From Skermania sp. ID1734 (GTDB lineage: Bacteria; Actinomycetota; Actinomycetes; Mycobacteriales; Mycobacteriaceae), in assembly GCF_007489285.1 (NCBI RefSeq), contig NZ_VLIY01000004.1, forward strand, positions 186,001-250,000: 64,000 nucleotides of DNA, read 5' to 3'. The translations under genes were made by a program, and so were the position numbers. The notes below the pieces were generated by a model. The model was not told the origin of the DNA, ran no database searches, and saw only the letters and a program-made list of their open reading frames with translations. Each line of letters begins with the position of its first letter. Position 1 is the stretch's first letter. Positions 1 through 64,000 of this stretch are shown here, piece by piece.

Positions 1-945
1 CTGCTGGAACTGCGGCACATCAAGCCGTCCCAGAACGGCACTGCGTTCCACTACCTGCCTGAAGCCGGTTCCCAACTGCCGCTGCCCATGCTGCAGTTCA
101 GCCTGCTCGGTGCATTCTGCCTGCTGGGCACCTTATGGCTGGTGGTCCGCTCGGGCTCGTCGCGGCGCGCACAGAGCCTGGGCGTCGGTGTGGTGGCCAT
201 CTACGTGTGGTCCTTCGCTTCGATGGCGTTCACCGCCCTCGGTAGCACCTTGCTGAGCTTCCGGCTGGAACCGATCCTGCTGGTGCTGCTCAGCGCCGCT
301 GGCACGTTCGGGTTCCTCGAGGCGTCGCGGGCAATATTCGCGTCCTTCGGCGACTCGGCGCGGATCAAGTTCGCGGCGCTGGCCCTTGGCATCATCGGCG
401 CGATCGCGTTCGCGCAGGACATTCCGCACACACTCGCCGCCGAGATCACCACGGCCTATACCGACACCGACGGCAACGGTCACCGCGCGGACGAGCGCCC
501 ACCGTCGGCAGTCGCGTACTACGGCAAGATCGACTCCGCGATCACCGACCAGCTCCGGAGACAGCGCGACCAAATCGTGGTCCTGACCGCGGACACCAGC
601 TTCCTCGCCTACTACCCCTACTACGGCTTTCAGGCGCTGACCTCGCATTACGCGAATCCGCTGGCGCACTTCAACGACCGCGCCGCCACGATCAAGCAGT
701 GGAGCGAACTCGGCACACCGAACGAACTGATCGATGCGCTGGACCACTGCCAGTGGCGGGCGCCGGATGTGTTTTTGTTCCGCCACTCCGCGGACGGGTA
801 CAGCCTGCGCCTGGCCGAGGACGTTTACCCGAACGATCCCAACGTGCGGCGATACACCGTCACATTCGGAAAGTCGCTGTTTGCTGACTCCCGGTTCGTC
901 GTCACCGACATCGGTCCTTTCACGCTCGTGACCAGAAACCGATAG
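1..945 (+). CDS. aftA: Galactan 5-O-arabinofuranosyltransferase AftA, 3' part only
   Basis: The reading frame is open from the first base of the window, so the start lies upstream. The visible 314 residues contain three or four hydrophobic membrane segments (about residues 30-135), then a soluble, extracytoplasmic C-terminal domain rich in Tyr, Asp and His. This two-part build and the position upstream of the emb genes match AftA, the GT-C enzyme that puts the first arabinofuranose on galactan using decaprenyl-phosphoryl-arabinose. In M. tuberculosis (Rv3792) embC follows directly; here a kinase gene starts 2 nt after the TAG stop, suggesting one transcript. The identification rests on family memory and context; the catalytic N-terminal half is not in the window. 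Confidence 0.85.
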
Positions 946-947
946 CC

Positions 948-2150
948 ATGCTGGTGCCGGGCACGATCATCGCCGGCCGCTACCGCTTGACCGAACTGCT
1001 CGCGCGTGGCGGGATGGCCGATGTCTACATCGCCATCGATGAAACGTTGCGACGCCGCGTCGCCGTGAAGCTTTTCCGGCTTGATCCCCATGTCGGCGCC
1101 GACGAGCGTCGCGTGCAGAGCGAAATCCGCACTCTCGCAGCGTTGCATCACCCCGGACTGGTCACCGTGTTCGACGCCGGCGTCACCGACGACATCGGGC
1201 CGTTCCTCGTCATGGAACTGGTCGACGGGCCGACGCTGTCTCGCCAGCTTGCCGTCGGCCCGCTGCCTGCCGACGACACGATGCAGTTGGGCGCGGTGTT
1301 GGCCCGGACGCTGGCGTACGTCCACTCGAACGGCGTCATTCACCGAGACATCAAGCCGGCCAACATCTTGCTCGACTCGACGAACGGCATGGCTCCGAAA
1401 CTCGCCGATTTCGGCATCGCCCGACTACTCGACAGCGCCCGTCTTACCGACCAGGGCGTGACGGTCGGAACGGCCAACTACCTCAGTCCCGAACAGGTCC
1501 GCGACGAACCCGTCGGGCCGCCCGCCGACATCTACGCACTCGGACTCGTACTCATCGAATGCGTGACAGGCCAGGCCGTGTATCCCGGCGGCGGCTCGGA
1601 GGCCGCCCTCGCCCGACTGCAGCGAGGGCCGGCGATTCCGGCTGGGCTGCCGGAGCAGCTGTCCGCCGTCCTGACCATGATGACGCGCGACGATCCCGGG
1701 CAGCGACCGACCGCGGCAGAGGTGGCCGAGCGTCTCGGAGGTGCCAGCCGGCCCATCGCGACCATGGTCGCAACCCGTCCCGTCGGTGCCACAACCCCGC
1801 CAACCACCGTTGCGATACCCCGACGACCAGTGCGGCTCCGCCTGTTGTTGCTGGCCGCAGCCGTCCTGGCCATGCTGCTCATCGCCATCGTCGTGTTCGC
1901 CGCGCGTACCGGCAAGGAGAAGGCGCCCGCGCCGGCGGTACCCCCGACCAGCGTCGTGCCGGTAAGTTCGTCGCTGCCGCCGCCGCCGACATCCGAGCCG
2001 GCTGCGGTGCTGCCCGGGACCGCGCCAGTTTCTGCGGGGCCACCGATATCTGCTGCGCCACCGATGTCCCCGACACCGCCCGCGCACCCGGGTAAGGACA
2101 AAAACCCCGGCCACGGTAATCCGGGCAAGGGTCACGGTCACAACAAGTAG
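948..2150 (+). CDS. Membrane Ser/Thr protein kinase (PknB-like), adjacent to aftA
   Basis: The 400-residue protein has an N-terminal Hanks-type kinase domain (about 12-265) with ATP-binding Lys41, the catalytic HRDIKPAN loop (Asp134), DFG (Asp154) and an APE-like segment. An Arg-rich juxtamembrane stretch leads to one membrane helix at about 295-318, then an extracytoplasmic Pro/Ser/Thr-rich region ending in a Gly/Lys/His-rich tail with no PASTA or other known sensor domain. All catalytic residues are present, so it should be active. It starts 2 nt after aftA without a clear ribosome binding site, which suggests translational coupling. M. tuberculosis PknH controls embCAB through EmbR phosphorylation, so a role in controlling arabinan synthesis is plausible but is inference from location. 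Confidence 0.93.
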   Translation: MLVPGTIIAGRYRLTELLARGGMADVYIAIDETLRRRVAVKLFRLDPHVGADERRVQSEIRTLAALHHPGLVTVFDAGVTDDIGPFLVMELVDGPTLSRQLAVGPLPADDTMQLGAVLARTLAYVHSNGVIHRDIKPANILLDSTNGMAPKLADFGIARLLDSARLTDQGVTVGTANYLSPEQVRDEPVGPPADIYALGLVLIECVTGQAVYPGGGSEAALARLQRGPAIPAGLPEQLSAVLTMMTRDDPGQRPTAAEVAERLGGASRPIATMVATRPVGATTPPTTVAIPRRPVRLRLLLLAAAVLAMLLIAIVVFAARTGKEKAPAPAVPPTSVVPVSSSLPPPPTSEPAAVLPGTAPVSAGPPISAAPPMSPTPPAHPGKDKNPGHGNPGKGHGHNK

Positions 2151-2196
2151 CCGGTCAAAGCGGATGTTTGCGACGTAAAGAATCGTCGGAGCGCGG

Positions 2197-3084
2197 CTAC
2201 TGCGCAGAGATGTCAATGGCCTCAATAAGGGTTTGGAGCCAGTCCGCGGCACGGTGCACGTCCGGGACCACGTCATTTCCGAGGCGACTCGCAGCGGCGG
2301 CGTAGAGGGCGGGCCAGGCCGGCCAGATTCGGATAGTTGGTGGCCACGAATGACGTTGGCGGCTGGTAAAAATCTCGACACAGGCGGTGCGAATGGACGC
2401 GAGTTCATCGTCGTTGACTACCAAGGTGAGTAACTGCAAGTCGATGAGGTCGCGGGCGCGGTCGTTTTCGATCACACCGTCGAGTGGGTCGGTACAGGCG
2501 TGGATTTTCTGCGCGATTTGGTACCGCAAGGAGAGGCAGTAGACGGGGCCTCGGGGCGCCAGACCGATGGTGTCGTACTCGTCAACCGTGATCCGGTCGT
2601 GTTCGTCTCCTGAATTGCCTTCGGCTTGGCCAACTTCGACTGGAACTGTCGCAAACGGCTTGCCGAGGTAGTCGAGCTTGACCTCGAACCGGCGGGGTTT
2701 GATCAGCAACCCGGGAATGTTGATCTCGGTTTCACGTGTCAACCGTCCGGTGAAGCCGCCCCAACCGGCATCGAGCAGTCCGCGGGCTTGAGCCACGAAC
2801 CTGTCGACATTCCCCCGAACGGCTACATCGAGGTCTTTCGACAGTCGGGCCGGCGCCGTACCGCGGCGCAGGTCGATGGCGGTTCCGCCTTTTATCAGGA
2901 CCGGCGGCCCATCGGTGCCGAGATCTGCGCCGAGGAAGATCTCGTTGAGAACGAGTGCCGCGAGTCGTCGTTGGACCCTTGTCTCGACTTGGCGGACATC
3001 GCGCGCGCGGTTGCGTAGTCGGGCACGCAGGGAGGCAATATTCGGAGGTGGCATGCCCGGTTGGGAGCCCCTGGAATCACGCAC
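2197..3084 (-). CDS. AbiEii/MenT-type nucleotidyltransferase toxin
   Basis: The 295-residue protein has the nucleotidyltransferase core seen in AbiEii toxins: LIKGGTAIDLR near residue 63 (Lys-Gly-Gly) followed by SKDLDV (Asp-x-Asp metal ligands) about 20 residues later. Length and gene order match the mycobacterial MenA-MenT (Rv1044-Rv1045) pair. MenT3 of M. tuberculosis blocks growth by adding pyrimidine nucleotides to the 3' end of tRNAs; whether this toxin does the same is inference. The GTG start overlaps the antitoxin stop by 8 bp; an ATG ten codons later (3054) is an alternative start. It lies between aftA-kinase and the emb genes, a block that is contiguous in M. tuberculosis, so it was probably acquired. 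Confidence 0.88.
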   Translation of the reverse strand: MRDSRGSQPGMPPPNIASLRARLRNRARDVRQVETRVQRRLAALVLNEIFLGADLGTDGPPVLIKGGTAIDLRRGTAPARLSKDLDVAVRGNVDRFVAQARGLLDAGWGGFTGRLTRETEINIPGLLIKPRRFEVKLDYLGKPFATVPVEVGQAEGNSGDEHDRITVDEYDTIGLAPRGPVYCLSLRYQIAQKIHACTDPLDGVIENDRARDLIDLQLLTLVVNDDELASIRTACVEIFTSRQRHSWPPTIRIWPAWPALYAAAASRLGNDVVPDVHRAADWLQTLIEAIDISAQ

Positions 3085-3652
3085 GGGCGGCCGTCGAGGT
3101 CAGATGTCGGCGCGCGCGCACTTGCGCCTCCAGCTCCTGCGCCTGGTCCTCTGTCAGGTAGCCCTCGCGACGGCCTGTCTCACAGGCTTGCAAAAGTAGT
3201 CGGGTGTCCGTGCCCAAGGAGAGGCAATCCTGGATCGAGTTCGCAACGCGGACGACCGGCACACCGTCAACCTGGGTGATTGCAGTCGGCTCGATGGCGC
3301 GCCGCCAGATCCGATATAGCTCGCCGCCACGGCGGCGCGGGGCGTACTCGCGCGGGACCGTGACATGAATCAGCGGCGGATTTACGTCGCACAGCTCTAG
3401 TAGATCCAGTGCGGACTCGTGCGAGATGACCCCTCGCCCGCGCGTCCAGGCGACGGCTTCGGCGTAGGACGCAAGCGGCCCAGAGGCGAGAATGGGGACA
3501 CGGTAGACGCCCTGCGCCGAGTGCTCCAACCTGCCCCTGGCCGCCAGCTTGCGGAGCTGAGTGGGGTCGATCCCGGCCGCGACAGCATCCGCGACCGTGA
3601 CATAGCCGTGGTTGTCCACGGCTATGTCAAGCACACGGTCGAACGCGGTCAT
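3077..3652 (-). CDS. AbiEi/MenA-type antitoxin, transcriptional autoregulator
   Basis: The 191-residue protein opens with a winged-helix-like segment (DRVLDIAVDNHGYVTVADAV, then IDPTQLRKLAARGRL) and a C-terminal domain typical of the AbiEi_4 type IV antitoxins, placed directly upstream of and overlapping the nucleotidyltransferase toxin by 8 bp. AbiEi proteins counter the toxin and repress their own promoter by binding inverted repeats. The ATG at 3652 was chosen over a TTG two codons upstream because it abuts a perfect inverted repeat (3653-3687) that looks like the operator. No Shine-Dalgarno sequence precedes it, so the mRNA may be leaderless. A 14-bp-arm hairpin lies inside the first 20 codons. 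Confidence 0.88.
   Translation of the reverse strand: MTAFDRVLDIAVDNHGYVTVADAVAAGIDPTQLRKLAARGRLEHSAQGVYRVPILASGPLASYAEAVAWTRGRGVISHESALDLLELCDVNPPLIHVTVPREYAPRRRGGELYRIWRRAIEPTAITQVDGVPVVRVANSIQDCLSLGTDTRLLLQACETGRREGYLTEDQAQELEAQVRARRHLTSTAARA
3598..3629. repeat. Perfect 14-bp inverted repeat inside the antitoxin coding start
   Basis: Arms 3598-3611 and 3616-3629 are exact reverse complements (TGACATAGCCGTGG) around a TTGT centre. It lies within codons about 8-18 of the antitoxin gene. It could be a second operator for the AbiEi-like protein or an mRNA hairpin limiting translation; both are inference. Confidence 0.85.
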
Positions 3653-3687
3653 GTGCAATACCGTACCAAAAATGCATGGTATTGCAC
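3653..3687. promoter_or_regulatory. Candidate operator of the toxin-antitoxin operon
   Basis: Perfect 10-bp inverted repeat GTGCAATACC / GGTATTGCAC with a 15-nt A/T-rich spacer, ending one base before the antitoxin ATG. AbiEi antitoxins of the S. agalactiae type bind inverted repeats in their own promoter, so this is the natural autoregulatory site. The match of arms is seen directly; binding is inference. Confidence 0.7.
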
Positions 3688-3771
3688 ACCAAATTGCCGA
3701 CTAGGAGCGCATAGTCCACGCCGAGCGCGGCCCAGAGAGCATGGCTTAAGAGATTTCTCAGCAGTCGTTAC

Positions 3772-4188
3772 TCACGGACGGTAGTTCACTATTCGTGGGT
3801 TGGATCCGTTTCCCGCGTCGATGTGGATTTCGCCTCTTGGCGCGTTGACTTGCACTTCAACCATGACCGCATGATCGGGATTCGGATAGTAATGGAGGAC
3901 AGTCAGCGCATTGGGCGGCGAAACACTGAACCGAGCACCGTGCTGGCAATCTCTGCTTATCGCAATGTGCCACTGTCCAGGCGGCAGCTGGAGGTAGGAA
4001 AGCTTCGTCGCATCGAACACGACCGGCCATTCCAACCCAAAGTCGATTCCGCAATAGATGTAAGGCTTCTCCATGGGGAAGGGTAGGGGCGTCGTCGCGG
4101 GCAAATTCGCCGAGTCCTCAGACAGGCCGCATGAGGACAGCGAGCCGATAATCGCCGTCAAACAGAACGACTGGACAATCCGCGACAT
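3772..4188 (-). CDS. Small lipoprotein of unknown function
   Basis: The 138-residue protein starts with a signal peptide (MSRIVQSFCLTAIIGSLSSC) whose LSSC is a lipobox, predicting lipidation at Cys20 and export. The rest is a soluble domain with no family I recognise; it contains scattered aromatic residues and only two further cysteines (near YCGIDF and RDCQH) that could form a disulfide. The ATG at 4188 was chosen because it directly precedes the signal peptide; an in-frame extension upstream has no signal features. Codons ATA, AGA and CTA occur, which are nearly absent from the neighbouring envelope genes, suggesting recent transfer together with the adjacent toxin-antitoxin genes. Confidence 0.75.
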   Translation of the reverse strand: MSRIVQSFCLTAIIGSLSSCGLSEDSANLPATTPLPFPMEKPYIYCGIDFGLEWPVVFDATKLSYLQLPPGQWHIAISRDCQHGARFSVSPPNALTVLHYYPNPDHAVMVEVQVNAPRGEIHIDAGNGSNPRIVNYRP

Positions 4189-4350
4189 GCCGGACAGTCT
4201 GATCCTGCCCTGGAATTCGCCATCACAAGGACTACACAGATTTCCGTCCCTGGAACGCATGCGATTGGGAATCACGCACAATTTCTACGCCGTCGCCACT
4301 TGTCTAAGGCCTCTCAGACTCAAAGTCACGCCACAGTCATCGCGCCGAAC

Positions 4351-5847
4351 TCACGCGATCGAATACGCCTCCAGCGGAAACTTGCCCGCCTCCCGAATCG
4401 CGTTCAGGGTCGAGGTCGGCCGCAGAATGACCGCTTCACCGTGCTGGTTGATGTAGTACGTCCGCGACGTCGCGCAGCTGCCCAGGTAGAAAACCGAATC
4501 GCCGAGCTTGTTCGTCATCCGGTCGAGGAACTCGGTGTTGGCGTCCTCGGTCACCTCGAACGTGGTCGCGTTTCGGCGAGCCAACTCGCCGAACAACCGC
4601 TTGATGTGGCGCATCTGCGTTTCGATCGTGGTGAAGTACGACAAGCCGCTGTACGAATAGGGACTCGACAGTGTCAGGTAATTGGGGAAATAGGGCACCG
4701 CCACGCCTTCGAAGGCCTGGAAGCGGTTGTCGCGCCACCACTTACCGAGGTTGCGTCCTTCGCGGCCGATGATTTCGAACGCGGGAAAGTTGACGTCCCA
4801 GATGTTGAAGCCGGTGGCTAGGACCAGCGTGTCGATCTCGGTGACGCGGCCGTCGGTGGTGACGATCCCGTGCGGTTCGATCCGCTCGATGCGGTGGGTT
4901 TCCACCTGCACGTTGCGCTTGGTCAGGGCCGGGTAGTAACTGTTGGAAAACGTTGGCCGCTTACAGCCGAAGTCGTAGTCGGGCGTCAGTTTTCGGCGCA
5001 GCTTTGCGTCGCGAACCTGCACCAGCATGTGGGCCCGCGCGAGCAGTTCGGCGCCCTTGTTGAGCACCTTCGCCTGCCGGTAATGCAGGACGGCGCTCAC
5101 CATCATCAACTCCAGCGCACTGGTATTGACCATTCGTGCGGCCTGCTGGGTCACCGGGATACGGGCGAAAAGCTGTTGCACCACACCGGGAATCGGGGCG
5201 TCGATCTTGGGCACCACCCAAATTGGCGTTCGCTGGAACACCGTCAGCGCCTTGGCCTTTCGGGCAAGCTCGGGAATGAGTTGCACTGCGGTCGCGCCGG
5301 TCCCAATGATCGCTACGCGGCGGCCGGTTGCGTCATAGCTGTCGTCCCAGTCCGCGGTGTGGACGATCTTGCCGGCGAACGAGTCGATGCCCTCGATGTC
5401 GGGAGTATTGGGCTGCGACAGGTAACCCGTTGCGGTCACCAGGAATCGGGCGGTCAGCGTTTCGCCACCGGCGAGGGTGACCACCCAGCATCGGGCTTCC
5501 TCGTCCCAGCGTGCGCCGTCGACTTCTGCGTTGAAGCGCATGTGCCGACGCAGGTCGTATTTGTCGGCGACATGGTCGGCATACTTTTTCAGTTCTGCTC
5601 CGGGGGCGAACAAGCGCGACCAGAACGGATTCGGCTCGAAGGAATACGAGTAGGTGACCGAGGCGATGTCGACGGCAAGCCCCGGATACCGGTTGACGTG
5701 CCACGTGCCGCCGAGGTCATCCTCCCGGTCCAGGATCGCGAAATTTTCGAATCCGAGTCGCTTGAGTTCGATGGCGGCGCCCATGCCGCCGAATCCCGCG
5801 CCGACGATGAGGGCCTGGTACGTCGGGCTGTTCCGTTCAGTGGCCAT
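4351..5847 (-). CDS. Baeyer-Villiger-type flavin monooxygenase
   Basis: The 498-residue protein has an N-terminal FAD site (GAGFGGMGAAIELKRLG, about 13-29), the Baeyer-Villiger fingerprint FxGxxxHxxxW as FAGKIVHTADW (about 155-165), and the NADPH site GTGATAVQLIPELA just after it. This predicts insertion of oxygen next to a ketone, as in EthA and related mycobacterial enzymes; the substrate cannot be read from sequence. The ATG at 5847 has AAGG upstream at proper spacing. It diverges from the membrane glycosyltransferase-like gene at 6098 with a 250-bp gap that holds a dispersed hairpin repeat. Enzymes of this family can activate ethionamide-type prodrugs; that is not shown here. Confidence 0.9.
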   Translation of the reverse strand: MATERNSPTYQALIVGAGFGGMGAAIELKRLGFENFAILDREDDLGGTWHVNRYPGLAVDIASVTYSYSFEPNPFWSRLFAPGAELKKYADHVADKYDLRRHMRFNAEVDGARWDEEARCWVVTLAGGETLTARFLVTATGYLSQPNTPDIEGIDSFAGKIVHTADWDDSYDATGRRVAIIGTGATAVQLIPELARKAKALTVFQRTPIWVVPKIDAPIPGVVQQLFARIPVTQQAARMVNTSALELMMVSAVLHYRQAKVLNKGAELLARAHMLVQVRDAKLRRKLTPDYDFGCKRPTFSNSYYPALTKRNVQVETHRIERIEPHGIVTTDGRVTEIDTLVLATGFNIWDVNFPAFEIIGREGRNLGKWWRDNRFQAFEGVAVPYFPNYLTLSSPYSYSGLSYFTTIETQMRHIKRLFGELARRNATTFEVTEDANTEFLDRMTNKLGDSVFYLGSCATSRTYYINQHGEAVILRPTSTLNAIREAGKFPLEAYSIA

Positions 5848-5927
5848 CGCACACCTTCTGGCGTTCCAGCAGCATGCACTGACATGCCGCTCTGTATGTA
5901 AACGACGGTAGCACCGCTTTACCCAGT

Positions 5928-5984
5928 GGAAGCAGGGCTCCCCTACTGCACGCTGACGCAAGTAGGGGTCCCCGGCTTCCGTGG
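5928..5984. repeat. Dispersed hairpin repeat, copy A
   Basis: This 57-bp intergenic block aligns without gaps with 39520-39576 (44 of 57 positions identical by eye). It can fold: outer GGAAGC pairs with GCTTCC and inner CCCTACT with AGTAGGG around GCACGCTGACGCA. It lies in the promoter region between the monooxygenase and the membrane protein at 6098. The two copies have compensating differences in parts of the stem, which suggests a structured interspersed element rather than chance. Confidence 0.7.
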
Positions 5985-6097
5985 TGCCGCACGCCGGCGT
6001 CGCGCGTCGGTGTCGCGCCAGGCGCACGCGCAAACCCGACGATTCGGCCGAACAGCGTCGCATCGGTAAACTCGACGCGACCAGGTCTGGAGGACGT

Positions 6098-7873
6098 GTG
6101 ACGCAGGTGCAGGAGAGGCTCAGCCTCGCGACCAGCACCGTTGACCGCACCACACCCATCAAACGCCGCTGGTTGTGGCCCGATTGGATCGCCGCTGTCG
6201 TCTACCTCACCGCCGCCGGCGCGGTCCTGTCCGGCCAGTGGCGCGATCTCACCAACGGCTACCTGGCCAAGAGCGGCCAGGACCAGACGATGTGGGAATG
6301 GTTCTTCGCGGTAGCGGCGCACTCGGTGGCGCACCTGGAGAATCCGCTCGGCACGACGCTGCAGAACTTCCCACTCGGCGTGAACATGATGGCCAACACG
6401 GCCATGTTCGGGGTCAGCATCCCGCTCGCGCCGATCACCCTGGCGTTCGGCCCGACGGTGACGTTTGCGCTGGTCCTGACGCTCGGGCTGTTCAGCACCG
6501 CGCTGGCGTGGTACTGGCTGTTCTCCCGCCACCTGGTCAGTCGGGGGGCGGCGTTTCTGGGCGGGGCCCTGTGCGGCTTCTGTCCGGCGATGGTTTCGCA
6601 CGCCAACGCGCACCCGAACTTCGTGGTCCTTCCCCTGCTGCCGATCATCGCGTCGCTGTTGCTGCGCATCGTCAACGGCGACGCCCGGCCGCGCCGGTCC
6701 GGCCTAGCGCTCGGCTTGCTGATTGCGGCGCAGATCGCGCTGGGTGAGGAACCGCTGCTCATCTTCGCCGTTGCTTTCGCGATCTTCGCGGCCACCTATT
6801 ACCTCAGCGCCGCACGGGGCGAACGGCGAGCCGGCATCCGGGCCGCTCGCCAGCGCCTCGCACGGCCATTGGCGATAGCGGCGGCCGTGGCACTCGCGCT
6901 GACCTGCGTGCCGTTGTGGTGGCAGTTCTTCGGCGCGCAGAGTTACCGGTCGATCGACCACGGGATGATGGGGAACGACCTGAAGTCGCTCGTCCAGTTC
7001 CCGTCTGAATCGCTCGGCGGCATGTTCTCGCCGGGACAGAACGTGGCGATCAACCCAACCGAAGAAAACGCCTACTTCGGCTGGCCGCTGCTGCTCTTGG
7101 TGACGATCACCGCCATTTGGCTGTGGCGTAACCGCATCGCCCGGGCCGCGACCGTCACTCTCCTAGTGACCGCGGTGCTGTCGCTGGGCAGCGAACTGCA
7201 GATCGGCAAGCGCTCGACCGGCATCCCGCTGCCCTGGCGCTGGGTGGGCAATCTGCCGTTGCTCGAGTCAGTGCTGGAAACCCGGTTTGCGATGGCAGCG
7301 GTGCCGGCCATCGCGATCGTGCTGATGCTGGCCACCGACCGGGTTTTCCGCCGCGGCGACCGGTCGTTGCCGCTGCTGTGGAGCGCCGGTCTGGCGCTGA
7401 GCCTGGTTCCGCTGGTTCCGACAGTGCTGCCGGTGATCGAGCGCAGCCCCACCCCCGACTTCTTCACCTCCGGGGACTGGCGGCCGTACCTGCATGGTGG
7501 ATCTATGGTGATCGTGCCGCTACCACGCCCGGAGCACGCCGACGCGCTGCGCTGGCAGCGGGAAAGCGACTTCGGATTCCCGATCGCCGCGGGATATTTC
7601 GTCGGCCCGGTGGGCGCGGAGAAGAAGGGCAAATACGGCCCGGAGGACCGCCCGACCGCGCTGCTGCTGCGCAAAGTCCAGCGCACCGGCGCGGTGCCGG
7701 ACATCGACGCGGCCACCCGCGCGCAGGCGGCCAAAGACCTCAGCTTCTGGCGCGCCGACGTGGTGGTCCTGCCACCGGGCGAGAATAATCCGGCGCTGCG
7801 CGACACCGTGCAGCGACTGCTCGGCCGACCGGGCCGGCAGGTCGACGACGTATGGGTATGGGACGTGCGCTGA
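6098..7873 (+). CDS. Polytopic membrane protein, GT-C glycosyltransferase-like
   Basis: The 591-residue protein has about ten hydrophobic segments, starting at residues 25-45 and ending near 470, followed by a soluble C-terminal domain of about 120 residues. A conserved acidic patch (SGQDQTMWEW) sits in the first predicted outer loop, where GT-C enzymes keep their catalytic Asp. No closer family is recognised. GTG at 6098 is chosen because GGAGGA lies 4 nt upstream and the preceding codons look non-coding. It ends 67 nt before embC, so a role in wall glycan synthesis with a polyprenyl-phosphate sugar donor is reasonable but inferred. In M. tuberculosis no such gene lies between aftA and embC. 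Confidence 0.75.
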   Translation: MTQVQERLSLATSTVDRTTPIKRRWLWPDWIAAVVYLTAAGAVLSGQWRDLTNGYLAKSGQDQTMWEWFFAVAAHSVAHLENPLGTTLQNFPLGVNMMANTAMFGVSIPLAPITLAFGPTVTFALVLTLGLFSTALAWYWLFSRHLVSRGAAFLGGALCGFCPAMVSHANAHPNFVVLPLLPIIASLLLRIVNGDARPRRSGLALGLLIAAQIALGEEPLLIFAVAFAIFAATYYLSAARGERRAGIRAARQRLARPLAIAAAVALALTCVPLWWQFFGAQSYRSIDHGMMGNDLKSLVQFPSESLGGMFSPGQNVAINPTEENAYFGWPLLLLVTITAIWLWRNRIARAATVTLLVTAVLSLGSELQIGKRSTGIPLPWRWVGNLPLLESVLETRFAMAAVPAIAIVLMLATDRVFRRGDRSLPLLWSAGLALSLVPLVPTVLPVIERSPTPDFFTSGDWRPYLHGGSMVIVPLPRPEHADALRWQRESDFGFPIAAGYFVGPVGAEKKGKYGPEDRPTALLLRKVQRTGAVPDIDAATRAQAAKDLSFWRADVVVLPPGENNPALRDTVQRLLGRPGRQVDDVWVWDVR

Positions 7874-7926
7874 ACGGCGCTCGACACAACACCGACCGGC
7901 ATCAGGATTTGCTCAGTCTCGGCCGA

Positions 7927-7943
7927 TACCATCTGGCCTTGTG
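7927..7943 (+). promoter_or_regulatory. Leaderless promoter of embC
   Basis: A -10 element TACCAT (7927-7932) lies 8 nt before the GTG start at 7941, with no Shine-Dalgarno sequence. This spacing fits leaderless transcription, common in mycobacteria with TANNNT -10 boxes. The block GGCCGATACCATCTG is repeated almost exactly before the next emb gene. Confidence 0.6.
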
Positions 7944-10900
7944 CCAACCGCCGCCAACAGCGTCGCCAGATCTGACGAACCGGCTTTTCGTAAGCGGCAA
8001 ACCTACCGGCTGATTGCCATCGCCACCGGTTTGCTGGGGATCTTGTTCGCCGTCGTTACGCCGATACTCCCGGTCAAGCAGGACGCCGCAAGCATCAGTT
8101 GGCCGCAGGCTGGGGCGAAAAATCTTACGGCGCCGCTGGTTTCCTACACACCACTCACGTTCGACGCCTCGGTGCCGACGTCGACCATCGCCCAGCTCGG
8201 CGCCAAGGGCGGAACCCTGCTTTCCACGGTTCCGGTGGCGTCCGGCAAGGCAGCGACCGACGGTTTGGTCATCAAGGTCGAACCCGGCAAGGATGGCGCT
8301 CCCGCAACGGTCTCGGTGGTTCAGCGACTCAACCCACTGTTGCGCGCCCAGGTCACCCAACTAGGGCCAGATGCACGGATCACGCTGCATTCCGACTCTG
8401 CCAATACTCGTGCGGAAATTACGGATTCTGTTGGCTCGGACGGCAAGCCGCTCGCCTTCGATGTCCCGCGAGACCTGCGCCCGCAGGTGGTCGGTATCTT
8501 CACCGACCTGAATTCGGTTGCCGTTCCCGGACTTTCGGCGCATCTCGACGTTGACTCGCGGTTCTCCATGTCGCCCAGCGCGCTGAAGCTGGCGGCCATC
8601 GCGCTCGCGGTGGTGTTGACGCTGGCGTCACTGGTCGCGTTGCATCTGCTCGACGGCGATGACGGACGGCGCGCACGGCGTTTCCTGCCGGCGCACTGGT
8701 GGCGGGTCACCCCGGTTGACGCGGTGGTGGTGGGCACGCTGGTGCTGTGGCACTTCGTGGGTGCCAACACCTCCGATGACGGCTACATCCTCAACATGGC
8801 GCGAGTGTCCGAGCACGCCGGATACATGGCCAACTACTTCCGCTGGTTCGGCGTACCCGAGGCCCCGTTCGGCTGGTACTACGACGTGCTCACCTGGATG
8901 ACGCGCGTCTCCGACGCGAGCCCCTGGATGCGCTTGCCGGCGCTGCTGTGCGCGCTCATTTGCTGGATGGTTATCAGCCGAGAGGTACTGCCGCGGCTCG
9001 GTGCGCGCGTATCCCATAACAAGGTTGCACTGTGGACGGCCGGACTGGTCTTTCTTGCCTTCTGGTTGCCTTACAACAACGGCCTGCGCCCGGAGCCGAT
9101 CATCGCGCTCGGCGCGCTGCTGACCTGGGCGTCGATCGAACGGGCCATCGCCACTCGGCGGTTGTTGCCCGCCGCCGTTGCGGTGCTGATCGCAGCGTTC
9201 TCACTGGCCGCGGGACCGACCGGGCTGATCGCCGTGGCCGCGCTGATCGCGGGTTCGCGGCCGGTGTTGCAGATCATCATCCAGCGCGGTCGGGGCGTAC
9301 TCGGATACCTGTCGCTGCTGGCTCCCGGCGTCGCGGCCGGCACGCTGGTGTTGGTCGTCGTCTTTGCCGACCAATCGCTGGCCGCGGTGCGCGAGTCCAC
9401 GCGCGTGCGCAAGATCATCGGCCCCAACGTCGCGTGGTTCGACGAGCGCTACCGCTGGGACTCGTTGATGACCATTTCACCCGATGGCTCGCTTGCCCGG
9501 CGCTTCGGCGTGTTCGTCATGCTGCTGTGCCTGCTCGTGTGCATTCTGGTGCTCGTCCGTGGCCGTGGTCGCATTCCGGGCACCTCGCGCGGACCGTCGG
9601 CGCGGATCCTCGGCATCGTGTTCGCGTCGCTGTTCCTGATGTGGTTCACCCCGACCAAGTGGACGCATCACTTCGGCGTGTACGCCGGGCTCGCAGGCTC
9701 ATTGGCGGCCCTCGCCGCGGTTGCCGTCGGCACGGCGAGTATTCGCTCGCGGCGCAACCGGACGCTGTTTGCAGCAGCGGTGGCGTTCCTGCTGGCGATG
9801 TGCTTCACCAGCTCGAACGGCTGGTGGTACGTGTCGAGCTACGGTGTGCCGTGGTGGGACAAGCCGCCGATGGTCGCGGGCAAGGGATTTTCCACGGTCT
9901 TTCTGGGGCTGACGGTGTTGTTGCTGCTGTTGGCGGCCTGGCACCACTATCGCGAGCCGTACCTGCGCGCCAACGGCCGCGACACCGAGCGGGTGCGCCG
10001 CTTCGCCCCCGCGCCGCTGACCATCGCCGCCGCGTTTGTAGTCCTGTTCGAGGTGGCCTCGCTGCTCAAGGGCGCGGTTTCGCAATACCCCGCCTATTCG
10101 GTGGCCCGGTCGAACCTCGATTCGGCGGCGGGTGACATCTGCGGCCTGGCCAACGACGTGTTGGTGGAGACCGATCCCAACGCGGACATGCTGCGCCCGA
10201 TCACCGGTTCGGTCGCCGACGGACTCTCGGCGTCGAATACCGGCTTCACCCCCAACGGCGTGGCCGAGGACCTCACCGCCGATCAGGAAGAGAAGACCGA
10301 GGGCACCGCCAACACGATTCGCACCACCGAGGCGAAGACCACCGACACCACCGGCGCCGGCACGGGCGGTGGCACGGAAGCACAGGCCGGCGTCAACGGC
10401 AGCACGGTCATGCTGCCGTTCGGCCTCGATCCCAAGACCACGCCGGTGCTCGGCAGTTACCAACAGGGTGAGCAGAAGCAGGCATCGTTGACCACCCAGT
10501 GGTACGGCCTCGATCGCGGTGGCCCGGTGCTGGCAATCACCGCAGCCGGTCGCATTCGCTCGGTGGACAAGGACGGCGTCGTGACCTATGGGCAGGACCT
10601 GCGCGTCGAGTACGGCACCCGCGGTGCGAACAACAGCGTGCACGTTCTCGGTTCGGTAGTCCCCTACGACATCGGTCCGTCGCCGTCGTGGCGCAATCTG
10701 CGCGTCCCGCTCGACGAAATACCTTCGACGGCCAACGTCGTACGCCTGGTGGCGGTGGACAACGACATCACGCCCAAGCAGTGGCTCGCGGTCACCCCAC
10801 CGCGAGTGCCGAAGTTGCGCACGCTCCAGGACGTCGTCGGGAGCCAGACGCCGGTGTTGCTGGACTGGTCTGTCGGTCTGGCGTTCCCGTGCCAGCGCCC

Positions 10901-11198
10901 GTTCGACCATCACGACGGCGTGGCCGAGGTGCCGCAGTACCGGATCCTGCCCGACCGAGTCGGCGCGGACGCCACTAATGCCTGGCAGGACCACATCGGT
11001 GGCGGACCGCTCGGCTGGACGGAGCTGCTGCTTTCGGCCGACACCATGCCCACGTATCTGAACCATGACTGGCGCCGCGACTGGGGTTCGCTGGAGAAAT
11101 TCACGCCCTATGTCAGCGGAGCCGAGCCCGCCGAATTGACCGTGACCCGGGTAACACGTTCGGGGCTGTGGAACCCTGAGCCGATTCGAGTGCAATAA
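7941..11198 (+). CDS. embC: Arabinosyltransferase, EmbC-like
   Basis: The 1085-residue protein has the Emb architecture: a first membrane helix (about 22-42), an extracytoplasmic lectin-like domain to about 210, the GT-C motif NTSDDGYIL (Asp-Asp near 275) in the large loop, further membrane helices to about 715 and a C-terminal carbohydrate-binding domain. EmbC uses decaprenyl-phosphoryl-arabinose to extend arabinan of lipoarabinomannan. Segments such as RVSEHAGYMANYFRWFG, PTKWTHHFGV and the C-terminus resemble M. tuberculosis EmbC more than EmbA or EmbB. The ethambutol region reads SDASPWMRLP, with Met330 at the position of EmbB Met306. GTG at 7941 fits a leaderless start. The next emb gene follows after 32 nt. 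Confidence 0.9.
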   Translation: MPTAANSVARSDEPAFRKRQTYRLIAIATGLLGILFAVVTPILPVKQDAASISWPQAGAKNLTAPLVSYTPLTFDASVPTSTIAQLGAKGGTLLSTVPVASGKAATDGLVIKVEPGKDGAPATVSVVQRLNPLLRAQVTQLGPDARITLHSDSANTRAEITDSVGSDGKPLAFDVPRDLRPQVVGIFTDLNSVAVPGLSAHLDVDSRFSMSPSALKLAAIALAVVLTLASLVALHLLDGDDGRRARRFLPAHWWRVTPVDAVVVGTLVLWHFVGANTSDDGYILNMARVSEHAGYMANYFRWFGVPEAPFGWYYDVLTWMTRVSDASPWMRLPALLCALICWMVISREVLPRLGARVSHNKVALWTAGLVFLAFWLPYNNGLRPEPIIALGALLTWASIERAIATRRLLPAAVAVLIAAFSLAAGPTGLIAVAALIAGSRPVLQIIIQRGRGVLGYLSLLAPGVAAGTLVLVVVFADQSLAAVRESTRVRKIIGPNVAWFDERYRWDSLMTISPDGSLARRFGVFVMLLCLLVCILVLVRGRGRIPGTSRGPSARILGIVFASLFLMWFTPTKWTHHFGVYAGLAGSLAALAAVAVGTASIRSRRNRTLFAAAVAFLLAMCFTSSNGWWYVSSYGVPWWDKPPMVAGKGFSTVFLGLTVLLLLLAAWHHYREPYLRANGRDTERVRRFAPAPLTIAAAFVVLFEVASLLKGAVSQYPAYSVARSNLDSAAGDICGLANDVLVETDPNADMLRPITGSVADGLSASNTGFTPNGVAEDLTADQEEKTEGTANTIRTTEAKTTDTTGAGTGGGTEAQAGVNGSTVMLPFGLDPKTTPVLGSYQQGEQKQASLTTQWYGLDRGGPVLAITAAGRIRSVDKDGVVTYGQDLRVEYGTRGANNSVHVLGSVVPYDIGPSPSWRNLRVPLDEIPSTANVVRLVAVDNDITPKQWLAVTPPRVPKLRTLQDVVGSQTPVLLDWSVGLAFPCQRPFDHHDGVAEVPQYRILPDRVGADATNAWQDHIGGGPLGWTELLLSADTMPTYLNHDWRRDWGSLEKFTPYVSGAEPAELTVTRVTRSGLWNPEPIRVQ

Positions 11199-11216
11199 CC
11201 AGCCGGAATCGGCCGG

Positions 11217-11233
11217 TACCATCTGAAGCCGTG
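11217..11233 (+). promoter_or_regulatory. Leaderless promoter of the second emb gene
   Basis: TACCAT (11217-11222) lies 8 nt before the GTG at 11231, in the context GGCCGGTACCATCTG, matching the block before embC in sequence and spacing. It indicates that the second emb gene can be transcribed on its own. Confidence 0.6.
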
Positions 11234-14200
11234 TCAGATGTGGTGATTGATCAGCAGTACCCAGCTCCGGCGGCGCCGGAAACCGCCGGAAACGGCGGGT
11301 CGACGCCGACTGACATGCGGGCTCGGTACCGCACCGCCCGGTGGGTCGCGATGATCGCTGGCCTGCTGGGCGCGCTGCTGGCGCTCGCCACCCCGTTCCT
11401 GCCGGTGACCCAGACCACGGCCGTGGTGAGCTGGCCCCAGAACGGCTCGCTGAACGACGTCGACGCGCCGCTGATGTCGCAGGTGCCGATCGATGTGCAC
11501 GCGACAGTTCCGTGTTCGGTGGTGAACCGGCTTCCGGCCGGTGGCGGCATCCTGCTGGCGACAGCGCCGCCGCAGGGCAAGAACGCCGCGCTCAACGCGT
11601 TGTTCGTCCGGGTCTCGCCGGCATCCGTGGATGTGGTGGACCGCAATGCGGTGGTGGCCACCGCGCCGCGCGCCGATATGAGCAACTGCTCGACCATCAA
11701 CATCGAATCCACCATCGACCGCACCACCGCCTCGTTCGGCGGACTCACTGACGCAAACGGTCAGCCGCTGCAGGGACAGCTCGTCGGTGACCTGCGGCCC
11801 CAGGTCGTCGGTGTCTTCACCGACCTCGATGCGGTGGCCAACAAGTCGGTGCCGGCGGGTCTGTCGTTCTCGATGACGGTGGACTCCCGGTTCTCCTCGA
11901 GCCCCACGCTGATCAAGCTCACGGCCATGCTCGGTGCGGCGCTGCTCACCCTGATCGCGCTCGGCGCCCTGGCCCAGCTGGACGGCACGGACGGTCGCGG
12001 ACACCGGCGATTTTTCCCCGCCCGATGGTGGCGGCCGACGGGAGTGGACGGCGTCGTTGTCGGCGTTCTCGTGTTGTGGCACTTCATCGGCGCGAACACG
12101 TCCGACGACGGCTACATCCTCACCATGACTCGGGTGGCGCCGCACGCGGGCTACCTGGCCAACTATTTCCGCTGGTTCGGTGTGCCGGAAGCGCCGTTCG
12201 GCTGGTACTACGACGTGATCGAGGCCTTCGCCAAGGTGTCCACGGCGAGCCCCTGGGTGCGGCTACCGGCCCTGATGTGCGCGGTGCTGTGCTGGATGCT
12301 GATCAGCCGGGAAGTCGTTCCGCGCCTCGGTCGGGCAGCCCGGACCAACTCTGTCGCGCTGTGGACCGGCGGACTGGTTTTCCTCGCGTTCTGGCTGCCA
12401 TATGACAACGGCCTGCGGTCCGAGCCGATCGTCGCGTTGGGCGCGCTGCTCACCTGGATTTCGGTCGAGCGCGCGATTGCGACCGGGCGACTGTTGCCGG
12501 CAGCGCTCGCCTGCCTCATCGGCGCGTTCACCCTGGCAGCCGCCCCGACCGGGTTGATGGCCGTCGCGGCGCTGCTGGCCGGCATTCGGCCGTTGGTTCG
12601 GATCGTGGTGCGTAGGCGTCGCGAGGTCGGCCTCGTGGCGTTGCTCGCGCCGATCGCGGCGGCGGGCCTGCTGGTGTTGACCGTTGTCTACAGTGACCAG
12701 ACCTTCGCCGGCATTCAGGAAGCCAACCGGGTGCGCAGGGCGATCGGCCCCAACCTGGAGTGGTACGAGGACTTCCTGCGCTACTACTACCTGTTCGTGC
12801 AAACCGCCGACGGCTCGCTGTCGCGCCGGTTCGCCTTCCTGATCATGGTGTTGTGCCTGTTCACCACGCTCTTTGTGCTGTTGCGGCGCCGCCGCATCCC
12901 GGGTGTGGCCAACGGGCCGGCATGGCGGTTGATCGGCGTGGTCTTCGGAACGATCTTCTTCATGATGTTCAACCCCACCAAGTGGACCCACCACTTCGGG
13001 GCGTACGCGGGCATCGCCGGCTCGCTGGCCGCGCTCACGGCCGTCGCCGTGTCGGCAACGGCGCTGCGGTCGCGGCGTAACCGGACGTTGCTCGTCGCGG
13101 GGCTGCTGTTCGTGCTGGCGCTGTCGTTCTCCGGCTGGAACGCCTACTGGTACGTGTCGAGCTACGGAATCCCGTGGTTCGACAAGCAGGTCCAGTTGCA
13201 CGGCTACAAATCCAGCACCTTCTTCCTGGTCCTGTTCGGCCTGGCTGTCGCGCTGACGGGCTGGCAGTACCTGCGCGAGGGCTACGCCAAGCCGCTGGTG
13301 GGCGCGAACACGCAGAAGGGTCGGCGGATCCGTAAGTTCGCGGGCGCGCCGCTGACCGTCGTCGCGGGACTGGTGGTGCTGTTCGAGGTGCTGTCGCTGG
13401 CCAAGGGCGCCGTCGCGCAATATCCCGCCTACTCGCTGGCCCGATCCAACTATGACGCGCTGCGCGGCAAGACCTGCGGACTGGCCGACGACGTGCTGGT
13501 CGAAAAGGACGTCAACGCCGGCAATTTGGCGCCGATCCCGGATCCGGCGCATCCGCTCAAGGACCCCAACGATCCACTCGCCGGCAGCAACCCGATCGGC
13601 TTCGACCCCAACGGCGTCCCCACCGACCTGTCGGCGGACGCCATCGAGGTCAAGCCGGGAACCGGCAACACCGTGAGTCAGACCGTCGGGTCCTCCGTTG
13701 CGCAGGGCGAAAATGCCGGCACCGCGGGCGGTGTCGGCGCGCGCGGCGTCAACGGCTCCACCGCCAAGCTCCCGTTCGGCCTCAACCCGGCCACCACGCC
13801 CGTGTTGGGCAGCTACCAGAGCGGCATCCAGGAACCGGCGTCGCTCACCTCCAGCTGGTACCAGCTACCGCCGCGCAGCCCGGACTCGCCGCTGGTGGTG
13901 ATTTCGGCGGCGGGTCGCATCAAGTCCGACATTGCCTACGGGCAGGACCTGCTCGTCGATTACGGCAAGAAGCAGCCGGACGGCACGGTACAACTGCTCG
14001 GCACTTACCGGCCCAAGGACATCGGTCCGGCGCCGTCGTGGCGCAACCTTCGGGTGCCGTTGAGCGCCATCGCGCCCGACGCGGATGCGGTGCGGATCGT
14101 CGCCAACGACCCGATCTTGATCGGCGACCAATGGCTGGCGTTCACCCCGCCGCGCGTGCCAAAGCTGGAGCCGCTCAACACCTTCATCGGCAGCAAGCAG

Positions 14201-14551
14201 CCGGTGCTGCTCGACTGGGCGGTGGGACTGCAGTTCCCGTGCCAGCGGCCGTTCGATCACCAGTACGGCGTCGCGGAGGTGCCGAACTTCCGGATTCTGC
14301 CGGACCGGCCGCTCGCCGTGTCGTCCACCGACACCTGGCAGGCCGAAGAGTTCGGCGGCCCACTCGGTTTCACCGAAATGCTGGCCGAACCAGTCACTGT
14401 GCCAACGTATTTGAAGGACGACTGGGGTCGGGACTGGGGATCGTTGGAGCGTTACGACCAGTACTACCCGAATGCCACTGCGGCGCAACTCGATACCGGA
14501 AAGGCGACGCGGTCGGGGTTCTGGTCGCCCGGGCGGTTGCGGGTGTTCTAG
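11231..14551 (+). CDS. embB: Arabinosyltransferase, EmbB-like with EmbA-like C-terminal features
   Basis: The 1106-residue protein is a full-length Emb paralogue: N-terminal helix (about 38-58), lectin-like loop domain, NTSDDGYIL catalytic motif (Asp-Asp near 288), many membrane helices to about 720 and a C-terminal carbohydrate-binding domain. The N-terminal part and the DGSLSRRF, RRRIPGVANGPAWRLIGVVFGT stretch follow EmbB, while SWYQLPPRSPDSPL in the C-terminal domain follows EmbA, so it may stand for an ancestral EmbA/B form. Emb proteins of this branch build the arabinan of arabinogalactan. Val343 (codon 12257-12259, TASPWVRLP) takes the place of EmbB Met306, the main ethambutol-resistance position. 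No third emb gene is present in the window. Confidence 0.85.
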   Translation: MSDVVIDQQYPAPAAPETAGNGGSTPTDMRARYRTARWVAMIAGLLGALLALATPFLPVTQTTAVVSWPQNGSLNDVDAPLMSQVPIDVHATVPCSVVNRLPAGGGILLATAPPQGKNAALNALFVRVSPASVDVVDRNAVVATAPRADMSNCSTINIESTIDRTTASFGGLTDANGQPLQGQLVGDLRPQVVGVFTDLDAVANKSVPAGLSFSMTVDSRFSSSPTLIKLTAMLGAALLTLIALGALAQLDGTDGRGHRRFFPARWWRPTGVDGVVVGVLVLWHFIGANTSDDGYILTMTRVAPHAGYLANYFRWFGVPEAPFGWYYDVIEAFAKVSTASPWVRLPALMCAVLCWMLISREVVPRLGRAARTNSVALWTGGLVFLAFWLPYDNGLRSEPIVALGALLTWISVERAIATGRLLPAALACLIGAFTLAAAPTGLMAVAALLAGIRPLVRIVVRRRREVGLVALLAPIAAAGLLVLTVVYSDQTFAGIQEANRVRRAIGPNLEWYEDFLRYYYLFVQTADGSLSRRFAFLIMVLCLFTTLFVLLRRRRIPGVANGPAWRLIGVVFGTIFFMMFNPTKWTHHFGAYAGIAGSLAALTAVAVSATALRSRRNRTLLVAGLLFVLALSFSGWNAYWYVSSYGIPWFDKQVQLHGYKSSTFFLVLFGLAVALTGWQYLREGYAKPLVGANTQKGRRIRKFAGAPLTVVAGLVVLFEVLSLAKGAVAQYPAYSLARSNYDALRGKTCGLADDVLVEKDVNAGNLAPIPDPAHPLKDPNDPLAGSNPIGFDPNGVPTDLSADAIEVKPGTGNTVSQTVGSSVAQGENAGTAGGVGARGVNGSTAKLPFGLNPATTPVLGSYQSGIQEPASLTSSWYQLPPRSPDSPLVVISAAGRIKSDIAYGQDLLVDYGKKQPDGTVQLLGTYRPKDIGPAPSWRNLRVPLSAIAPDADAVRIVANDPILIGDQWLAFTPPRVPKLEPLNTFIGSKQPVLLDWAVGLQFPCQRPFDHQYGVAEVPNFRILPDRPLAVSSTDTWQAEEFGGPLGFTEMLAEPVTVPTYLKDDWGRDWGSLERYDQYYPNATAAQLDTGKATRSGFWSPGRLRVF

Positions 14552-14587
14552 CGGTCGTCCGTACGTTAGATTGCGGCGATAAACCGG

Positions 14588-16318
14588 CTACGTCGGGCGC
14601 TCGACCTCCAGCAAACCGTGCTCTTTTACTGCGGCCAAGGACAAGGTCTTATAGCCAACGTCGTCGAAAAGAACGGTGAGCCGGTCAGTTTCGACGGACA
14701 ACACCACACCCGCGCCCCACGTGGCATGACGTACCGGGGTGTCGACATCGAAGCGGTGCTCGCCGTCCGGATGTGTGTCCGCAGCGATTCCGGCGTCGCA
14801 GTTGTCGCAGTTGCCGCATGGATGCGGTAGCTTCTCGCCGAAGTAGCCGAGGATATGTTGTCGTCGGCATTGGGTGGTTTCGGCGTACTCGCGCATCATT
14901 TCCAGCCGGGAGGTGATGAGCCGCTGGTGCGCTCGCGCAATGTCTTTCGCTTCGTCGACAGCCTGTCCGGGCGAACGGTCGCCAGCAGGCTGGACGGCGC
15001 CCTGCTCGGAGATCGTCAGCGCGCCTGCCTGTTCGAGGAGGTTCAGCGCCCGTTTCTGTTGTCCAGCAGAGGCGTCGAGCTCCGCAGCCAGTTCCGCCCG
15101 CGGCACCGGTTCGGCGCGTTCGGCAAGGGTTCGGGCGATCTGCTCAAGCGCCGCTTCGGGCGGCTTGTTGGCGGTCAGGAAGCGCTGCAGGCTCAGGTCT
15201 TCGGGCCGGTAGAACAGGGTCACTTCGGCGTGCTCACCGTCGCGCCCACCGCGCCCGATTTGCTGGTAGTAGGTATCCAGCGACTCCGGCACCGACGCGT
15301 GCAGCACGAATCGCACGTCGGGCTTGTCAATCCCCATACCGAACGCCGAGGTTGCGATGACGACGTCGAGTTCGTCTGCCAGGAAGCGCTCGTGCACCCG
15401 CTCGCGGTCGGAGCCAGACATGCCAGCGTGGTATCCGGCTGCCCGCACTCCCCTCCCGCTCAGTGTCTCCGCGTAGTAGTCGGTGTCATTACGGCTGGCC
15501 ACGTAGAGCAATCCGGGGCGGGTTGCCGGATCGGCAGTGAGCGCGCGCACCCGGGTGATGACCGCGTCACGCTTATGGTTGTCTTCGGTGAATCGCTTCA
15601 CCGTGAGATGCAGATTCGGCCGGTCGAAACCCGCTATCACTTCCCGATGGTCGCGCAGACCTAGACGCTCGACGATGTCGCGGCGCACCGGCAGCGCCGC
15701 AGTGGCGGTCAAGGCCACCACCCGCGGATGTCCGAGCCGCTCGATCACGCTGCCCAGTCGCAGGTAATCCGGCCGAAAGTCGTGGCCCCACGCTGACACA
15801 CAATGCGCTTCATCGATCACGAACAACGAAATATCTAGCGCCGCAAGTACAGACAGTCGTTCCTCATCGGCAAGTTGTTCGGGCGACAGGAACAGGTACT
15901 GAGCCTCTCCCTCTTGCACGGCGCTCCAGGCATCGGCGCGCTCCCCGGTGCTCTGCGTCGAGTTGAGCGCTACGGCATCGGGCGCATCGGCGTCGAGAAG
16001 CGAGTCGATCTGGTCGTTCTGCAGCGCAATCAGCGGTGAGACAACCACGGCCGTTCCGTCCAGCACCAGGGCGGGCACCTGGTAGATCGCCGACTTACCC
16101 GCTCCCGTCGCCAACACTGCCAGCACGTCGTGTCCGGACAGCACTGCCGTCATCGCATCGAGTTGTGCAGGGTGCAGCTGTGACCAGCCGAAGTTTTCCG
16201 CAGCGACCTGCTGCAGCTGTTCAGCCAACTCGCCCTGGTCCGTCACCGACTGCACATACCACCGCGCGCGGCGATCTGAACCTTGATCGGGCGGTGGATC
16301 GCTGAGCGGCGCCGACAT
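14588..16318 (-). CDS. recQ: RecQ-type ATP-dependent DNA helicase
   Basis: The 576-residue protein is a superfamily 2 helicase with Walker A ATGAGKSAIYQ (about 72-82), DEAH box VIDEAHCVSAWGHDFRPDY, motif VI QQIGRGGRDG, and the RecQ zinc-binding segment with Cys in CRRQHILGYFG and CGNCDNC. The HRDC domain is missing; the C-terminus is a short beta-rich domain (VRHATWGAGVVLSVE) seen in many actinobacterial RecQ proteins. It unwinds 3'-tailed and branched DNA during recombination and repair. The start at 16318 (MSAPLSDP) is the first plausible ATG; a GTG at VTDQGELAE further in is possible. It converges with embB and diverges from the small gene at 16349. Confidence 0.92.
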   Translation of the reverse strand: MSAPLSDPPPDQGSDRRARWYVQSVTDQGELAEQLQQVAAENFGWSQLHPAQLDAMTAVLSGHDVLAVLATGAGKSAIYQVPALVLDGTAVVVSPLIALQNDQIDSLLDADAPDAVALNSTQSTGERADAWSAVQEGEAQYLFLSPEQLADEERLSVLAALDISLFVIDEAHCVSAWGHDFRPDYLRLGSVIERLGHPRVVALTATAALPVRRDIVERLGLRDHREVIAGFDRPNLHLTVKRFTEDNHKRDAVITRVRALTADPATRPGLLYVASRNDTDYYAETLSGRGVRAAGYHAGMSGSDRERVHERFLADELDVVIATSAFGMGIDKPDVRFVLHASVPESLDTYYQQIGRGGRDGEHAEVTLFYRPEDLSLQRFLTANKPPEAALEQIARTLAERAEPVPRAELAAELDASAGQQKRALNLLEQAGALTISEQGAVQPAGDRSPGQAVDEAKDIARAHQRLITSRLEMMREYAETTQCRRQHILGYFGEKLPHPCGNCDNCDAGIAADTHPDGEHRFDVDTPVRHATWGAGVVLSVETDRLTVLFDDVGYKTLSLAAVKEHGLLEVERPT

Positions 16319-16348
16319 TTGCCGGAACCGCCGATTCCGGCAGTCAAC

Positions 16349-16546
16349 ATGGCTAAAGCCCTCGGGCACGGGTACGCAGTCGGCATGATCTTCGTACCCA
16401 TCATCATCGCGATCGTTCTCGCCATCATTATCTTGGTTTGGTATTGGAGCCGCCGCTACAAGAACACCCCCGCTCGTCCCTCCAACGAGTCCGAGGGGTT
16501 TTACACCGACAACTCACCGACAGGTCGTGGCGAACGACCACGGTAA
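16349..16546 (+). CDS. Small single-pass membrane protein
   Basis: The 65-residue reading frame has one strong membrane helix (MIFVPIIIAIVLAIIILVWYW, about 13-33) followed by Arg-Arg and a hydrophilic tail with Pro, Ser and Asn. Third codon positions are mostly G/C, which supports coding. It starts 30 nt from the divergent recQ start. ATG at 16349 or at 16385 (just before the helix) are both possible; no clear ribosome binding site decides. Function unknown. Confidence 0.5.
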   Translation: MAKALGHGYAVGMIFVPIIIAIVLAIIILVWYWSRRYKNTPARPSNESEGFYTDNSPTGRGERPR

Positions 16547-16681
16547 TGCGGAGCACGCAGCTACTTCACCGAAGCCGTTTGGCAACGGCCACTGGTGCGG
16601 CGTGCCCTCGTCGGTAGCGGATTGGCCGCGCTGACATGGCGTTTGCTGCGATGAGCCCGCCACGTCTTCGACCGGTGCTGG

Positions 16682-18226
16682 CTAGATAGGCATCAAATGA
16701 TGCTTACGCGGCGCCCGCATCACCTGTTTGTCCTGTAGCAGCCGCAGCGCGTTGCGAATCTGCAGTCGCGTCTGCGCCGGCTCGATGATCGCGTCGATGT
16801 AGCCGCGCTCGGCCGCGATCCACGGCGTGGCGATGTTGGCGTGGTAGAAGTCGATCAGCTGCTGGCGTACCACGTCGGCATTGTCGCCGGCCGCCTCGAT
16901 CTGGCGGCGACCGACAATACTCACCGCGCTTTGCGCACCCATCACGGCGATGCGCGCAGTGGGCCACGCGAAGTTAATATCAGCGCCAAGCTGCTTGCAG
17001 CCCATCACCGCGTACGCGCCGCCGTAGGCCTTGCGCACGATCAACGTGACGATCGGAACAGTGGATTCAACCACCGCGTAGAAGAACCGCGCCCCGCGCC
17101 GGATCACGCCGATCTTCTCTTCCTCCACACCCGGCAGCACGCCCGGCGTGTCGACGACGAAAACCAGCGGGATCTCGAACGCGTCGCAGATCCGGATGAA
17201 CCGGGCCGCCTTGTCCGAGCAACGCGCATCGATGGCACCGCTGAGCACCAGCGGCTGGCTGGCCACGACGCCGACGGTGCGGCCGTCGACGCGCGCGAAA
17301 CCGGTGATCAGGTTCAGCGCGAACTGATCGTTGATTTCGTGAAAGGTGCCGTCGTCGAAGATCCGGAGCAGGATCTCGTGCATGTCGTAGGCGGCGTTGT
17401 CGGAGTCCGGAATGATCGAGTTCAATTCCCGGTCGGTATCGGTGATTTCCGGTTCGAGGCCGGGGTTGACGATCGGCGGGGCTTCCTGACAGCTCGACGG
17501 CAGGAAGGACAGATATTCGCGCACCCAGGCGAAGGCGTCTTCCTCGTTCTTCGCGATGTGCTGAATGTTGCCGTAGTCAGCCTGGTTCCGGGCGCCGCCG
17601 AGTTCCTCGAGGCTCACATCTTCCCCGGTGACGTCGCGGATCACTTCGGGACCAGTGACGAACATGTACGAATCTTCGGTTGCCACAATGGTTTCCGTGC
17701 CAGCCGACGGCGCGTACACCGCGCCGCCCGCACACTTGCCCAGGATCATCGACACCTGCGGCACCACGCCCAGCAACTGCTCGTGCCGACGACTCATCTC
17801 CGCGTACCAGGCCAGCGACGTGACCGCGTCCTGCACCCGGGCGCCGCCGGAGTCGTTGATGCCCACCAACGGGCAGCCGACGCGACCGGCGAAGTCGACG
17901 ATCGCCGCAACCTTGCGGCCGAACATCTCCCCGACCGAGCCGCCGAAAACCGTCTGGTCGTGCGAGAACACCGCGACCGGACGCCCGTCGACCGTGCCGT
18001 GACCAACGACAACGCCGTCGCCGTAGAGCGCCTTCGGGTCGTTCGGCTGCTTCATCAGGGCGCCGATCTCGACGAAGCTGCCCGGGTCGAGCAGCATGTT
18101 GATACGGTCCCGCGCGCTGGGGATGCCCTTCTTCGCCCGCTTGGCAGCTCCTGCCTCGCCGGCCGGCTCCTTCGCCAATTCGAGCTTTTTGTGCAGTTCG
18201 GCCAGCTTGTCTGCAGTGCTAGTCAC
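16682..18226 (-). CDS. accD4: Acyl-CoA carboxylase beta subunit AccD4
   Basis: The 514-residue protein is a biotin-dependent carboxyltransferase beta subunit with both crotonase-like halves; the acyl-CoA loop GGARVQDAV and the oxyanion segments [11 protein letters not shown] and [11 protein letters not shown] are visible. Gene order accD4-pks13-fadD32 is the same as Rv3799c-Rv3801c. With AccA3, AccD5 and AccE it carboxylates the long-chain acyl-CoA that becomes the alpha branch of mycolic acid, the extender used by Pks13. Its GTG start overlaps the pks13 stop by 4 bp (GTGA), so translation is coupled. Confidence 0.96.
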
Positions 18227-21200
18227 TGTGCGTCTCCCGTCGCTTCGCTCGCCGAGATGCCCTCGAGCTTCTTGGTGAGGTCAGCTGCGATCGTGGCGAT
18301 ATAGGGCTCGTCGATCACCTGGATGTGATCGCCACCGACGTGGATCACCTCGAGGTTCGGGATCGCCTCGCCCCAGCCACCATTCGGCGCGCGATGGGCG
18401 AAACGTGGCTCGAGCTCGATGGCGCCCTCGTGGTACCGGTCGGCCAGGTACAGCACAACGTCGCCGTCATAGTGCGTCGGATGCGCGTTGAGCAACGCCT
18501 GGTTGTCGATCCACGACGTGCGCTGGTGCTCGATCACCCCACCGGGGATCTTCGCGCCGCTGAGCCGCACCAGATCCATGATGATCTTGATCTGTTCGTC
18601 CTCTATTGCGGTGGCCAGCTTATCGTAGGGCAGCGGCGCATCGACGCCGTACGTCTTCTTCGCAAACGCCGCGTACCGCTCCCACCGCGCCCGCACCGCT
18701 GCAGGCGAATTGTCTTGCGGCTCCGAGGAAAGCGCCACGTCGATCATGCCGACCACACGCACGTCGGCACCCTGCTCGCGCAACAGCTTTGCGACCGCGA
18801 ACGCGAGCACGCCACCAAGCGACCACCCGTACAAGACATATGGGCCGTCGCCCTGAATCGCCCGCAACGGTTCGAGGTACTGCCGCGCGCGCTCCTCGAT
18901 GGAGCCTTCCGCGCGCTCGACGCCGTACATCGGTACATCGTCGGGCAGCCGCTTGAGCAACGGCTCGTAGGCCATTGTCGAACCACCCGCCGGGTGAAAC
19001 ACGAAAACCGGTGTCTTGGTTGACCCTTCGGGGCGCGCACGCAGCGTTCGGACGAAGCCGTCGATGGCGGCGCCCTCCAAATGCTGCCGCACCGTGTCCG
19101 CCAGCTGCTCGATCGTTTCCGCGTCCAGCACGTCGTCGACGGTGATGTCGCCCTTGGTCCGCTCCGAAAGTCGTTGCGCCAGTTTCTCGGCGACGTCTTC
19201 TTCGAGAATCGGCAAGGTGTTGAAGATGCCCTTCGCCGACTGACCGGTGACCACTGCCCACGTCGCGAACGTAAGTCGCTCGGCGGCGTCCCGCGGGGGA
19301 ACGTCGGAGCCCGCGGCCTCGGCGAGTGCCTGCTGGTCAGCGATGGTCGGGGACGGCTCCGACGCCGCCTCCGCCAGAATCTCCTCGGCTTCCGCCACGA
19401 CCGTGGTGTCTTCGGTGTTCAGCATGGCCTCGACCTGCTCGTCGGCCTTCTGGTCTGCCGACTGTTCAGCTTCGCGCTCGGCCTGTTGCTGGTCGGCCAG
19501 CGCCTGCACCTCCTCGCGGTGCTCGACCGCATAGCGCAGGTACTTGGCCACCTCCACGAGATTCGCATCCCGTACCGCCTGCAGTTGCAGCGACGGAATG
19601 TCGAACTCGTACTCGACGCGGTTCTTGATCCGCACCGCCATCAGTGAGTCCAAGCCAAGCTCGAGCAGCGGGATTTCCATCGGCAGGTCTTCGACGGCAT
19701 AGCCCATGGACTCCGCGACGATCGATGCGAGCCGATCCTCGAGTGACTGCGAGCCTTCCGGATCCCACTTGTCACCGAAAGTGTCGACCACCTCGGGCAG
19801 CGTTTCCGTTGGGCCCGACGAGGGTTCAACCGCGACAACTTCAGCCACGGGTGCGGCAATCGGTTCGCCGGCCGTGACCACCGCTTCATACAGCAGCTGG
19901 AACCCGTTGGCCTCCTTGGCATGCACCTGCACCGACCCGCCGCCGAGGTGCGGCGTGAGCGTCGTCGTCAATGTCCCGGCAGCTGGTACCGCACCGTGCG
20001 AAACCGATGCTCCGACAGCCGCATCAGCCAGAATTTGCCCGGCGGCAGCGACCGCCAAGGCCGACAGGTCGGTCACCGCGCCGGCATCGACCTCCCAGGC
20101 GTGCCGACCGTCGGGCAGCGCCACATGCGAACCCGGCACCTGGCCCGAGCCGCTGGTCGACAGCCGCGCGTTGAGCCACAACCGCTTGCGCTGCAGGCTG
20201 GTTCGCGGAATGTTCGCGTAGTTGCCCGGACCCACAAGGGAATACAGATCGACGTGGTGGCCCGCCGCGTAGAGCTGCGCGAGCGCCGAAATGACCCCGG
20301 CCTCTTCGTCTTCTTTGCGCTTGAGCGTCGGAATCAACTGCGCGTTGTGCAGGCCGGCAGCGAAAGTCGTTGCGGCAACCTGCATGAGCGCCACCGGGTT
20401 CGGCGCAAGCTCCAGGAACGTCGTGTGTCCGGCCTCGACCGCGAGCTTGACCGCGTTGGTGAAGTACACACTGTGCCGCAGGTTCTTCACCCAATAATCC
20501 ACCGTGTGGACCGGCTCGTGCCCGGCGCGGTAGTAGGTCTCCTTGTCGACAGTGGAGAACAGGCCCACCTTCAGCTTCTGCGGCTCGATGCCGGCCAGTT
20601 CGGCGGCAAGCTCGCCGATCAGCGCGTCCATCTGCGACGTGTGCCCGGCGCCCTTGGTCTGCAGCACCCGCGCCATCTTGCCCTCGGATTCGGCCCGCGC
20701 GACGATCGCGTTGACCTGCTCCTCGGGGCCGCCGATCACCGTGTGCGTCGGCGCGGCGTAGACGGCGATCTCGAGGCGCGGGTAGTCGGCGAGCACGCCG
20801 GTGATGTCTTCGGCGCTGTACTCCACCAACGCCATCCGGCGGATGTCGTCGTCGCTGATCATCTGCTCGCCCTCGCCCATCAGGCGCGAGCGCGCACAAA
20901 TCACGCGCACCGCATCCTCGAGCGGCATCCCGCCGGAAACGTACGAAGCGGCGACCTCGCCCTGCGAGTGCCCGACCACAGCGGCGGGTTCGGCGCCGTG
21001 GTGGCGCAGCAGCGCCGTCAAACCGACCTGGATAGTGAAGATTCCGACCTGCGACGTGCCGACGTCATAGTCCTGGCCATCGTCGAGGATCATCTCCGTG
21101 ATCGAGTAACCGGCCTCGTCCTGCACCAGCTCATCGACCTCATCGACCGCCTTGCGGAACACCTCGTTGGCCAGGTACAGCTGCTTGGCCATCTTGCGGT

Positions 21201-23379
21201 GATGGGCGCCGAAACCGGAGAACACCCACACCGGTCCTTGGGCGGCAGGAGAATTCGAGCTGAATACGTTCGGCGCCGGCTTGCTCGTCGAGATTGCGCG
21301 CAGCCCGGTGATCGCCTCCGCACGCGTCTTGGCCAGCACGACTGCCCGTGAGCGACCGTGATTGCGGCGCGACAGTGAGCGCGCGACGTCTTCCAGCGGC
21401 GCGGTGCTGCCCTCTTCGGTTTCGAGCCAGTCAGCGAGTTCGGCCGCGGCGCGGCGCAGGCGCGACGGCATGTACGCGGAGACCGCGATGATCACGGGCA
21501 GCGGTTCGCCGCGTTCGGACTGTTCGGCGGAAGCGGTCGCCGCCTCTTCTGGTCGCTCCGCAGGCTCCGCTCCGGCGCCTTCTGGTCTCTCCGCAGGCTC
21601 CGCTCCGGCGCCTTCTGGTCGCCCCGCAGGCTCCGCTCCCGCATCCTCTGGTCGCTCCGCAGGCTCCGCTCCGGCGCCCTCTGGTCGCTCCGCAGGCTCC
21701 GCTCCGGCCGGCACATACTCCCGAACCACCACATGCGCGTTCGTCCCACCAAACCCGAACCCGGAGACACCGGCAACGGCCTGCCCGCTGTAGCGCGGCC
21801 ACTCGGTCACCTCCGGAATCACCCGCAGCCGAGCCCGTTCGAAGTCGATGTACGGATTGGGACCCGCATAGTTGATCGACGGCGGCAGCTTGTCGTGCTG
21901 CATCGCCAGCACCACCTTGGCCAGCGCCACCGCACCTGCCGCCGACTCCAAGTGACCGAAGTTCGTCTTCGCTGATCCCAGCAGCGCCGGCTTGTCGGCC
22001 GGGCGGCCGCGACCCACCACGCGGCCCAGCGCGTCGGCCTCGATCGGGTCGCCCAGAATGGTGCCCGTGCCGTGCGCCTCGATGTAATCGACGCCCGACG
22101 GCGGAATGCCCGCGTCGCGGTAGGCCCGCCGCAGCACATCGGTCTGCGCGTCCGGGTTCGGCGCCAACAAGCCGTTGGATCGGCCGTCGGAGTTCACCGC
22201 GCTGCCGGCGATGACGGCCAGAATTTGGTCGCAATCACGCTCGGCGTCTTCGAGCCGCTTCAAGACGACGAGGCCGCCGCCCTCCGAACGCACCATGCCG
22301 TCGGCATCCGACGAAAACGCCTTGATGTGCCCGTCCGGCGCCACCGCACCGACGGAGTCGAAACCTAGCGTCACGCTCGGTGCGACCAAAGTATTTGTCC
22401 CACCGGCCAAAGCCAGGTCGGCATCGCCGTTGCGCAGCGCCCGGACCGCCTGGTGCACGGCGACCAGCGCCGACGAGCATGCGGTGTCGACCGCCACCGA
22501 CGGCCCGCGGAAGTCATAGAAGTAAGAGACCCGGTTGGCCACGATCGAGGTGGCCGCGCCGGTCAGCGCATAGGGGGTCTCACCGATCTTGGGGTCGATC
22601 GACGCCAGCAAGCTGAAGTCGTGCGACGAGCTGCCGATAAAGACGCCGACCGGCCCGCCCTTCACCGAGCTGGCCGGAATGCGGGCGTTCTCGAGAGCCT
22701 CCCAGGTCAGCTCGAGCGCCATCCGCTGCTGCGGATCGACCTGCTCGACCTCCACGGGTGACATGGCGAAGAACTCGGCATCGAAACCCTTGACGTACTC
22801 GTCGTCGAGATAACCGCCGCGGGTGTGCGCTTTGGCGACGGCTGCGGCGATGTTGGGATCCGAGGTGAACTCGCTCCAGCGGCCCGGTGGCAGATCACTG
22901 ATGCCGTCGCCACCATTGATAAGAAACTCCCAGGTCCGCTCGGGCGTGTCGCCCGCGCCCGGGAAGCGTGTCGCCAGTCCGATGATCGCGATGTCGTGCG
23001 CGTCGCCAACCTGAGCCGAGGTGTAGTACGCATCGTCGACGGTTTCGGCCGGCAGCTCCGGCTCGCCCTCGATGATCCGCTTGGCCAACGACGCGATGGT
23101 CGGGTGCTGGTAGACGATGGTGGCGGAAAGCATCACGCCGGTGAGGTCTTCGATGTCGCCGCCCAGCGCAATGGCGTCGCGCGAGGCGAGTCCGAACTCC
23201 TCCATCGGGCGGTCATCGGAAATCGATTCGGCGGGCTGACCGGTGGCCTCGGCGACCCAGTTACGCAGCCAGTCCCTGAGCTCGCCGACCGTCATCGAGA
23301 AGTCGGCGCCAGCGTTCTCGGCGGCACTCTCGGGTGCGGCGGTTGAACCCTCGTTGACGATCTCTTCGTTCTCAGCCAT
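18223..23379 (-). CDS. pks13: Mycolic acid condensing polyketide synthase Pks13
   Basis: The 1718-residue protein has the Pks13 order: N-terminal ACP (EFGLAS, Ser66), ketosynthase from about 130 with DTACSSA cysteine, HGTGT and NFGHLE histidines, acyltransferase (GHSQGE), C-terminal ACP (LGLDSL) and thioesterase (GWSLGG). It loads the FadD32-activated meromycolate, condenses it with the carboxylated alpha chain and transfers the product to trehalose. M. tuberculosis Pks13 has 1733 residues. The linker between ketosynthase and acyltransferase carries five near-identical 11-residue units ([11 protein letters not shown] type) made by a 33-bp tandem repeat at 21551-21705. ATG at 23379 is preferred to the adjacent TTG. 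The C-terminus ends in a short ASEATGDAQ tail. Confidence 0.97.
21551..21705. repeat. 33-bp tandem repeat, five copies, inside pks13
   Basis: A 23-bp core repeats every 33 bp, starting at 21551, 21584, 21617, 21650 and 21683. Copies 1, 4 and 5 are identical; copies 2 and 3 differ by one or two bases. In frame it encodes [11 protein letters not shown] units in the ketosynthase-acyltransferase linker. The same 23-bp core occurs once in glfT2 at 37726-37748. Confidence 0.95.
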
Positions 23380-23457
23380 CAATTCACCAAGCTACTCGGA
23401 CACCGCGGCCGGTGGTCGGCACGGTTGATCGGACACGCGGTCGTGCGAAAACCAGGC

Positions 23458-25371
23458 TTAACCGTCCTCGCTCGTCACCGCGTCGGGGAATGCCGTCTGG
23501 GTGTAACCGCCGCGCAGCGTGCCCTCGATGTAGGCCGTCTTGCAGGCACGACGGGCGATCTTGCCGCTCGACGTCCGGGGGATCGATCCGGCCGGAACCA
23601 GCAGGACGTCACGGACCATCACGCCGTGCCGCTGCGCGATGGCCGCACGCACGGTGTCGGCAATCGGCTGTGGATCGGCCTTGCCCGCACCCGGACCGCG
23701 CTCAGCGACGACCACCAATTGCTCAGAGGAATCGTCGGGGTCGGCTTTCAAGCCGGAGTGGCTGTTCTCGAACACCTCGGCCGGCAGCTGGTTGGCGGGC
23801 ACCGAGAACGCCGCGATAAAGCCCGGCCGCAGCGCCGAACTCGACTCCTGCGCGGAGAACTCGAGGTCCTGCGGATAGTGGTTGCGCCCGTCGACGATCA
23901 CCAGATCCTTGACCCGGCCGGTGATGTACAGCTCGCCGTCGACATAGACGCCGTAGTCGCCGGTGCGCATCCAGTTCGCGTCCTCGGGGGTGCCGGCGGC
24001 GTGGCTCTCGTCGGCGAGGCGATTGATCAGCTTGTTGTGGAAGGTCGCCGCGGTTTCCTCGGCGCGGCCCCAGTAGCCGATGCCCATGTTGTTGCCGTGC
24101 AGCCAGATTTCGCCGACGCGGCCATCGGGCAGCTCGGTCGCGGATTCCGGGTCGACGATCGCCGCCCACTGGCTGCGCGCCACGTAGCCGCAGGACACCT
24201 GCGCGATGGCGTTCGGCGCACCCTGCTCGACCTTGACCACCTCGCCGGCGTTCAGCTTGTCGCGGTCGACGTAGGTGACCTTTGCCTCGTCCTCGTGCTT
24301 GGTCGCCGAAACGAACAGCGTCGCCTCGGCCATGCCGTAACACGGTTTGATCGCGGTCTTCGGCAGGCCGTACGGCGCGAAGGCGTCGTTGAACTTCTTC
24401 ATCGACGACGTGGTCACCGGCTCGCTGCCGTTGATCAGGCCGATCACATTGCTGAGGTCGAGAGTCTCGCCCTGCTTCGGCAGCCCGCGCGCGGCCGCGT
24501 GCTCGAACGCGAAGTTCGGCGCGGCCGCGAAGGTGCCGGCGCCGTCGGACACCGCGGCGAGTTCCTTGATCCAGCGGCTCGGGCGTCGCACGAATGCACT
24601 CGGCGACATGATGGTGATGTACTTGCCGCCCAGCGCCGGCATGATCACGGTCAGCAGACCCATGTCGTGAAACAGCGGCAGCCAGGTGACGCCGCGGGAA
24701 TTCTCGTTCAGGCCGATCGCGTCGACAATTTGCAGGACGTTGGTGCCGACGGCCCGGTGGGTGATCTCAACGCCCGCGGGAACGCGCGTCGAACCGGAGG
24801 TGTACTGCAGATAGGCGATGTCGTCGATGCTCAGTTCCGGGCGGACCCAGCTTTCCCCCATGCTGTCCGGAATGGCGTCGACGGCGATGATCCGGGGCCG
24901 CTGCTGAGCCGGCAGTTGGCGGAAGAACTGGCGCACCCCGGCCGCCGAGGAGGTGGCGGTCAGGATTGCCGACGGCTCGCAGTCGCCGAGCACCGCGTGC
25001 AGGCGATCGGTGTGGCCGGGCTCGTCCGGGTCGAACAGCGGAACGGCGATGGTGCCCGCGAAGATCGCGGCGAAGAAGGAGATGACATAGTCCAGGCCCT
25101 GCGGGGCAAGCACCGCGACCCGGTCGCCCGGCTTGGTTACCTGCTGCAGGCGGGCCGCGACGGCGCGCAACCGGTTACCGAACTCTTTCCAGGTCAGTTC
25201 GTGCGCTTCACCGTCGCGTTCGCGCGAGTAGTCGATGTAACGGTAGGCGAGGTCGTTCGCATCGTCGGCGTCTTTGCGGGTGTGCTTCTCGACGTGATCC
25301 ACCAGGGTCGCACCTTCCGGGATGAAGATGTTTCCCTCGCTGTCGAGGTAATCGTCGAAAGTCTCGTCCAT
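23458..25371 (-). CDS. fadD32: Long-chain fatty-acyl-AMP ligase FadD32
   Basis: The 637-residue protein has exactly the length of M. tuberculosis FadD32 and the adenylate-forming motifs [11 protein letters not shown] (about 180), YGMAEATL and TGDYG, with the C-terminal catalytic Lys in [12 protein letters not shown]. The family forms acyl-AMP from meromycolic acid and loads it on the N-terminal ACP of Pks13. ATG at 25371 has GGAGAAGGA directly before it, an unusually strong ribosome binding site. It lies 78 nt upstream of pks13. The 255 nt upstream, to the oxidoreductase gene, should hold the operon promoter; no exact repeat was seen there. Confidence 0.97.
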
Positions 25372-25626
25372 TCCTTCTCCTCGCCAAGTCGCACGCGCGG
25401 TCATCGAGACGACCTTCGCGCGCCGACCTGCTTCGCCTCCCACCGATCACCGTCGATTACCCGGCGACCCGTCATGGAAGACGTTCGCCAGGCTCTTCGG
25501 TGCCAGCCCACCAAGTACCAGTTCCGCAAGTACCGGTCCTGCAAATCTATTGGCAACTACGCTCAGCGTTCGCGGTATCGCCGACATGTCTGCAAACCAG
25601 GAATATGTTACAGAGCGCCAGCGGTC

Positions 25627-26610
25627 TTACTCACCCCGCAGCAGGGGAATGATCGGCGCGAATGCGTCCATCTGGGTGGGGAAAACACCCACACACGACA
25701 TTCCCGTGACCTTTCGCACGCGGCGAATCTGGTCGGCGATCTCTTCGAAACTCCCGAATGCTACGTACGGCGAATCCAGGATTTCCGCCACCGTCAGCGG
25801 CCGATCCACCTCCAATTGCGGGTGCAGACCGCGTTCGATGGCGTTGACGGCCATCTCGGCGGTGTGCTGCCGGTCGTCGGTGACGACGATCGCCGTGATG
25901 GTGTAGCTGAGTTCGATCTCACCGAAGCGCTCGCCCGCCGCCTCGCGGATCACCGCGATCTTCTCGAGGGTCTTGTCCATCGTGATGTCGGAGAGCAACC
26001 CCTTGCCGTCCTTCGTGGTCCTTGGGACCACCGAGATGGTGTCGGCGTGCTTTGCCGCCAGCCGCAACATCTTCGGGCCCCCTCCGCCGACGATGAGCGG
26101 CGGCCGCGGACCTTGGCGCGGCCGTGGGTAGCCCTTGATCCCGTGCACCTGGTAGTGCTTGCCGTCGAAGGTGCACTCCTGCCCACGCAGCAGCACATCG
26201 AGGATGGTCAGCGCCTCGTCGAGTTTCTCGATCCGCACGCCCGGGGTGTCGAACGGGATGCCTGCGCGGTCGAACTCGTCCTTGACCGAACCGGCGCCGA
26301 TGCCCAGCTCGAGCCGGCCGCGGGACAGCACGTCGATGGTGGCCGCATCTTTGGCCAACACGACGGGATGGCGAAAGCCATTGGCCAGCACCGAGGTACC
26401 GATTCGGATTCTTTCGGTTGCGACGGCCAGCGCACCGAGCGCGGCGATCGGCGCAACCTGGTTGCCGAAGCGATCCGGGATCGTGAAGCAGTCGAAGCCG
26501 TACGCCTCGGCCTGCTGGGCCAGTTGCACGAACTTGCGAGCGCCGCCTTCAGACGGTCCGCCCTCGCCACCCGCAGCGAAGCGAAACTTGCGCGGTTCGG
26601 TGCCAGTCAT
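25627..26610 (-). CDS. LLM-class F420-dependent-type oxidoreductase
   Basis: The 327-residue protein has the luciferase-like TIM-barrel pattern: AYGFDCFTIPDRFGNQ near the start, RIRIGTSVLANGFRHPVVLAKDAATIDVLS, and GRLELGIGAGSVKDEF. Such proteins in mycobacteria use cofactor F420 to reduce or oxidise small substrates; the substrate is unknown. It lies between fadD32 and the cutinase, which are neighbours in M. tuberculosis (Rv3801c-Rv3802c), so it is an insertion relative to that layout. A 21-bp-arm hairpin at 26664-26707 separates it from the cutinase gene. Confidence 0.88.
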   Translation of the reverse strand: MTGTEPRKFRFAAGGEGGPSEGGARKFVQLAQQAEAYGFDCFTIPDRFGNQVAPIAALGALAVATERIRIGTSVLANGFRHPVVLAKDAATIDVLSRGRLELGIGAGSVKDEFDRAGIPFDTPGVRIEKLDEALTILDVLLRGQECTFDGKHYQVHGIKGYPRPRQGPRPPLIVGGGGPKMLRLAAKHADTISVVPRTTKDGKGLLSDITMDKTLEKIAVIREAAGERFGEIELSYTITAIVVTDDRQHTAEMAVNAIERGLHPQLEVDRPLTVAEILDSPYVAFGSFEEIADQIRRVRKVTGMSCVGVFPTQMDAFAPIIPLLRGE

Positions 26611-26663
26611 CGAGCGCCTTCCTAGACGAGTTCTTCACGTGGCCGTCCGAACCCCCTGTGCGC

Positions 26664-26707
26664 CTGTGCGTGATTTTTCACCGCGGGCGGTGAAAAATCA
26701 CGCACAG
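26664..26707. terminator. Long perfect hairpin, likely terminator of the cutinase gene
   Basis: Arms 26664-26684 and 26687-26707 are perfect 21-bp reverse complements around a GG centre, with a five-base T/A tract inside each arm. It lies 45 bp past the stop of the cutinase gene and 54 bp before the oxidoreductase start, both on the minus strand. A terminator is the simplest reading; the symmetry would also suit a protein binding site or an interspersed repeat. Confidence 0.75.
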
Positions 26708-26752
26708 AGGGGGGCGCGCGGGGGCGGGATTGCCACGCGCACTCTATCGGGC

Positions 26753-27727
26753 TCAGCTGTGCGCTGGATGCGGGGCGGCGCTGATGAGCTGTGCGGCCCA
26801 GTGTGCCGTCCACTGCGTTGCGGTGGTCCCGCTTTGATCCACGACGAAGCTGTTGTACTGCGCGTGCACCGGATTGCCGGCCGACGCGACCAGCTTGGCC
26901 AGGCTGCCCGGGATGTTAAGCGGGTTCAGCGCGTCTTGCGGTGCCGCGCAGATCATGTCGCCAGGAGCGCAGATGTTGTAGACCTTGCTGGCCAGGTCAC
27001 CGAATCCGCCCGGGCGTGGACCGGTCATGGTGATGCCGAGCAAGCTCAGGCCCTTCAGCGCGACCTCGGCACCGACACCCGGCGGCGAGGGGCCCACCGC
27101 GTTGCCTTGACCCGGCTCCCGGCGTCCATCGGCGATCAACGTCACACCGAGCACCTCGTCTGCGGGCACCGGACCGTTGCCCTGGCCGATCTGCGCGGCG
27201 ATGTCGCCGGCGATCACCGCACCCTGAGAAAAGCCCACGATGACGTAGGTGGACAGCGGGCAGTCGTGGTGCATGCGGGTCAACTCGGCGGTGGCCCGGT
27301 CGGTGCCTTGCTTGCGGCTGACGTTGTAGGATTGCTGCCCGTCGGGCGGGAAGGCGACCGGGTTGGAGAACTGCGCGACGTACGGAACCGTGTACACGTC
27401 GACGCGCTGCGGCGGGAACTGCTGCTGCAGTGGTCGGGTGACGTTGAGCAGCAACGCGTTGGGATTGGCCGTCGGGTTGTGCGGGTCATCCGTCGGGCTG
27501 GATTCCCAGGTGCCCGGGATGGCCAGCAGTTCGACGTCCGGGCAGCTGGCCGGCTGCGTTGCCGGCGGTTTCGGCGGCGGCACCGGTATCGGGCTCGGTA
27601 CTCGCCCGCTGATCAGATAAATGATCAGCAGAATGACCGCGACGATGACGACGATCGCAAGTAGCAGCAACAACACCACGTTGCGCAGCGTTCGACGGGA
27701 CCGGCGTCCCGGGCGGCGAACCATCAT
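26753..27727 (-). CDS. culp6: Cutinase-like phospholipase/thioesterase, Rv3802c (Culp6) type
   Basis: The 324-residue protein has an Arg-rich start, one membrane anchor (about 17-41), a Pro-rich linker and an extracytoplasmic cutinase-fold alpha/beta hydrolase with nucleophile GFSQGA (Ser near 168), Asp in CAPGDMIC and His near the end. Two cysteines of CPDVELLAIPGT and HHDCP match the cutinase disulfide. Rv3802c is essential in M. tuberculosis and acts as a phospholipase A and thioesterase in mycolate homeostasis; it lies beside fadD32 and fbp genes as here. The start is one of GTG 27730, ATG 27727 or ATG 27724. It follows the DUF732 gene within a few bases. Confidence 0.93.
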   Translation of the reverse strand: MMVRRPGRRSRRTLRNVVLLLLLAIVVIVAVILLIIYLISGRVPSPIPVPPPKPPATQPASCPDVELLAIPGTWESSPTDDPHNPTANPNALLLNVTRPLQQQFPPQRVDVYTVPYVAQFSNPVAFPPDGQQSYNVSRKQGTDRATAELTRMHHDCPLSTYVIVGFSQGAVIAGDIAAQIGQGNGPVPADEVLGVTLIADGRREPGQGNAVGPSPPGVGAEVALKGLSLLGITMTGPRPGGFGDLASKVYNICAPGDMICAAPQDALNPLNIPGSLAKLVASAGNPVHAQYNSFVVDQSGTTATQWTAHWAAQLISAAPHPAHS

Positions 27728-27733
27728 CACGGC

Positions 27734-28273
27734 CTACTTGCAGTAGTGCTTTCGCGCAGTGTCGATGTACACCTGCGCGGCATCCTGCGGGTTCATCTGC
27801 GAACCGGTGAGATTGGCCTCGACGCCGGCCATGGCCGTGACGTTCACGTTGATCTGCTGCTGCGGGCTATTGGCCTGGCTCGCCGCGCAGATGTAGTTGG
27901 CGATGTCGATGGCGGACTGACCATTGCCGGAGACGTCCACGCCGGCCTTCTTGAGCGCCTCGAGGAATTCTTTGTCCCGCGAGGTACGGGCCGGAACCTC
28001 CGTCGGCCCAGGGAAGCCGCTCGGCACCGCTTGCGGCGTCTCCGGCGGCGCGGTCGCGGCGGCCCCGGGACTCGTGGGCGCCGGTGCCGAGTTCTGACCG
28101 CCGTTCGGCGCACCCGACGACGGATTAGCCGATGCGGTCACCGACGTCGCCCCCGCTGAGGAAGGCGTGCTCGACGCGGTGGAGTCGTTTCCCCCGCACG
28201 CCGCAAGCAGTCCGCTGGCGGCAGCGATGAGAGTCGCCGCACAGATCGGTCGGGCCAGGGCATTTCGGGTCAT
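27734..28273 (-). CDS. DUF732 lipoprotein
   Basis: The 179-residue protein has a signal peptide ending in the lipobox LLAAC (Cys26), a long Ser/Thr/Pro/Ala-rich linker to about residue 95, and a C-terminal DUF732 helical domain with two cysteines (NYICAAS and HYCK) that probably pair. DUF732 is restricted to mycolate-containing actinobacteria and has no known activity. It directly precedes the cutinase gene with a gap of a few bases, so the two are likely co-transcribed and co-exported. Confidence 0.85.
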   Translation of the reverse strand: MTRNALARPICAATLIAAASGLLAACGGNDSTASSTPSSAGATSVTASANPSSGAPNGGQNSAPAPTSPGAAATAPPETPQAVPSGFPGPTEVPARTSRDKEFLEALKKAGVDVSGNGQSAIDIANYICAASQANSPQQQINVNVTAMAGVEANLTGSQMNPQDAAQVYIDTARKHYCK

Positions 28274-28377
28274 CGAGCGCGTCCTCGTTCCGGTGGTAAT
28301 CGGGTTGGGTTCAGGCTACCGACGCTCTCCCGGCCGAACCGTAAGGGTTGGTTAAGGATCCGCGGTTGCTGATCATG

Positions 28378-30231
28378 TCAGTGGATTTCGGCTTTGCCGT
28401 CCTTGATCAGGATGTACCCGAATTGGAAGCTCTGTTGCACACCGCCGGGCACGGGGAACTCGTCGCTGGTCGGGAAGCCGAGCCGGCCATTTTCGAACCC
28501 AACCGACTTCCAGGCGTCGAAGATCGGGCCCTTGTGCACCGTCCACGCTCCCGACAGCGGGCTCCAGTAGATGTAGCCGTTCTCGAACTCGTTGAACTTG
28601 CCCAGGTTCTTCAGGCCCTGCTCGTCGGACTTCGGGAACCCGAGCCAGCTGTCCTCGTAGCCCAGCGAGGCATATTTCTGCATGATCAAGCCCTGCACCG
28701 AGTGGGTGCCGTTGGCCGGGCTGAAGTACATGGCTCCGATCTGGAAGGCCTGCACAGACCCGTCCTTGTGCGGCGTCTTGACCTCCTCGCCCGTCGGGTA
28801 GCCGAGCGGGCCACGCTCGTAGCCCTGCTTGCCCCACGCGGTGAAGATGTCGCCACGCACCGCATGCGCACCCACCAGGGGGTTCCAGTAGATCGAGCCG
28901 TGCTGGAAGGCCTGGTACCGGCCAATCAGATCTGGCAGCACCTTTTCGCCGCTGGTGGGCAGCCCGAGCGGCCCGTTGGGCCCACCGTTGGCCTGGTAGG
29001 CGCCGCCGATGCGGCCGGCCACCACCTGCGGCCCGGTGGCCTGGGAGTAAAAGACGCGGCCGTAGCGGTAATCCTGCGCCACGCCACCGGTGACGTTGTA
29101 TTCGTTGGTGACGCAGTCACCGAGCCAATTGTTGGCGCCCACCGCGCCCCCGATGGCACCGCCTACAGTGCACGCCGGCTTGTCTGCCTCCACTCCGAGC
29201 GCAGCGGCGGCCTGCGGCCAGGACTGGCGCATCTCGAAGTCCCAGTACGGCCAGGAGTGGGTGCCGGACGGCCGGTAGTTCACGGTGGCTGGGATGCCCA
29301 GCTTGTTGAGCTTGGTGGCGAAGTTCTGTGACGTGAGCCGGGACAAAATCTCGAGGCCCATGCCCGCGAAGTTGGTGCTGACCCCCGGGATACCCGTGGC
29401 CTGGTCGTAGGGCCCGGTCATACCGCTTCCGCTGGACACGTACAGGCTGGTGTCCTTGAGGTTGTCGGCCAGCAGATAGGGGTCGTGGTCGGGCCATGCC
29501 TGGTTGGTCGGCGGCCCCCACATGTCGGCCGAATCGAATCCGCCGGCGTCGTTCATCGCGTACTTGATGGCCTCCGGCATACCCAGCGAGGTGGTGGTGA
29601 GAAAGCCGGAGTACGACGCCGCGTATTTGAAGAAGCCCTTGTTGCGGGCCGTCAGCATCATCGCGGCGGTGCCGCCCATGGACAGGCCCTCGACGCCGCG
29701 CACTTGTGTTGTACGCCATTGACTTTCGAGGATCGGCGGCAGTTCCTTGGTGAGGAAGGTCTCCCATTGATAGTTGTGGCCGTTGTCTTCCTTGAGCCAG
29801 TCGGTGTAGAAGCTCGATTGGCCGCCGACGGGCAGCACCACGTTGACGTTTTTGTCCGCGTAGAACGGCTCGGCCTTGGCGTCCGAGGTCCATCCACTCT
29901 CGATGTCCGTCGCGCGCAGGCCGTCCAGCATATACAGGGCCGGGAACTTCATCTCCGGCTTGTTGTTCCAGTCACGGGCAAGCAATAGTTGCACCTGAAT
30001 CGCGGTGCCCATCGACGGCGAATTCACCCACAGCGCCACCCGCCGGTCAGTGAGCCAGATGACCTTCTGAACAGAGGCTCCGGCAGGGGCCGGATCGGCA
30101 TGGGCGGCGGCCGGTCCGGCATAGCTGGTGGGCTCGACGACGGCGGTTGCCAACCCAGCCGCGACAGGCAGCACCAACGCCGCGGCACACAGGCCGAGGG
30201 TGCGTTTGCGTAGTCCTAGTGCGCGTCGCAT
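28378..30231 (-). CDS. Mycoloyltransferase (antigen 85 family) with C-terminal LGFP repeats
   Basis: The 617-residue protein has a signal peptide (to about 45), an esterase/mycoloyltransferase domain to about 345 with nucleophile GLSMGG and histidine GTHSWPYW, then four LGFP-type repeats (LGLPTSGE, LGYPTGEE, LGFPKSDE, LGFPTSDE). Antigen 85 proteins of M. tuberculosis lack LGFP repeats; Corynebacterium, Nocardia and relatives have such fusions, where the repeats are thought to hold the enzyme at the wall. It should transfer mycoloyl groups between trehalose mycolates or to arabinogalactan. ATG at 30231, preceded by GTGAGG, is preferred to the GTG five codons earlier. Confidence 0.92.
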   Translation of the reverse strand: MRRALGLRKRTLGLCAAALVLPVAAGLATAVVEPTSYAGPAAAHADPAPAGASVQKVIWLTDRRVALWVNSPSMGTAIQVQLLLARDWNNKPEMKFPALYMLDGLRATDIESGWTSDAKAEPFYADKNVNVVLPVGGQSSFYTDWLKEDNGHNYQWETFLTKELPPILESQWRTTQVRGVEGLSMGGTAAMMLTARNKGFFKYAASYSGFLTTTSLGMPEAIKYAMNDAGGFDSADMWGPPTNQAWPDHDPYLLADNLKDTSLYVSSGSGMTGPYDQATGIPGVSTNFAGMGLEILSRLTSQNFATKLNKLGIPATVNYRPSGTHSWPYWDFEMRQSWPQAAAALGVEADKPACTVGGAIGGAVGANNWLGDCVTNEYNVTGGVAQDYRYGRVFYSQATGPQVVAGRIGGAYQANGGPNGPLGLPTSGEKVLPDLIGRYQAFQHGSIYWNPLVGAHAVRGDIFTAWGKQGYERGPLGYPTGEEVKTPHKDGSVQAFQIGAMYFSPANGTHSVQGLIMQKYASLGYEDSWLGFPKSDEQGLKNLGKFNEFENGYIYWSPLSGAWTVHKGPIFDAWKSVGFENGRLGFPTSDEFPVPGGVQQSFQFGYILIKDGKAEIH

Positions 30232-30287
30232 GGAGTCGAGCCTCACTTTCCATCACGGGGCCGGGTGGAACCGCCCCGGTGTTGCCG

Positions 30288-30310
30288 CAGGCGGCATCGC
30301 CTGCCGCCTG
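30288..30310. terminator. Hairpin between two mycoloyltransferase genes
   Basis: Perfect 9-bp arms CAGGCGGCA and TGCCGCCTG with a 5-nt loop, flanked on both sides by GGTGTTGC. It lies in the 189-bp gap between the middle and the LGFP mycoloyltransferase genes. It may end the upstream transcript, but no T run follows. Confidence 0.45.
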
Positions 30311-30420
30311 GTGTTGCAAGGCTTTTCTACCGCGAAGCGGTGGCCAAACCGGGGAGGACGCGCTGAGAGTGATGTGACTCGTGTGACTTCAGGTACTACG
30401 CAAGCCGCGAGTGCGTCGCT

Positions 30421-31392
30421 TTAGACACCCAGCGCCTGCAGCAGCATCGGGCGCGACTTCCACAGTTCGCTCTCCCAGTACTTCCAGGAGTGCGTGCCCA
30501 CGGCGGGAAATTCGAAGCGCGCGGGTATCCCGAGCGAGCCCAGCCGTGCCTGGAAGGCCCTGGTGTTGACCAGCGCCAGCGCTTCCAACCCCATGGCACT
30601 CGTGGTGTTGTAGACCGCGATCGGCGAATCGGCCCGGTCGGTGGGGCCGGGCAATCCGCTGCCCGCGGAAATGTACATCGGCAGACCGCGTAACTGTGGC
30701 GCGAATACGAACGGATCGTTGCGCAACCACGCGGGGCTCCACGGCGGCCCCCACATCGAGTCGACGTTGAAGCGGCCGGCGTCGAGCATGGCGATCCGGA
30801 TCGCCTCGCGCATGCCGGGCGCAGAGATGTTCAGGTAGCCGGAGTAGGCCGCAGCCGCCTTGAACTGGTCGCGGTGATAGGCGGCCAACGTCAGCGCCGC
30901 ACTGGCGCCCATGGACAGCCCGGCGACGGCGTTCTTGGTTGGGTTGACGCCGAACTTGGCGAGGTAGGCTGGCAACTCCTTGGTCAGGAACGTCTCCCAC
31001 TTGTAGGTGTAGGTCTGACCGTTGAGATTGCTCGGCGCATACCAGTCGCTGTAGAAGCTCGACTCCCCACCGACCGGCATGACCAGCGTGACGTTGTCGC
31101 CGGCGAACTGCTGCAGTGCGTTGGTTTCGGCAGACCAGGCATTGCGATCGTTCTGGGCCCGCATGCCGTCGAGCAGGTAGAGCGCGGCGTCACCGCCGTG
31201 CGCGGCCCACTGCACCTCTACCTTGACGGGCCCCATGCTCGACGGCACCGTCAGCACGGTGAACCCGGGCGCGGGCAACCGGTGCGCCGGAGCCGCGGTA
31301 GCGGTAGTGAGTCCGAGGGTGCTCAGCAGCGCGAGCGCAAGGGTCATCGCAGACATCAGACGCCAACCGACTATCCCCCGACCGATGCTCAT
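30421..31392 (-). CDS. Mycoloyltransferase (antigen 85 family), fbpD position
   Basis: The 323-residue secreted protein has a signal peptide (cleavage probably after TATAAPA, about 34) and one antigen 85 domain with GLSMGAS nucleophile and GTHSWKYW histidine. It sits where M. tuberculosis has fbpD (Rv3803c, MPT51), which lost its catalytic residues; here the serine and histidine are present, so it is probably an active enzyme and should not be called MPT51 on position alone. It shares DGMRAQ/DGLRAR, PVGGESSFYSDW and WETFLTKELP motifs with both neighbours. Confidence 0.9.
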   Translation of the reverse strand: MSIGRGIVGWRLMSAMTLALALLSTLGLTTATAAPAHRLPAPGFTVLTVPSSMGPVKVEVQWAAHGGDAALYLLDGMRAQNDRNAWSAETNALQQFAGDNVTLVMPVGGESSFYSDWYAPSNLNGQTYTYKWETFLTKELPAYLAKFGVNPTKNAVAGLSMGASAALTLAAYHRDQFKAAAAYSGYLNISAPGMREAIRIAMLDAGRFNVDSMWGPPWSPAWLRNDPFVFAPQLRGLPMYISAGSGLPGPTDRADSPIAVYNTTSAMGLEALALVNTRAFQARLGSLGIPARFEFPAVGTHSWKYWESELWKSRPMLLQALGV

Positions 31393-31433
31393 CTACCTGT
31401 GCCCGCCCTTCTTCGCCCTCGCGCCGCAATCGA

Positions 31434-31466
31434 ACCGTGACCGACAGATAACTTTTTGGTCACGGT
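31434..31466. promoter_or_regulatory. Inverted repeat upstream of the middle mycoloyltransferase
   Basis: Perfect 9-bp arms ACCGTGACC and GGTCACGGT separated by 15 nt with a T5 tract, 42 bp upstream of the ATG at 31392. Its position suits an operator for that gene; the regulator is unknown. Confidence 0.5.
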
Positions 31467-31586
31467 GCCGCGAGGACAGTATCGGCTCTCGGCGGGTCGG
31501 GCAAGTGGGTGGACCGCGACTGGACAAACACAACTTCGTTCGACAGACGGGAATCCGTCTATCGGGCGAAGTTTCGTTCGACGCGT

Positions 31587-31614
31587 TGCGCAAAGACGAC
31601 TGCGCAAAGACGAC
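31587..31614. repeat. Exact tandem direct repeat, 2 x 14 bp
   Basis: TGCGCAAAGACGAC occurs twice head to tail between two mycoloyltransferase genes, overlapping the foot of the terminator hairpin at 31613-31647. Probably a local duplication. Confidence 0.85.
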
Positions 31615-31647
31615 TGTGGCCCGCCGCTTGATGCGACGGGCCACAGT
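31613..31647 (-). terminator. Terminator hairpin of the mycoloyltransferase at 31662
   Basis: Arms ACTGTGGCCCG (31613-31623) and CGGGCCACAGT (31637-31647) pair perfectly over 11 bp with a further C-G pair inside the loop. It begins 15 bp past the stop codon on the minus strand. The following bases are only weakly T-rich. Confidence 0.75.
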
Positions 31648-31661
31648 GCTTTCAGTTGCGC

Positions 31662-32708
31662 TTAACCGATGCTCTGGCTGAGCGACGGGATCATGCGGTA
31701 GACGTCGTCCTGCCACCAGCCCCAGCTATGCGTTCCCACGGGCGGGAAGTCATAGATCACGTTGGTGTAGCCCAGCGACGCCAGCCGGACCTGGAAGGCC
31801 TTGGTGTTGGCCAGCGCGACCGCCTCCAAGCCCATGGCATTGGTGGTGTTGTACAGGTCGAGCAGGTTGTTCACGTGGTCGTTGTAACCAGGGATACCGC
31901 TACCAGCCGCGATGTAGAGGCGGGTGTGGTTGGCGATGAGGCGCGGTGCGAACACGAACGGGTCGTTGCGCAGCCAGGCCGGATCCCACGGCGGGCCCCA
32001 CATGCAGTCGAGGTTGTAACCGTTCTGGCTCAGCATCGCCAGTCGCATGGCTTCCTTCATGCCCGGCGCCGAGATGTTCAGGTAGCCGGAGAACGAACCA
32101 GCGTAGGAGAACTGGTCGGGGTAGTAGGCCGCGAACATCAGCGCCGCGCTGCCACCCATGGACAGGCCGAACACGCCGTTGCGGTGCGGGTTGAAGCCCA
32201 ACCGCTGCGCCAGCGCGTCACGCAGCTGGTGCGTGATGAAGGTTTCCCAGCGGTAGGGGAGCTTCTGGGTCGATCCACTCGTGGAGCCGGCATCCACACC
32301 GAAGAACTGGCTCGGTGCTTCCCAGTCGGAGTAGAAGCTGTTCTCACCGCCGACGGGCATGACGACGTTGATGTTGGCCCGATTCAGCGCCTCGGCAACG
32401 TTGGTCTCGATTTCCCACCCGTTGAGGTCGTTGCGGGCCCGCAGACCGTCGAGAGCGTAGACAACCCGGCTGGTGTTGCCGTCGTAGGCGCGGAAGATGC
32501 GCGACTTGAGCGGGACACCGTTCGGGTCATTGACCCAGAAGTCGAACCCGCGCGGATCGAACGCGGCGTGCGCGGGTGCCCCTGCACCAACCATGGCAAT
32601 GCCCATCGGCAGCAACATCGCCAAGGCGAAAGCGATGACAGTGCGGCGACCCCAACTACGCCGACTTCCTTCGCCCGTTCGCATGGAACGTTTGAAGATC
32701 GTTCGCAT
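31662..32708 (-). CDS. Mycoloyltransferase (antigen 85 family), fbpA position
   Basis: The 348-residue secreted protein has a Lys/Arg-rich start, a signal peptide ending near PAHAAF (about 49) and an antigen 85 domain with GLSMGGSAAL nucleophile and GTHSWGWW histidine. It lies next to aftB, like Rv3804c (fbpA). ATG at 32708 is chosen because GGAAAGG lies 8 nt upstream. It is expected to make trehalose dimycolate and mycoloyl-arabinogalactan outside the cytoplasmic membrane. The fibronectin-binding segment of the M. tuberculosis proteins is not obvious by eye, so the symbol fbpA is not assigned. Confidence 0.92.
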   Translation of the reverse strand: MRTIFKRSMRTGEGSRRSWGRRTVIAFALAMLLPMGIAMVGAGAPAHAAFDPRGFDFWVNDPNGVPLKSRIFRAYDGNTSRVVYALDGLRARNDLNGWEIETNVAEALNRANINVVMPVGGENSFYSDWEAPSQFFGVDAGSTSGSTQKLPYRWETFITHQLRDALAQRLGFNPHRNGVFGLSMGGSAALMFAAYYPDQFSYAGSFSGYLNISAPGMKEAMRLAMLSQNGYNLDCMWGPPWDPAWLRNDPFVFAPRLIANHTRLYIAAGSGIPGYNDHVNNLLDLYNTTNAMGLEAVALANTKAFQVRLASLGYTNVIYDFPPVGTHSWGWWQDDVYRMIPSLSQSIG

Positions 32709-32821
32709 CTTTGACCTTTCCTGTATTGCGACGCTTGGCCGCACGTGACGCTGCGCAGGTCGACATCCGTCATCAACTGGGCTTTGTTGCCAGAGTTACT
32801 GATGTGACTTGCTGACTATCT

Positions 32822-32866
32822 TTTCGGTTTTCTTTCCTAACGGCAGCAGCCGTGACCGAACCGAAA
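32822..32866 (-). terminator. Possible terminator of the aftB operon
   Basis: Arms TTTCGGTT and AACCGAAA (8 bp) enclose a second small hairpin CGGC-AGCA-GCCG at 32841-32852. It lies about 80 bp past the aftB stop, before the mycoloyltransferase gene. Together they could end the glf-aftB transcript; there is no clear T run. Confidence 0.35.
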
Positions 32867-32944
32867 CCGAAAGTAGCGGTAACGATACCTGGTCCTACGC
32901 CGCAGCTCGGCCGTTCCCTTATCGCTAGCGGTTCTGCAAGCGTT

Positions 32945-34882
32945 TCAGTAGCCGCGCTGTAACTTAGGTTTCGGCAGGTCACAGCGCTGAATCTCGTACT
33001 TGGGCACCCGATCAAATCGGTACTTGGCAAACTCCAGGGAGCGCCTGAAGTTCTGCTTCCACCGGGCCCAGGTGAGGTCCGAGCGGTACGACGTCAGCAA
33101 ATCTTCAGTTTCCGGACATTTCAACGCGACCTCGGCTTGCTTGACCCAATCCTCATCCAGATACCAGGGCATCCACGGGTGCTTGTCCACCATGTGCAGA
33201 TCCGCAATCACCCAGTCCGGATAGAGATCTTTGTCATGCCCGATCCGGCCGTCTTTGAGCCGCACGGTGTGGGCGGCCAACGGGTACGCCAAGCCCTCCT
33301 GGTCGATCACCCGAACATCGAGCGGCACGTTCATACTCGTCATGCCGAGGTTCAGGAAGTACACGGTGTGACCCGCTCCGCCGGGCGGGATCGGCAGCGG
33401 CGGCGGCGCCACATCCCAGAACTCGAACGACGGGGAAGCCAGTAGCAGGCCGCCGTTCGGCGTCTCGTTGATGTCGCGAAGCATCGCCCGCATGCGCGGG
33501 TAGTCCAGATAGTCCTCGGCGAGAATCGGGTGTGCGTGGCCAGTATTGAGGACGTAGTAGGCCCGCTCGTCGACAATTCCGGACCGGCCGATCACCGTCC
33601 CGTTCGGCATCCCGACAGTGTTCGACGCGAATATCGCCCAGCCGATGGTCGCGATCCAGCCGATACCGGCGAGCGCGAAGCCCGTCGTCTCGCTACGGGA
33701 TCGCCAGTCTTCCGGCACCCGGATCGCGATCACCGAAACCGGCAGCAGGAAGCAGAACAGCTGCGGCAACAACATCCGGCCATGCATGAAGTCGCCGCCG
33801 ACCTTGATCGTGTAGCCGGTCAGCAAAAGGCCGCACACGAGGAACAACGCGACCACCGCGCCGGGGGTGCGCAGCCGCCGTTGCAGACGGCGCCACACTG
33901 GCTGCTTGGGCGTGGCAGTGGCGACCACGTCCGCCGGCGCACCCGCTCGGCGACGCAGGACCAGCACGGTCACGACGACGAGCAGCGCCAGCGGCAGCCA
34001 CAACACATAGGGACCGACCAGATTCCACAAGTAGGTGAAACCCTGACCCCATTTGCTGCCGACCGCATCCTTGGCCACCGCGGTGTTCGGGTACGGCAAT
34101 GCGTAGTAGCCCATCCGCCAGATCTGGTAACCGACGGGCACGGCCCCGGCGATCAGGACCATGGCGATCCGAGTGCGCACCGGGTTGTGCATCGGAGTGA
34201 AGAACAGGAAGGCGAGCGACACCACGGCGAAGATCGTCATCTCCGGGCGCACCAGCGGCCCCAGACCGAGAAGGAAGCACAGCGGCAGCACGGTGGCGGC
34301 CCCAGAACGTTCCAACTTGCTCCACCGCATCATCAGGAACCAGACCAGTGCCAGCCAGAAGATCTCCAGGCTGATCTCGAGTCCCGACGTCGCGTAGTCG
34401 CGCGCCGGCGGCACCGCGATATACACAATCGCGCCCGCCGGCAACAGCACGAAGCCCGACCGCGGACCGCCCCACAATTTGCCCGCACCCAGCATCGCCA
34501 ACACGATCGCGGAGACCGACAGAGTCAACGCCAGGCCGAGGACGACGTACTCGATGCGCGCCTGCGTTACCCAGCTCAGCGCGTAGATGAGGTAGGTCCA
34601 CGCGGTACTCGTGTTGGTCTCGACCCGTTCGCCGATGTTGAACACCGGCCCATTGCCGGCCAGCAGGTTGCGGACCGTGCGCAGCACGATCAGCCCGTCG
34701 TCGGCAATCCAGCGCCGCTCCCAACCGCCGTAGCAGAAGAACCCACCGGTGATGGCGATCCCGACAACAAACACGACCCAGCTCGTTACCCGGTTCGGAT
34801 ACCGGTAGCGCACGCGGCCCTTGTCTACCGCGACCTCGGAGAATTCCGCGGTCAACTCCTCACGCGATGTAGACAGCGACAC
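32945..34882 (-). CDS. aftB: Arabinofuranosyltransferase AftB
   Basis: The 645-residue protein starts with one membrane helix and then the GT-C motif RRWIADDGLIVLRTVRNLLAGNGPVFN, nearly identical to the same region of M. tuberculosis AftB (Rv3805c), followed by about nine more helices and a soluble extracytoplasmic C-terminal domain. AftB adds the terminal beta-1,2-linked arabinofuranose of arabinan, where mycolates are attached. GTG at 34882 has GGAG 8 nt upstream and overlaps the end of ubiA by 23 bp; GTG at 34813 would give a protein of 622 residues, closer to the 627 of M. tuberculosis. Both are possible. Confidence 0.94.
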   Translation of the reverse strand: MSLSTSREELTAEFSEVAVDKGRVRYRYPNRVTSWVVFVVGIAITGGFFCYGGWERRWIADDGLIVLRTVRNLLAGNGPVFNIGERVETNTSTAWTYLIYALSWVTQARIEYVVLGLALTLSVSAIVLAMLGAGKLWGGPRSGFVLLPAGAIVYIAVPPARDYATSGLEISLEIFWLALVWFLMMRWSKLERSGAATVLPLCFLLGLGPLVRPEMTIFAVVSLAFLFFTPMHNPVRTRIAMVLIAGAVPVGYQIWRMGYYALPYPNTAVAKDAVGSKWGQGFTYLWNLVGPYVLWLPLALLVVVTVLVLRRRAGAPADVVATATPKQPVWRRLQRRLRTPGAVVALFLVCGLLLTGYTIKVGGDFMHGRMLLPQLFCFLLPVSVIAIRVPEDWRSRSETTGFALAGIGWIATIGWAIFASNTVGMPNGTVIGRSGIVDERAYYVLNTGHAHPILAEDYLDYPRMRAMLRDINETPNGGLLLASPSFEFWDVAPPPLPIPPGGAGHTVYFLNLGMTSMNVPLDVRVIDQEGLAYPLAAHTVRLKDGRIGHDKDLYPDWVIADLHMVDKHPWMPWYLDEDWVKQAEVALKCPETEDLLTSYRSDLTWARWKQNFRRSLEFAKYRFDRVPKYEIQRCDLPKPKLQRGY

Positions 34883-35786
34883 CAACCACTCCGATCCAGG
34901 CGATGGCCAGCAGCTGCAGGACCCGGTCCCCCAGTGCAATCTCCTCCGGTTCCCCGGCCTCACCGCCGTCCACATCCACCGCGTAACGCAGGATCGCGAT
35001 GGTGAACGGGATCATCGAAATGGCGAACCAGGTGGAGTGCTCGTTCTGATCGCGCTCGAAAGCCCACAAGCCGTAGCAGATCACCACCGCAGTGGCCGAC
35101 AGCGTCCAGACGAAGCGCAGATACGTCGGTGTGTACGCCTCGAGCGACTTGCGAATCTTCGCTCCGGTACTGAGCGCAATCTGGATCTCCGCGTAGCGTT
35201 TGCCGGCCGCCATGAACAGCGATCCGAACGCCATGATCAGCAGGAACCACTGGGACAGCGGGATGCCCGCCGCGGTACCGCCGGCCACGGCGCGCAGGAG
35301 GAATCCTGAACTGACGATGCAGATGTCCAGAACATGCTCATGCTTGAGACCAAAGCAGTACGCCAGCTGCACGGCGATGTAAACGGCCATCACCACGGCC
35401 AGGTGCCAGTTTGCGAAGAAGGACAGCGCGAACGCCGCAATGAGGAACACGACGGCGAGCCCGTAGGCCATGTTCACCGGCAGCACGCCGGCGGCAATCG
35501 GACGGTAACGCTTGGTCGGGTGTGCCCGGTCGGCCTCGACGTCGATGGCGTCGTTGATCAGATAGATGCCCGACGCGGCCAGGCAGAAGACCACGAACGC
35601 CAACCCGACGGGCGCCAGCACATCGAGATGGGTGATCGAGCCGGCGGCCAACGGTGCAGCCAGCACGAGCACGTTCTTGACCCATTGGCGCGGCCGGATC
35701 GCCTTGATGACGCCGCCCAGCAGCGTCTTCGGCGGTCCCTTGACGACGCCTTCGGCCAGATCGTGCCCAGTCGGCTCTTCACTCAT
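34860..35786 (-). CDS. ubiA: Decaprenyl-phosphate phosphoribosyltransferase UbiA
   Basis: The 308-residue membrane protein has eight to nine helices and the UbiA-family Asp motif NDAIDVEADRAHPTKRYRPI (about 71-90) that binds prenyl pyrophosphate or phosphate through Mg2+. In this locus the enzyme (Rv3806c type) transfers phosphoribose to decaprenyl phosphate, the first step to the arabinose donor used by AftA, Emb and AftB. ATG at 35786 overlaps the stop of the phosphatase gene as ATGA. UbiA changes are also linked to ethambutol resistance in M. tuberculosis. Confidence 0.95.
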   Translation of the reverse strand: MSEEPTGHDLAEGVVKGPPKTLLGGVIKAIRPRQWVKNVLVLAAPLAAGSITHLDVLAPVGLAFVVFCLAASGIYLINDAIDVEADRAHPTKRYRPIAAGVLPVNMAYGLAVVFLIAAFALSFFANWHLAVVMAVYIAVQLAYCFGLKHEHVLDICIVSSGFLLRAVAGGTAAGIPLSQWFLLIMAFGSLFMAAGKRYAEIQIALSTGAKIRKSLEAYTPTYLRFVWTLSATAVVICYGLWAFERDQNEHSTWFAISMIPFTIAILRYAVDVDGGEAGEPEEIALGDRVLQLLAIAWIGVVGVAVYIA

Positions 35787-36308
35787 ATCTCCGCAAACCT
35801 CTTCTCGGCAGCCAGCACCGCAGCCGCCGACGCCGCGCCCAGCGCCGAACCGGCGAGGACATCCGTCGGATAGTGCACGCCCAGCACCATGCGCGATAGC
35901 AGCATCGGCGGCACGAGCACCGCAGGCAAGGGTAGCCCGGTCAGCCGACCAAGTAGCACCGCCGCCGCCGTCGTCGACGTGGCGTGCGACGACGGGAAGC
36001 TCAACTTGCTGGGCGTCGACACATTGACCGCCACGGACGGATGATCGGGTCGCGGCCGGCGGACCACTCGCTTGATCACGATGGATGCCGCGTGCGCGCC
36101 GACCGCGCCGACCGCGACCCCACCCCACTGCCGCCGCCGCGCTGGATCAAGGACCGCGCCGACCGCGGCAACACCGACCCAGCCGAGAGCATGTTCGCCG
36201 AAGTGCGACATCGCGCGGGCGGTCTTGATCACGCTCGGATGCGAACCCAACCCGGACTGCACCGCGTTGAGGACCGCGACCTCTCCGCTCGATGCCGGGA
36301 TTTCGATG

Positions 36309-36319
<11 letters not shown>
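35783..36319 (-). CDS. PAP2-family phosphatase, Rv3807c type
   Basis: The 178-residue protein carries the three PAP2 motifs KRVVRRPRP (about 93), FPSSHATST (about 118) and SRMVLGVHYPTD (about 150) with the catalytic histidines in the last two. It is proposed in the family to remove the 5-phosphate from decaprenyl-phosphoryl-5-phosphoribose made by UbiA, whose gene overlaps it. It also overlaps the end of glfT2 by 11 bp, so the operon glf-glfT2-phosphatase-ubiA-aftB is translated as a coupled block. Confidence 0.92.
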
Positions 36320-39432
<3,113 letters not shown>

Positions 39433-39449
39433 GCTGCCCGTACAGGCAG

Positions 39450-39486
39450 GTGCGGTTTGCCAGTCCGTGGACATGACAAACCGCAC
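39450..39486. repeat. Inverted repeat upstream of glf
   Basis: Perfect 10-bp arms GTGCGGTTTG and CAAACCGCAC with 17 nt between. It can be the terminator of the MerR-type gene (ending at 39587 on the same strand) or a site upstream of the glf promoter. Confidence 0.7.
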
Positions 39487-39519
39487 TCTCTTTCCGGCGA
39501 CTCCGACGGCCTCCCCTCC

Positions 39520-39576
39520 AGAAGCAGGGGTCCCCCGGTGCCCGCTGACGCGACCAGCGGTCCCCCGCCTCCGCGG
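39520..39576. repeat. Dispersed hairpin repeat, copy B
   Basis: This 57-bp block aligns without gaps with copy A at 5928-5984 (about 77 percent identity counted by eye), sharing AGCAGGG, CGCTGACGC and GGTCCCC. It lies just past the stop of the MerR-type gene. Confidence 0.7.
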
Positions 39577-39586
39577 TCTGGACGCG

Positions 39587-40348
39587 CTACATCCGCTCGG
39601 CGTACACGGCCATCGCATCACGCACGAACTCGGCGCCGGACCGACCACCGTAGTTCGCCGCGAAGCGCTCGTCATCGACGTACATCTGCCCCAAGCAGCG
39701 AAACCGCTCCGCGGAGGGCTGCTGACCCTGCCAGCTAAGCACGATCCAGTCGTAGTGCCGCTGCACGATCGATTGAACCGTCGGGTCATCCACCGGCAGT
39801 CCCGCGTCGCGCGCCTGCGCATAGTCGGCGGCGATGTCGACGTGGGCTTGCTGGAACGCCTTCTTGTCGGCATCGGACTTAGACCGCCACCAGCGGTCGC
39901 TGCTTTCATACGCTTCCTTACCCCAGCGCTCGATCACCTCGTCCTTGTACTGGGTGTGGTCGAAGCCGTCGAATGCTTCTGTTGCCATCAGTGGTTCACC
40001 TCCACGGGACTTACGAATGGTTGTCTTGACCGACTCGATTTGGCGGGCGAGCCGGGCCTGGGATTGTTCGAGAAGCTGCAGGTGGGTTTCGAGCGCGGCG
40101 ACCGGCTCCTGCTCGCCATCGAGAATTTGAGCGATGGCCGGTAAGCCCAATCCGAGGTCGCGCAGCAGCAGGATCCGCTGCAACCGGATCAGGCAATCCT
40201 GGTCGTAATAGCGGTAACCGTTGGTCCCGACTCTCGACGGACGCAAGAGTCCGATCTCGCCGTAATGACGCAGGGTTCGACTGGTGGTACCGGCGGCTTT
40301 GCTGAGGTCCTGAATCGACCACTCGGGTTTCGCACTCACACAACCCAT
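39587..40348 (-). CDS. MerR-family regulator with TipAS-like ligand domain
   Basis: The 253-residue protein has an N-terminal MerR helix-turn-helix (SIQDLSKAAGTTSRTLRHYGEIGLL, about 11-35; GYRYYDQDCLIRLQRI), a coiled-coil dimerisation helix (about 80-115) and a C-terminal TipAS-type domain (about 140-250) with many aromatic and His residues. TipA-like proteins bind thiopeptides or other drugs and activate efflux or catabolic genes. The palindrome at 40357-40371, directly upstream of its ATG, is its likely own operator. Confidence 0.92.
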   Translation of the reverse strand: MGCVSAKPEWSIQDLSKAAGTTSRTLRHYGEIGLLRPSRVGTNGYRYYDQDCLIRLQRILLLRDLGLGLPAIAQILDGEQEPVAALETHLQLLEQSQARLARQIESVKTTIRKSRGGEPLMATEAFDGFDHTQYKDEVIERWGKEAYESSDRWWRSKSDADKKAFQQAHVDIAADYAQARDAGLPVDDPTVQSIVQRHYDWIVLSWQGQQPSAERFRCLGQMYVDDERFAANYGGRSGAEFVRDAMAVYAERM

Positions 40349-40356
40349 GCTGCAAG

Positions 40357-40371
40357 TTGACGTCGCGTCAA
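40357..40371. promoter_or_regulatory. Candidate MerR operator
   Basis: Palindrome TTGACG-TCG-CGTCAA lies 8 bp upstream of the MerR-type start, in the usual place between -35 and -10 of an autoregulated MerR promoter. Binding is inference. Confidence 0.55.
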
Positions 40372-40398
40372 TGTCAATCAGAATCTTCCATTATTTCG

Positions 40399-40411
40399 AG
40401 AGCAGTGCTCT
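40399..40411. promoter_or_regulatory. Candidate TetR-type operator before the DUF385 gene
   Basis: Palindrome AGAGCA-G-TGCTCT overlaps a TTGAC -35-like element, about 70 bp before the DUF385 start. A similar half site GAGAGCAC occurs near 40451. The TetR gene at 40911 is the nearest candidate regulator. Confidence 0.5.
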
Positions 40412-40479
40412 TGACTTGTCCGAACGAAAGGAGTTCACTAGTAACAACAGAGAGCACCGCTCACAGTGAGGAGAAGGAA

Positions 40480-40935
40480 ATGACCACCTACGACCGCAAG
40501 CGCTACCTGGAGCCCGGCACCGGCGCGTTCGCCCAGGTGCCGAACCGCATCATGGCGCGCCTCGCCAAGTGGGGCATCAGCGTCGCTGGCAGCCGACTGC
40601 TGCTGGTGCAGGGTCGCAAGACGGGTGCCTGGCACAGCACACCGGTCAACCTGCTCGAATACAACGGCGATCGCTACCTCGTTGCGCCGCGCGGAAACAC
40701 CCAGTGGGTGCGCAACCTGCGCGCGAGCTCGACAGGACAACTGCAACTCGGGCGCCGCCGAGACACATTCACCGCCGTCGAGCTTGCCGACGACGCCAAG
40801 CCCGAACTGCTCCGGGCCTACCTGCAGCGGTTGAACTCGCAGGTATCCGGATACTTCGATGGCGTCGGCCCCGACGCGGACGACTCCCGACTGCGCGAGA
40901 TCGCGCCCGGCTATCCCGTGTTCCGGATCGCCTGA
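40480..40935 (+). CDS. DUF385 / F420-dependent nitroreductase-family protein
   Basis: The 151-residue protein has the split beta-barrel pattern of the deazaflavin-dependent nitroreductase (Ddn) family: SRLLLVQGRKTGAWHSTPVNLLEY, then LVAPRGNTQWVRNLRA. Ddn relatives use reduced F420 for quinone or nitro reduction; the substrate here is unknown. ATG at 40480 has GGAGAAGG 5 nt upstream. It is divergent from the MerR gene and convergent with the TetR gene, overlapping its 3' end by 25 bp. Confidence 0.88.
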   Translation: MTTYDRKRYLEPGTGAFAQVPNRIMARLAKWGISVAGSRLLLVQGRKTGAWHSTPVNLLEYNGDRYLVAPRGNTQWVRNLRASSTGQLQLGRRRDTFTAVELADDAKPELLRAYLQRLNSQVSGYFDGVGPDADDSRLREIAPGYPVFRIA

Positions 40936-41474
40936 GCGGGCACCACCGGAGCCACGAATCGTTCGATCAAAGCTCGCTCCTCGTCCGGACTGCCCTCGGG
41001 GACGGTCAGCAGCGACACGATGATCCGCACGATCCATCGAGCGACCATCCGCAAGTCGTCGGAGGCGAGACCGGCCCGACCCAAGAACGCCACCCCGAGC
41101 GCCTCGATCACCTCCGACGACTGGGCGATCTCGGCGGCGATCCCGGCCTCGCCGAGCCGGAACCAAGCAGCCAGCGTCGGCCGCGCCCGGACCAGCGCGA
41201 TGGCCCGGGTCATGGCCTCGACGAGCACGGCATCCGGCGCGACCCCCTCAATGCCGCGCGCCACCTCCTCGCCCACGCGCCGCGCCTCCCGGTGCACGAA
41301 CGCCAGGTGCAACGCTCGACGACTATCGAAGTATCGGTAGAGCGTCGCGCGCGAACAGCCCGCGGCCCGGGCAATGTCGGCCATGCCGGTCGCCTCGATG
41401 CCGCGGTCGAGAAACAACTGCTCGGCGGCGTCGAGAATGCGCTCAGCGGCGGCGGCCGAGCGTTCCTCCTTCAA
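40911..41474 (-). CDS. TetR-family transcriptional regulator
   Basis: The 187-residue protein has the TetR DNA-binding domain (ERILDAAEQLFLDRGIEATGMADIARAAGCSRATLYRYFDSRRAL, about 10-54) and a hydrophobic ligand-binding C-terminal part. The only start codon in frame after the upstream stop is TTG at 41474. It lies 78 bp downstream of the P450 gene and is probably co-transcribed with it. The gap contains short GC-rich near-repeats of the CTCGCTCCGGTCCTCGCTGCG type. Likely targets are the P450, the divergent ligase or the DUF385 gene. Confidence 0.9.
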   Translation of the reverse strand: MKEERSAAAAERILDAAEQLFLDRGIEATGMADIARAAGCSRATLYRYFDSRRALHLAFVHREARRVGEEVARGIEGVAPDAVLVEAMTRAIALVRARPTLAAWFRLGEAGIAAEIAQSSEVIEALGVAFLGRAGLASDDLRMVARWIVRIIVSLLTVPEGSPDEERALIERFVAPVVPAQAIRNTG

Positions 41475-41552
41475 CCAGTTCTCTATTGCTCGGCCTCCAC
41501 TCGCTCCGGTCCTCGCTGCGCTGCGATCCTCACTCGTTGCGGCCTTCGCCGG

Positions 41553-42773
41553 TCACGCCGCCGCGCGGAACGGCACACTCGTCGGCCGCCGCACATAGTT
41601 CCCGCCCGCATAGGTGACGGCGTCGACATCCACGTCGAAATCTGGGCACCGCGCCAGCAGTTCCGCGAGCGCGACTCGCGCCTGCATCCGCGCGGCAGCG
41701 GCACCGAGGCAGTGGTGGGCGCCGTGGCTGAACGTAAGAATCTGCTTCGGCCGCCGCGTCACGTCCAAATCATCGGCGTCCGGCCCGAATTCCCGGGGAT
41801 CCCGGTTAGCAGACGCGTACAGCAGCAATACCTTTCGGCCTGCCGGGATGGTCTTGTCGCCGACTGTCACGTCGGTGGTCGCAGTGCGGGCCAGACCCTG
41901 CACTGGCGAGGTGAGCCGCAGAAGTTCCTCGACCGCGTCGGGAATGAGCGCGGGCTCAGCGATGAGCAGCTGCCGCTGGTCCCGGCGCTGCGTGAGCAAT
42001 TGCACTGCGCCGCCGAGCATTCCAGTGGTGGTGTCGTTGCCGCCGGTCACCATCGTGAACGCAAAACCGAGTATCGACAGCAGGCCGGCGACGTCGCCAT
42101 CGGCACCCATCCCGGCCGCGACGAGGTGCGAAATCGGATCATCGCCCGGCTCAACGCGACGACGCTCGATCAACTCGGTGAAGTAGCCCATGAGCTCGGT
42201 CACCGCCTGCGCGGCCTGCAGCGTGTCGCCGAGAGCGTTTGCGGCGACGATGGCGTCGGTCCACCCGTCGAACCTGCCGCGATCCTGCTCGGGCACACCG
42301 AGGTAGTGCGCCACAACCATGCTCGGCAGCGGCTTGAAGAGCTCGGTCACTATGTCGCCCGACCCGGCCGCACGAAGGCGGTCGAGCCGTTCGATGACAA
42401 ATGCCCGCACCGCCGGCTCCACCGCGGCGACCTGCCGCGGTGTGAATCCCTTCGACACGAGGCGACGAAAGGCCGTGTGGTCCGGCGGGTCGAGCATGAC
42501 CAGCGGCGGATTGTCCTGCAAGCCAATCTTTTGCAGCTCGCCGTAGTGCACGGTGAGTCCATCGGCCGAGGAGAACGTTTCAGTGTCACGGGCGGCGGCG
42601 TACACGTCGGCGTAGCGGGACAACACGTAATAGTCCGCGTCCGGATCACCCGGCGGTACGACGTGGTGGCACGGGTCATGGTCGCGCAGCGCCGCGTACA
42701 TCGGCCACGGATCGCGCCAGGTATCTCCTGCGCGCGGCACGAATGACGCTTTCGGCAACACCTTTGCCTGCAT
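41553..42773 (-). CDS. Cytochrome P450
   Basis: The 406-residue soluble P450 has the I-helix GGNDTTT (about 242), the ExxR pair (EELLR), and the heme loop FSHGAHHCLGAAAAR with the Cys ligand near residue 355. It belongs with bacterial CYP families acting on fatty acids, sterols or terpenes; the substrate cannot be read. It is divergent from the SRPBCC-acyl-CoA ligase gene across 129 bp containing an exact palindrome, which suggests joint control and a shared pathway. Confidence 0.95.
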   Translation of the reverse strand: MQAKVLPKASFVPRAGDTWRDPWPMYAALRDHDPCHHVVPPGDPDADYYVLSRYADVYAAARDTETFSSADGLTVHYGELQKIGLQDNPPLVMLDPPDHTAFRRLVSKGFTPRQVAAVEPAVRAFVIERLDRLRAAGSGDIVTELFKPLPSMVVAHYLGVPEQDRGRFDGWTDAIVAANALGDTLQAAQAVTELMGYFTELIERRRVEPGDDPISHLVAAGMGADGDVAGLLSILGFAFTMVTGGNDTTTGMLGGAVQLLTQRRDQRQLLIAEPALIPDAVEELLRLTSPVQGLARTATTDVTVGDKTIPAGRKVLLLYASANRDPREFGPDADDLDVTRRPKQILTFSHGAHHCLGAAAARMQARVALAELLARCPDFDVDVDAVTYAGGNYVRRPTSVPFRAAA

Positions 42774-42794
42774 ATCTCAACTATGAGACACATG

Positions 42795-42806
42795 GACATA
42801 TATGTC
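42795..42806. promoter_or_regulatory. Palindromic site between P450 and ligase genes
   Basis: GACATATATGTC is a perfect 12-bp palindrome in the divergent promoter region, with a second small inverted repeat CTCA-ACTA-TGAG at 42777-42788. A TetR-type operator controlling both directions is the likely role. Confidence 0.55.
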
Positions 42807-42902
42807 TAGTAGGTTGCGTCCAGCAACCCCGCGTCCTTGACCCGCGGACTCACCGGTCGGTACAAATACGCAAACCCTCTCGCTGGGCTGACGGGAGTCA
42901 GG

Positions 42903-44966
42903 GTGGTATCCGACGTCGTGGACTGCAGCGCGGTGCTCGAGCATCCGCGCAGCGAAATCTGGACCATCCTCAACACCCCCGAGTTGCTCGTCCGCTTTTT
43001 CCACCACATCGGCCGGTGCGACAGAGTGACGGCGGATGCGCCGGACCAACCGGCGGTCTACTCCGTGCACGTCGGGACCGCCGCGGTAGGAATTCGCGTC
43101 CATCAGATCCAACCGGTGACCGTGCGCGCGAAATCCGAGATGCTTATCGAGGCCGTCGACGCGGACGGCTTCGCGTCGATTCGCCTCGCCGACGCCAAGG
43201 GCGGGCGCAGTACCCGCGTGACGGTGACCCTGTTCAAAATCGCCACGCTGCATCGGGCGGTCGCGGCCGCGGACAACGCTGCCGCCATCTCCTGGGTGCT
43301 CGACGGGCTCAAACGCGTCGAGGACTATCTGTCTAACCGGCCGACGTCGGTGCTCACCAATAACGGTGACTCGCGCTCGTTGCAGTTGAGCGTTGCCATG
43401 ACCATGATCCGCACCGGAGTGGTCCGAACGGCGCGGCCGGATCGAGGTGTACGACAACTCAATTCGCTTGCAAAATTCGGCGTCACAGTGGCCGGCGGGT
43501 TCGCCGCAGCGGCAGCACATTCGCCAAAAAACCCTGCGATCACCGACGATTCGACAACGCACACCTTCGCCGAGGTGCACGAGCGCTCGAATCGACTCGC
43601 CAGCGCGCTCGAGACGCGCGGACTGGACGCAGATTCCACCGTCGGTGTGATGAGCCGCAATCACTATGCGCTCGTCGAATGCCTTGTTGCCTGCAGCAAA
43701 CTGGGCGTCACCGCGGTGCTCTTCAATACCGGCCTGGGTACCCGACAGGTCGAAGACATCGGCAGCCGCCACGATTGGTCGGCGCTACTCGTCGATGACG
43801 AGTTCGACCCGCTCATCCAGTACCTGCCGCACGACATACCGCGGATCAGCCTGCAGCCGGCTTCGTCGATCCCCGACCGGATTTCCACCGCGGAGCTGAT
43901 CGACAGCGCGGGAACGAAATTCGACCGCCCGGCCGAGCCTGGCCACATTGTCGTGCTCACCTCCGGCACGAGCGGGACCCCGAAGGGTGCGCGGCGGCCG
44001 ACACCCAAGGGGTTCGGTCCGATCGCGGCCATGCTCTCCCGCATGCCACTGCAGATGAACGATCGCATGCTCATCGCCGCGCCGCTGTTTCATAGTTGGG
44101 GTTTCGCGGCCCTGCAGATCAGCACACCGATTCGGGCCCATGTCATCTTGCAATCCCGGTTCGACGCCGAGCAGTGTCTGGCGGCCATCGCGCAGCACCG
44201 GTGCACATCACTAATCGCCATCCCCGTGATGATCCAGCGCATGCTCGACCTGCCCGAACGCGTTCGGCGCCAATACGACACGTCCAGCCTCAGGGTTGTC
44301 GCGTGCAGCGGGTCACCGATGTCGGCCACGCTCGTCACCGACTTCATGGACGCGTTCGGCAACGTGCTGTACAACTTTTACGGCTCCACCGAGGTGTCCT
44401 GGGGGACCATCGCCGACCCTGCCGACCTGCGGGCCGCGCCGATGACCGCTGGCAGGCCGCCGCTCGGCACGACCGTTGCGATAGTCGACAGCCGCGGCCG
44501 GGCCGTGCCGCAGGGTGCGCTGGGCCGGATATTCGTCGGCAACGACATGCTTTTCGACGGTTACATTGATGCGTCGGCACCAGAGCGTGCAGACAACATG
44601 ATGGACACCGGCGATCTCGGCTATCTGGACGCCGATGGCCGGTTGTTCGTCGCTGGCCGTGACGACGAAATGATCATCTCGGGTGGGGAGAACGTCTTTC
44701 CGCGACCGGTCGAGGAAGCGCTGTCCTGCTTGCCGCAGATCAGCGAGGTCGCCGTCATCGGTGTGCCGGACAAGGAATTCGGTCAGCGTCTCGCGGCATT
44801 CGTAGTCCCGCGCCCGGGCGTACGCATCGATGAAGACATGGTGCGCTCGTACGTACGGCACCGGCTGAGCCGCTTTGCCGTGCCACGCGACATCACCTTC
44901 GTCGACGAACTGCCTCGCAATGCCACGGGAAAGGTCCTCAAGCGCCAGTTACCCGGCGCTCGCTGA
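42903..44966 (+). CDS. SRPBCC domain fused to acyl-CoA synthetase (FadD-like)
   Basis: The 687-residue protein joins two unrelated domains. Residues 1-150 look like an SRPBCC/START-type lipid-binding fold (VLEHPRSEIWTILNTPELLVRFFHHIG, ending in a long helix IS WVLDGLKRVEDYLS). Residues about 180-687 are an adenylate-forming ligase with LTSGTSGTPKGA, YGSTEVSW, TGDLGYLD and the final catalytic Lys in PRNATGKVLK. It should activate a fatty or ring-bearing acid to its CoA ester. GTG at 42903 has GGGAG 5 nt upstream; a longer in-frame start at 42837 lacks a site. Divergent from the P450, convergent with the SpoIID-like gene (6-bp gap). Confidence 0.88.
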   Translation: MVSDVVDCSAVLEHPRSEIWTILNTPELLVRFFHHIGRCDRVTADAPDQPAVYSVHVGTAAVGIRVHQIQPVTVRAKSEMLIEAVDADGFASIRLADAKGGRSTRVTVTLFKIATLHRAVAAADNAAAISWVLDGLKRVEDYLSNRPTSVLTNNGDSRSLQLSVAMTMIRTGVVRTARPDRGVRQLNSLAKFGVTVAGGFAAAAAHSPKNPAITDDSTTHTFAEVHERSNRLASALETRGLDADSTVGVMSRNHYALVECLVACSKLGVTAVLFNTGLGTRQVEDIGSRHDWSALLVDDEFDPLIQYLPHDIPRISLQPASSIPDRISTAELIDSAGTKFDRPAEPGHIVVLTSGTSGTPKGARRPTPKGFGPIAAMLSRMPLQMNDRMLIAAPLFHSWGFAALQISTPIRAHVILQSRFDAEQCLAAIAQHRCTSLIAIPVMIQRMLDLPERVRRQYDTSSLRVVACSGSPMSATLVTDFMDAFGNVLYNFYGSTEVSWGTIADPADLRAAPMTAGRPPLGTTVAIVDSRGRAVPQGALGRIFVGNDMLFDGYIDASAPERADNMMDTGDLGYLDADGRLFVAGRDDEMIISGGENVFPRPVEEALSCLPQISEVAVIGVPDKEFGQRLAAFVVPRPGVRIDEDMVRSYVRHRLSRFAVPRDITFVDELPRNATGKVLKRQLPGAR

Positions 44967-44972
44967 TCGAAT

Positions 44973-46553
44973 CTACTTCTGGGGCAATGCGTTCAACAAC
45001 GCCGACGTCTCTACCACCTGGGCGCCGAGTTCCTGAGTCCAGATGATGACGCCGCCGGTGAAGGTGCGGAACTTGCCCGCGCCTTGCGGCAGATCCATTT
45101 CGGGCCCCAATGGCGCGCCTAGCGGCCCGGCTGCACCGCCGGTCGATTGGTACTTCGCATCAATGGCCGAAACATCCGCATTGACCTTCGTTTGGTCGGG
45201 CACAGTCGGGTCGACGCCGGTGGGTGCGGGAGTCGGCGGTTGCGCGGGCGCCGGAGCCGGTTCTGGAACGGGCGCGGGCGCGGGCGCCGGAGCAGGCGGG
45301 GGTGGCGGGGTCGCGTTCGTGCCCTCGGCCACGTCGAAAAGATCAGAATCGAGATTGAGTTTGCCGCGGGCGTCGTCACCGCTGCACTCCACGGTGCCAG
45401 TAGTCCCCACCACCTTCAGCTTGGTCACCCGACCGGCCGGATCTCGGTCCTCCACCGAAATAGATTGCAAGTCTCCGACATTGAAGGCCGCAGCGATGTC
45501 TCCCGCCGATACGGTCTTGGTCCAGCCGCTGTTGTCGGGCGCAGCCGCGTCCCCGGCATCGACCTTGCCGGTGTCGGTGACGCCGCCGGTTGATGCGGAG
45601 TACTCAGCGCGGAAGACCTGGCCGTCGCTCATCAGCACCTTGCCCTGGGTCGAGCGAACGGCGTCCGTGGTGCGCGGGTCTTCCTTCGCAGAGCCACCGT
45701 AGACCTGGCAGCTCTGGGTGTCACAGGTTTGCGCGTAATCCCAACGCTTTTCGGCGATGGCATACGAACGTGCCGCAATTGCCTGGGCGCGCAATGCTTC
45801 CGCGCCACCCTGGTCCGCCCAGCCCGGAGACATCTCGCTCGGCACCACACCCAATAAATAGTCCTCGACGTCGACGTAGTTGATAGCGCGCGATTCCTTG
45901 CCATCGAGCGCGACACCGAGGGAACCGCGATAGGTGGTGTCGGTTCCGCACAGCTTCAGGTGCTCGCCGATCGGACGGTCCGGGTCTCGGTTGATCGGGT
46001 CCACCCACGGGTTGTCGGTCGACCCCTGCCACACCACCGTGCCGTCGCATCCGTCGGTGACTGTCACGTCCGCGCCCTGCGCAGTAGGAGTCAGGTGCGC
46101 GACCTCACCCTGCGCGAAGCGGCGCCCGGCTACGTCGAAACCGGCATCGGATGTCACGACCAGCGGTTTGTTGTCGAGCCCCTCGAGCCGCACCCGGATC
46201 TTGGTGGGCGGAATGGTTCCGAACGAGGTGCCGGTGTAGTAGTACGCCAAGATGCGATCGGCCGACCAACCCTGTTTCGCGTAGCCGAACGCGCCCCACT
46301 GGCCCATCCCGCGACCATGGCCATCGCCACGCCCGGTGAACGTGTAAGGCGTCTGCGCCGCAACAACTTCGCGGATTGCCACCATCGTGAGCCGGCCACC
46401 GATGGCGACCGCTCCGATGAGCAGCAAGGGCACCATCAGCATCGCGGTCGGACGCCACCCGCGACCGTGTCGGCGGCCGCGCAGATACCGCGTACGCCCG
46501 GGCGAGGGGTTGCCCGGACGGCGCAGGACCTGGACGGATCTGGTGCGTCCCAT
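44973..46553 (-). CDS. SpoIID/LytB-domain wall protein with LGFP-like C-terminus
   Basis: The 526-residue protein has an Arg-rich cytoplasmic start, one membrane anchor (about 38-58) and an extracytoplasmic SpoIID/LytB domain with LLGVVPSEM and EALRAQAIAARSYA. A Pro/Ala linker (about 425-455) leads to an LGFP-like segment (GPLGAPLGPEM, FTGGVIIW). SpoIID of spore formers is a lytic transglycosylase that cuts glycan strands lacking stem peptides; this organism shows no sporulation genes here, so the role is wall remodelling by inference. ATG at 46553 has GAGGAG upstream. Divergent from the PGRP amidase gene. Confidence 0.88.
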   Translation of the reverse strand: MGRTRSVQVLRRPGNPSPGRTRYLRGRRHGRGWRPTAMLMVPLLLIGAVAIGGRLTMVAIREVVAAQTPYTFTGRGDGHGRGMGQWGAFGYAKQGWSADRILAYYYTGTSFGTIPPTKIRVRLEGLDNKPLVVTSDAGFDVAGRRFAQGEVAHLTPTAQGADVTVTDGCDGTVVWQGSTDNPWVDPINRDPDRPIGEHLKLCGTDTTYRGSLGVALDGKESRAINYVDVEDYLLGVVPSEMSPGWADQGGAEALRAQAIAARSYAIAEKRWDYAQTCDTQSCQVYGGSAKEDPRTTDAVRSTQGKVLMSDGQVFRAEYSASTGGVTDTGKVDAGDAAAPDNSGWTKTVSAGDIAAAFNVGDLQSISVEDRDPAGRVTKLKVVGTTGTVECSGDDARGKLNLDSDLFDVAEGTNATPPPPPAPAPAPAPVPEPAPAPAQPPTPAPTGVDPTVPDQTKVNADVSAIDAKYQSTGGAAGPLGAPLGPEMDLPQGAGKFRTFTGGVIIWTQELGAQVVETSALLNALPQK

Positions 46554-46781
46554 GGGTTCTCCTCGGCTGGTCGGAGGGTGCTCTTGCGAGTCATCGCGAC
46601 GAGACAGAGTCTCAAGTAATAGTTGAGTGTTGGGGTATTTGTGGTTAGTGTGACTGATGTTGCGTTCTGAAGCACGATAAGCGACAGAAGTAACAGCGCC
46701 ATCACAGTTTTTGAGAGCCATACCGCGTTCGCAGCCTTGCGATCGACCACCGCTGGCACCGCACCACCGAGGGAGAATCTC

Positions 46782-48941
46782 TTGCCGCACCGTCGACGGA
46801 AGCCTTCGATCGTCCTTGGCGTCGTCAGTGCGATGGCCGTCGCCAGCCCATTCGGGGCACACTTTCTCGCATCGTCGTCATCGCACGTTCGCAACACCGA
46901 CACCACGTCCGCGGCAATTCCCACGAAGATCGCTCAGGTTGCACTCGCGTCCATGCCGGACATCGTCATTCCCGTCAAGGAACTGACCGGCCTCAACCTG
47001 CCCGACCTGCACCTGTCTGATCTGAAGAAGATCAAGCTGCCCGACAAGATCCCCCTGCCCGACGGACTGTTTCCCGCGCCCACGCCAGGTGACACGTCTG
47101 CACCTGTCCAACTCGGTCCGGATCAACTACCGTCGGGCGTCAGCGATTTGGGTGCCACGGTCAAGGAGATCACCCGCGATTCGCCATTCAGCATGATCGC
47201 CCTCACGGCTAAGTCACTATCTAATTCCGTTGCGCACGTGCGGGTTCGACTTCCCGACGGCACCTGGGGGCCGTGGGTGACTATCGATCCGTTGATGACC
47301 GGCGGGTCTGACAAGACCGGTCCCAACGGCATTTTCGGTACCGAGCCCGTTTATGTGGGCGACACCAACGCTGTTCAGGTGCTGATCAGCCACCCGGTGT
47401 CCGCGCCCGTGCCGCCGCCCGCCCCCGCCCCTGCGGCCGCACCGCTGGGCTACCGGCCGGCAGCCTTCTCCCAGCCGTTGCGCACCGATTCCGACAATTC
47501 CACCGCCAACGGCAACGCGAGCGCCAACGACGGCGACCCGTCGATCACGCTCATCCAGCCCGGAACATCGCCAGACGACGGCAATTTGGACCAGCAAGCG
47601 CAGCCGCTGCCGGGCGGCGGACCGCGCGTCATCACCCGGGCACAGTGGGGTGCGGACGAATCCATCCGCTGCCAAGGGCCCACCTACGACGACGGACTGG
47701 GCGGCGCGGTGATTCACGACACCGCGACCAGCAACGACTACTCGAAGGCCGATTCCGCGGGGATCGTGCGCGCGATCTACGCCTATCACGCCCAGACCTT
47801 GGGCTGGTGCGACATCGGCTACAACGCTGTCGTCGACAAGTACGGCCAGATCTTCGAGGGTCGTTACGGCGGGCTCGACAAGAACGTGGAGGGCGCCCAC
47901 GCCGGCGGGTTCAATGAGAACACGGTCGGGGTGTCGATGATCGGCAACTTCGACAGCGTCGCGCCCTCAGACGCCCAACTGCAGTCCGTCGGCCAATTCT
48001 TGGGCTGGCGGCTCAAACTGGCCAACCTGGATCCCAAGGGCCACACCACCATGTATTCGGAAGGAACCTCCTACACGCCCTACAAGGAGGGCGAGGCCGT
48101 AAATCTGCCTATCATTTTCGCGCACCGCGACGTCGACAACACCGATTGCCCGGGCGATGCGGCCTACACCAAAATGGACGAAATTCGCGATCTTGCAGCG
48201 AAATACGCCAGCGGATCCGGCGATCCCACCACCGGACTGCAGCAAAAGGCCGGTGGCGCACCGCTCAGCGGGCCGATGCAGGCATTGGCCGACCTGGCCA
48301 AGCAACTTCAGGCCAAGTCCAATGCGCCCGTGACGCCGCCCGGCGATGCACCAGCCCCGCCGGCGCCGCCCGCCGCACCCGCACCCGCCGCTCCACCGGC
48401 TCCCCCGGTACCGACCACTGCGGCGGCAGCACCGGCACCGGCCGACCCCCCGGCGGCTCCCGCACCCGCTGCGCCACCCCCCGCACCCGAGCAGTCCAAG
48501 CTCGGCGACGGCCCGAACTCGCTGCAACCGCTGCTCGACGTGGCCAAGGGCTTCCTGCAGGCGAACGGCATGAACCCGGTCGCGCAGCGGTGGGTCGCCA
48601 CCGGGGCGGAGAACGGCCCGCTCGGCAAGGTGGAATCACCGCTGCTGCCAGCCAAAGAAGGCCAGCACTATGCGAAGTTCGCCAACGGCTACGTCTTCAC
48701 GTCGTCGTCGGGAAAGACCATCGTCGTGGCCGGAAAGATTCTCGAGAAGTTCATCGAGATGGGCCTCGACGCGAGCAAGTTGGGTCTGCCGCTGGCCGAG
48801 GAATACGTTGTGCCAGAAGGGATGCGGGCCGACTTCGAGCACGGGTCGCTGATCTTCAACCAGGCGACGGGTTTCGTGACCACGCTGCTCAACACCTACA
48901 CCAGCAGCTACGACCAGGCGTACAACAGCCCAACCGGCTAA
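46782..48941 (+). CDS. Secreted PGRP-type N-acetylmuramoyl-L-alanine amidase with LGFP repeats, Rv3811 type
   Basis: The 719-residue protein has a signal peptide (to about 28), a region of unknown fold, an amidase_2/PGRP domain at about 285-485 (RVITRAQWGADES, GGAVIHDTA, IGYNAVVDKYGQIFEGRYGG, FAHRDVDNTDCPGD), a long Pro/Ala linker and C-terminal LGFP-like repeats (ENGPLGKVES, SKLGLPLAEEY). The zinc ligands His (VIHDTA), His (AHRD) and Cys (DCPG) are present. It should cut the peptide from muramic acid in peptidoglycan. TTG at 46782 is chosen because GGGAGA lies 5 nt upstream and the signal peptide begins there. Gene order matches Rv3811. Confidence 0.9.
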   Translation: MPHRRRKPSIVLGVVSAMAVASPFGAHFLASSSSHVRNTDTTSAAIPTKIAQVALASMPDIVIPVKELTGLNLPDLHLSDLKKIKLPDKIPLPDGLFPAPTPGDTSAPVQLGPDQLPSGVSDLGATVKEITRDSPFSMIALTAKSLSNSVAHVRVRLPDGTWGPWVTIDPLMTGGSDKTGPNGIFGTEPVYVGDTNAVQVLISHPVSAPVPPPAPAPAAAPLGYRPAAFSQPLRTDSDNSTANGNASANDGDPSITLIQPGTSPDDGNLDQQAQPLPGGGPRVITRAQWGADESIRCQGPTYDDGLGGAVIHDTATSNDYSKADSAGIVRAIYAYHAQTLGWCDIGYNAVVDKYGQIFEGRYGGLDKNVEGAHAGGFNENTVGVSMIGNFDSVAPSDAQLQSVGQFLGWRLKLANLDPKGHTTMYSEGTSYTPYKEGEAVNLPIIFAHRDVDNTDCPGDAAYTKMDEIRDLAAKYASGSGDPTTGLQQKAGGAPLSGPMQALADLAKQLQAKSNAPVTPPGDAPAPPAPPAAPAPAAPPAPPVPTTAAAAPAPADPPAAPAPAAPPPAPEQSKLGDGPNSLQPLLDVAKGFLQANGMNPVAQRWVATGAENGPLGKVESPLLPAKEGQHYAKFANGYVFTSSSGKTIVVAGKILEKFIEMGLDASKLGLPLAEEYVVPEGMRADFEHGSLIFNQATGFVTTLLNTYTSSYDQAYNSPTG

Positions 48942-49033
48942 CCGCTCTACGTTGCCGCGCGCCAGTTTGCGCTGTGGCGCAGGGTTTCAGGGGTGCAACG
49001 GCGCAAGAACGCGCGCGGCGGTGACCGGAGCTG

Positions 49034-49858
49034 TCAGGTCCACCAGCGCTCGAGCACCCGCGCCACGCCGTCGTCGGCATTCGACGCAGTGACCTCGTCC
49101 GCCACCGCCAAGGCGTCCGGATGCGCGTTCTTCATGGCAACACCATGGCCGGCCATCTGCAGCATCGGCACGTCGTTGGGCATGTCACCGAATGCGACGA
49201 TCTGCTCAGCCGGCACCACCAACCGCTGCGCGACTCGCGCCAGGCCCGATGCCTTGGTCACCCCGGGTGCCGACACCTCGATCAGCCCGTTGTTGGTCGA
49301 ATAGGTGACGTCCGCGCGCCCGGCGATGAGCGGGCTCAGCGCCGCCCGCATCTCCTCACTCGACGCGCCGGGCAACCTGATGAGCAGTTTGATAGCCGGC
49401 TCGGCCACCACTTCTTCCACCGACACCTCGGTGTTGTCCGGGTTCAACCAGGCGTGCTCGTAGTCCGGCGAGCTGACGAACTGCGGTGTCGCCGCATCGT
49501 GTGCGCTGACGCCAATCCGCTCGGCGGCCAGACCGCAACCCGGCAACGCGTCGTAGGCGAGGTCGGCAATCCAGGCCAGCGTTTCGACGTCCACCGATTC
49601 CGCGTGCAGCACGCGGTCGGCGCCGCTGTCATAAACGACGGCGCCGTTGCCACAGATCGCGAGGGGGGCGAAGCCGAGCCCGTCGACCACCGGTGCGATC
49701 CACCGTGGCGGACGACCCGTCGCCAGCACGAACGACACGCCGTCGGCAACCGCCGCCGCCACCGCGGCACGCGTACGCGCAGTGACCCGCTCATCCGGGT
49801 CGATGAGTGTGCCGTCCACATCGCTGGCGATAAGGCGCGGCTTGGCCAAAGGCGTCAC
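49034..49858 (-). CDS. HAD-superfamily hydrolase (Cof type), Rv3813c type
   Basis: The 274-residue protein has HAD motif I LIASDVDGTLID (about 8-19; Asp nucleophile and Asp acid), motif II VLATGRPP and motif IV AFGDMPNDVPML, the Cof-type order. Such enzymes dephosphorylate sugar phosphates or nucleotides; the substrate is unknown. In M. tuberculosis the related Rv3813c lies between Rv3811/Rv3812 and the acyltransferases Rv3814c-3816c; here the opp cluster separates it from the acyltransferase. Confidence 0.93.
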   Translation of the reverse strand: MTPLAKPRLIASDVDGTLIDPDERVTARTRAAVAAAVADGVSFVLATGRPPRWIAPVVDGLGFAPLAICGNGAVVYDSGADRVLHAESVDVETLAWIADLAYDALPGCGLAAERIGVSAHDAATPQFVSSPDYEHAWLNPDNTEVSVEEVVAEPAIKLLIRLPGASSEEMRAALSPLIAGRADVTYSTNNGLIEVSAPGVTKASGLARVAQRLVVPAEQIVAFGDMPNDVPMLQMAGHGVAMKNAHPDALAVADEVTASNADDGVARVLERWWT

Positions 49859-49903
49859 TTAATACAGTCTGCCCGACAACTTGCTGCCGGACGCCCGCAG
49901 CCG

Positions 49904-49982
49904 TGCGAAGTCACCCGCAACTTTTGTGTCGAACAGCGGTCGATCGAGTGCAGTTGGTCCACAACGTGCGGGTGACTTCGCA
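49904..49982. repeat. 16-bp inverted repeat in a divergent intergenic region
   Basis: Arms TGCGAAGTCACCCGCA (49904-49919) and TGCGGGTGACTTCGCA (49967-49982) are perfect reverse complements, 47 nt apart, with partial further pairing inside. The flanking genes (HAD and oppB) diverge, so this is not a simple terminator; it may be an interspersed repeat or a regulatory structure in the oppB leader region. Confidence 0.85.
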
Positions 49983-50032
49983 AGGAAACCGCAGGCGATT
50001 TCCTACAATTACGAGCAACGTGAAAGGAACCG

Positions 50033-51010
50033 ATGGTCGGCTTTCTGCTTCGACGACTCGCCAACTATGTCGTGTTACTGCTGCTTGCCTCGTTCCTGAC
50101 GTTCACGCTCGCCTCCGTCGCCTTCCATCCCCTCGACTACCTCGAGCAACGCAACCCGCGCCCGCCGCAATCGGTGATCGACGCCAAGGCCGACGAGTTG
50201 CACCTGAACGAGCCCATCCCGCAGCGCTATGCGACCTGGCTGAACGGGGTTGTGCACGGCAACTTCGGCAACACCGTCAGCGGTCAACCGGTCGGGGATG
50301 AACTCGGCCGACGAATCTGGACCAGCCTCAAACTGCTGCTCCTCGGTTCGATCATCGGCGCGGTAGTCGGCGTGCTGGTCGGCGCCGCCGGAGCGATTCG
50401 GCAATACAAGCTAAGCGATTACGTCACCACCATACTTTCATTGGTCATCCTCAGCACGCCAGTCTTCCTCGTCGCGACAATCCTGAAATACGGTGCGCTC
50501 GAAGCTAACTCGATAACCGGACAGCAAATCTTTCTCTACACCGGCGAATCGTCGGCCGGGATCGTCAGCGGCTTCTGGGATCAGTTCGTCGACCGCGCAC
50601 AGCATTTGGTGCTGCCGACGTTGACCTTGGCGCTTGGGTCGATCGCCAGCTACAGCCGGTATCAGCGCAACGCCATGCTCGACGTCCTCGACAGCGACTT
50701 CATTCGGACCGCCCGCGCCAAGGGCCTCACCCGCCGCCACGCGCTGTTCAAGCACGGCCTCCGAACGGCCCTGATCCCGATGGCGACGCTGTTCGCGTAC
50801 GGTTTCGGCGCCCTGGTCACCGGGGCGACCTTCACCGAAAAGATCTTCGGCTGGCACGGCATCGGTGAGTGGCTGGTCATGGGCATCAACAGCCAGGACG
50901 TGAATATCGTTGCGGCCATTACCTCTTTTATCGGCCTGGTCATCCTGTTGTCGGGACTGTTGTCCGACATCGTCTACGCGGCCCTCGATCCGAGAGTGCG
51001 GGTGAGCTGA
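50033..51010 (+). CDS. oppB: Peptide ABC transporter permease OppB
   Basis: The 325-residue permease has six membrane helices and the binding-protein-dependent transport EAA loop RYQRNAMLDVLDSDFIRTARAKGLTRR. The order permease-permease-fused ATPase-binding protein is that of the M. tuberculosis opp operon (Rv1283c-Rv1280c). ATG at 50033 has AAAGGA at proper spacing. The next gene starts 1 nt after its stop. Confidence 0.93.
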   Translation: MVGFLLRRLANYVVLLLLASFLTFTLASVAFHPLDYLEQRNPRPPQSVIDAKADELHLNEPIPQRYATWLNGVVHGNFGNTVSGQPVGDELGRRIWTSLKLLLLGSIIGAVVGVLVGAAGAIRQYKLSDYVTTILSLVILSTPVFLVATILKYGALEANSITGQQIFLYTGESSAGIVSGFWDQFVDRAQHLVLPTLTLALGSIASYSRYQRNAMLDVLDSDFIRTARAKGLTRRHALFKHGLRTALIPMATLFAYGFGALVTGATFTEKIFGWHGIGEWLVMGINSQDVNIVAAITSFIGLVILLSGLLSDIVYAALDPRVRVS

Positions 51011-51011
51011 A

Positions 51012-51929
51012 GTGACGGCCCCGGACACCGAACTCGTCGCCCAAGCCGAGCGCCCGATCGAAAGCGTCGGCCGCCGCAGCCTCGTCTGGCGCCGCTTCCT
51101 CCGCAACCGGCCCGCGCTGCTCGGCGCCGCCATCCTCATCCTGATGTTCCTCGCCGCGTTCGTTCTGCCGCATTTCCTCAAGTACGACTACGACTCGATG
51201 GATTACACCGCGCTGCTCAAGCCGCCGAGCCTCGACCATCCCTTCGGCACCACCCAAATCGGGCATGACGTGCTGGCCCAAACCCTGCGCGGACTGCAGA
51301 AGTCGCTGATCATCGGCGTCTGCGTCGCGTTCTTCACCACGACCATTGCGGCGATCGTCGGTTCGGTCGCGGGGTACCTCGGCGGCTGGCCGGACCGCGT
51401 CATCATGTGGATCGTCGACCTGCTGCTGGTGGTGCCGAGTTTCATCATCATCGCCGTGACCACTCCCCGGGTGAAAGCGACGGGATCGATTGCGCTGCTG
51501 ATCGTTTTGCTCACGGTCTTCAGCTGGATGATCACCGCCCGCATGGTGCGCGGCATGACGCTGAGTCTCCGTGAGCGCGAGTTCGTGGTCGCCGCCAAAT
51601 ACATGGGTGCGTCTACACCCAAAATCATTGCCACCCATATTGTCCCGAACATTGCCTCGATCCTCATCATCGACACCACACTCAATGTCGGGGCGGCGAT
51701 CTTGGCCGAAACAGGCTTGAGCTACTTGGGATTCGGCGTCCAGCCACCCGATGTGTCGCTCGGTTCGCTCATCGCGGTCGGCACCCAGTCGGCGTTGACC
51801 TACCCGTGGCTCTTCCTGTTCGCCGGCGCACTGTTGGTCATCACAGTGCTCTCGGCCAACCTCGTCGGCGACGGGTTGCGCGACGCCCTCGACCCGTCGG
51901 CCAAGCGGGCACGGAAGCACAAGCAATGA
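51012..51929 (+). CDS. oppC: Peptide ABC transporter permease OppC
   Basis: The 305-residue protein has an N-terminal cytoplasmic tail, a first helix (about 38-58), the DppC-type [18 protein letters not shown] segment and the EAA loop [22 protein letters not shown] at 51012 is 1 nt past oppB and its stop overlaps oppD as ATGA, so the three genes are translated together. Confidence 0.93.
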
Positions 51930-53785
51930 GCGTTCTCGACATTGCCGACCTCACCGTCACCTTCCCCAGCGAAGAGGGCCGCATCAGCGCGGTGCGCGGC
52001 GTCAGTTACTCCGTCGGCGAGGGCGAGGTCGTCGCGATCGTCGGCGAATCCGGTTCGGGCAAGTCGGTTTCCGCGCTCGCCGTGATGGGCTTACTGCCCG
52101 ATCATGCCCGAATCACCGGTTCCATCCGCCTGCAGGGTCGCGAACTGCTCGGTATGGGCGATCGCGAGCTGTCCCGGTTGCGCGGCAGCACCGTGAGCAT
52201 GGTGTTCCAAGACCCACTGTCGGCGCTGACGCCGGTCTACCGGGTCGGCGACCAGATCGCCGAGGCGCTGCTCGTGCACGATCGCGCCGAGAACCGCGCG
52301 GAGGCGGCCGAGCGCGCGATCGAGTTGCTGGATCTCGTCGGCATCGGCAATGCACGCGAACGCTCCCGTGCGTTTCCGCACGAGTTCTCCGGCGGCATGC
52401 GTCAGCGCGTCGTTATCGCGATGGCCATCGCCAACGACCCGGCGCTGATCCTCTGCGACGAACCGACCACCGCGCTCGATGTGACGGTGCAGGCACAGAT
52501 CCTGAGCCTGCTGCGCAAGGCCCGGGACCTCACCGGCGCGGGCGTCGTCATGATCACCCACGACATGGGTGTTGCCTCGACCATCGCCGACCGGGTGCTG
52601 GTCATGTACGCCGGGCGCATCGTCGAATCTGCCACGGTCGGCGAGATTTTCGCCGAACCGCAGATGCCGTACACGATCGGCCTGCTCGGCTCGATCCCGC
52701 GACTCGACTCACCGCCTCGCCAACCGCTCATACCGATCGCCGGCGCGCCCCCGGCCATGCATGATCTCCCGCCCGGATGTCCGTTCGCGCCCCGCTGCCC
52801 GTTGGCTATCGATGCGTGCAACGCGGCCGAACCGCCGCTGGTGGCGGTAGACGGAACCGACCATCGCGCTGCGTGCATCCGCATCCCCGGGAACTGGGCC
52901 GATCACCCGGTGCCGCTCGTGGAGCGATTGACCGCATTCGAGGTGCCATCGACGCCAGCGGCGGAACGGACGCGCGGCGACGTGGTGCTGCGGGTGGACG
53001 GCCTGCGCAAGACCTATCCCATTACCAGCGGTGTGGTCTTTCGCCGAAAGCGCGGCGAGGTGCACGCGGTCGACGGCATCAGCCTCGAACTGCACGCAGG
53101 AAACACGCTCGCCCTGGTCGGCGAGTCCGGATCGGGCAAGTCCACCACGCTGACCCAATTGCTCAACCTCACCGCGCCGGAAGCCGGCACCATCGAGGTT
53201 CTCGGCCACGACGTCGCGACGCTGTCCCGGCAACAACGCCGCACACTGCGTCGGCGTATGCAGATCGTTTTTCAGGACCCCACCGCGTCGCTCGATCCGC
53301 GGTTGCCCATCCACGACGTCGTCGCCGAACCCCTGCGACTCGACGGTCGCAGCAAGCAGGAGATCCGGGCCCGCGTGCCGGAACTACTGCGACTCGTCGG
53401 CTTGCGGCCCGAGCATGCGCAGCGCTACCCGGCCGACTTCTCCGGCGGCCAAAAGCAACGCATCTGTATCGCCCGCGCGCTCGCCCTGGACCCCGAGATC
53501 CTCGTGCTCGACGAGCCCGTGTCATCGCTGGATGTCTCGATCCAAGCGGGCGTGCTGAACCTGTTGCGTGAATTGCAACGAGAGCGGGGCATCGCCTATC
53601 TGTTCGTCTCCCATGACCTTTCGGTGGTTCGCAACCTCGCCCACGACGTCGCAGTGATGCATAACGGAAGCATCGTCGAGCAGGGCCGCGCAGAGGATGT
53701 CTTTACCGCGCCGAAACACCCCTATACCCAGGCACTATTGGATGCCATACCTCGTCCGCCCGAAAACGCCTGGTCAACGGCCTGA
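51926..53785 (+). CDS. oppD: Peptide ABC transporter, two fused ATPase domains (OppDF)
   Basis: The 619-residue protein holds two complete ATPase domains: first Walker [13 protein letters not shown] (about 38), signature FSGGMRQRV and Walker [14 protein letters not shown]; second Walker [12 protein letters not shown] (about 395), signature FSGGQKQRI and Walker [14 protein letters not shown]. The oligopeptide-binding Cys cluster ([17 protein letters not shown]) follows the first domain and resembles the OppD/DppD 4Fe-4S region. The fusion is normal for mycobacterial OppD (Rv1281c). Start ATG overlaps the oppC stop. Confidence 0.95.
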
Positions 53786-53816
53786 TCGTTGACCATTGAA
53801 ATACTCCCGTGATTTT

Positions 53817-53846
53817 TTGCCCTTCTTTGCGGAGATGTTGTAACGT
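53817..53846 (+). promoter_or_regulatory. Possible promoter of the small ORF at 53986
   Basis: TTGCCC (53817-53822) and TAACGT (53841-53846) are spaced by 18 nt. A start near 53853 would give a leader of about 130 nt before the small ORF. Sequence-based guess only. Confidence 0.4.
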
Positions 53847-53985
53847 CCGTCGCAGCCGTCACGATGATGACGTCGAGACACTCCGATTACCTCGGGTGTG
53901 ATCTCGCCCAGGTCGTATAGCGCGGCTTGGGGCTGGCAGTCGGGGAAACCGCCTGTCGCGCAACAACTGACGAAAGGGCAAAGAA

Positions 53986-54105
53986 ATGGCACTCGGCAAC
54001 TTGATCTCGAGCTTCATCAGCGGCGGCATCTTCACCAGCTTCCAGAGCCTGCTTGGCGGCTTCGGCACCATCCTCGGTGGCACCCCGCTGGGCGGCACCT
54101 GGTGA
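53986..54105 (+). CDS. 39-residue charge-free amphipathic small protein
   Basis: ATG at 53986 follows a GAAAGG ribosome binding site; nearly every third codon position is G or C (all but three), which is strong evidence of coding. The peptide begins MALGNLISSF and ends GGTPLGGTW. It has no charged side chain, and its Leu/Ile/Phe residues (3, 6, 7, 10, 11, 15, 16, 19, 22, 23, 26, 29, 30) recur every 3-4 positions with Ser/Thr/Gly/Gln on the other face, as in an amphipathic or pore-forming helix. No signal peptide. Two terminators follow, so it is a separate unit between oppD and oppA. It resembles in style the leaderless channel peptides PorA/PorH of Corynebacterium; homology is not shown. Confidence 0.75.
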   Translation: MALGNLISSFISGGIFTSFQSLLGGFGTILGGTPLGGTW

Positions 54106-54107
54106 TC

Positions 54108-54125
54108 TCTCACCACTAGGTGAGA
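54108..54125 (+). terminator. Hairpin directly after the small ORF
   Basis: Perfect 7-bp arms TCTCACC and GGTGAGA with an ACTA loop start 2 nt after the TGA stop. It may protect the 3' end of the small mRNA or act with the stronger hairpin that follows. Confidence 0.65.
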
Positions 54126-54140
54126 AACCGCTGATAGACA

Positions 54141-54180
54141 CGAAATCCCCGAGCACGGCTATAGCGTGCTCGGGGATTCG
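54141..54180 (+). terminator. Strong terminator between the small ORF and oppA
   Basis: ATCCCCGAGCAC pairs with GTGCTCGGGGAT around GGCTATAGC, extended by CGA/TCG at the foot, followed by TCTATTCT. This separates the small ORF from oppA. Confidence 0.85.
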
Positions 54181-54281
54181 TCTATTCTGCCAACGGTTCC
54201 CTCGAAATAGGTGTAACCAGGCCGCACAAAGATTCGCCAAGAATCTTGTTTGGGCAGGTTAATTCGCAGCGAAAGGCGATC

Positions 54282-55973
54282 ATGCGGATCCGTCGAGCCA
54301 GCAATCGTGTCGCAGCCTTTCTCGCCGTGCCGATTCTTTCTGCAACATTGGTGCTAGCCGGTTGTAGCAGCACTACCGCGCCGCCCTCGGGTGCCGGGTC
54401 GATCGGCACCAGCAATGACATCAATCCGCACCCGGTCAGCGATCTCCGGGACGGCGGCAATCTGCGCCTCGCGCTATCGGCATTCCCGGCCAACTTCAAC
54501 ACGCTGTCCAACGACGGCAACGACGCCGAGATCGCCGCGGTGGTCCGGCCGATGATGCCGCGGTCGTTCGTGAGCGACGCCGCGGGCCGACTGAGCGTGG
54601 ATCACAACTACTTCACCGACATCGCGCTCACCAACACCAACCCGCAGCAGGTCACCTACACGATCAACCCGAAGGCCGTGTGGTCCGACGGCACCCCGAT
54701 CACGTGGGAAGACATCGCGTCGCAGGCCAATGCCATGAGCGGCCGCGACCCCTCCTTCCTGATCGCACTCACCTATGGCTTCGACCGGGTGGCCAAGGTT
54801 GAGCGCGGTATCGATGACCGCCAGGCGATCATCACTTTCAGCAAGCCGTACGCGGAATGGAAAGGCCAGTTCGCGGGCAACTCGATGCTCTACCCGAAGT
54901 CGGTGACGGCAAATCCGGAGTCGTTCAACCACAGCCTGCGCGACAACATCACGCTCACCTCGGGCCCGTTCGTGATTACCTCGATAGATCGCGGGCAGAA
55001 CCGGATCACTCTCGGCCGCAACCCGCGGTGGTGGGGCGCGAAGCCGAAGCTCGACAACATCACCTTCAGCGTTCTCGATGATTCCGCGCGGGTTCCGGCA
55101 CTGCAGAACAACGAGATCGACGCCGTCGGGCTGGGCACCATCGACGAGGTGAAAACAGCGCAGGAGACGCCGGGGATCGCGGTCCGCCGCGCGCCGGCGA
55201 CCCAGTGGTCGGCCATCACGTTTAACGGAGCCCCCGGTTCGATACTGGCCGATCCGAAACTGCGGGTCGCGATCTCGAAGGCCATCGACCGGCAAGGCAT
55301 TGCCACCGCCATCCAGAACGGCCTGATCAACGATCCGAAACCGCTGAACAATCACATCTATCTGGCGGGCCAGGACGGCTACCGCGACAACTCCGCACCG
55401 GTTGCGTTCGACCCGCAGGCAGCAGCGAAGCAACTTGACGAATTGGGCTGGAAGCTCAACGGGTCGGTCCGCGAGAAGGATGGCCGCAAGCTGGAAATCC
55501 GCGATGTCATGTACAACTCCGTGACGTGGGTGCAAATCGCCCAGATTGTGCAGGCCAACCTCGCGGCGGTCGGAGTGAAGCTCAACATCGAGACCAAGCC
55601 CGGTGCCGGCTATTTCACAGACGTCATTCAGCCCGGCAATTTCGATATCGCCCAGTTCTCCTGGGTGGGCGACGCCTTCCCGTTGGGCAGCATCTTCCAG
55701 GTGTACGGCTACAACCCGAATGACCTGCAAGGCAACTACGGTCGCATCGGCTCACCGCAACTCAACGACCTGATCGAGAAGACGGTGTCCGAACTTGATC
55801 CGAAGAAGGCCATCGACCTGGCCAACCAGGTGGACCGGGCGGTCTTTGCCGAGGGACATTCGCTGCCCTTGATGCAGTCGCCCGGCAACGTCGGGGTTCG
55901 GGCCAATCTGGCCAACTTCGGCGCCACCGGTCTGGCCTCGCTCGACTACACGACGATCGGCTTCCTGAAGTAG
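54282..55973 (+). CDS. oppA: Peptide-binding lipoprotein OppA
   Basis: The 563-residue protein has a signal peptide with lipobox LVLAGC (Cys about 27) and the SBP_bac_5 fold (DGGNLRLALSAFPANFNTLSNDG; VTYTINPKAVWSDGTPITWEDIA; FGATGLASLDYTTIGF). It follows M. tuberculosis OppA (Rv1280c) closely over its whole length by eye. It captures peptides (glutathione or bradykinin in M. tuberculosis studies) for OppBCD. The ATG at 54282 (MRIRRASNR) is preferred because the signal peptide starts there; an in-frame ATG at 54246 is too far upstream. It has its own promoter region after the terminator. Confidence 0.93.
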   Translation: MRIRRASNRVAAFLAVPILSATLVLAGCSSTTAPPSGAGSIGTSNDINPHPVSDLRDGGNLRLALSAFPANFNTLSNDGNDAEIAAVVRPMMPRSFVSDAAGRLSVDHNYFTDIALTNTNPQQVTYTINPKAVWSDGTPITWEDIASQANAMSGRDPSFLIALTYGFDRVAKVERGIDDRQAIITFSKPYAEWKGQFAGNSMLYPKSVTANPESFNHSLRDNITLTSGPFVITSIDRGQNRITLGRNPRWWGAKPKLDNITFSVLDDSARVPALQNNEIDAVGLGTIDEVKTAQETPGIAVRRAPATQWSAITFNGAPGSILADPKLRVAISKAIDRQGIATAIQNGLINDPKPLNNHIYLAGQDGYRDNSAPVAFDPQAAAKQLDELGWKLNGSVREKDGRKLEIRDVMYNSVTWVQIAQIVQANLAAVGVKLNIETKPGAGYFTDVIQPGNFDIAQFSWVGDAFPLGSIFQVYGYNPNDLQGNYGRIGSPQLNDLIEKTVSELDPKKAIDLANQVDRAVFAEGHSLPLMQSPGNVGVRANLANFGATGLASLDYTTIGFLK

Positions 55974-55974
55974 C

Positions 55975-56673
55975 GTGACCCGCCACCCGCTGCGTTATCC
56001 GGCAATGGTCACGTCGTATGTCCTGCTGGGTTGCTGCGTGCTGGCTGGCGTCCGGGTCACGGCCACCGCCGATACCGACCCCGTCGTCGCCGCCCGCGCG
56101 GCCGATGACGTGAGCGTGCTGCTGCTGGTGTCGCTGATCATCGCGATCGGTAGCGGCTACACACTGCTGGCCGCGCTCGTGCATCCGGTCGGGAAATCGT
56201 CGGCAGTCACCGTCCGGCGCGTGCGGCAGCAACGCGGGCTTCGCAGCCGGTCGTGGGTCGAGATTGACGACGGCGAACGGTCACGGTGGATGCCGGTCTA
56301 TTTCGACCCGGTGCTGGTGACGGTTCCCTCGCCGACTCCAGCGACCCTCGTGCGCACCGGCATTCGCCCGCTCGTGCGAATCGACGGCCACCGCCTCTTC
56401 GCCGCCGGCAAGCTGCGGGAACGCGAACCGGCGGGAACGCTGATCGACAATCCTGCGCGCGCCGATCCGCAGAGCCGCGAGCGCGGCGCACAGGTGGCGC
56501 GGCTGCCCCGCAGATTGATACTGGACGCCCAGTTCGCCTTGCCCGCCCCGATCATCGGCGGGCTGTGGGTGTACCTGCGCGGTGGCGGGGTGCTCACCTT
56601 CGCGCTGTCCTGTCTGGTCGCTGCCGGCGTCGGAATATGGCTTGCTGCCATCGCCGGATCGGACCCGTCCTAA
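55975..56673 (+). CDS. Membrane protein of unknown function
   Basis: The 232-residue protein has two N-terminal helices (about 11-31 and 46-66), a cytoplasmic middle part (about 70-190) with basic residues and two C-terminal helices (about 190-228). GTG at 55975 lies 1 nt past the oppA stop, suggesting coupling. No family recognised; similar four-helix proteins occur in mycobacterial genomes. A link to peptide uptake is only suggested by position. Confidence 0.7.
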   Translation: MTRHPLRYPAMVTSYVLLGCCVLAGVRVTATADTDPVVAARAADDVSVLLLVSLIIAIGSGYTLLAALVHPVGKSSAVTVRRVRQQRGLRSRSWVEIDDGERSRWMPVYFDPVLVTVPSPTPATLVRTGIRPLVRIDGHRLFAAGKLREREPAGTLIDNPARADPQSRERGAQVARLPRRLILDAQFALPAPIIGGLWVYLRGGGVLTFALSCLVAAGVGIWLAAIAGSDPS

Positions 56674-56683
56674 ACTCCCATGT

Positions 56684-57409
56684 GTGACCGGTGGTTCGCT
56701 CGGGGGCGACGGCCGCGCAGTGCGCGGTCGCGAGACTCGGCTGTCCCGCGAATTCATCATCGACACGGCAATCGAACTGATCGACAAGGCCGGCGTTGCC
56801 CGACTGACGATGCGGCGTCTCGGCACCGCATGCGGCGTCGAGGCGATGGCGCTGTATCGATACGTGTCGGGTCGTGATGACGTGCTCAGCGGGGTGGTCG
56901 ATCGAATTGTCGATCGGCTTTATGAGGAGAACCTCGCCCAGCGTCACAGTCAGGACAGCTGGCAGGACTACCTGATTCGGTTGGCGCACGGGACGCGACG
57001 CATCGCGCTCAATCATCCCGAGCTGTTCCCATTGATAGCGACCCGGCCGCCCGAGGCCCCGTGGATTCGCCCGCCGCTGCGCAGCCTGCGCTGGCTGGAG
57101 TCGTTTCTCGACACACTTATCGGGCACGGCTTCAGCGACTCGGGGGCCGCAGCCGCGTATCGCGCCTACACCACATTTCTGCTCGGCGACCTACTGCTCG
57201 AAATTGCCGGCAAGGGCATCGAGCTCGGGGCGGACGAGCTGCATGCGGCCGACCTCCCTGAAGAGCTCGACCTCGCCGATTATCCCAACCTGCAACGGCT
57301 ACAACCGAAGCTGACCGTTGACACTGCCGCGCAGGAATTCGAGGAGAGCCTGGAGAACCTACTCGATCGAATCGAGCTGCTCGGACCGCGACAGCGCAGA
57401 CACCGCTAG
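56684..57409 (+). CDS. TetR-family transcriptional regulator
   Basis: The 241-residue protein has a TetR domain (LSREFIIDTAIELIDKAGVARLTMRRLGTACGVEAMALYRYVSGRDDVLSGVVD, about 18-70) and a TetR_C-type ligand domain. GTG at 56684, 10 nt after the preceding stop, is the first start matching the domain. The HTH resembles regulators controlling lipid or drug-efflux genes. Target genes are not evident. Confidence 0.88.
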   Translation: MTGGSLGGDGRAVRGRETRLSREFIIDTAIELIDKAGVARLTMRRLGTACGVEAMALYRYVSGRDDVLSGVVDRIVDRLYEENLAQRHSQDSWQDYLIRLAHGTRRIALNHPELFPLIATRPPEAPWIRPPLRSLRWLESFLDTLIGHGFSDSGAAAAYRAYTTFLLGDLLLEIAGKGIELGADELHAADLPEELDLADYPNLQRLQPKLTVDTAAQEFEESLENLLDRIELLGPRQRRHR

Positions 57410-57530
57410 TTCGTCGCGTCTCGATTTAGGCATAACTTCCCACATCGGACACCCATGCAGGTAATTTGTGTACAGCGTTACCGGCGTTCCAGTTCCCCAT
57501 TGGCCTGGCGTTGAGCGTGAAAGGCTGACG

Positions 57531-57746
57531 ATGATGCGTACCGGCGGACTTCTTGGCACCCTGCTTTTGATCTGGCTCATCATCGGCGCGATCGCCTGTG
57601 GCCAGCGTGACTATTTCAGCAGCGATCAAAAAATGAACTGTGCAGACTTCGGCACCATCGTGGTGACCGTGCTTGCCGGTCCGTTGAACTACTTCGGCGT
57701 CAATCCGAAGGTCGAAAACTGCAACGTGCCTCAGCCGAGTCAGTAG
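57531..57746 (+). CDS. Small membrane protein, conserved mycobacterial type
   Basis: The 71-residue protein has a membrane helix (about 6-25: LLGTLLLIWLIIGAIACG) followed by an outer part with two cysteines (MNCADF and VENCNV) and a short hydrophobic stretch IVVTVLAGPLNYFG. ATG at 57531 follows GAAAGG by 6 nt. The cysteine just after the helix is not in a clear lipobox. Function unknown. Confidence 0.7.
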   Translation: MMRTGGLLGTLLLIWLIIGAIACGQRDYFSSDQKMNCADFGTIVVTVLAGPLNYFGVNPKVENCNVPQPSQ

Positions 57747-57767
57747 GCGCGGGCCCGGTTAGTAGCC

Positions 57768-58178
57768 CTACGGGAGCGTGATGCCCCCGATCGGGTGCGG
57801 ATTGAACGCAACCTCCCACCGGAATCCGTCCGGATCGGCGAAGTAGCCCGAGTAGCCGCCCCACTCGCGTTGTCGCGCTGCGCTCACCTGCGCACCGGCC
57901 CGCCCTGCGTCCGCGAGCACGTTGTCGACCCCGGCCGGTTCAGCGCAGTTGTGCGCGAGGGTGAATGGCGCCGCGCCACCGGCGTTTACCGGACCTATTT
58001 CGGCTTCCGCGTGCTCACGCGCCCACAGCGACAGGACCACCTTGTCCGCCACCGCGAACATGAGCACCTCTCCGGGCACGTCGAGGGCCGGGGTCCAGCC
58101 GAGACCGGATACGTAGAAGTTCCGACTGACCGCAAGATCCTGCACTACCAACGTGACGAAGTTGATGCGCTGCTGCAT
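57768..58178 (-). CDS. VOC/glyoxalase-family protein
   Basis: The 136-residue protein has the vicinal-oxygen-chelate pattern: INFVTLVVQDLAVSRNFYVSGLGW at the start and GGYSGYFADPDGFRWEVAFNP near the end, with two beta-alpha-beta-beta-beta modules. Members act on small aldehydes or antibiotics (bleomycin-type binding). ATG at 58178 has GAGG upstream. Divergent from the GntR gene across 70 bp containing a palindromic operator. Confidence 0.85.
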   Translation of the reverse strand: MQQRINFVTLVVQDLAVSRNFYVSGLGWTPALDVPGEVLMFAVADKVVLSLWAREHAEAEIGPVNAGGAAPFTLAHNCAEPAGVDNVLADAGRAGAQVSAARQREWGGYSGYFADPDGFRWEVAFNPHPIGGITLP

Positions 58179-58200
58179 ACGGTGATCCTCGCACGACATG

Positions 58201-58213
58201 GTGGTCTGACCAC
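58201..58213. promoter_or_regulatory. FadR/GntR-type operator
   Basis: Perfect palindrome GTGGTC-T-GACCAC fits the TGGTCNGACCA consensus of FadR-type GntR regulators. It lies between the divergent VOC and GntR genes, 36 bp before the GntR start, so autoregulation is likely. Confidence 0.7.
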
Positions 58214-58248
58214 TTGACCAATCGGAGTATTCGACGGAGACTAGGTCC

Positions 58249-58971
58249 ATGCCGCTACAGCCCGTCAGTCGCCGCTCGGTTCCCGAGGAGGTCTTCGACC
58301 AGATCGTCGGCGAGGTTCTCGGCGGCGGCCTTTCGCCGGGCGAGGCGCTGCCGAGCGAACGACGGCTCGCCGAGGTACTCGGCGTGTCTCGCCCGGCGGT
58401 ACGCGAGGCGCTGAAGCGGGTTGCCGCCGCGGGCCTCGTCGAGGTTCGTCAGGGCGACAACACCACCGTGCGGGACTTTCGCCGCCACGCGGGCCTCGAC
58501 CTCTTGCCGGCACTGCTGTTGCGCGGCGGCGAACTCGATGTCGCGGTGGCGCGCAGCATTCTGGAAGCGCGACTACACAACGGACCCAAAGTGGCCGAAC
58601 TTGCCGCCTACCGTCGCGGCGCCGCTATGAAAGACGTTCTGCATGAGGCTATTCAGGAGCTAGCCTCTGCGTCCGACCCGATTGCTCAGCAGCGCGCCGC
58701 GCTGGCCTTCTGGGATCGGGTCGTGGACGGCGCGGATTCCATCGTCTTTCGATTGATGTACAACACCCTGCGGGCCGCGTACGAACCGGCGCTCGATGCA
58801 CTCGCGGCGGCCATGGCCGGCGAGGTCGGGAACCTCGACGCGTATCGCAAACTCACCGACGCGATCGTGGCCGCGGATCCCGCTGCCGCCGAAATCGCCG
58901 CGCGAGAACTGCTCGAACCCGCCACCGCGACGCTCCTGGCCGCCTTCACCCTGTTGGAGAACCAGAAATGA
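58249..58971 (+). CDS. GntR/FadR-family transcriptional regulator
   Basis: The 240-residue protein has a GntR winged helix-turn-helix ([41 protein letters not shown], about 28-68) and an FCD/FadR-type all-helical ligand domain (about 80-235). It is coupled to the downstream hydroxylase gene by an ATGA overlap, so it probably controls that enzyme in response to a fatty acid or related ligand. An exact FadR-like operator precedes it. Confidence 0.9.
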
Positions 58972-59699
58972 CCGAACAGACGAGCAAGCGCGAGACCGAC
59001 ATGCGGGCCCGCGCGCGACTTCGTGCGGACGAGGCAGCCATTACGGGCGGCCGCCGGCGCGGCACCGATCTCTCGACTGTCTGGCGAGAATTCTGGCGGC
59101 ACCCGTCGCCATGGGTGATCGCGTCCCTGCTCGTCGGCGCGTTGGTCGCGCGACTCAGCGTCGGCGACTGGCAGCTCACCGACGCCATCGTGCCCGCGGC
59201 GATGGTGGCCGGATTCCCCTTCTTCGAGTGGATCGTGCACGTGCTGATCCTGCACTGGCGGCCACGCCGATTCGCCGGCCACCTCATCGACCCGCTGCTG
59301 GCCCGCAAACATCGCGAGCACCACGCGAATCCACGCGACATCCCGCTCACCTTCATTCCGTGGCAAGCGCTGCTCTGGATCATCCCGGTGGTACTCACAG
59401 TCGGATTTCTCGCCTTCCCGCGTCCGGGTCTCGCGCTGACCTACATCCTCGGCGTCGCGGTCCTCGGCATGATCTACGAGTGGTCGCACTACCTGATCCA
59501 CACCGACTACAAGCCGAAAGGTCGGCTGTACAAGATAATTTGGCGCAACCACCGGCTGCACCATTACAAGAACGAACACTTCTGGTTCAGCATCACCACG
59601 GCCGGAACGGCTGATCGGGTGCTGCGAACCTACCCCGATCCGGCGACGGTGCCCACCTCGCCAACCGCGAAGAACCTGCACGCGTTGGGAAACCGCTAG
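58968..59699 (+). CDS. Fatty-acid hydroxylase / sterol-desaturase-family membrane enzyme
   Basis: The 243-residue protein has two pairs of membrane helices (about 45-95 and 125-165) and the His boxes of non-heme di-iron membrane oxygenases: [19 protein letters not shown] and [12 protein letters not shown]. It should hydroxylate or desaturate a lipid using O2; substrate unknown. Start overlaps the GntR stop as ATGA. Confidence 0.9.
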
Positions 59700-59705
59700 C
59701 CGGTC

Positions 59706-59783
59706 GCGCAACTGCGCCGACAAAACGTGTCCGGATAGACGGGATCCCGTCGCTCCGGCCGAGTCGTGTTGGCGGAGTTGCGC
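59706..59783. repeat. Long imperfect inverted repeat after the hydroxylase gene
   Basis: Arms 59706-59722 and 59767-59783 match at 15 of 17 positions, enclosing a palindrome GACGGGATCCCGTC. It starts 7 bp past the stop and may be the terminator or an interspersed hairpin. Confidence 0.65.
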
Positions 59784-59845
59784 AGGGACTCGGCCCATCC
59801 GGTCAATCCGGACCGGATTGAAACATGTGGTTGTCGAAATCACAC

Positions 59846-59869
59846 CGGTGTTGCATGATCACAACACCG
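59846..59869. promoter_or_regulatory. Inverted repeat before the CocE-type hydrolase
   Basis: CGGTGTTG and CAACACCG, 8 nt apart, about 75 bp upstream of the ATG at 59946. Candidate operator. Confidence 0.45.
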
Positions 59870-59945
59870 CTACGGAAGAGCAACAACGCTGCAACACCCA
59901 CGCCAGCGTCGCCCGGTCACGACAACTCGAAAGTCGGTCGCGTCA

Positions 59946-62009
59946 ATGAGGATGTGGAGACGTCTGCGGTTCGGCCTACCAGCGCTCACGGTGATGGCTC
60001 TGGTGCTTGCCGGATTCGCCGTACCGACGGCCGTGGCGCAACCGGCATTCAGCGGATCAACGGCCCTGCCTCCGGACGGTGGATCGCTCGCCGCCCAGTG
60101 GACAGCAACCCAAGACGCTCCACCGCAGTACCCGACCGTGCACATCGACTGGGATGTGCCGATCACCATGAGTGACGGCACCGTGCTGAAGGCCAATGTG
60201 TACCGGCCGGCGGATTCGGCTGGGCGGCCGATCGACACGCCGACGCCGACGCTGGTCAACATGACCCCGTACACCAAGCTCATTTCGATGCTCACCGACT
60301 CGGCGCAGTCGATTCCCGGGTTCTCCGACTTCCTGCTCAATTGGCTTGGCGACCTGAACTTTTCGGGTACACCATTCAGCGGCTTCACCGAACTCACCCA
60401 GGCGCTCAACGGTGGTTTGATGCGCAACTTCACCGTCGACCGCAAGCTGATTCAGAGCGGCTACACCCAGGTGGTCGTCGATGTCCGCGGAACCGGCTTC
60501 TCCCAGGGCATCTGGCAGGTTTTCGGGCAGCGCGAGCAGCAGGACACGGTCGAGGTTATCGACTGGGCCAGCAAGCAGCACTGGTCCAACGGCAAGGTCG
60601 GGATGACCGGGGTGTCCTACTCGGCTATCAACCAGGTCAAGGCCGCCGAGATGAATCCGCCTGCGCTCAAGGCAATCTTCCCGGCCGAGCCGGGCAGCGA
60701 CCTGATGCGCGACGTGCTGGCTACCGGCGGCGGACTCGGTGTCGGCTTCATCCCGCTGTGGCTCGCGCTGGTGGACACCCTGAAACTCGTCCCGAACGTG
60801 CAGTCGATATTTCAGGGCAACTTCGACATGAAATGGCTAGCCGACCGGGAAGCGAGCCCGTTCACGTTCTTCGACCTGCTGATCGCCGCGCTTACCACGC
60901 CGTCGGTCAACGACATACCGCCGTCACTGCAAGCGCTGCTCGAGGATGGCACCCCACTACGCCAAGGCATTCAGGGTGATCCGTCGAAGATCCGCATTCC
61001 GACGTTCGTCATCGGCGGCTGGCACGACATCTTCACCAACTCCGAACCCACCATCTACAACGAGATCCCGCTGCCCACCACCGAGAAGAAACTCATAATG
61101 GGCGACACCTACCACCTCAACGGGGGCTCGGGATTCGGTAAGCCGGGCAACCCGCCGCGGCTCGACGTGCTACAGCGGGCGTGGTTCGACCACTGGCTCA
61201 AGGGAATCGACAACGGCATCGAGAAGTACGGCCCAACCACGCTGTGGCAGCAGGGCGGTGGCTGGATCACCTCGCCGACCTTCCCGCAAGCGGGCGTCGA
61301 CTACCGGCGCATGTACCTGTCGGCCGCCCCGAGCGGCACTACCAACACGAGCCTGCACGATGGATCGCTCACCCCGGCGCCGGCGCCCGGCGACACTCGG
61401 CTCACCGTCGGACCGGGAGTGATGAGCCTGTGTTCGCGCGACAACGCGCAAATCACCGCCGGAGTCAGTGCGATCATCGTCGGCTGCACCACCGACGCGC
61501 GCCCGAACGAGCTGAACGGCTTGACGTTCACCAGCGCGCCCGTGAATGCGCCGACAATCATCTCCGGCCCGGTGAACGTACATCTGAACACGGTCCTCGA
61601 CGCCACCGACGGCTACTGGAACGCAACACTCAATGACGTTGCGCCTGATGGTCGTTCGACGGTATTGACCTCCGGGCAGCTCACCGCGTCGCTGCGTGCG
61701 CTCGATCAGTCCCGCAGTCGCCGCTCGGCCAACGGGGATCTGACCGAACCCGTGCACACCCTGACGCTGTCGACGCGTCAGCCGATCGTGCCCGGCCAGC
61801 CCACCGCCCTCGACGTGGGCCTGACCGCGACCGACGCCGTGCTGCAGCCCGGACACCGCCTGCGGGTGGACGTCTTTGCCGGCAACTTCCCGCGCGGGTT
61901 GCTGCTGCGGCCGCTGCTGAACGAGAGCGGGCTGCGCCAGCAACATCTGCAGCTCGACCCGAATTCGCCGAGCTGGGTGAACGTTCCGCTCAGCCAGCCG
62001 ATCGCCTGA
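59946..62009 (+). CDS. Secreted CocE/NonD-family hydrolase (X-Pro dipeptidyl-peptidase S15 type)
   Basis: The 687-residue protein has a signal peptide (cleavage near TAVAQPA, about 30), an alpha/beta-hydrolase domain with GVSYSA around the Ser nucleophile (canonical GxSYxG, last Gly replaced by Ala), IGGWHDIF carrying the Asp, GDTYHLNGG as candidate His, and a C-terminal jelly-roll domain from about 440 (LRVDVFAGNFPR). Such enzymes cleave esters or amides of small or lipid substrates; a few mycobacterial relatives act on secreted esters. Ends next to the convergent lipase gene. Confidence 0.88.
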   Translation: MRMWRRLRFGLPALTVMALVLAGFAVPTAVAQPAFSGSTALPPDGGSLAAQWTATQDAPPQYPTVHIDWDVPITMSDGTVLKANVYRPADSAGRPIDTPTPTLVNMTPYTKLISMLTDSAQSIPGFSDFLLNWLGDLNFSGTPFSGFTELTQALNGGLMRNFTVDRKLIQSGYTQVVVDVRGTGFSQGIWQVFGQREQQDTVEVIDWASKQHWSNGKVGMTGVSYSAINQVKAAEMNPPALKAIFPAEPGSDLMRDVLATGGGLGVGFIPLWLALVDTLKLVPNVQSIFQGNFDMKWLADREASPFTFFDLLIAALTTPSVNDIPPSLQALLEDGTPLRQGIQGDPSKIRIPTFVIGGWHDIFTNSEPTIYNEIPLPTTEKKLIMGDTYHLNGGSGFGKPGNPPRLDVLQRAWFDHWLKGIDNGIEKYGPTTLWQQGGGWITSPTFPQAGVDYRRMYLSAAPSGTTNTSLHDGSLTPAPAPGDTRLTVGPGVMSLCSRDNAQITAGVSAIIVGCTTDARPNELNGLTFTSAPVNAPTIISGPVNVHLNTVLDATDGYWNATLNDVAPDGRSTVLTSGQLTASLRALDQSRSRRSANGDLTEPVHTLTLSTRQPIVPGQPTALDVGLTATDAVLQPGHRLRVDVFAGNFPRGLLLRPLLNESGLRQQHLQLDPNSPSWVNVPLSQPIA

Positions 62010-63122
62010 CTACCGGAAGATCTGCTCGGCGAAATGCAAGGTGTCGGGCAGGCTTTCGAAAAACAGTTCCGAGTGATCGCCCGGGTAGACCCGGAAGGTG
62101 AGATCGACACTGTTGGCGGCGAGTTGCGCGGCGAGGACAAACGTCAGCGGAGCCGGCACGGTGGTGTCGCGGATTCCCTGGGCCAGGAAGATCGGCCGGT
62201 TATAACCGGTGGTCGGAACCGCAAGTTCCTGGCGGACAGCGGCGTCGAGGGGCGTACCGGATATGGGCCGGGCGAACAGACTACCGATGGAGACGTTCGC
62301 GAAGGCCTGATCCGCCTGCGCCGCGCACATAGTTTCCAGCTGATTCACGACGTTGACGCCAAGCGGCGTCAGGTAGCTGTTCACGTCGAGATCCGGTCGG
62401 GAGGCGCGCAATCCGGTGAGGATGTAGCCGACGTACGTCACCGTCCCGCTGAGCGGCAGCGGTGGCGTGTACGGATTGGCTACCACCGTCAGGTCTTCCA
62501 GATGCGACGGCGGCGCCAACGCGATCGCTCCGCGTAGGTCCAGTTCCGGTGCGTAGCTTTTCGCCATGTTCGCGGCGAACAACGACGCATGACCACCCTG
62601 CGACAGGCCGATCGGCGCCCATCGCGTCGACAGGTTCGGGTCGATGGCCCGTGCGCCGCGCACGCTGTCGATGACACTGTGCGCTTCCGCTGCGCCGTCG
62701 AGATAGGGGTGCACCCCAGGGGTGCCAAGACCGACGTAATCGGTTGCAATAACGGCAAACCCGTCCCGGTTCCAGTTGCCGATCCAGTCCAGCACCCCTT
62801 GGCCGACACCGGTCACGGTCGGCGCGCAACTGTCGCCGATACCGGTCGTGCCGTGCGCGCGAGCCATGATCGGCCAGCCGCCGGGCGGCGGATTCCCTTG
62901 CGGCAGATACAGAAAAGCATTGCTCTGCATCGGCCGGCCATAGCCGTCCTCGGACCAGTAGGTGAATACCAGCGAGCGCGCGGACCCCGTGGCCCACTGC
63001 TCCCGCGGTAGGCCACGGGTCGCTGTCACAGTGCCGGGTGTCGTCGGGTCCGCGTGCGCCGGACTCATGGGCAGGACTGCGCTGAGCGCGCACATGCAGA
63101 CGATCAATAGGTAGCGGCGCAT
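62010..63122 (-). CDS. Secreted lipase/esterase (alpha/beta hydrolase)
   Basis: The 370-residue protein has a signal peptide (cleavage near SPAHA, about 24) and a secretory-lipase alpha/beta fold with GLSQGGHAS nucleophile, TDYVGLGTPGVHPYL and the C-terminal YPGDHSELF histidine; Asp lies in QGIRDTTVP. Substrate unknown. ATG at 63122 is chosen because GGGGGAAGG lies 10 nt upstream; a GTG at 63158 adds 12 residues. Its stop is adjacent to the end of the convergent hydrolase gene. Confidence 0.88.
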   Translation of the reverse strand: MRRYLLIVCMCALSAVLPMSPAHADPTTPGTVTATRGLPREQWATGSARSLVFTYWSEDGYGRPMQSNAFLYLPQGNPPPGGWPIMARAHGTTGIGDSCAPTVTGVGQGVLDWIGNWNRDGFAVIATDYVGLGTPGVHPYLDGAAEAHSVIDSVRGARAIDPNLSTRWAPIGLSQGGHASLFAANMAKSYAPELDLRGAIALAPPSHLEDLTVVANPYTPPLPLSGTVTYVGYILTGLRASRPDLDVNSYLTPLGVNVVNQLETMCAAQADQAFANVSIGSLFARPISGTPLDAAVRQELAVPTTGYNRPIFLAQGIRDTTVPAPLTFVLAAQLAANSVDLTFRVYPGDHSELFFESLPDTLHFAEQIFR

Positions 63123-63168
63123 GTCGCGCCGGACCTTCCCCCCGGATGCCGTGGCCACGGCGCCAAGC

Positions 63169-63939
63169 CTAATCCTCGGAAGGCTGCTTACCCGGACGTT
63201 TCACATGGCGGGCGGCGTACTCGGCCTCTTCGAGTTCGGCGGCGCGAGCCAGGTCCGGCGCACCGCCGCCGAGCCGTGCCGGCACCCAGGGTTCACCGGC
63301 CGGCGCGGGATAGCCCTCTTGGGCCTGTTCGAGCAGCTTCTCCATGGCCTCGCGCAATCGGGCCGTGAGGGCTGATGGAGCCTCGCCCGCTTCCGGATGA
63401 ATCGGCTCCCCCACCTCGATGTTGATCGGGATGTTGTGGCGCCCGAGTTTCCGCGGGAAGCCTTTGGTCCAGATCCGGTGTGCGCCCCAAATGACCATGG
63501 GGATGATCGGAGTGTCGGACTCGAGCGCCATTCGTGCCGCGCCTGACTTGAATCCCTTCAGCTCGAAGCTGCGGCTGATCGTCGCCTCGGGATACACCAC
63601 CACCAGTTCGCCGTCCCGCAGCGCATCGACCGCGCGGTGATAGGACTGCGCACCCGCATTGCGGTCGACCGGAATCGCCTTGCACTGGTGCATGAGAAAC
63701 CCGACGATCCGGTTCTGCTCCAATTCACCCTTCATCATGTAGCGCACATTGCGCCCCGAGTTGCGCCCAACCAGTCCGATCTCCAGAAAGTCCAGGTAGG
63801 CAGTGTGATTGACCGCGATGACGCCGCCGCCGGTGCGCGGAATGTTTTCCTGGCCGCTGATCTGGATCCGCAGGCCTTGCGCCGCGATCATGGTCCGCCC
63901 CAAGACGTTCAGAACGTCGTATACCAATTCGCGTGCCAT
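63169..63939 (-). CDS. 1-acyl-glycerol-3-phosphate acyltransferase (PlsC family), Rv3814c-3816c type
   Basis: The 256-residue protein has the acyltransferase box NHTAYLD (NHx4D variant, about 44-50), the second box VYPEATISRS and the KSGAARMALES segment. It should acylate lysophosphatidic acid or a related lysolipid at the inner membrane. In M. tuberculosis three such genes (Rv3814c-Rv3816c) follow Rv3813c; the gene preceding it here ends 3 bp upstream. Confidence 0.93.
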   Translation of the reverse strand: MARELVYDVLNVLGRTMIAAQGLRIQISGQENIPRTGGGVIAVNHTAYLDFLEIGLVGRNSGRNVRYMMKGELEQNRIVGFLMHQCKAIPVDRNAGAQSYHRAVDALRDGELVVVYPEATISRSFELKGFKSGAARMALESDTPIIPMVIWGAHRIWTKGFPRKLGRHNIPINIEVGEPIHPEAGEAPSALTARLREAMEKLLEQAQEGYPAPAGEPWVPARLGGGAPDLARAAELEEAEYAARHVKRPGKQPSED

Positions 63940-63942
63940 GGG

Positions 63943-64000
63943 CTATTCCGTCACCGCCTCCGTGTCGACAGCAGTGGGCTTGGCGGCCTTGCGTTTCGCC
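63943..64000 (-). CDS. C-terminal end of an upstream gene, truncated by the window
   Basis: A minus-strand frame enters from the window edge and ends at TAG (63943-63945), giving a Lys/Ala-rich tail AKRKAAKPTAVDTEAVTE. It is 3 bp from the PlsC gene, so it belongs to the same operon; by synteny with Rv3815c/Rv3816c it may be another acyltransferase, but only 18 residues are visible. Confidence 0.5.
   Translation of the reverse strand, partial: AKRKAAKPTAVDTEAVTE

Follow-up and report, generated by a model that had tools for sequence, protein, structure and literature searches.

Two kinds of described protein resemble the gene product analysed here. The mycobacterial SRPBCC protein MSMEG_5634 has a deep hydrophobic pocket that binds acyl-AcpM of C36-52 (PMC9014085). 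It (as MSMEG_5634 / Rv0910) and MSMEG_0129 share the helix-grip fold of the N-terminal domain described below, but are stand-alone proteins of about 145 aa. The TcmN, ZhuI and WhiE aromatase-cyclases have a like fold (Z 14-15), also with no ligase fused to it. On the enzyme side, the acyl-CoA ligases FadD12 (Rv1427c type) and FadD2 have an N-terminal helical lead-in and ANL motifs in common with the ligase described below; their models contain no SRPBCC domain. FadD12 has an adjacent acyltransferase, whereas the present gene has none. A search of open-access literature gave no description of this architecture, in line with the preliminary description of this DNA, whose author knew of no pathway with such a fusion.

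The fusion gene lies in the window, that is, the whole 64,000-nucleotide stretch of Skermania sp. ID1734 that was analysed (Table 1). The preliminary description had placed a SRPBCC domain fused to an acyl-CoA ligase here, with a divergent P450 and a TetR close by. The fusion was recovered as one 687-aa protein (residues 1-147 plus ~163-683), and both neighbours were present as described. By sequence and structural model, the window protein is an acyl-CoA ligase, a FadD12/FadD2-related ANL enzyme, with its own N-terminal SRPBCC domain.

Table 1. Features of the fusion gene and its nearest neighbours, with positions counted from the first letter of the window
Feature	Position	Strand	Remarks
Fusion gene	42903..44966	+	GTG start, 687 aa, single open frame; 80 full-length relatives
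N-terminal SRPBCC/helix-grip domain	42903..43343	+	residues 1-147; AlphaFold2, structure matches, homologues' Polyketide_cyc2 matches
Linker and conserved N-terminal helices of ligase part	43344..43532	+	residues ~148-210; ...GVVR..RPDRGLRQL.SLAKWGFTLAGG...
AMP-binding (ANL) N-terminal catalytic domain	43500..44564	+	residues 200-554; Pfam AMP-binding, PF00501 (E 1.1e-58); P-loop TSGTSGTPKG, YGSTE
AMP-binding C-terminal domain	44709..44933	+	residues 603-677; Pfam AMP-binding_C, PF13193 (E 3.9e-21); ends in catalytic Lys of TGK
CYP130-type cytochrome P450, divergent neighbour	41553..42773	-	CYP130 sequence match
TetR-family regulator	40911..41474	-	Pfam TetR_N; paired with CYP130 in 8/8 genomes
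Intergenic P450/fusion, 129 bp	42774..42902	.	GACATATATGTC palindrome and CYP130-type promoter element reading towards P450

Domains of the window protein

The open frame spans 42837-44966 (+), 709 aa when counted from its TTG. The GTG start of the fusion agrees with the conserved start of its relatives (MVTDVID...), and GGGAG lies 5 bases upstream of it. In the full-length model (pTM 0.82) the N-terminal domain (pLDDT about 90) was followed by the ANL ligase.

Pfam gave no match to the N-terminal 150 residues of the window protein at any E up to 10, and PDB sequence searches with the N-terminal domain, alone or as a profile, returned nothing significant. A profile search of the window sequence alone would thus not reveal the assignment of this domain. 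Polyketide_cyc2 was matched by 32 of 45 homologous N-terminal domains (E up to 1; best 1.7e-9) and Polyketide_cyc by 30 of the 45. The AlphaFold2 model built from the profile of these 45 domains (pLDDT 93, pTM 0.87) had a predicted beta-alpha-alpha-beta6-alpha topology (E5-12, H16-23, H26-32, six strands, H125-143), with the elements in helix-grip order. Its best solved matches were START/SRPBCC proteins at Z 14-15 (Foldseek/VIA-align), led by the mycobacterial stand-alone START protein MSMEG_0129 (Z 15.0, with a sequence identity of just 12%) and followed by TcmN ARO/CYC (14.9); PYL receptors and CoxG had similar values. On this model the N-terminal domain is a SRPBCC/START-type helix-grip fold, so that the SRPBCC assignment of the preliminary description stood.

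At least 90% of homologues had hydrophobic residues at positions 53/55/57, 80/82, 91/93/95 and 106/108/110 of the N-terminal domain, and Arg was conserved at the alternate strand positions 56, 94 and 105. Judged by strand parity, this pattern fits a greasy cavity and a basic outer face. The SRPBCC part could also be a second catalytic domain, with the acid or the acyl-CoA as the substrate of an aromatase/cyclase-like activity or of some other lyase. Besides its closeness to the TcmN fold, Y29 and R31 (conserved in 96% of homologues) and R56/R75/R94 (73-78%) recall the Tyr/Arg set of TcmN (cited in PMC9014085), to whose residues they may correspond. However, the window protein departs from this pattern, with Leu at 29 and His at 56, the residues invariant among the 45 homologues were limited to F33, L95, W131 and G135, none of the acid-base type, and no polyketide synthase directly adjoined the fusion gene. 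A catalytic SRPBCC part is accordingly judged improbable.

In the ligase part, the P-loop, YGSTE, TGD, GRDDEMIISGGEN and TGK motifs of ANL acyl-CoA ligases were conserved; residues of the P-loop and YGSTE were mostly invariant among the 45 homologues, and T675-G676-K677 were invariant. ANL ligases with these motifs intact form an acyl-AMP and then an acyl-CoA, and the ligase part would do the same. The nearest NCBIfam models were FadD12 (NF009921, 504.6 bits against a curated cutoff of 850) and FadD2 (NF005859, 439 bits against 875), with homology from residue ~163. By these curated thresholds the ligase is related to FadD12 and FadD2 but is neither. Mean pairwise identity was 59% in residues 166-210 vs 35% in the SRPBCC part. 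The ligase of the fusion had 69 matches in the window genome.

Distribution and maintenance of the fusion

The related-locus search gave 80 loci that were 51-61% identical along residues 1-683; they came from Antrihabitans, Rhodococcus/Rhodococcoides, Nocardia, Mycolicibacterium, Mycobacteroides and Pseudonocardiaceae. Both domains were in a single continuous frame in all 109 extracted relatives. At the family level the N-terminal domain was found in 86 of 401 genomes, in frames of at least 685 aa save for one weak match. At the order level its profile was matched in 31 of 298 genomes, including more divergent members in Pseudonocardiaceae, and the frames were of about 690 aa or more, except for one weak match in a 394-aa frame. 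Strong matches in the class-level search were confined to Mycobacteriaceae, Nocardiaceae and Pseudonocardiaceae. The plasmid collection contained no fused copy at 80% query coverage, and the ligase-only search of 61 genomes returned no unfused ligase above 48% identity at full length.

In the maximum-likelihood tree of ligase domains, the 49 fused rows of the window type (type A), a sample partly picked via the N-terminal domain, formed one clade (100/100) with no unfused rows inside. Among 11 close pairs, dN/dS was 0.05-0.41 for the N-terminal domain vs 0.02-0.19 for the ligase, and in most pairs the value of the N-terminal domain exceeded the ligase value by a factor of two to three. These values place the N-terminal domain under purifying selection. 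The preliminary description had named separate genes for the two domains, with the long form an annotation artefact, as what would overturn it. An artefact was ruled out by the same-frame N-terminal domain in all extracted relatives and by purifying selection, the profile matches also falling, one weak match apart, in frames of ~690 aa or more. The SRPBCC-ligase fusion is real and old, and common to many mycobacteria, rhodococci, nocardiae and Pseudonocardiaceae.

The gene was present in two tandem copies at two Nocardia loci (L091 and L109). A further type A relative (L199, G030:C1, 7036-9048, -) lay beside glf and had a very long branch in the tree. Neither the P-loop (SSGVGATYRS in its place) nor the catalytic Lys at the C-terminus was retained in its ligase, and its SRPBCC domain matched the profile at E about 1e-33; it is likely a dead ligase that retains the lipid-binding domain.

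Genomic context of the fusion gene

The neighbouring P450 scored 647 bits to the M. tuberculosis CYP130 (structure) and 233 bits to the next best family, which identifies it as a CYP130 orthologue. The P450 and TetR of the window are the same pair as CYP130 (Rv1256c) and the TetR Rv1255c, reported as a two-gene operon (PMC4482099). TetR adjoined CYP130 in all eight genomes checked, and the pair was unlinked to the fusion outside the window genome and Antrihabitans. The TTGACA-N-TGTCTCA-N-ATG element before CYP130 was identical with or without an adjacent fusion; this operator-like promoter travels with CYP130-TetR in the absence of the fusion.

The preliminary description had suggested that the SRPBCC part could hand the ligase a bulky hydrophobic acid, possibly one oxidised by the P450. 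In such a pathway CYP130 would turn a hydrophobic compound into an acid for activation by the fusion. In its favour, the two genes of the window diverge from one 129-bp intergenic region, and the two are adjacent in three Antrihabitans genomes as well. These were the only cases of adjacency, 4 among the 37 genomes in which the positions of CYP130 and of the fusion were both listed (coordinates compared by eye), and in Antrihabitans G015 the fusion was kept at the glf locus with CYP130 on another contig. Moreover, CYP130-TetR is a module with its own promoter, found also without the fusion, and the sole reaction reported for CYP130A1 is dextromethorphan N-demethylation (PMC6469627). A P450-ligase unit was thereby rejected as a general arrangement, and the proposed pathway is very improbable. 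CYP130-TetR is most likely a chance, lineage-specific neighbour, and the P450 is probably not part of the function of the fusion. As the fusion adjoins CYP130 in few genomes and has other neighbours elsewhere, the P450 is unfit for inferring the ligase substrate.

Clustering of the neighbours at the 80 type A loci gave sets that differed from lineage to lineage (permease and phosphorylase; PhyH and FMN dehydrogenase; WS/DGAT; sigma factor and EamA), and no neighbour was common to Nocardia, Rhodococcus, Mycolicibacterium and Pseudonocardiaceae. With neighbours differing lineage by lineage, gene context was ruled out as a route to a pathway, and none can be assigned to type A.

The gene for UDP-galactopyranose mutase (glf) was near the fusion in the window and at loci L199, L056 and L200-L203, which belong to Antrihabitans, a Mycobacteriaceae MAG and G030, but was not near it in other lineages; this proximity probably reflects inheritance of gene order. 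In the window, a MerR regulator with a TipAS drug-recognition domain (39587-40348, -) adjoined glf, and a SpoIID/LytB-domain protein (44973-46862, -) and an amidase (46737-48941, +), each with LGFP repeats, were next to the fusion. Elsewhere in the same genome, an operon-like run (L207, G000:C5:3000-18000, 1501-9992, +) encoded, in order, MaoC, thiolase, a stand-alone Polyketide_cyc2 protein, SDR, alpha/beta hydrolase, SDR, a FadD2-like ligase and aldehyde dehydrogenase. This run pairs a stand-alone SRPBCC protein with a ligase related to that of the fusion, which brings the two activities together in trans as well.

Type B fusions and the role of the SRPBCC domain

A second group of fusions (type B; L194-L198) came from the ligase-only search. 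Like the window type, these proteins carry a SRPBCC domain, a short linker and a FadD12-like ligase in one chain. They were 45-48% identical in the ligase and had a different N-terminal extension, starting MKFEHKIEIDAPPEVVWEACADP..., in which Polyketide_cyc2 scored above the gathering score in both proteins scanned. Unlike the window type, they thus have a canonical Polyketide_cyc2 domain; they also formed a separate clade of the ligase tree (100/100), and their start was overlapped by 4 bases by an acyltransferase gene of one cluster in all five genomes (three genera). The overlapping acyltransferase was PF01553 in all three scanned. A single origin of types A and B was neither rejected nor shown (AU p = 0.13).

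A homologous acyltransferase also adjoined FadD12-type ligases with no SRPBCC domain in four genomes, and in one of these (G028) the ligase beside it was a true FadD12 by NCBIfam (1022.9 bits; cutoff 850). No PF01553-type acyltransferase was found in the window or near the type A loci searched. Going by locus numbers and homologues, Rv1428c is probably the M. tuberculosis counterpart of the acyltransferase that adjoins fadD12 (Rv1427c). The acyltransferase BCG1489c, which the literature equates with Rv1428c, is located on lipid bodies, and its disruption lowers triacylglycerol accumulation in hypoxia (PMC3503283). Judging from the overlapping acyltransferase gene, the acyl-CoA of type B may go into acylglycerol/triacylglycerol-type lipid synthesis.

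The location of BCG1489c, together with the docking of acyl-AcpM by MSMEG_5634 (PMC9014085), is also consistent with a SRPBCC part that serves for targeting or solubility, docking the ligase to membrane, lipid droplet or acyl-carrier protein with no handling of the substrate. Pure docking would not require a hydrophobic pocket, whose character is conserved, and such an appendage is about as improbable as the catalytic domain considered above.

The hydrophobic pocket positions, the precedent of MSMEG_5634 and the trans operon of the same genome favour instead a SRPBCC part that is an in-cis hydrophobic acyl holder for the fused CoA ligase, a reading held with about even confidence. Handing a hydrophobic acid to the ligase would be the most plausible role of the N-terminal domain. 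The domain would hold the acyl chain of a poorly soluble (long-chain or bulky) carboxylic acid, or of the acyl-CoA product, and the bound ligand would thereby reach a higher local concentration at the ligase. Against an acyl holder, the genomic context of type A is not conserved, and the evolutionary rate of the N-terminal domain, two to three times that found for the ligase, would also be expected of an appendage with a structural or regulatory role.

Such divergence, as often seen with ligand specificity, would equally suit a sensor or allosteric domain, in which the SRPBCC part binds a hydrophobic metabolite, not the substrate itself, and so turns the ligase on or off, much as PYL receptors switch phosphatases. 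The N-terminal domain resembles PYL/ABA receptors in fold, and an interface could be made by the conserved Arg at alternate strand positions, which probably point outward. The PYL likeness is, however, general to the superfamily (12-14% identity), and substrate handling accounts at least equally well for a stand-alone SRPBCC protein encoded with a FadD2-like ligase in a beta-oxidation-type operon. A sensor is therefore possible but rather unlikely.

A more specific form of the acyl holder would make the SRPBCC domain an in-cis acyl-chain carrier, the ligase activating acids otherwise too long or bulky, such as meromycolate-length chains or sterol-derived acids, with the chain passed from pocket to active site. 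This form is put forward tentatively, its chance being as small as that of the sensor. If true, it would amount to a self-loading CoA ligase, a previously undescribed arrangement. Through type B, the SRPBCC-ligase architecture is linked to an acyltransferase, and the mycobacterial counterpart of this enzyme probably has an effect on triacylglycerol storage. Genomes of Mycobacteriales encode dozens of fatty-acid ligases, few of them with an assigned substrate, and the fused pocket would offer a direct handle: it could be expressed alone, and the lipid found in it would point to what the ligase activates.
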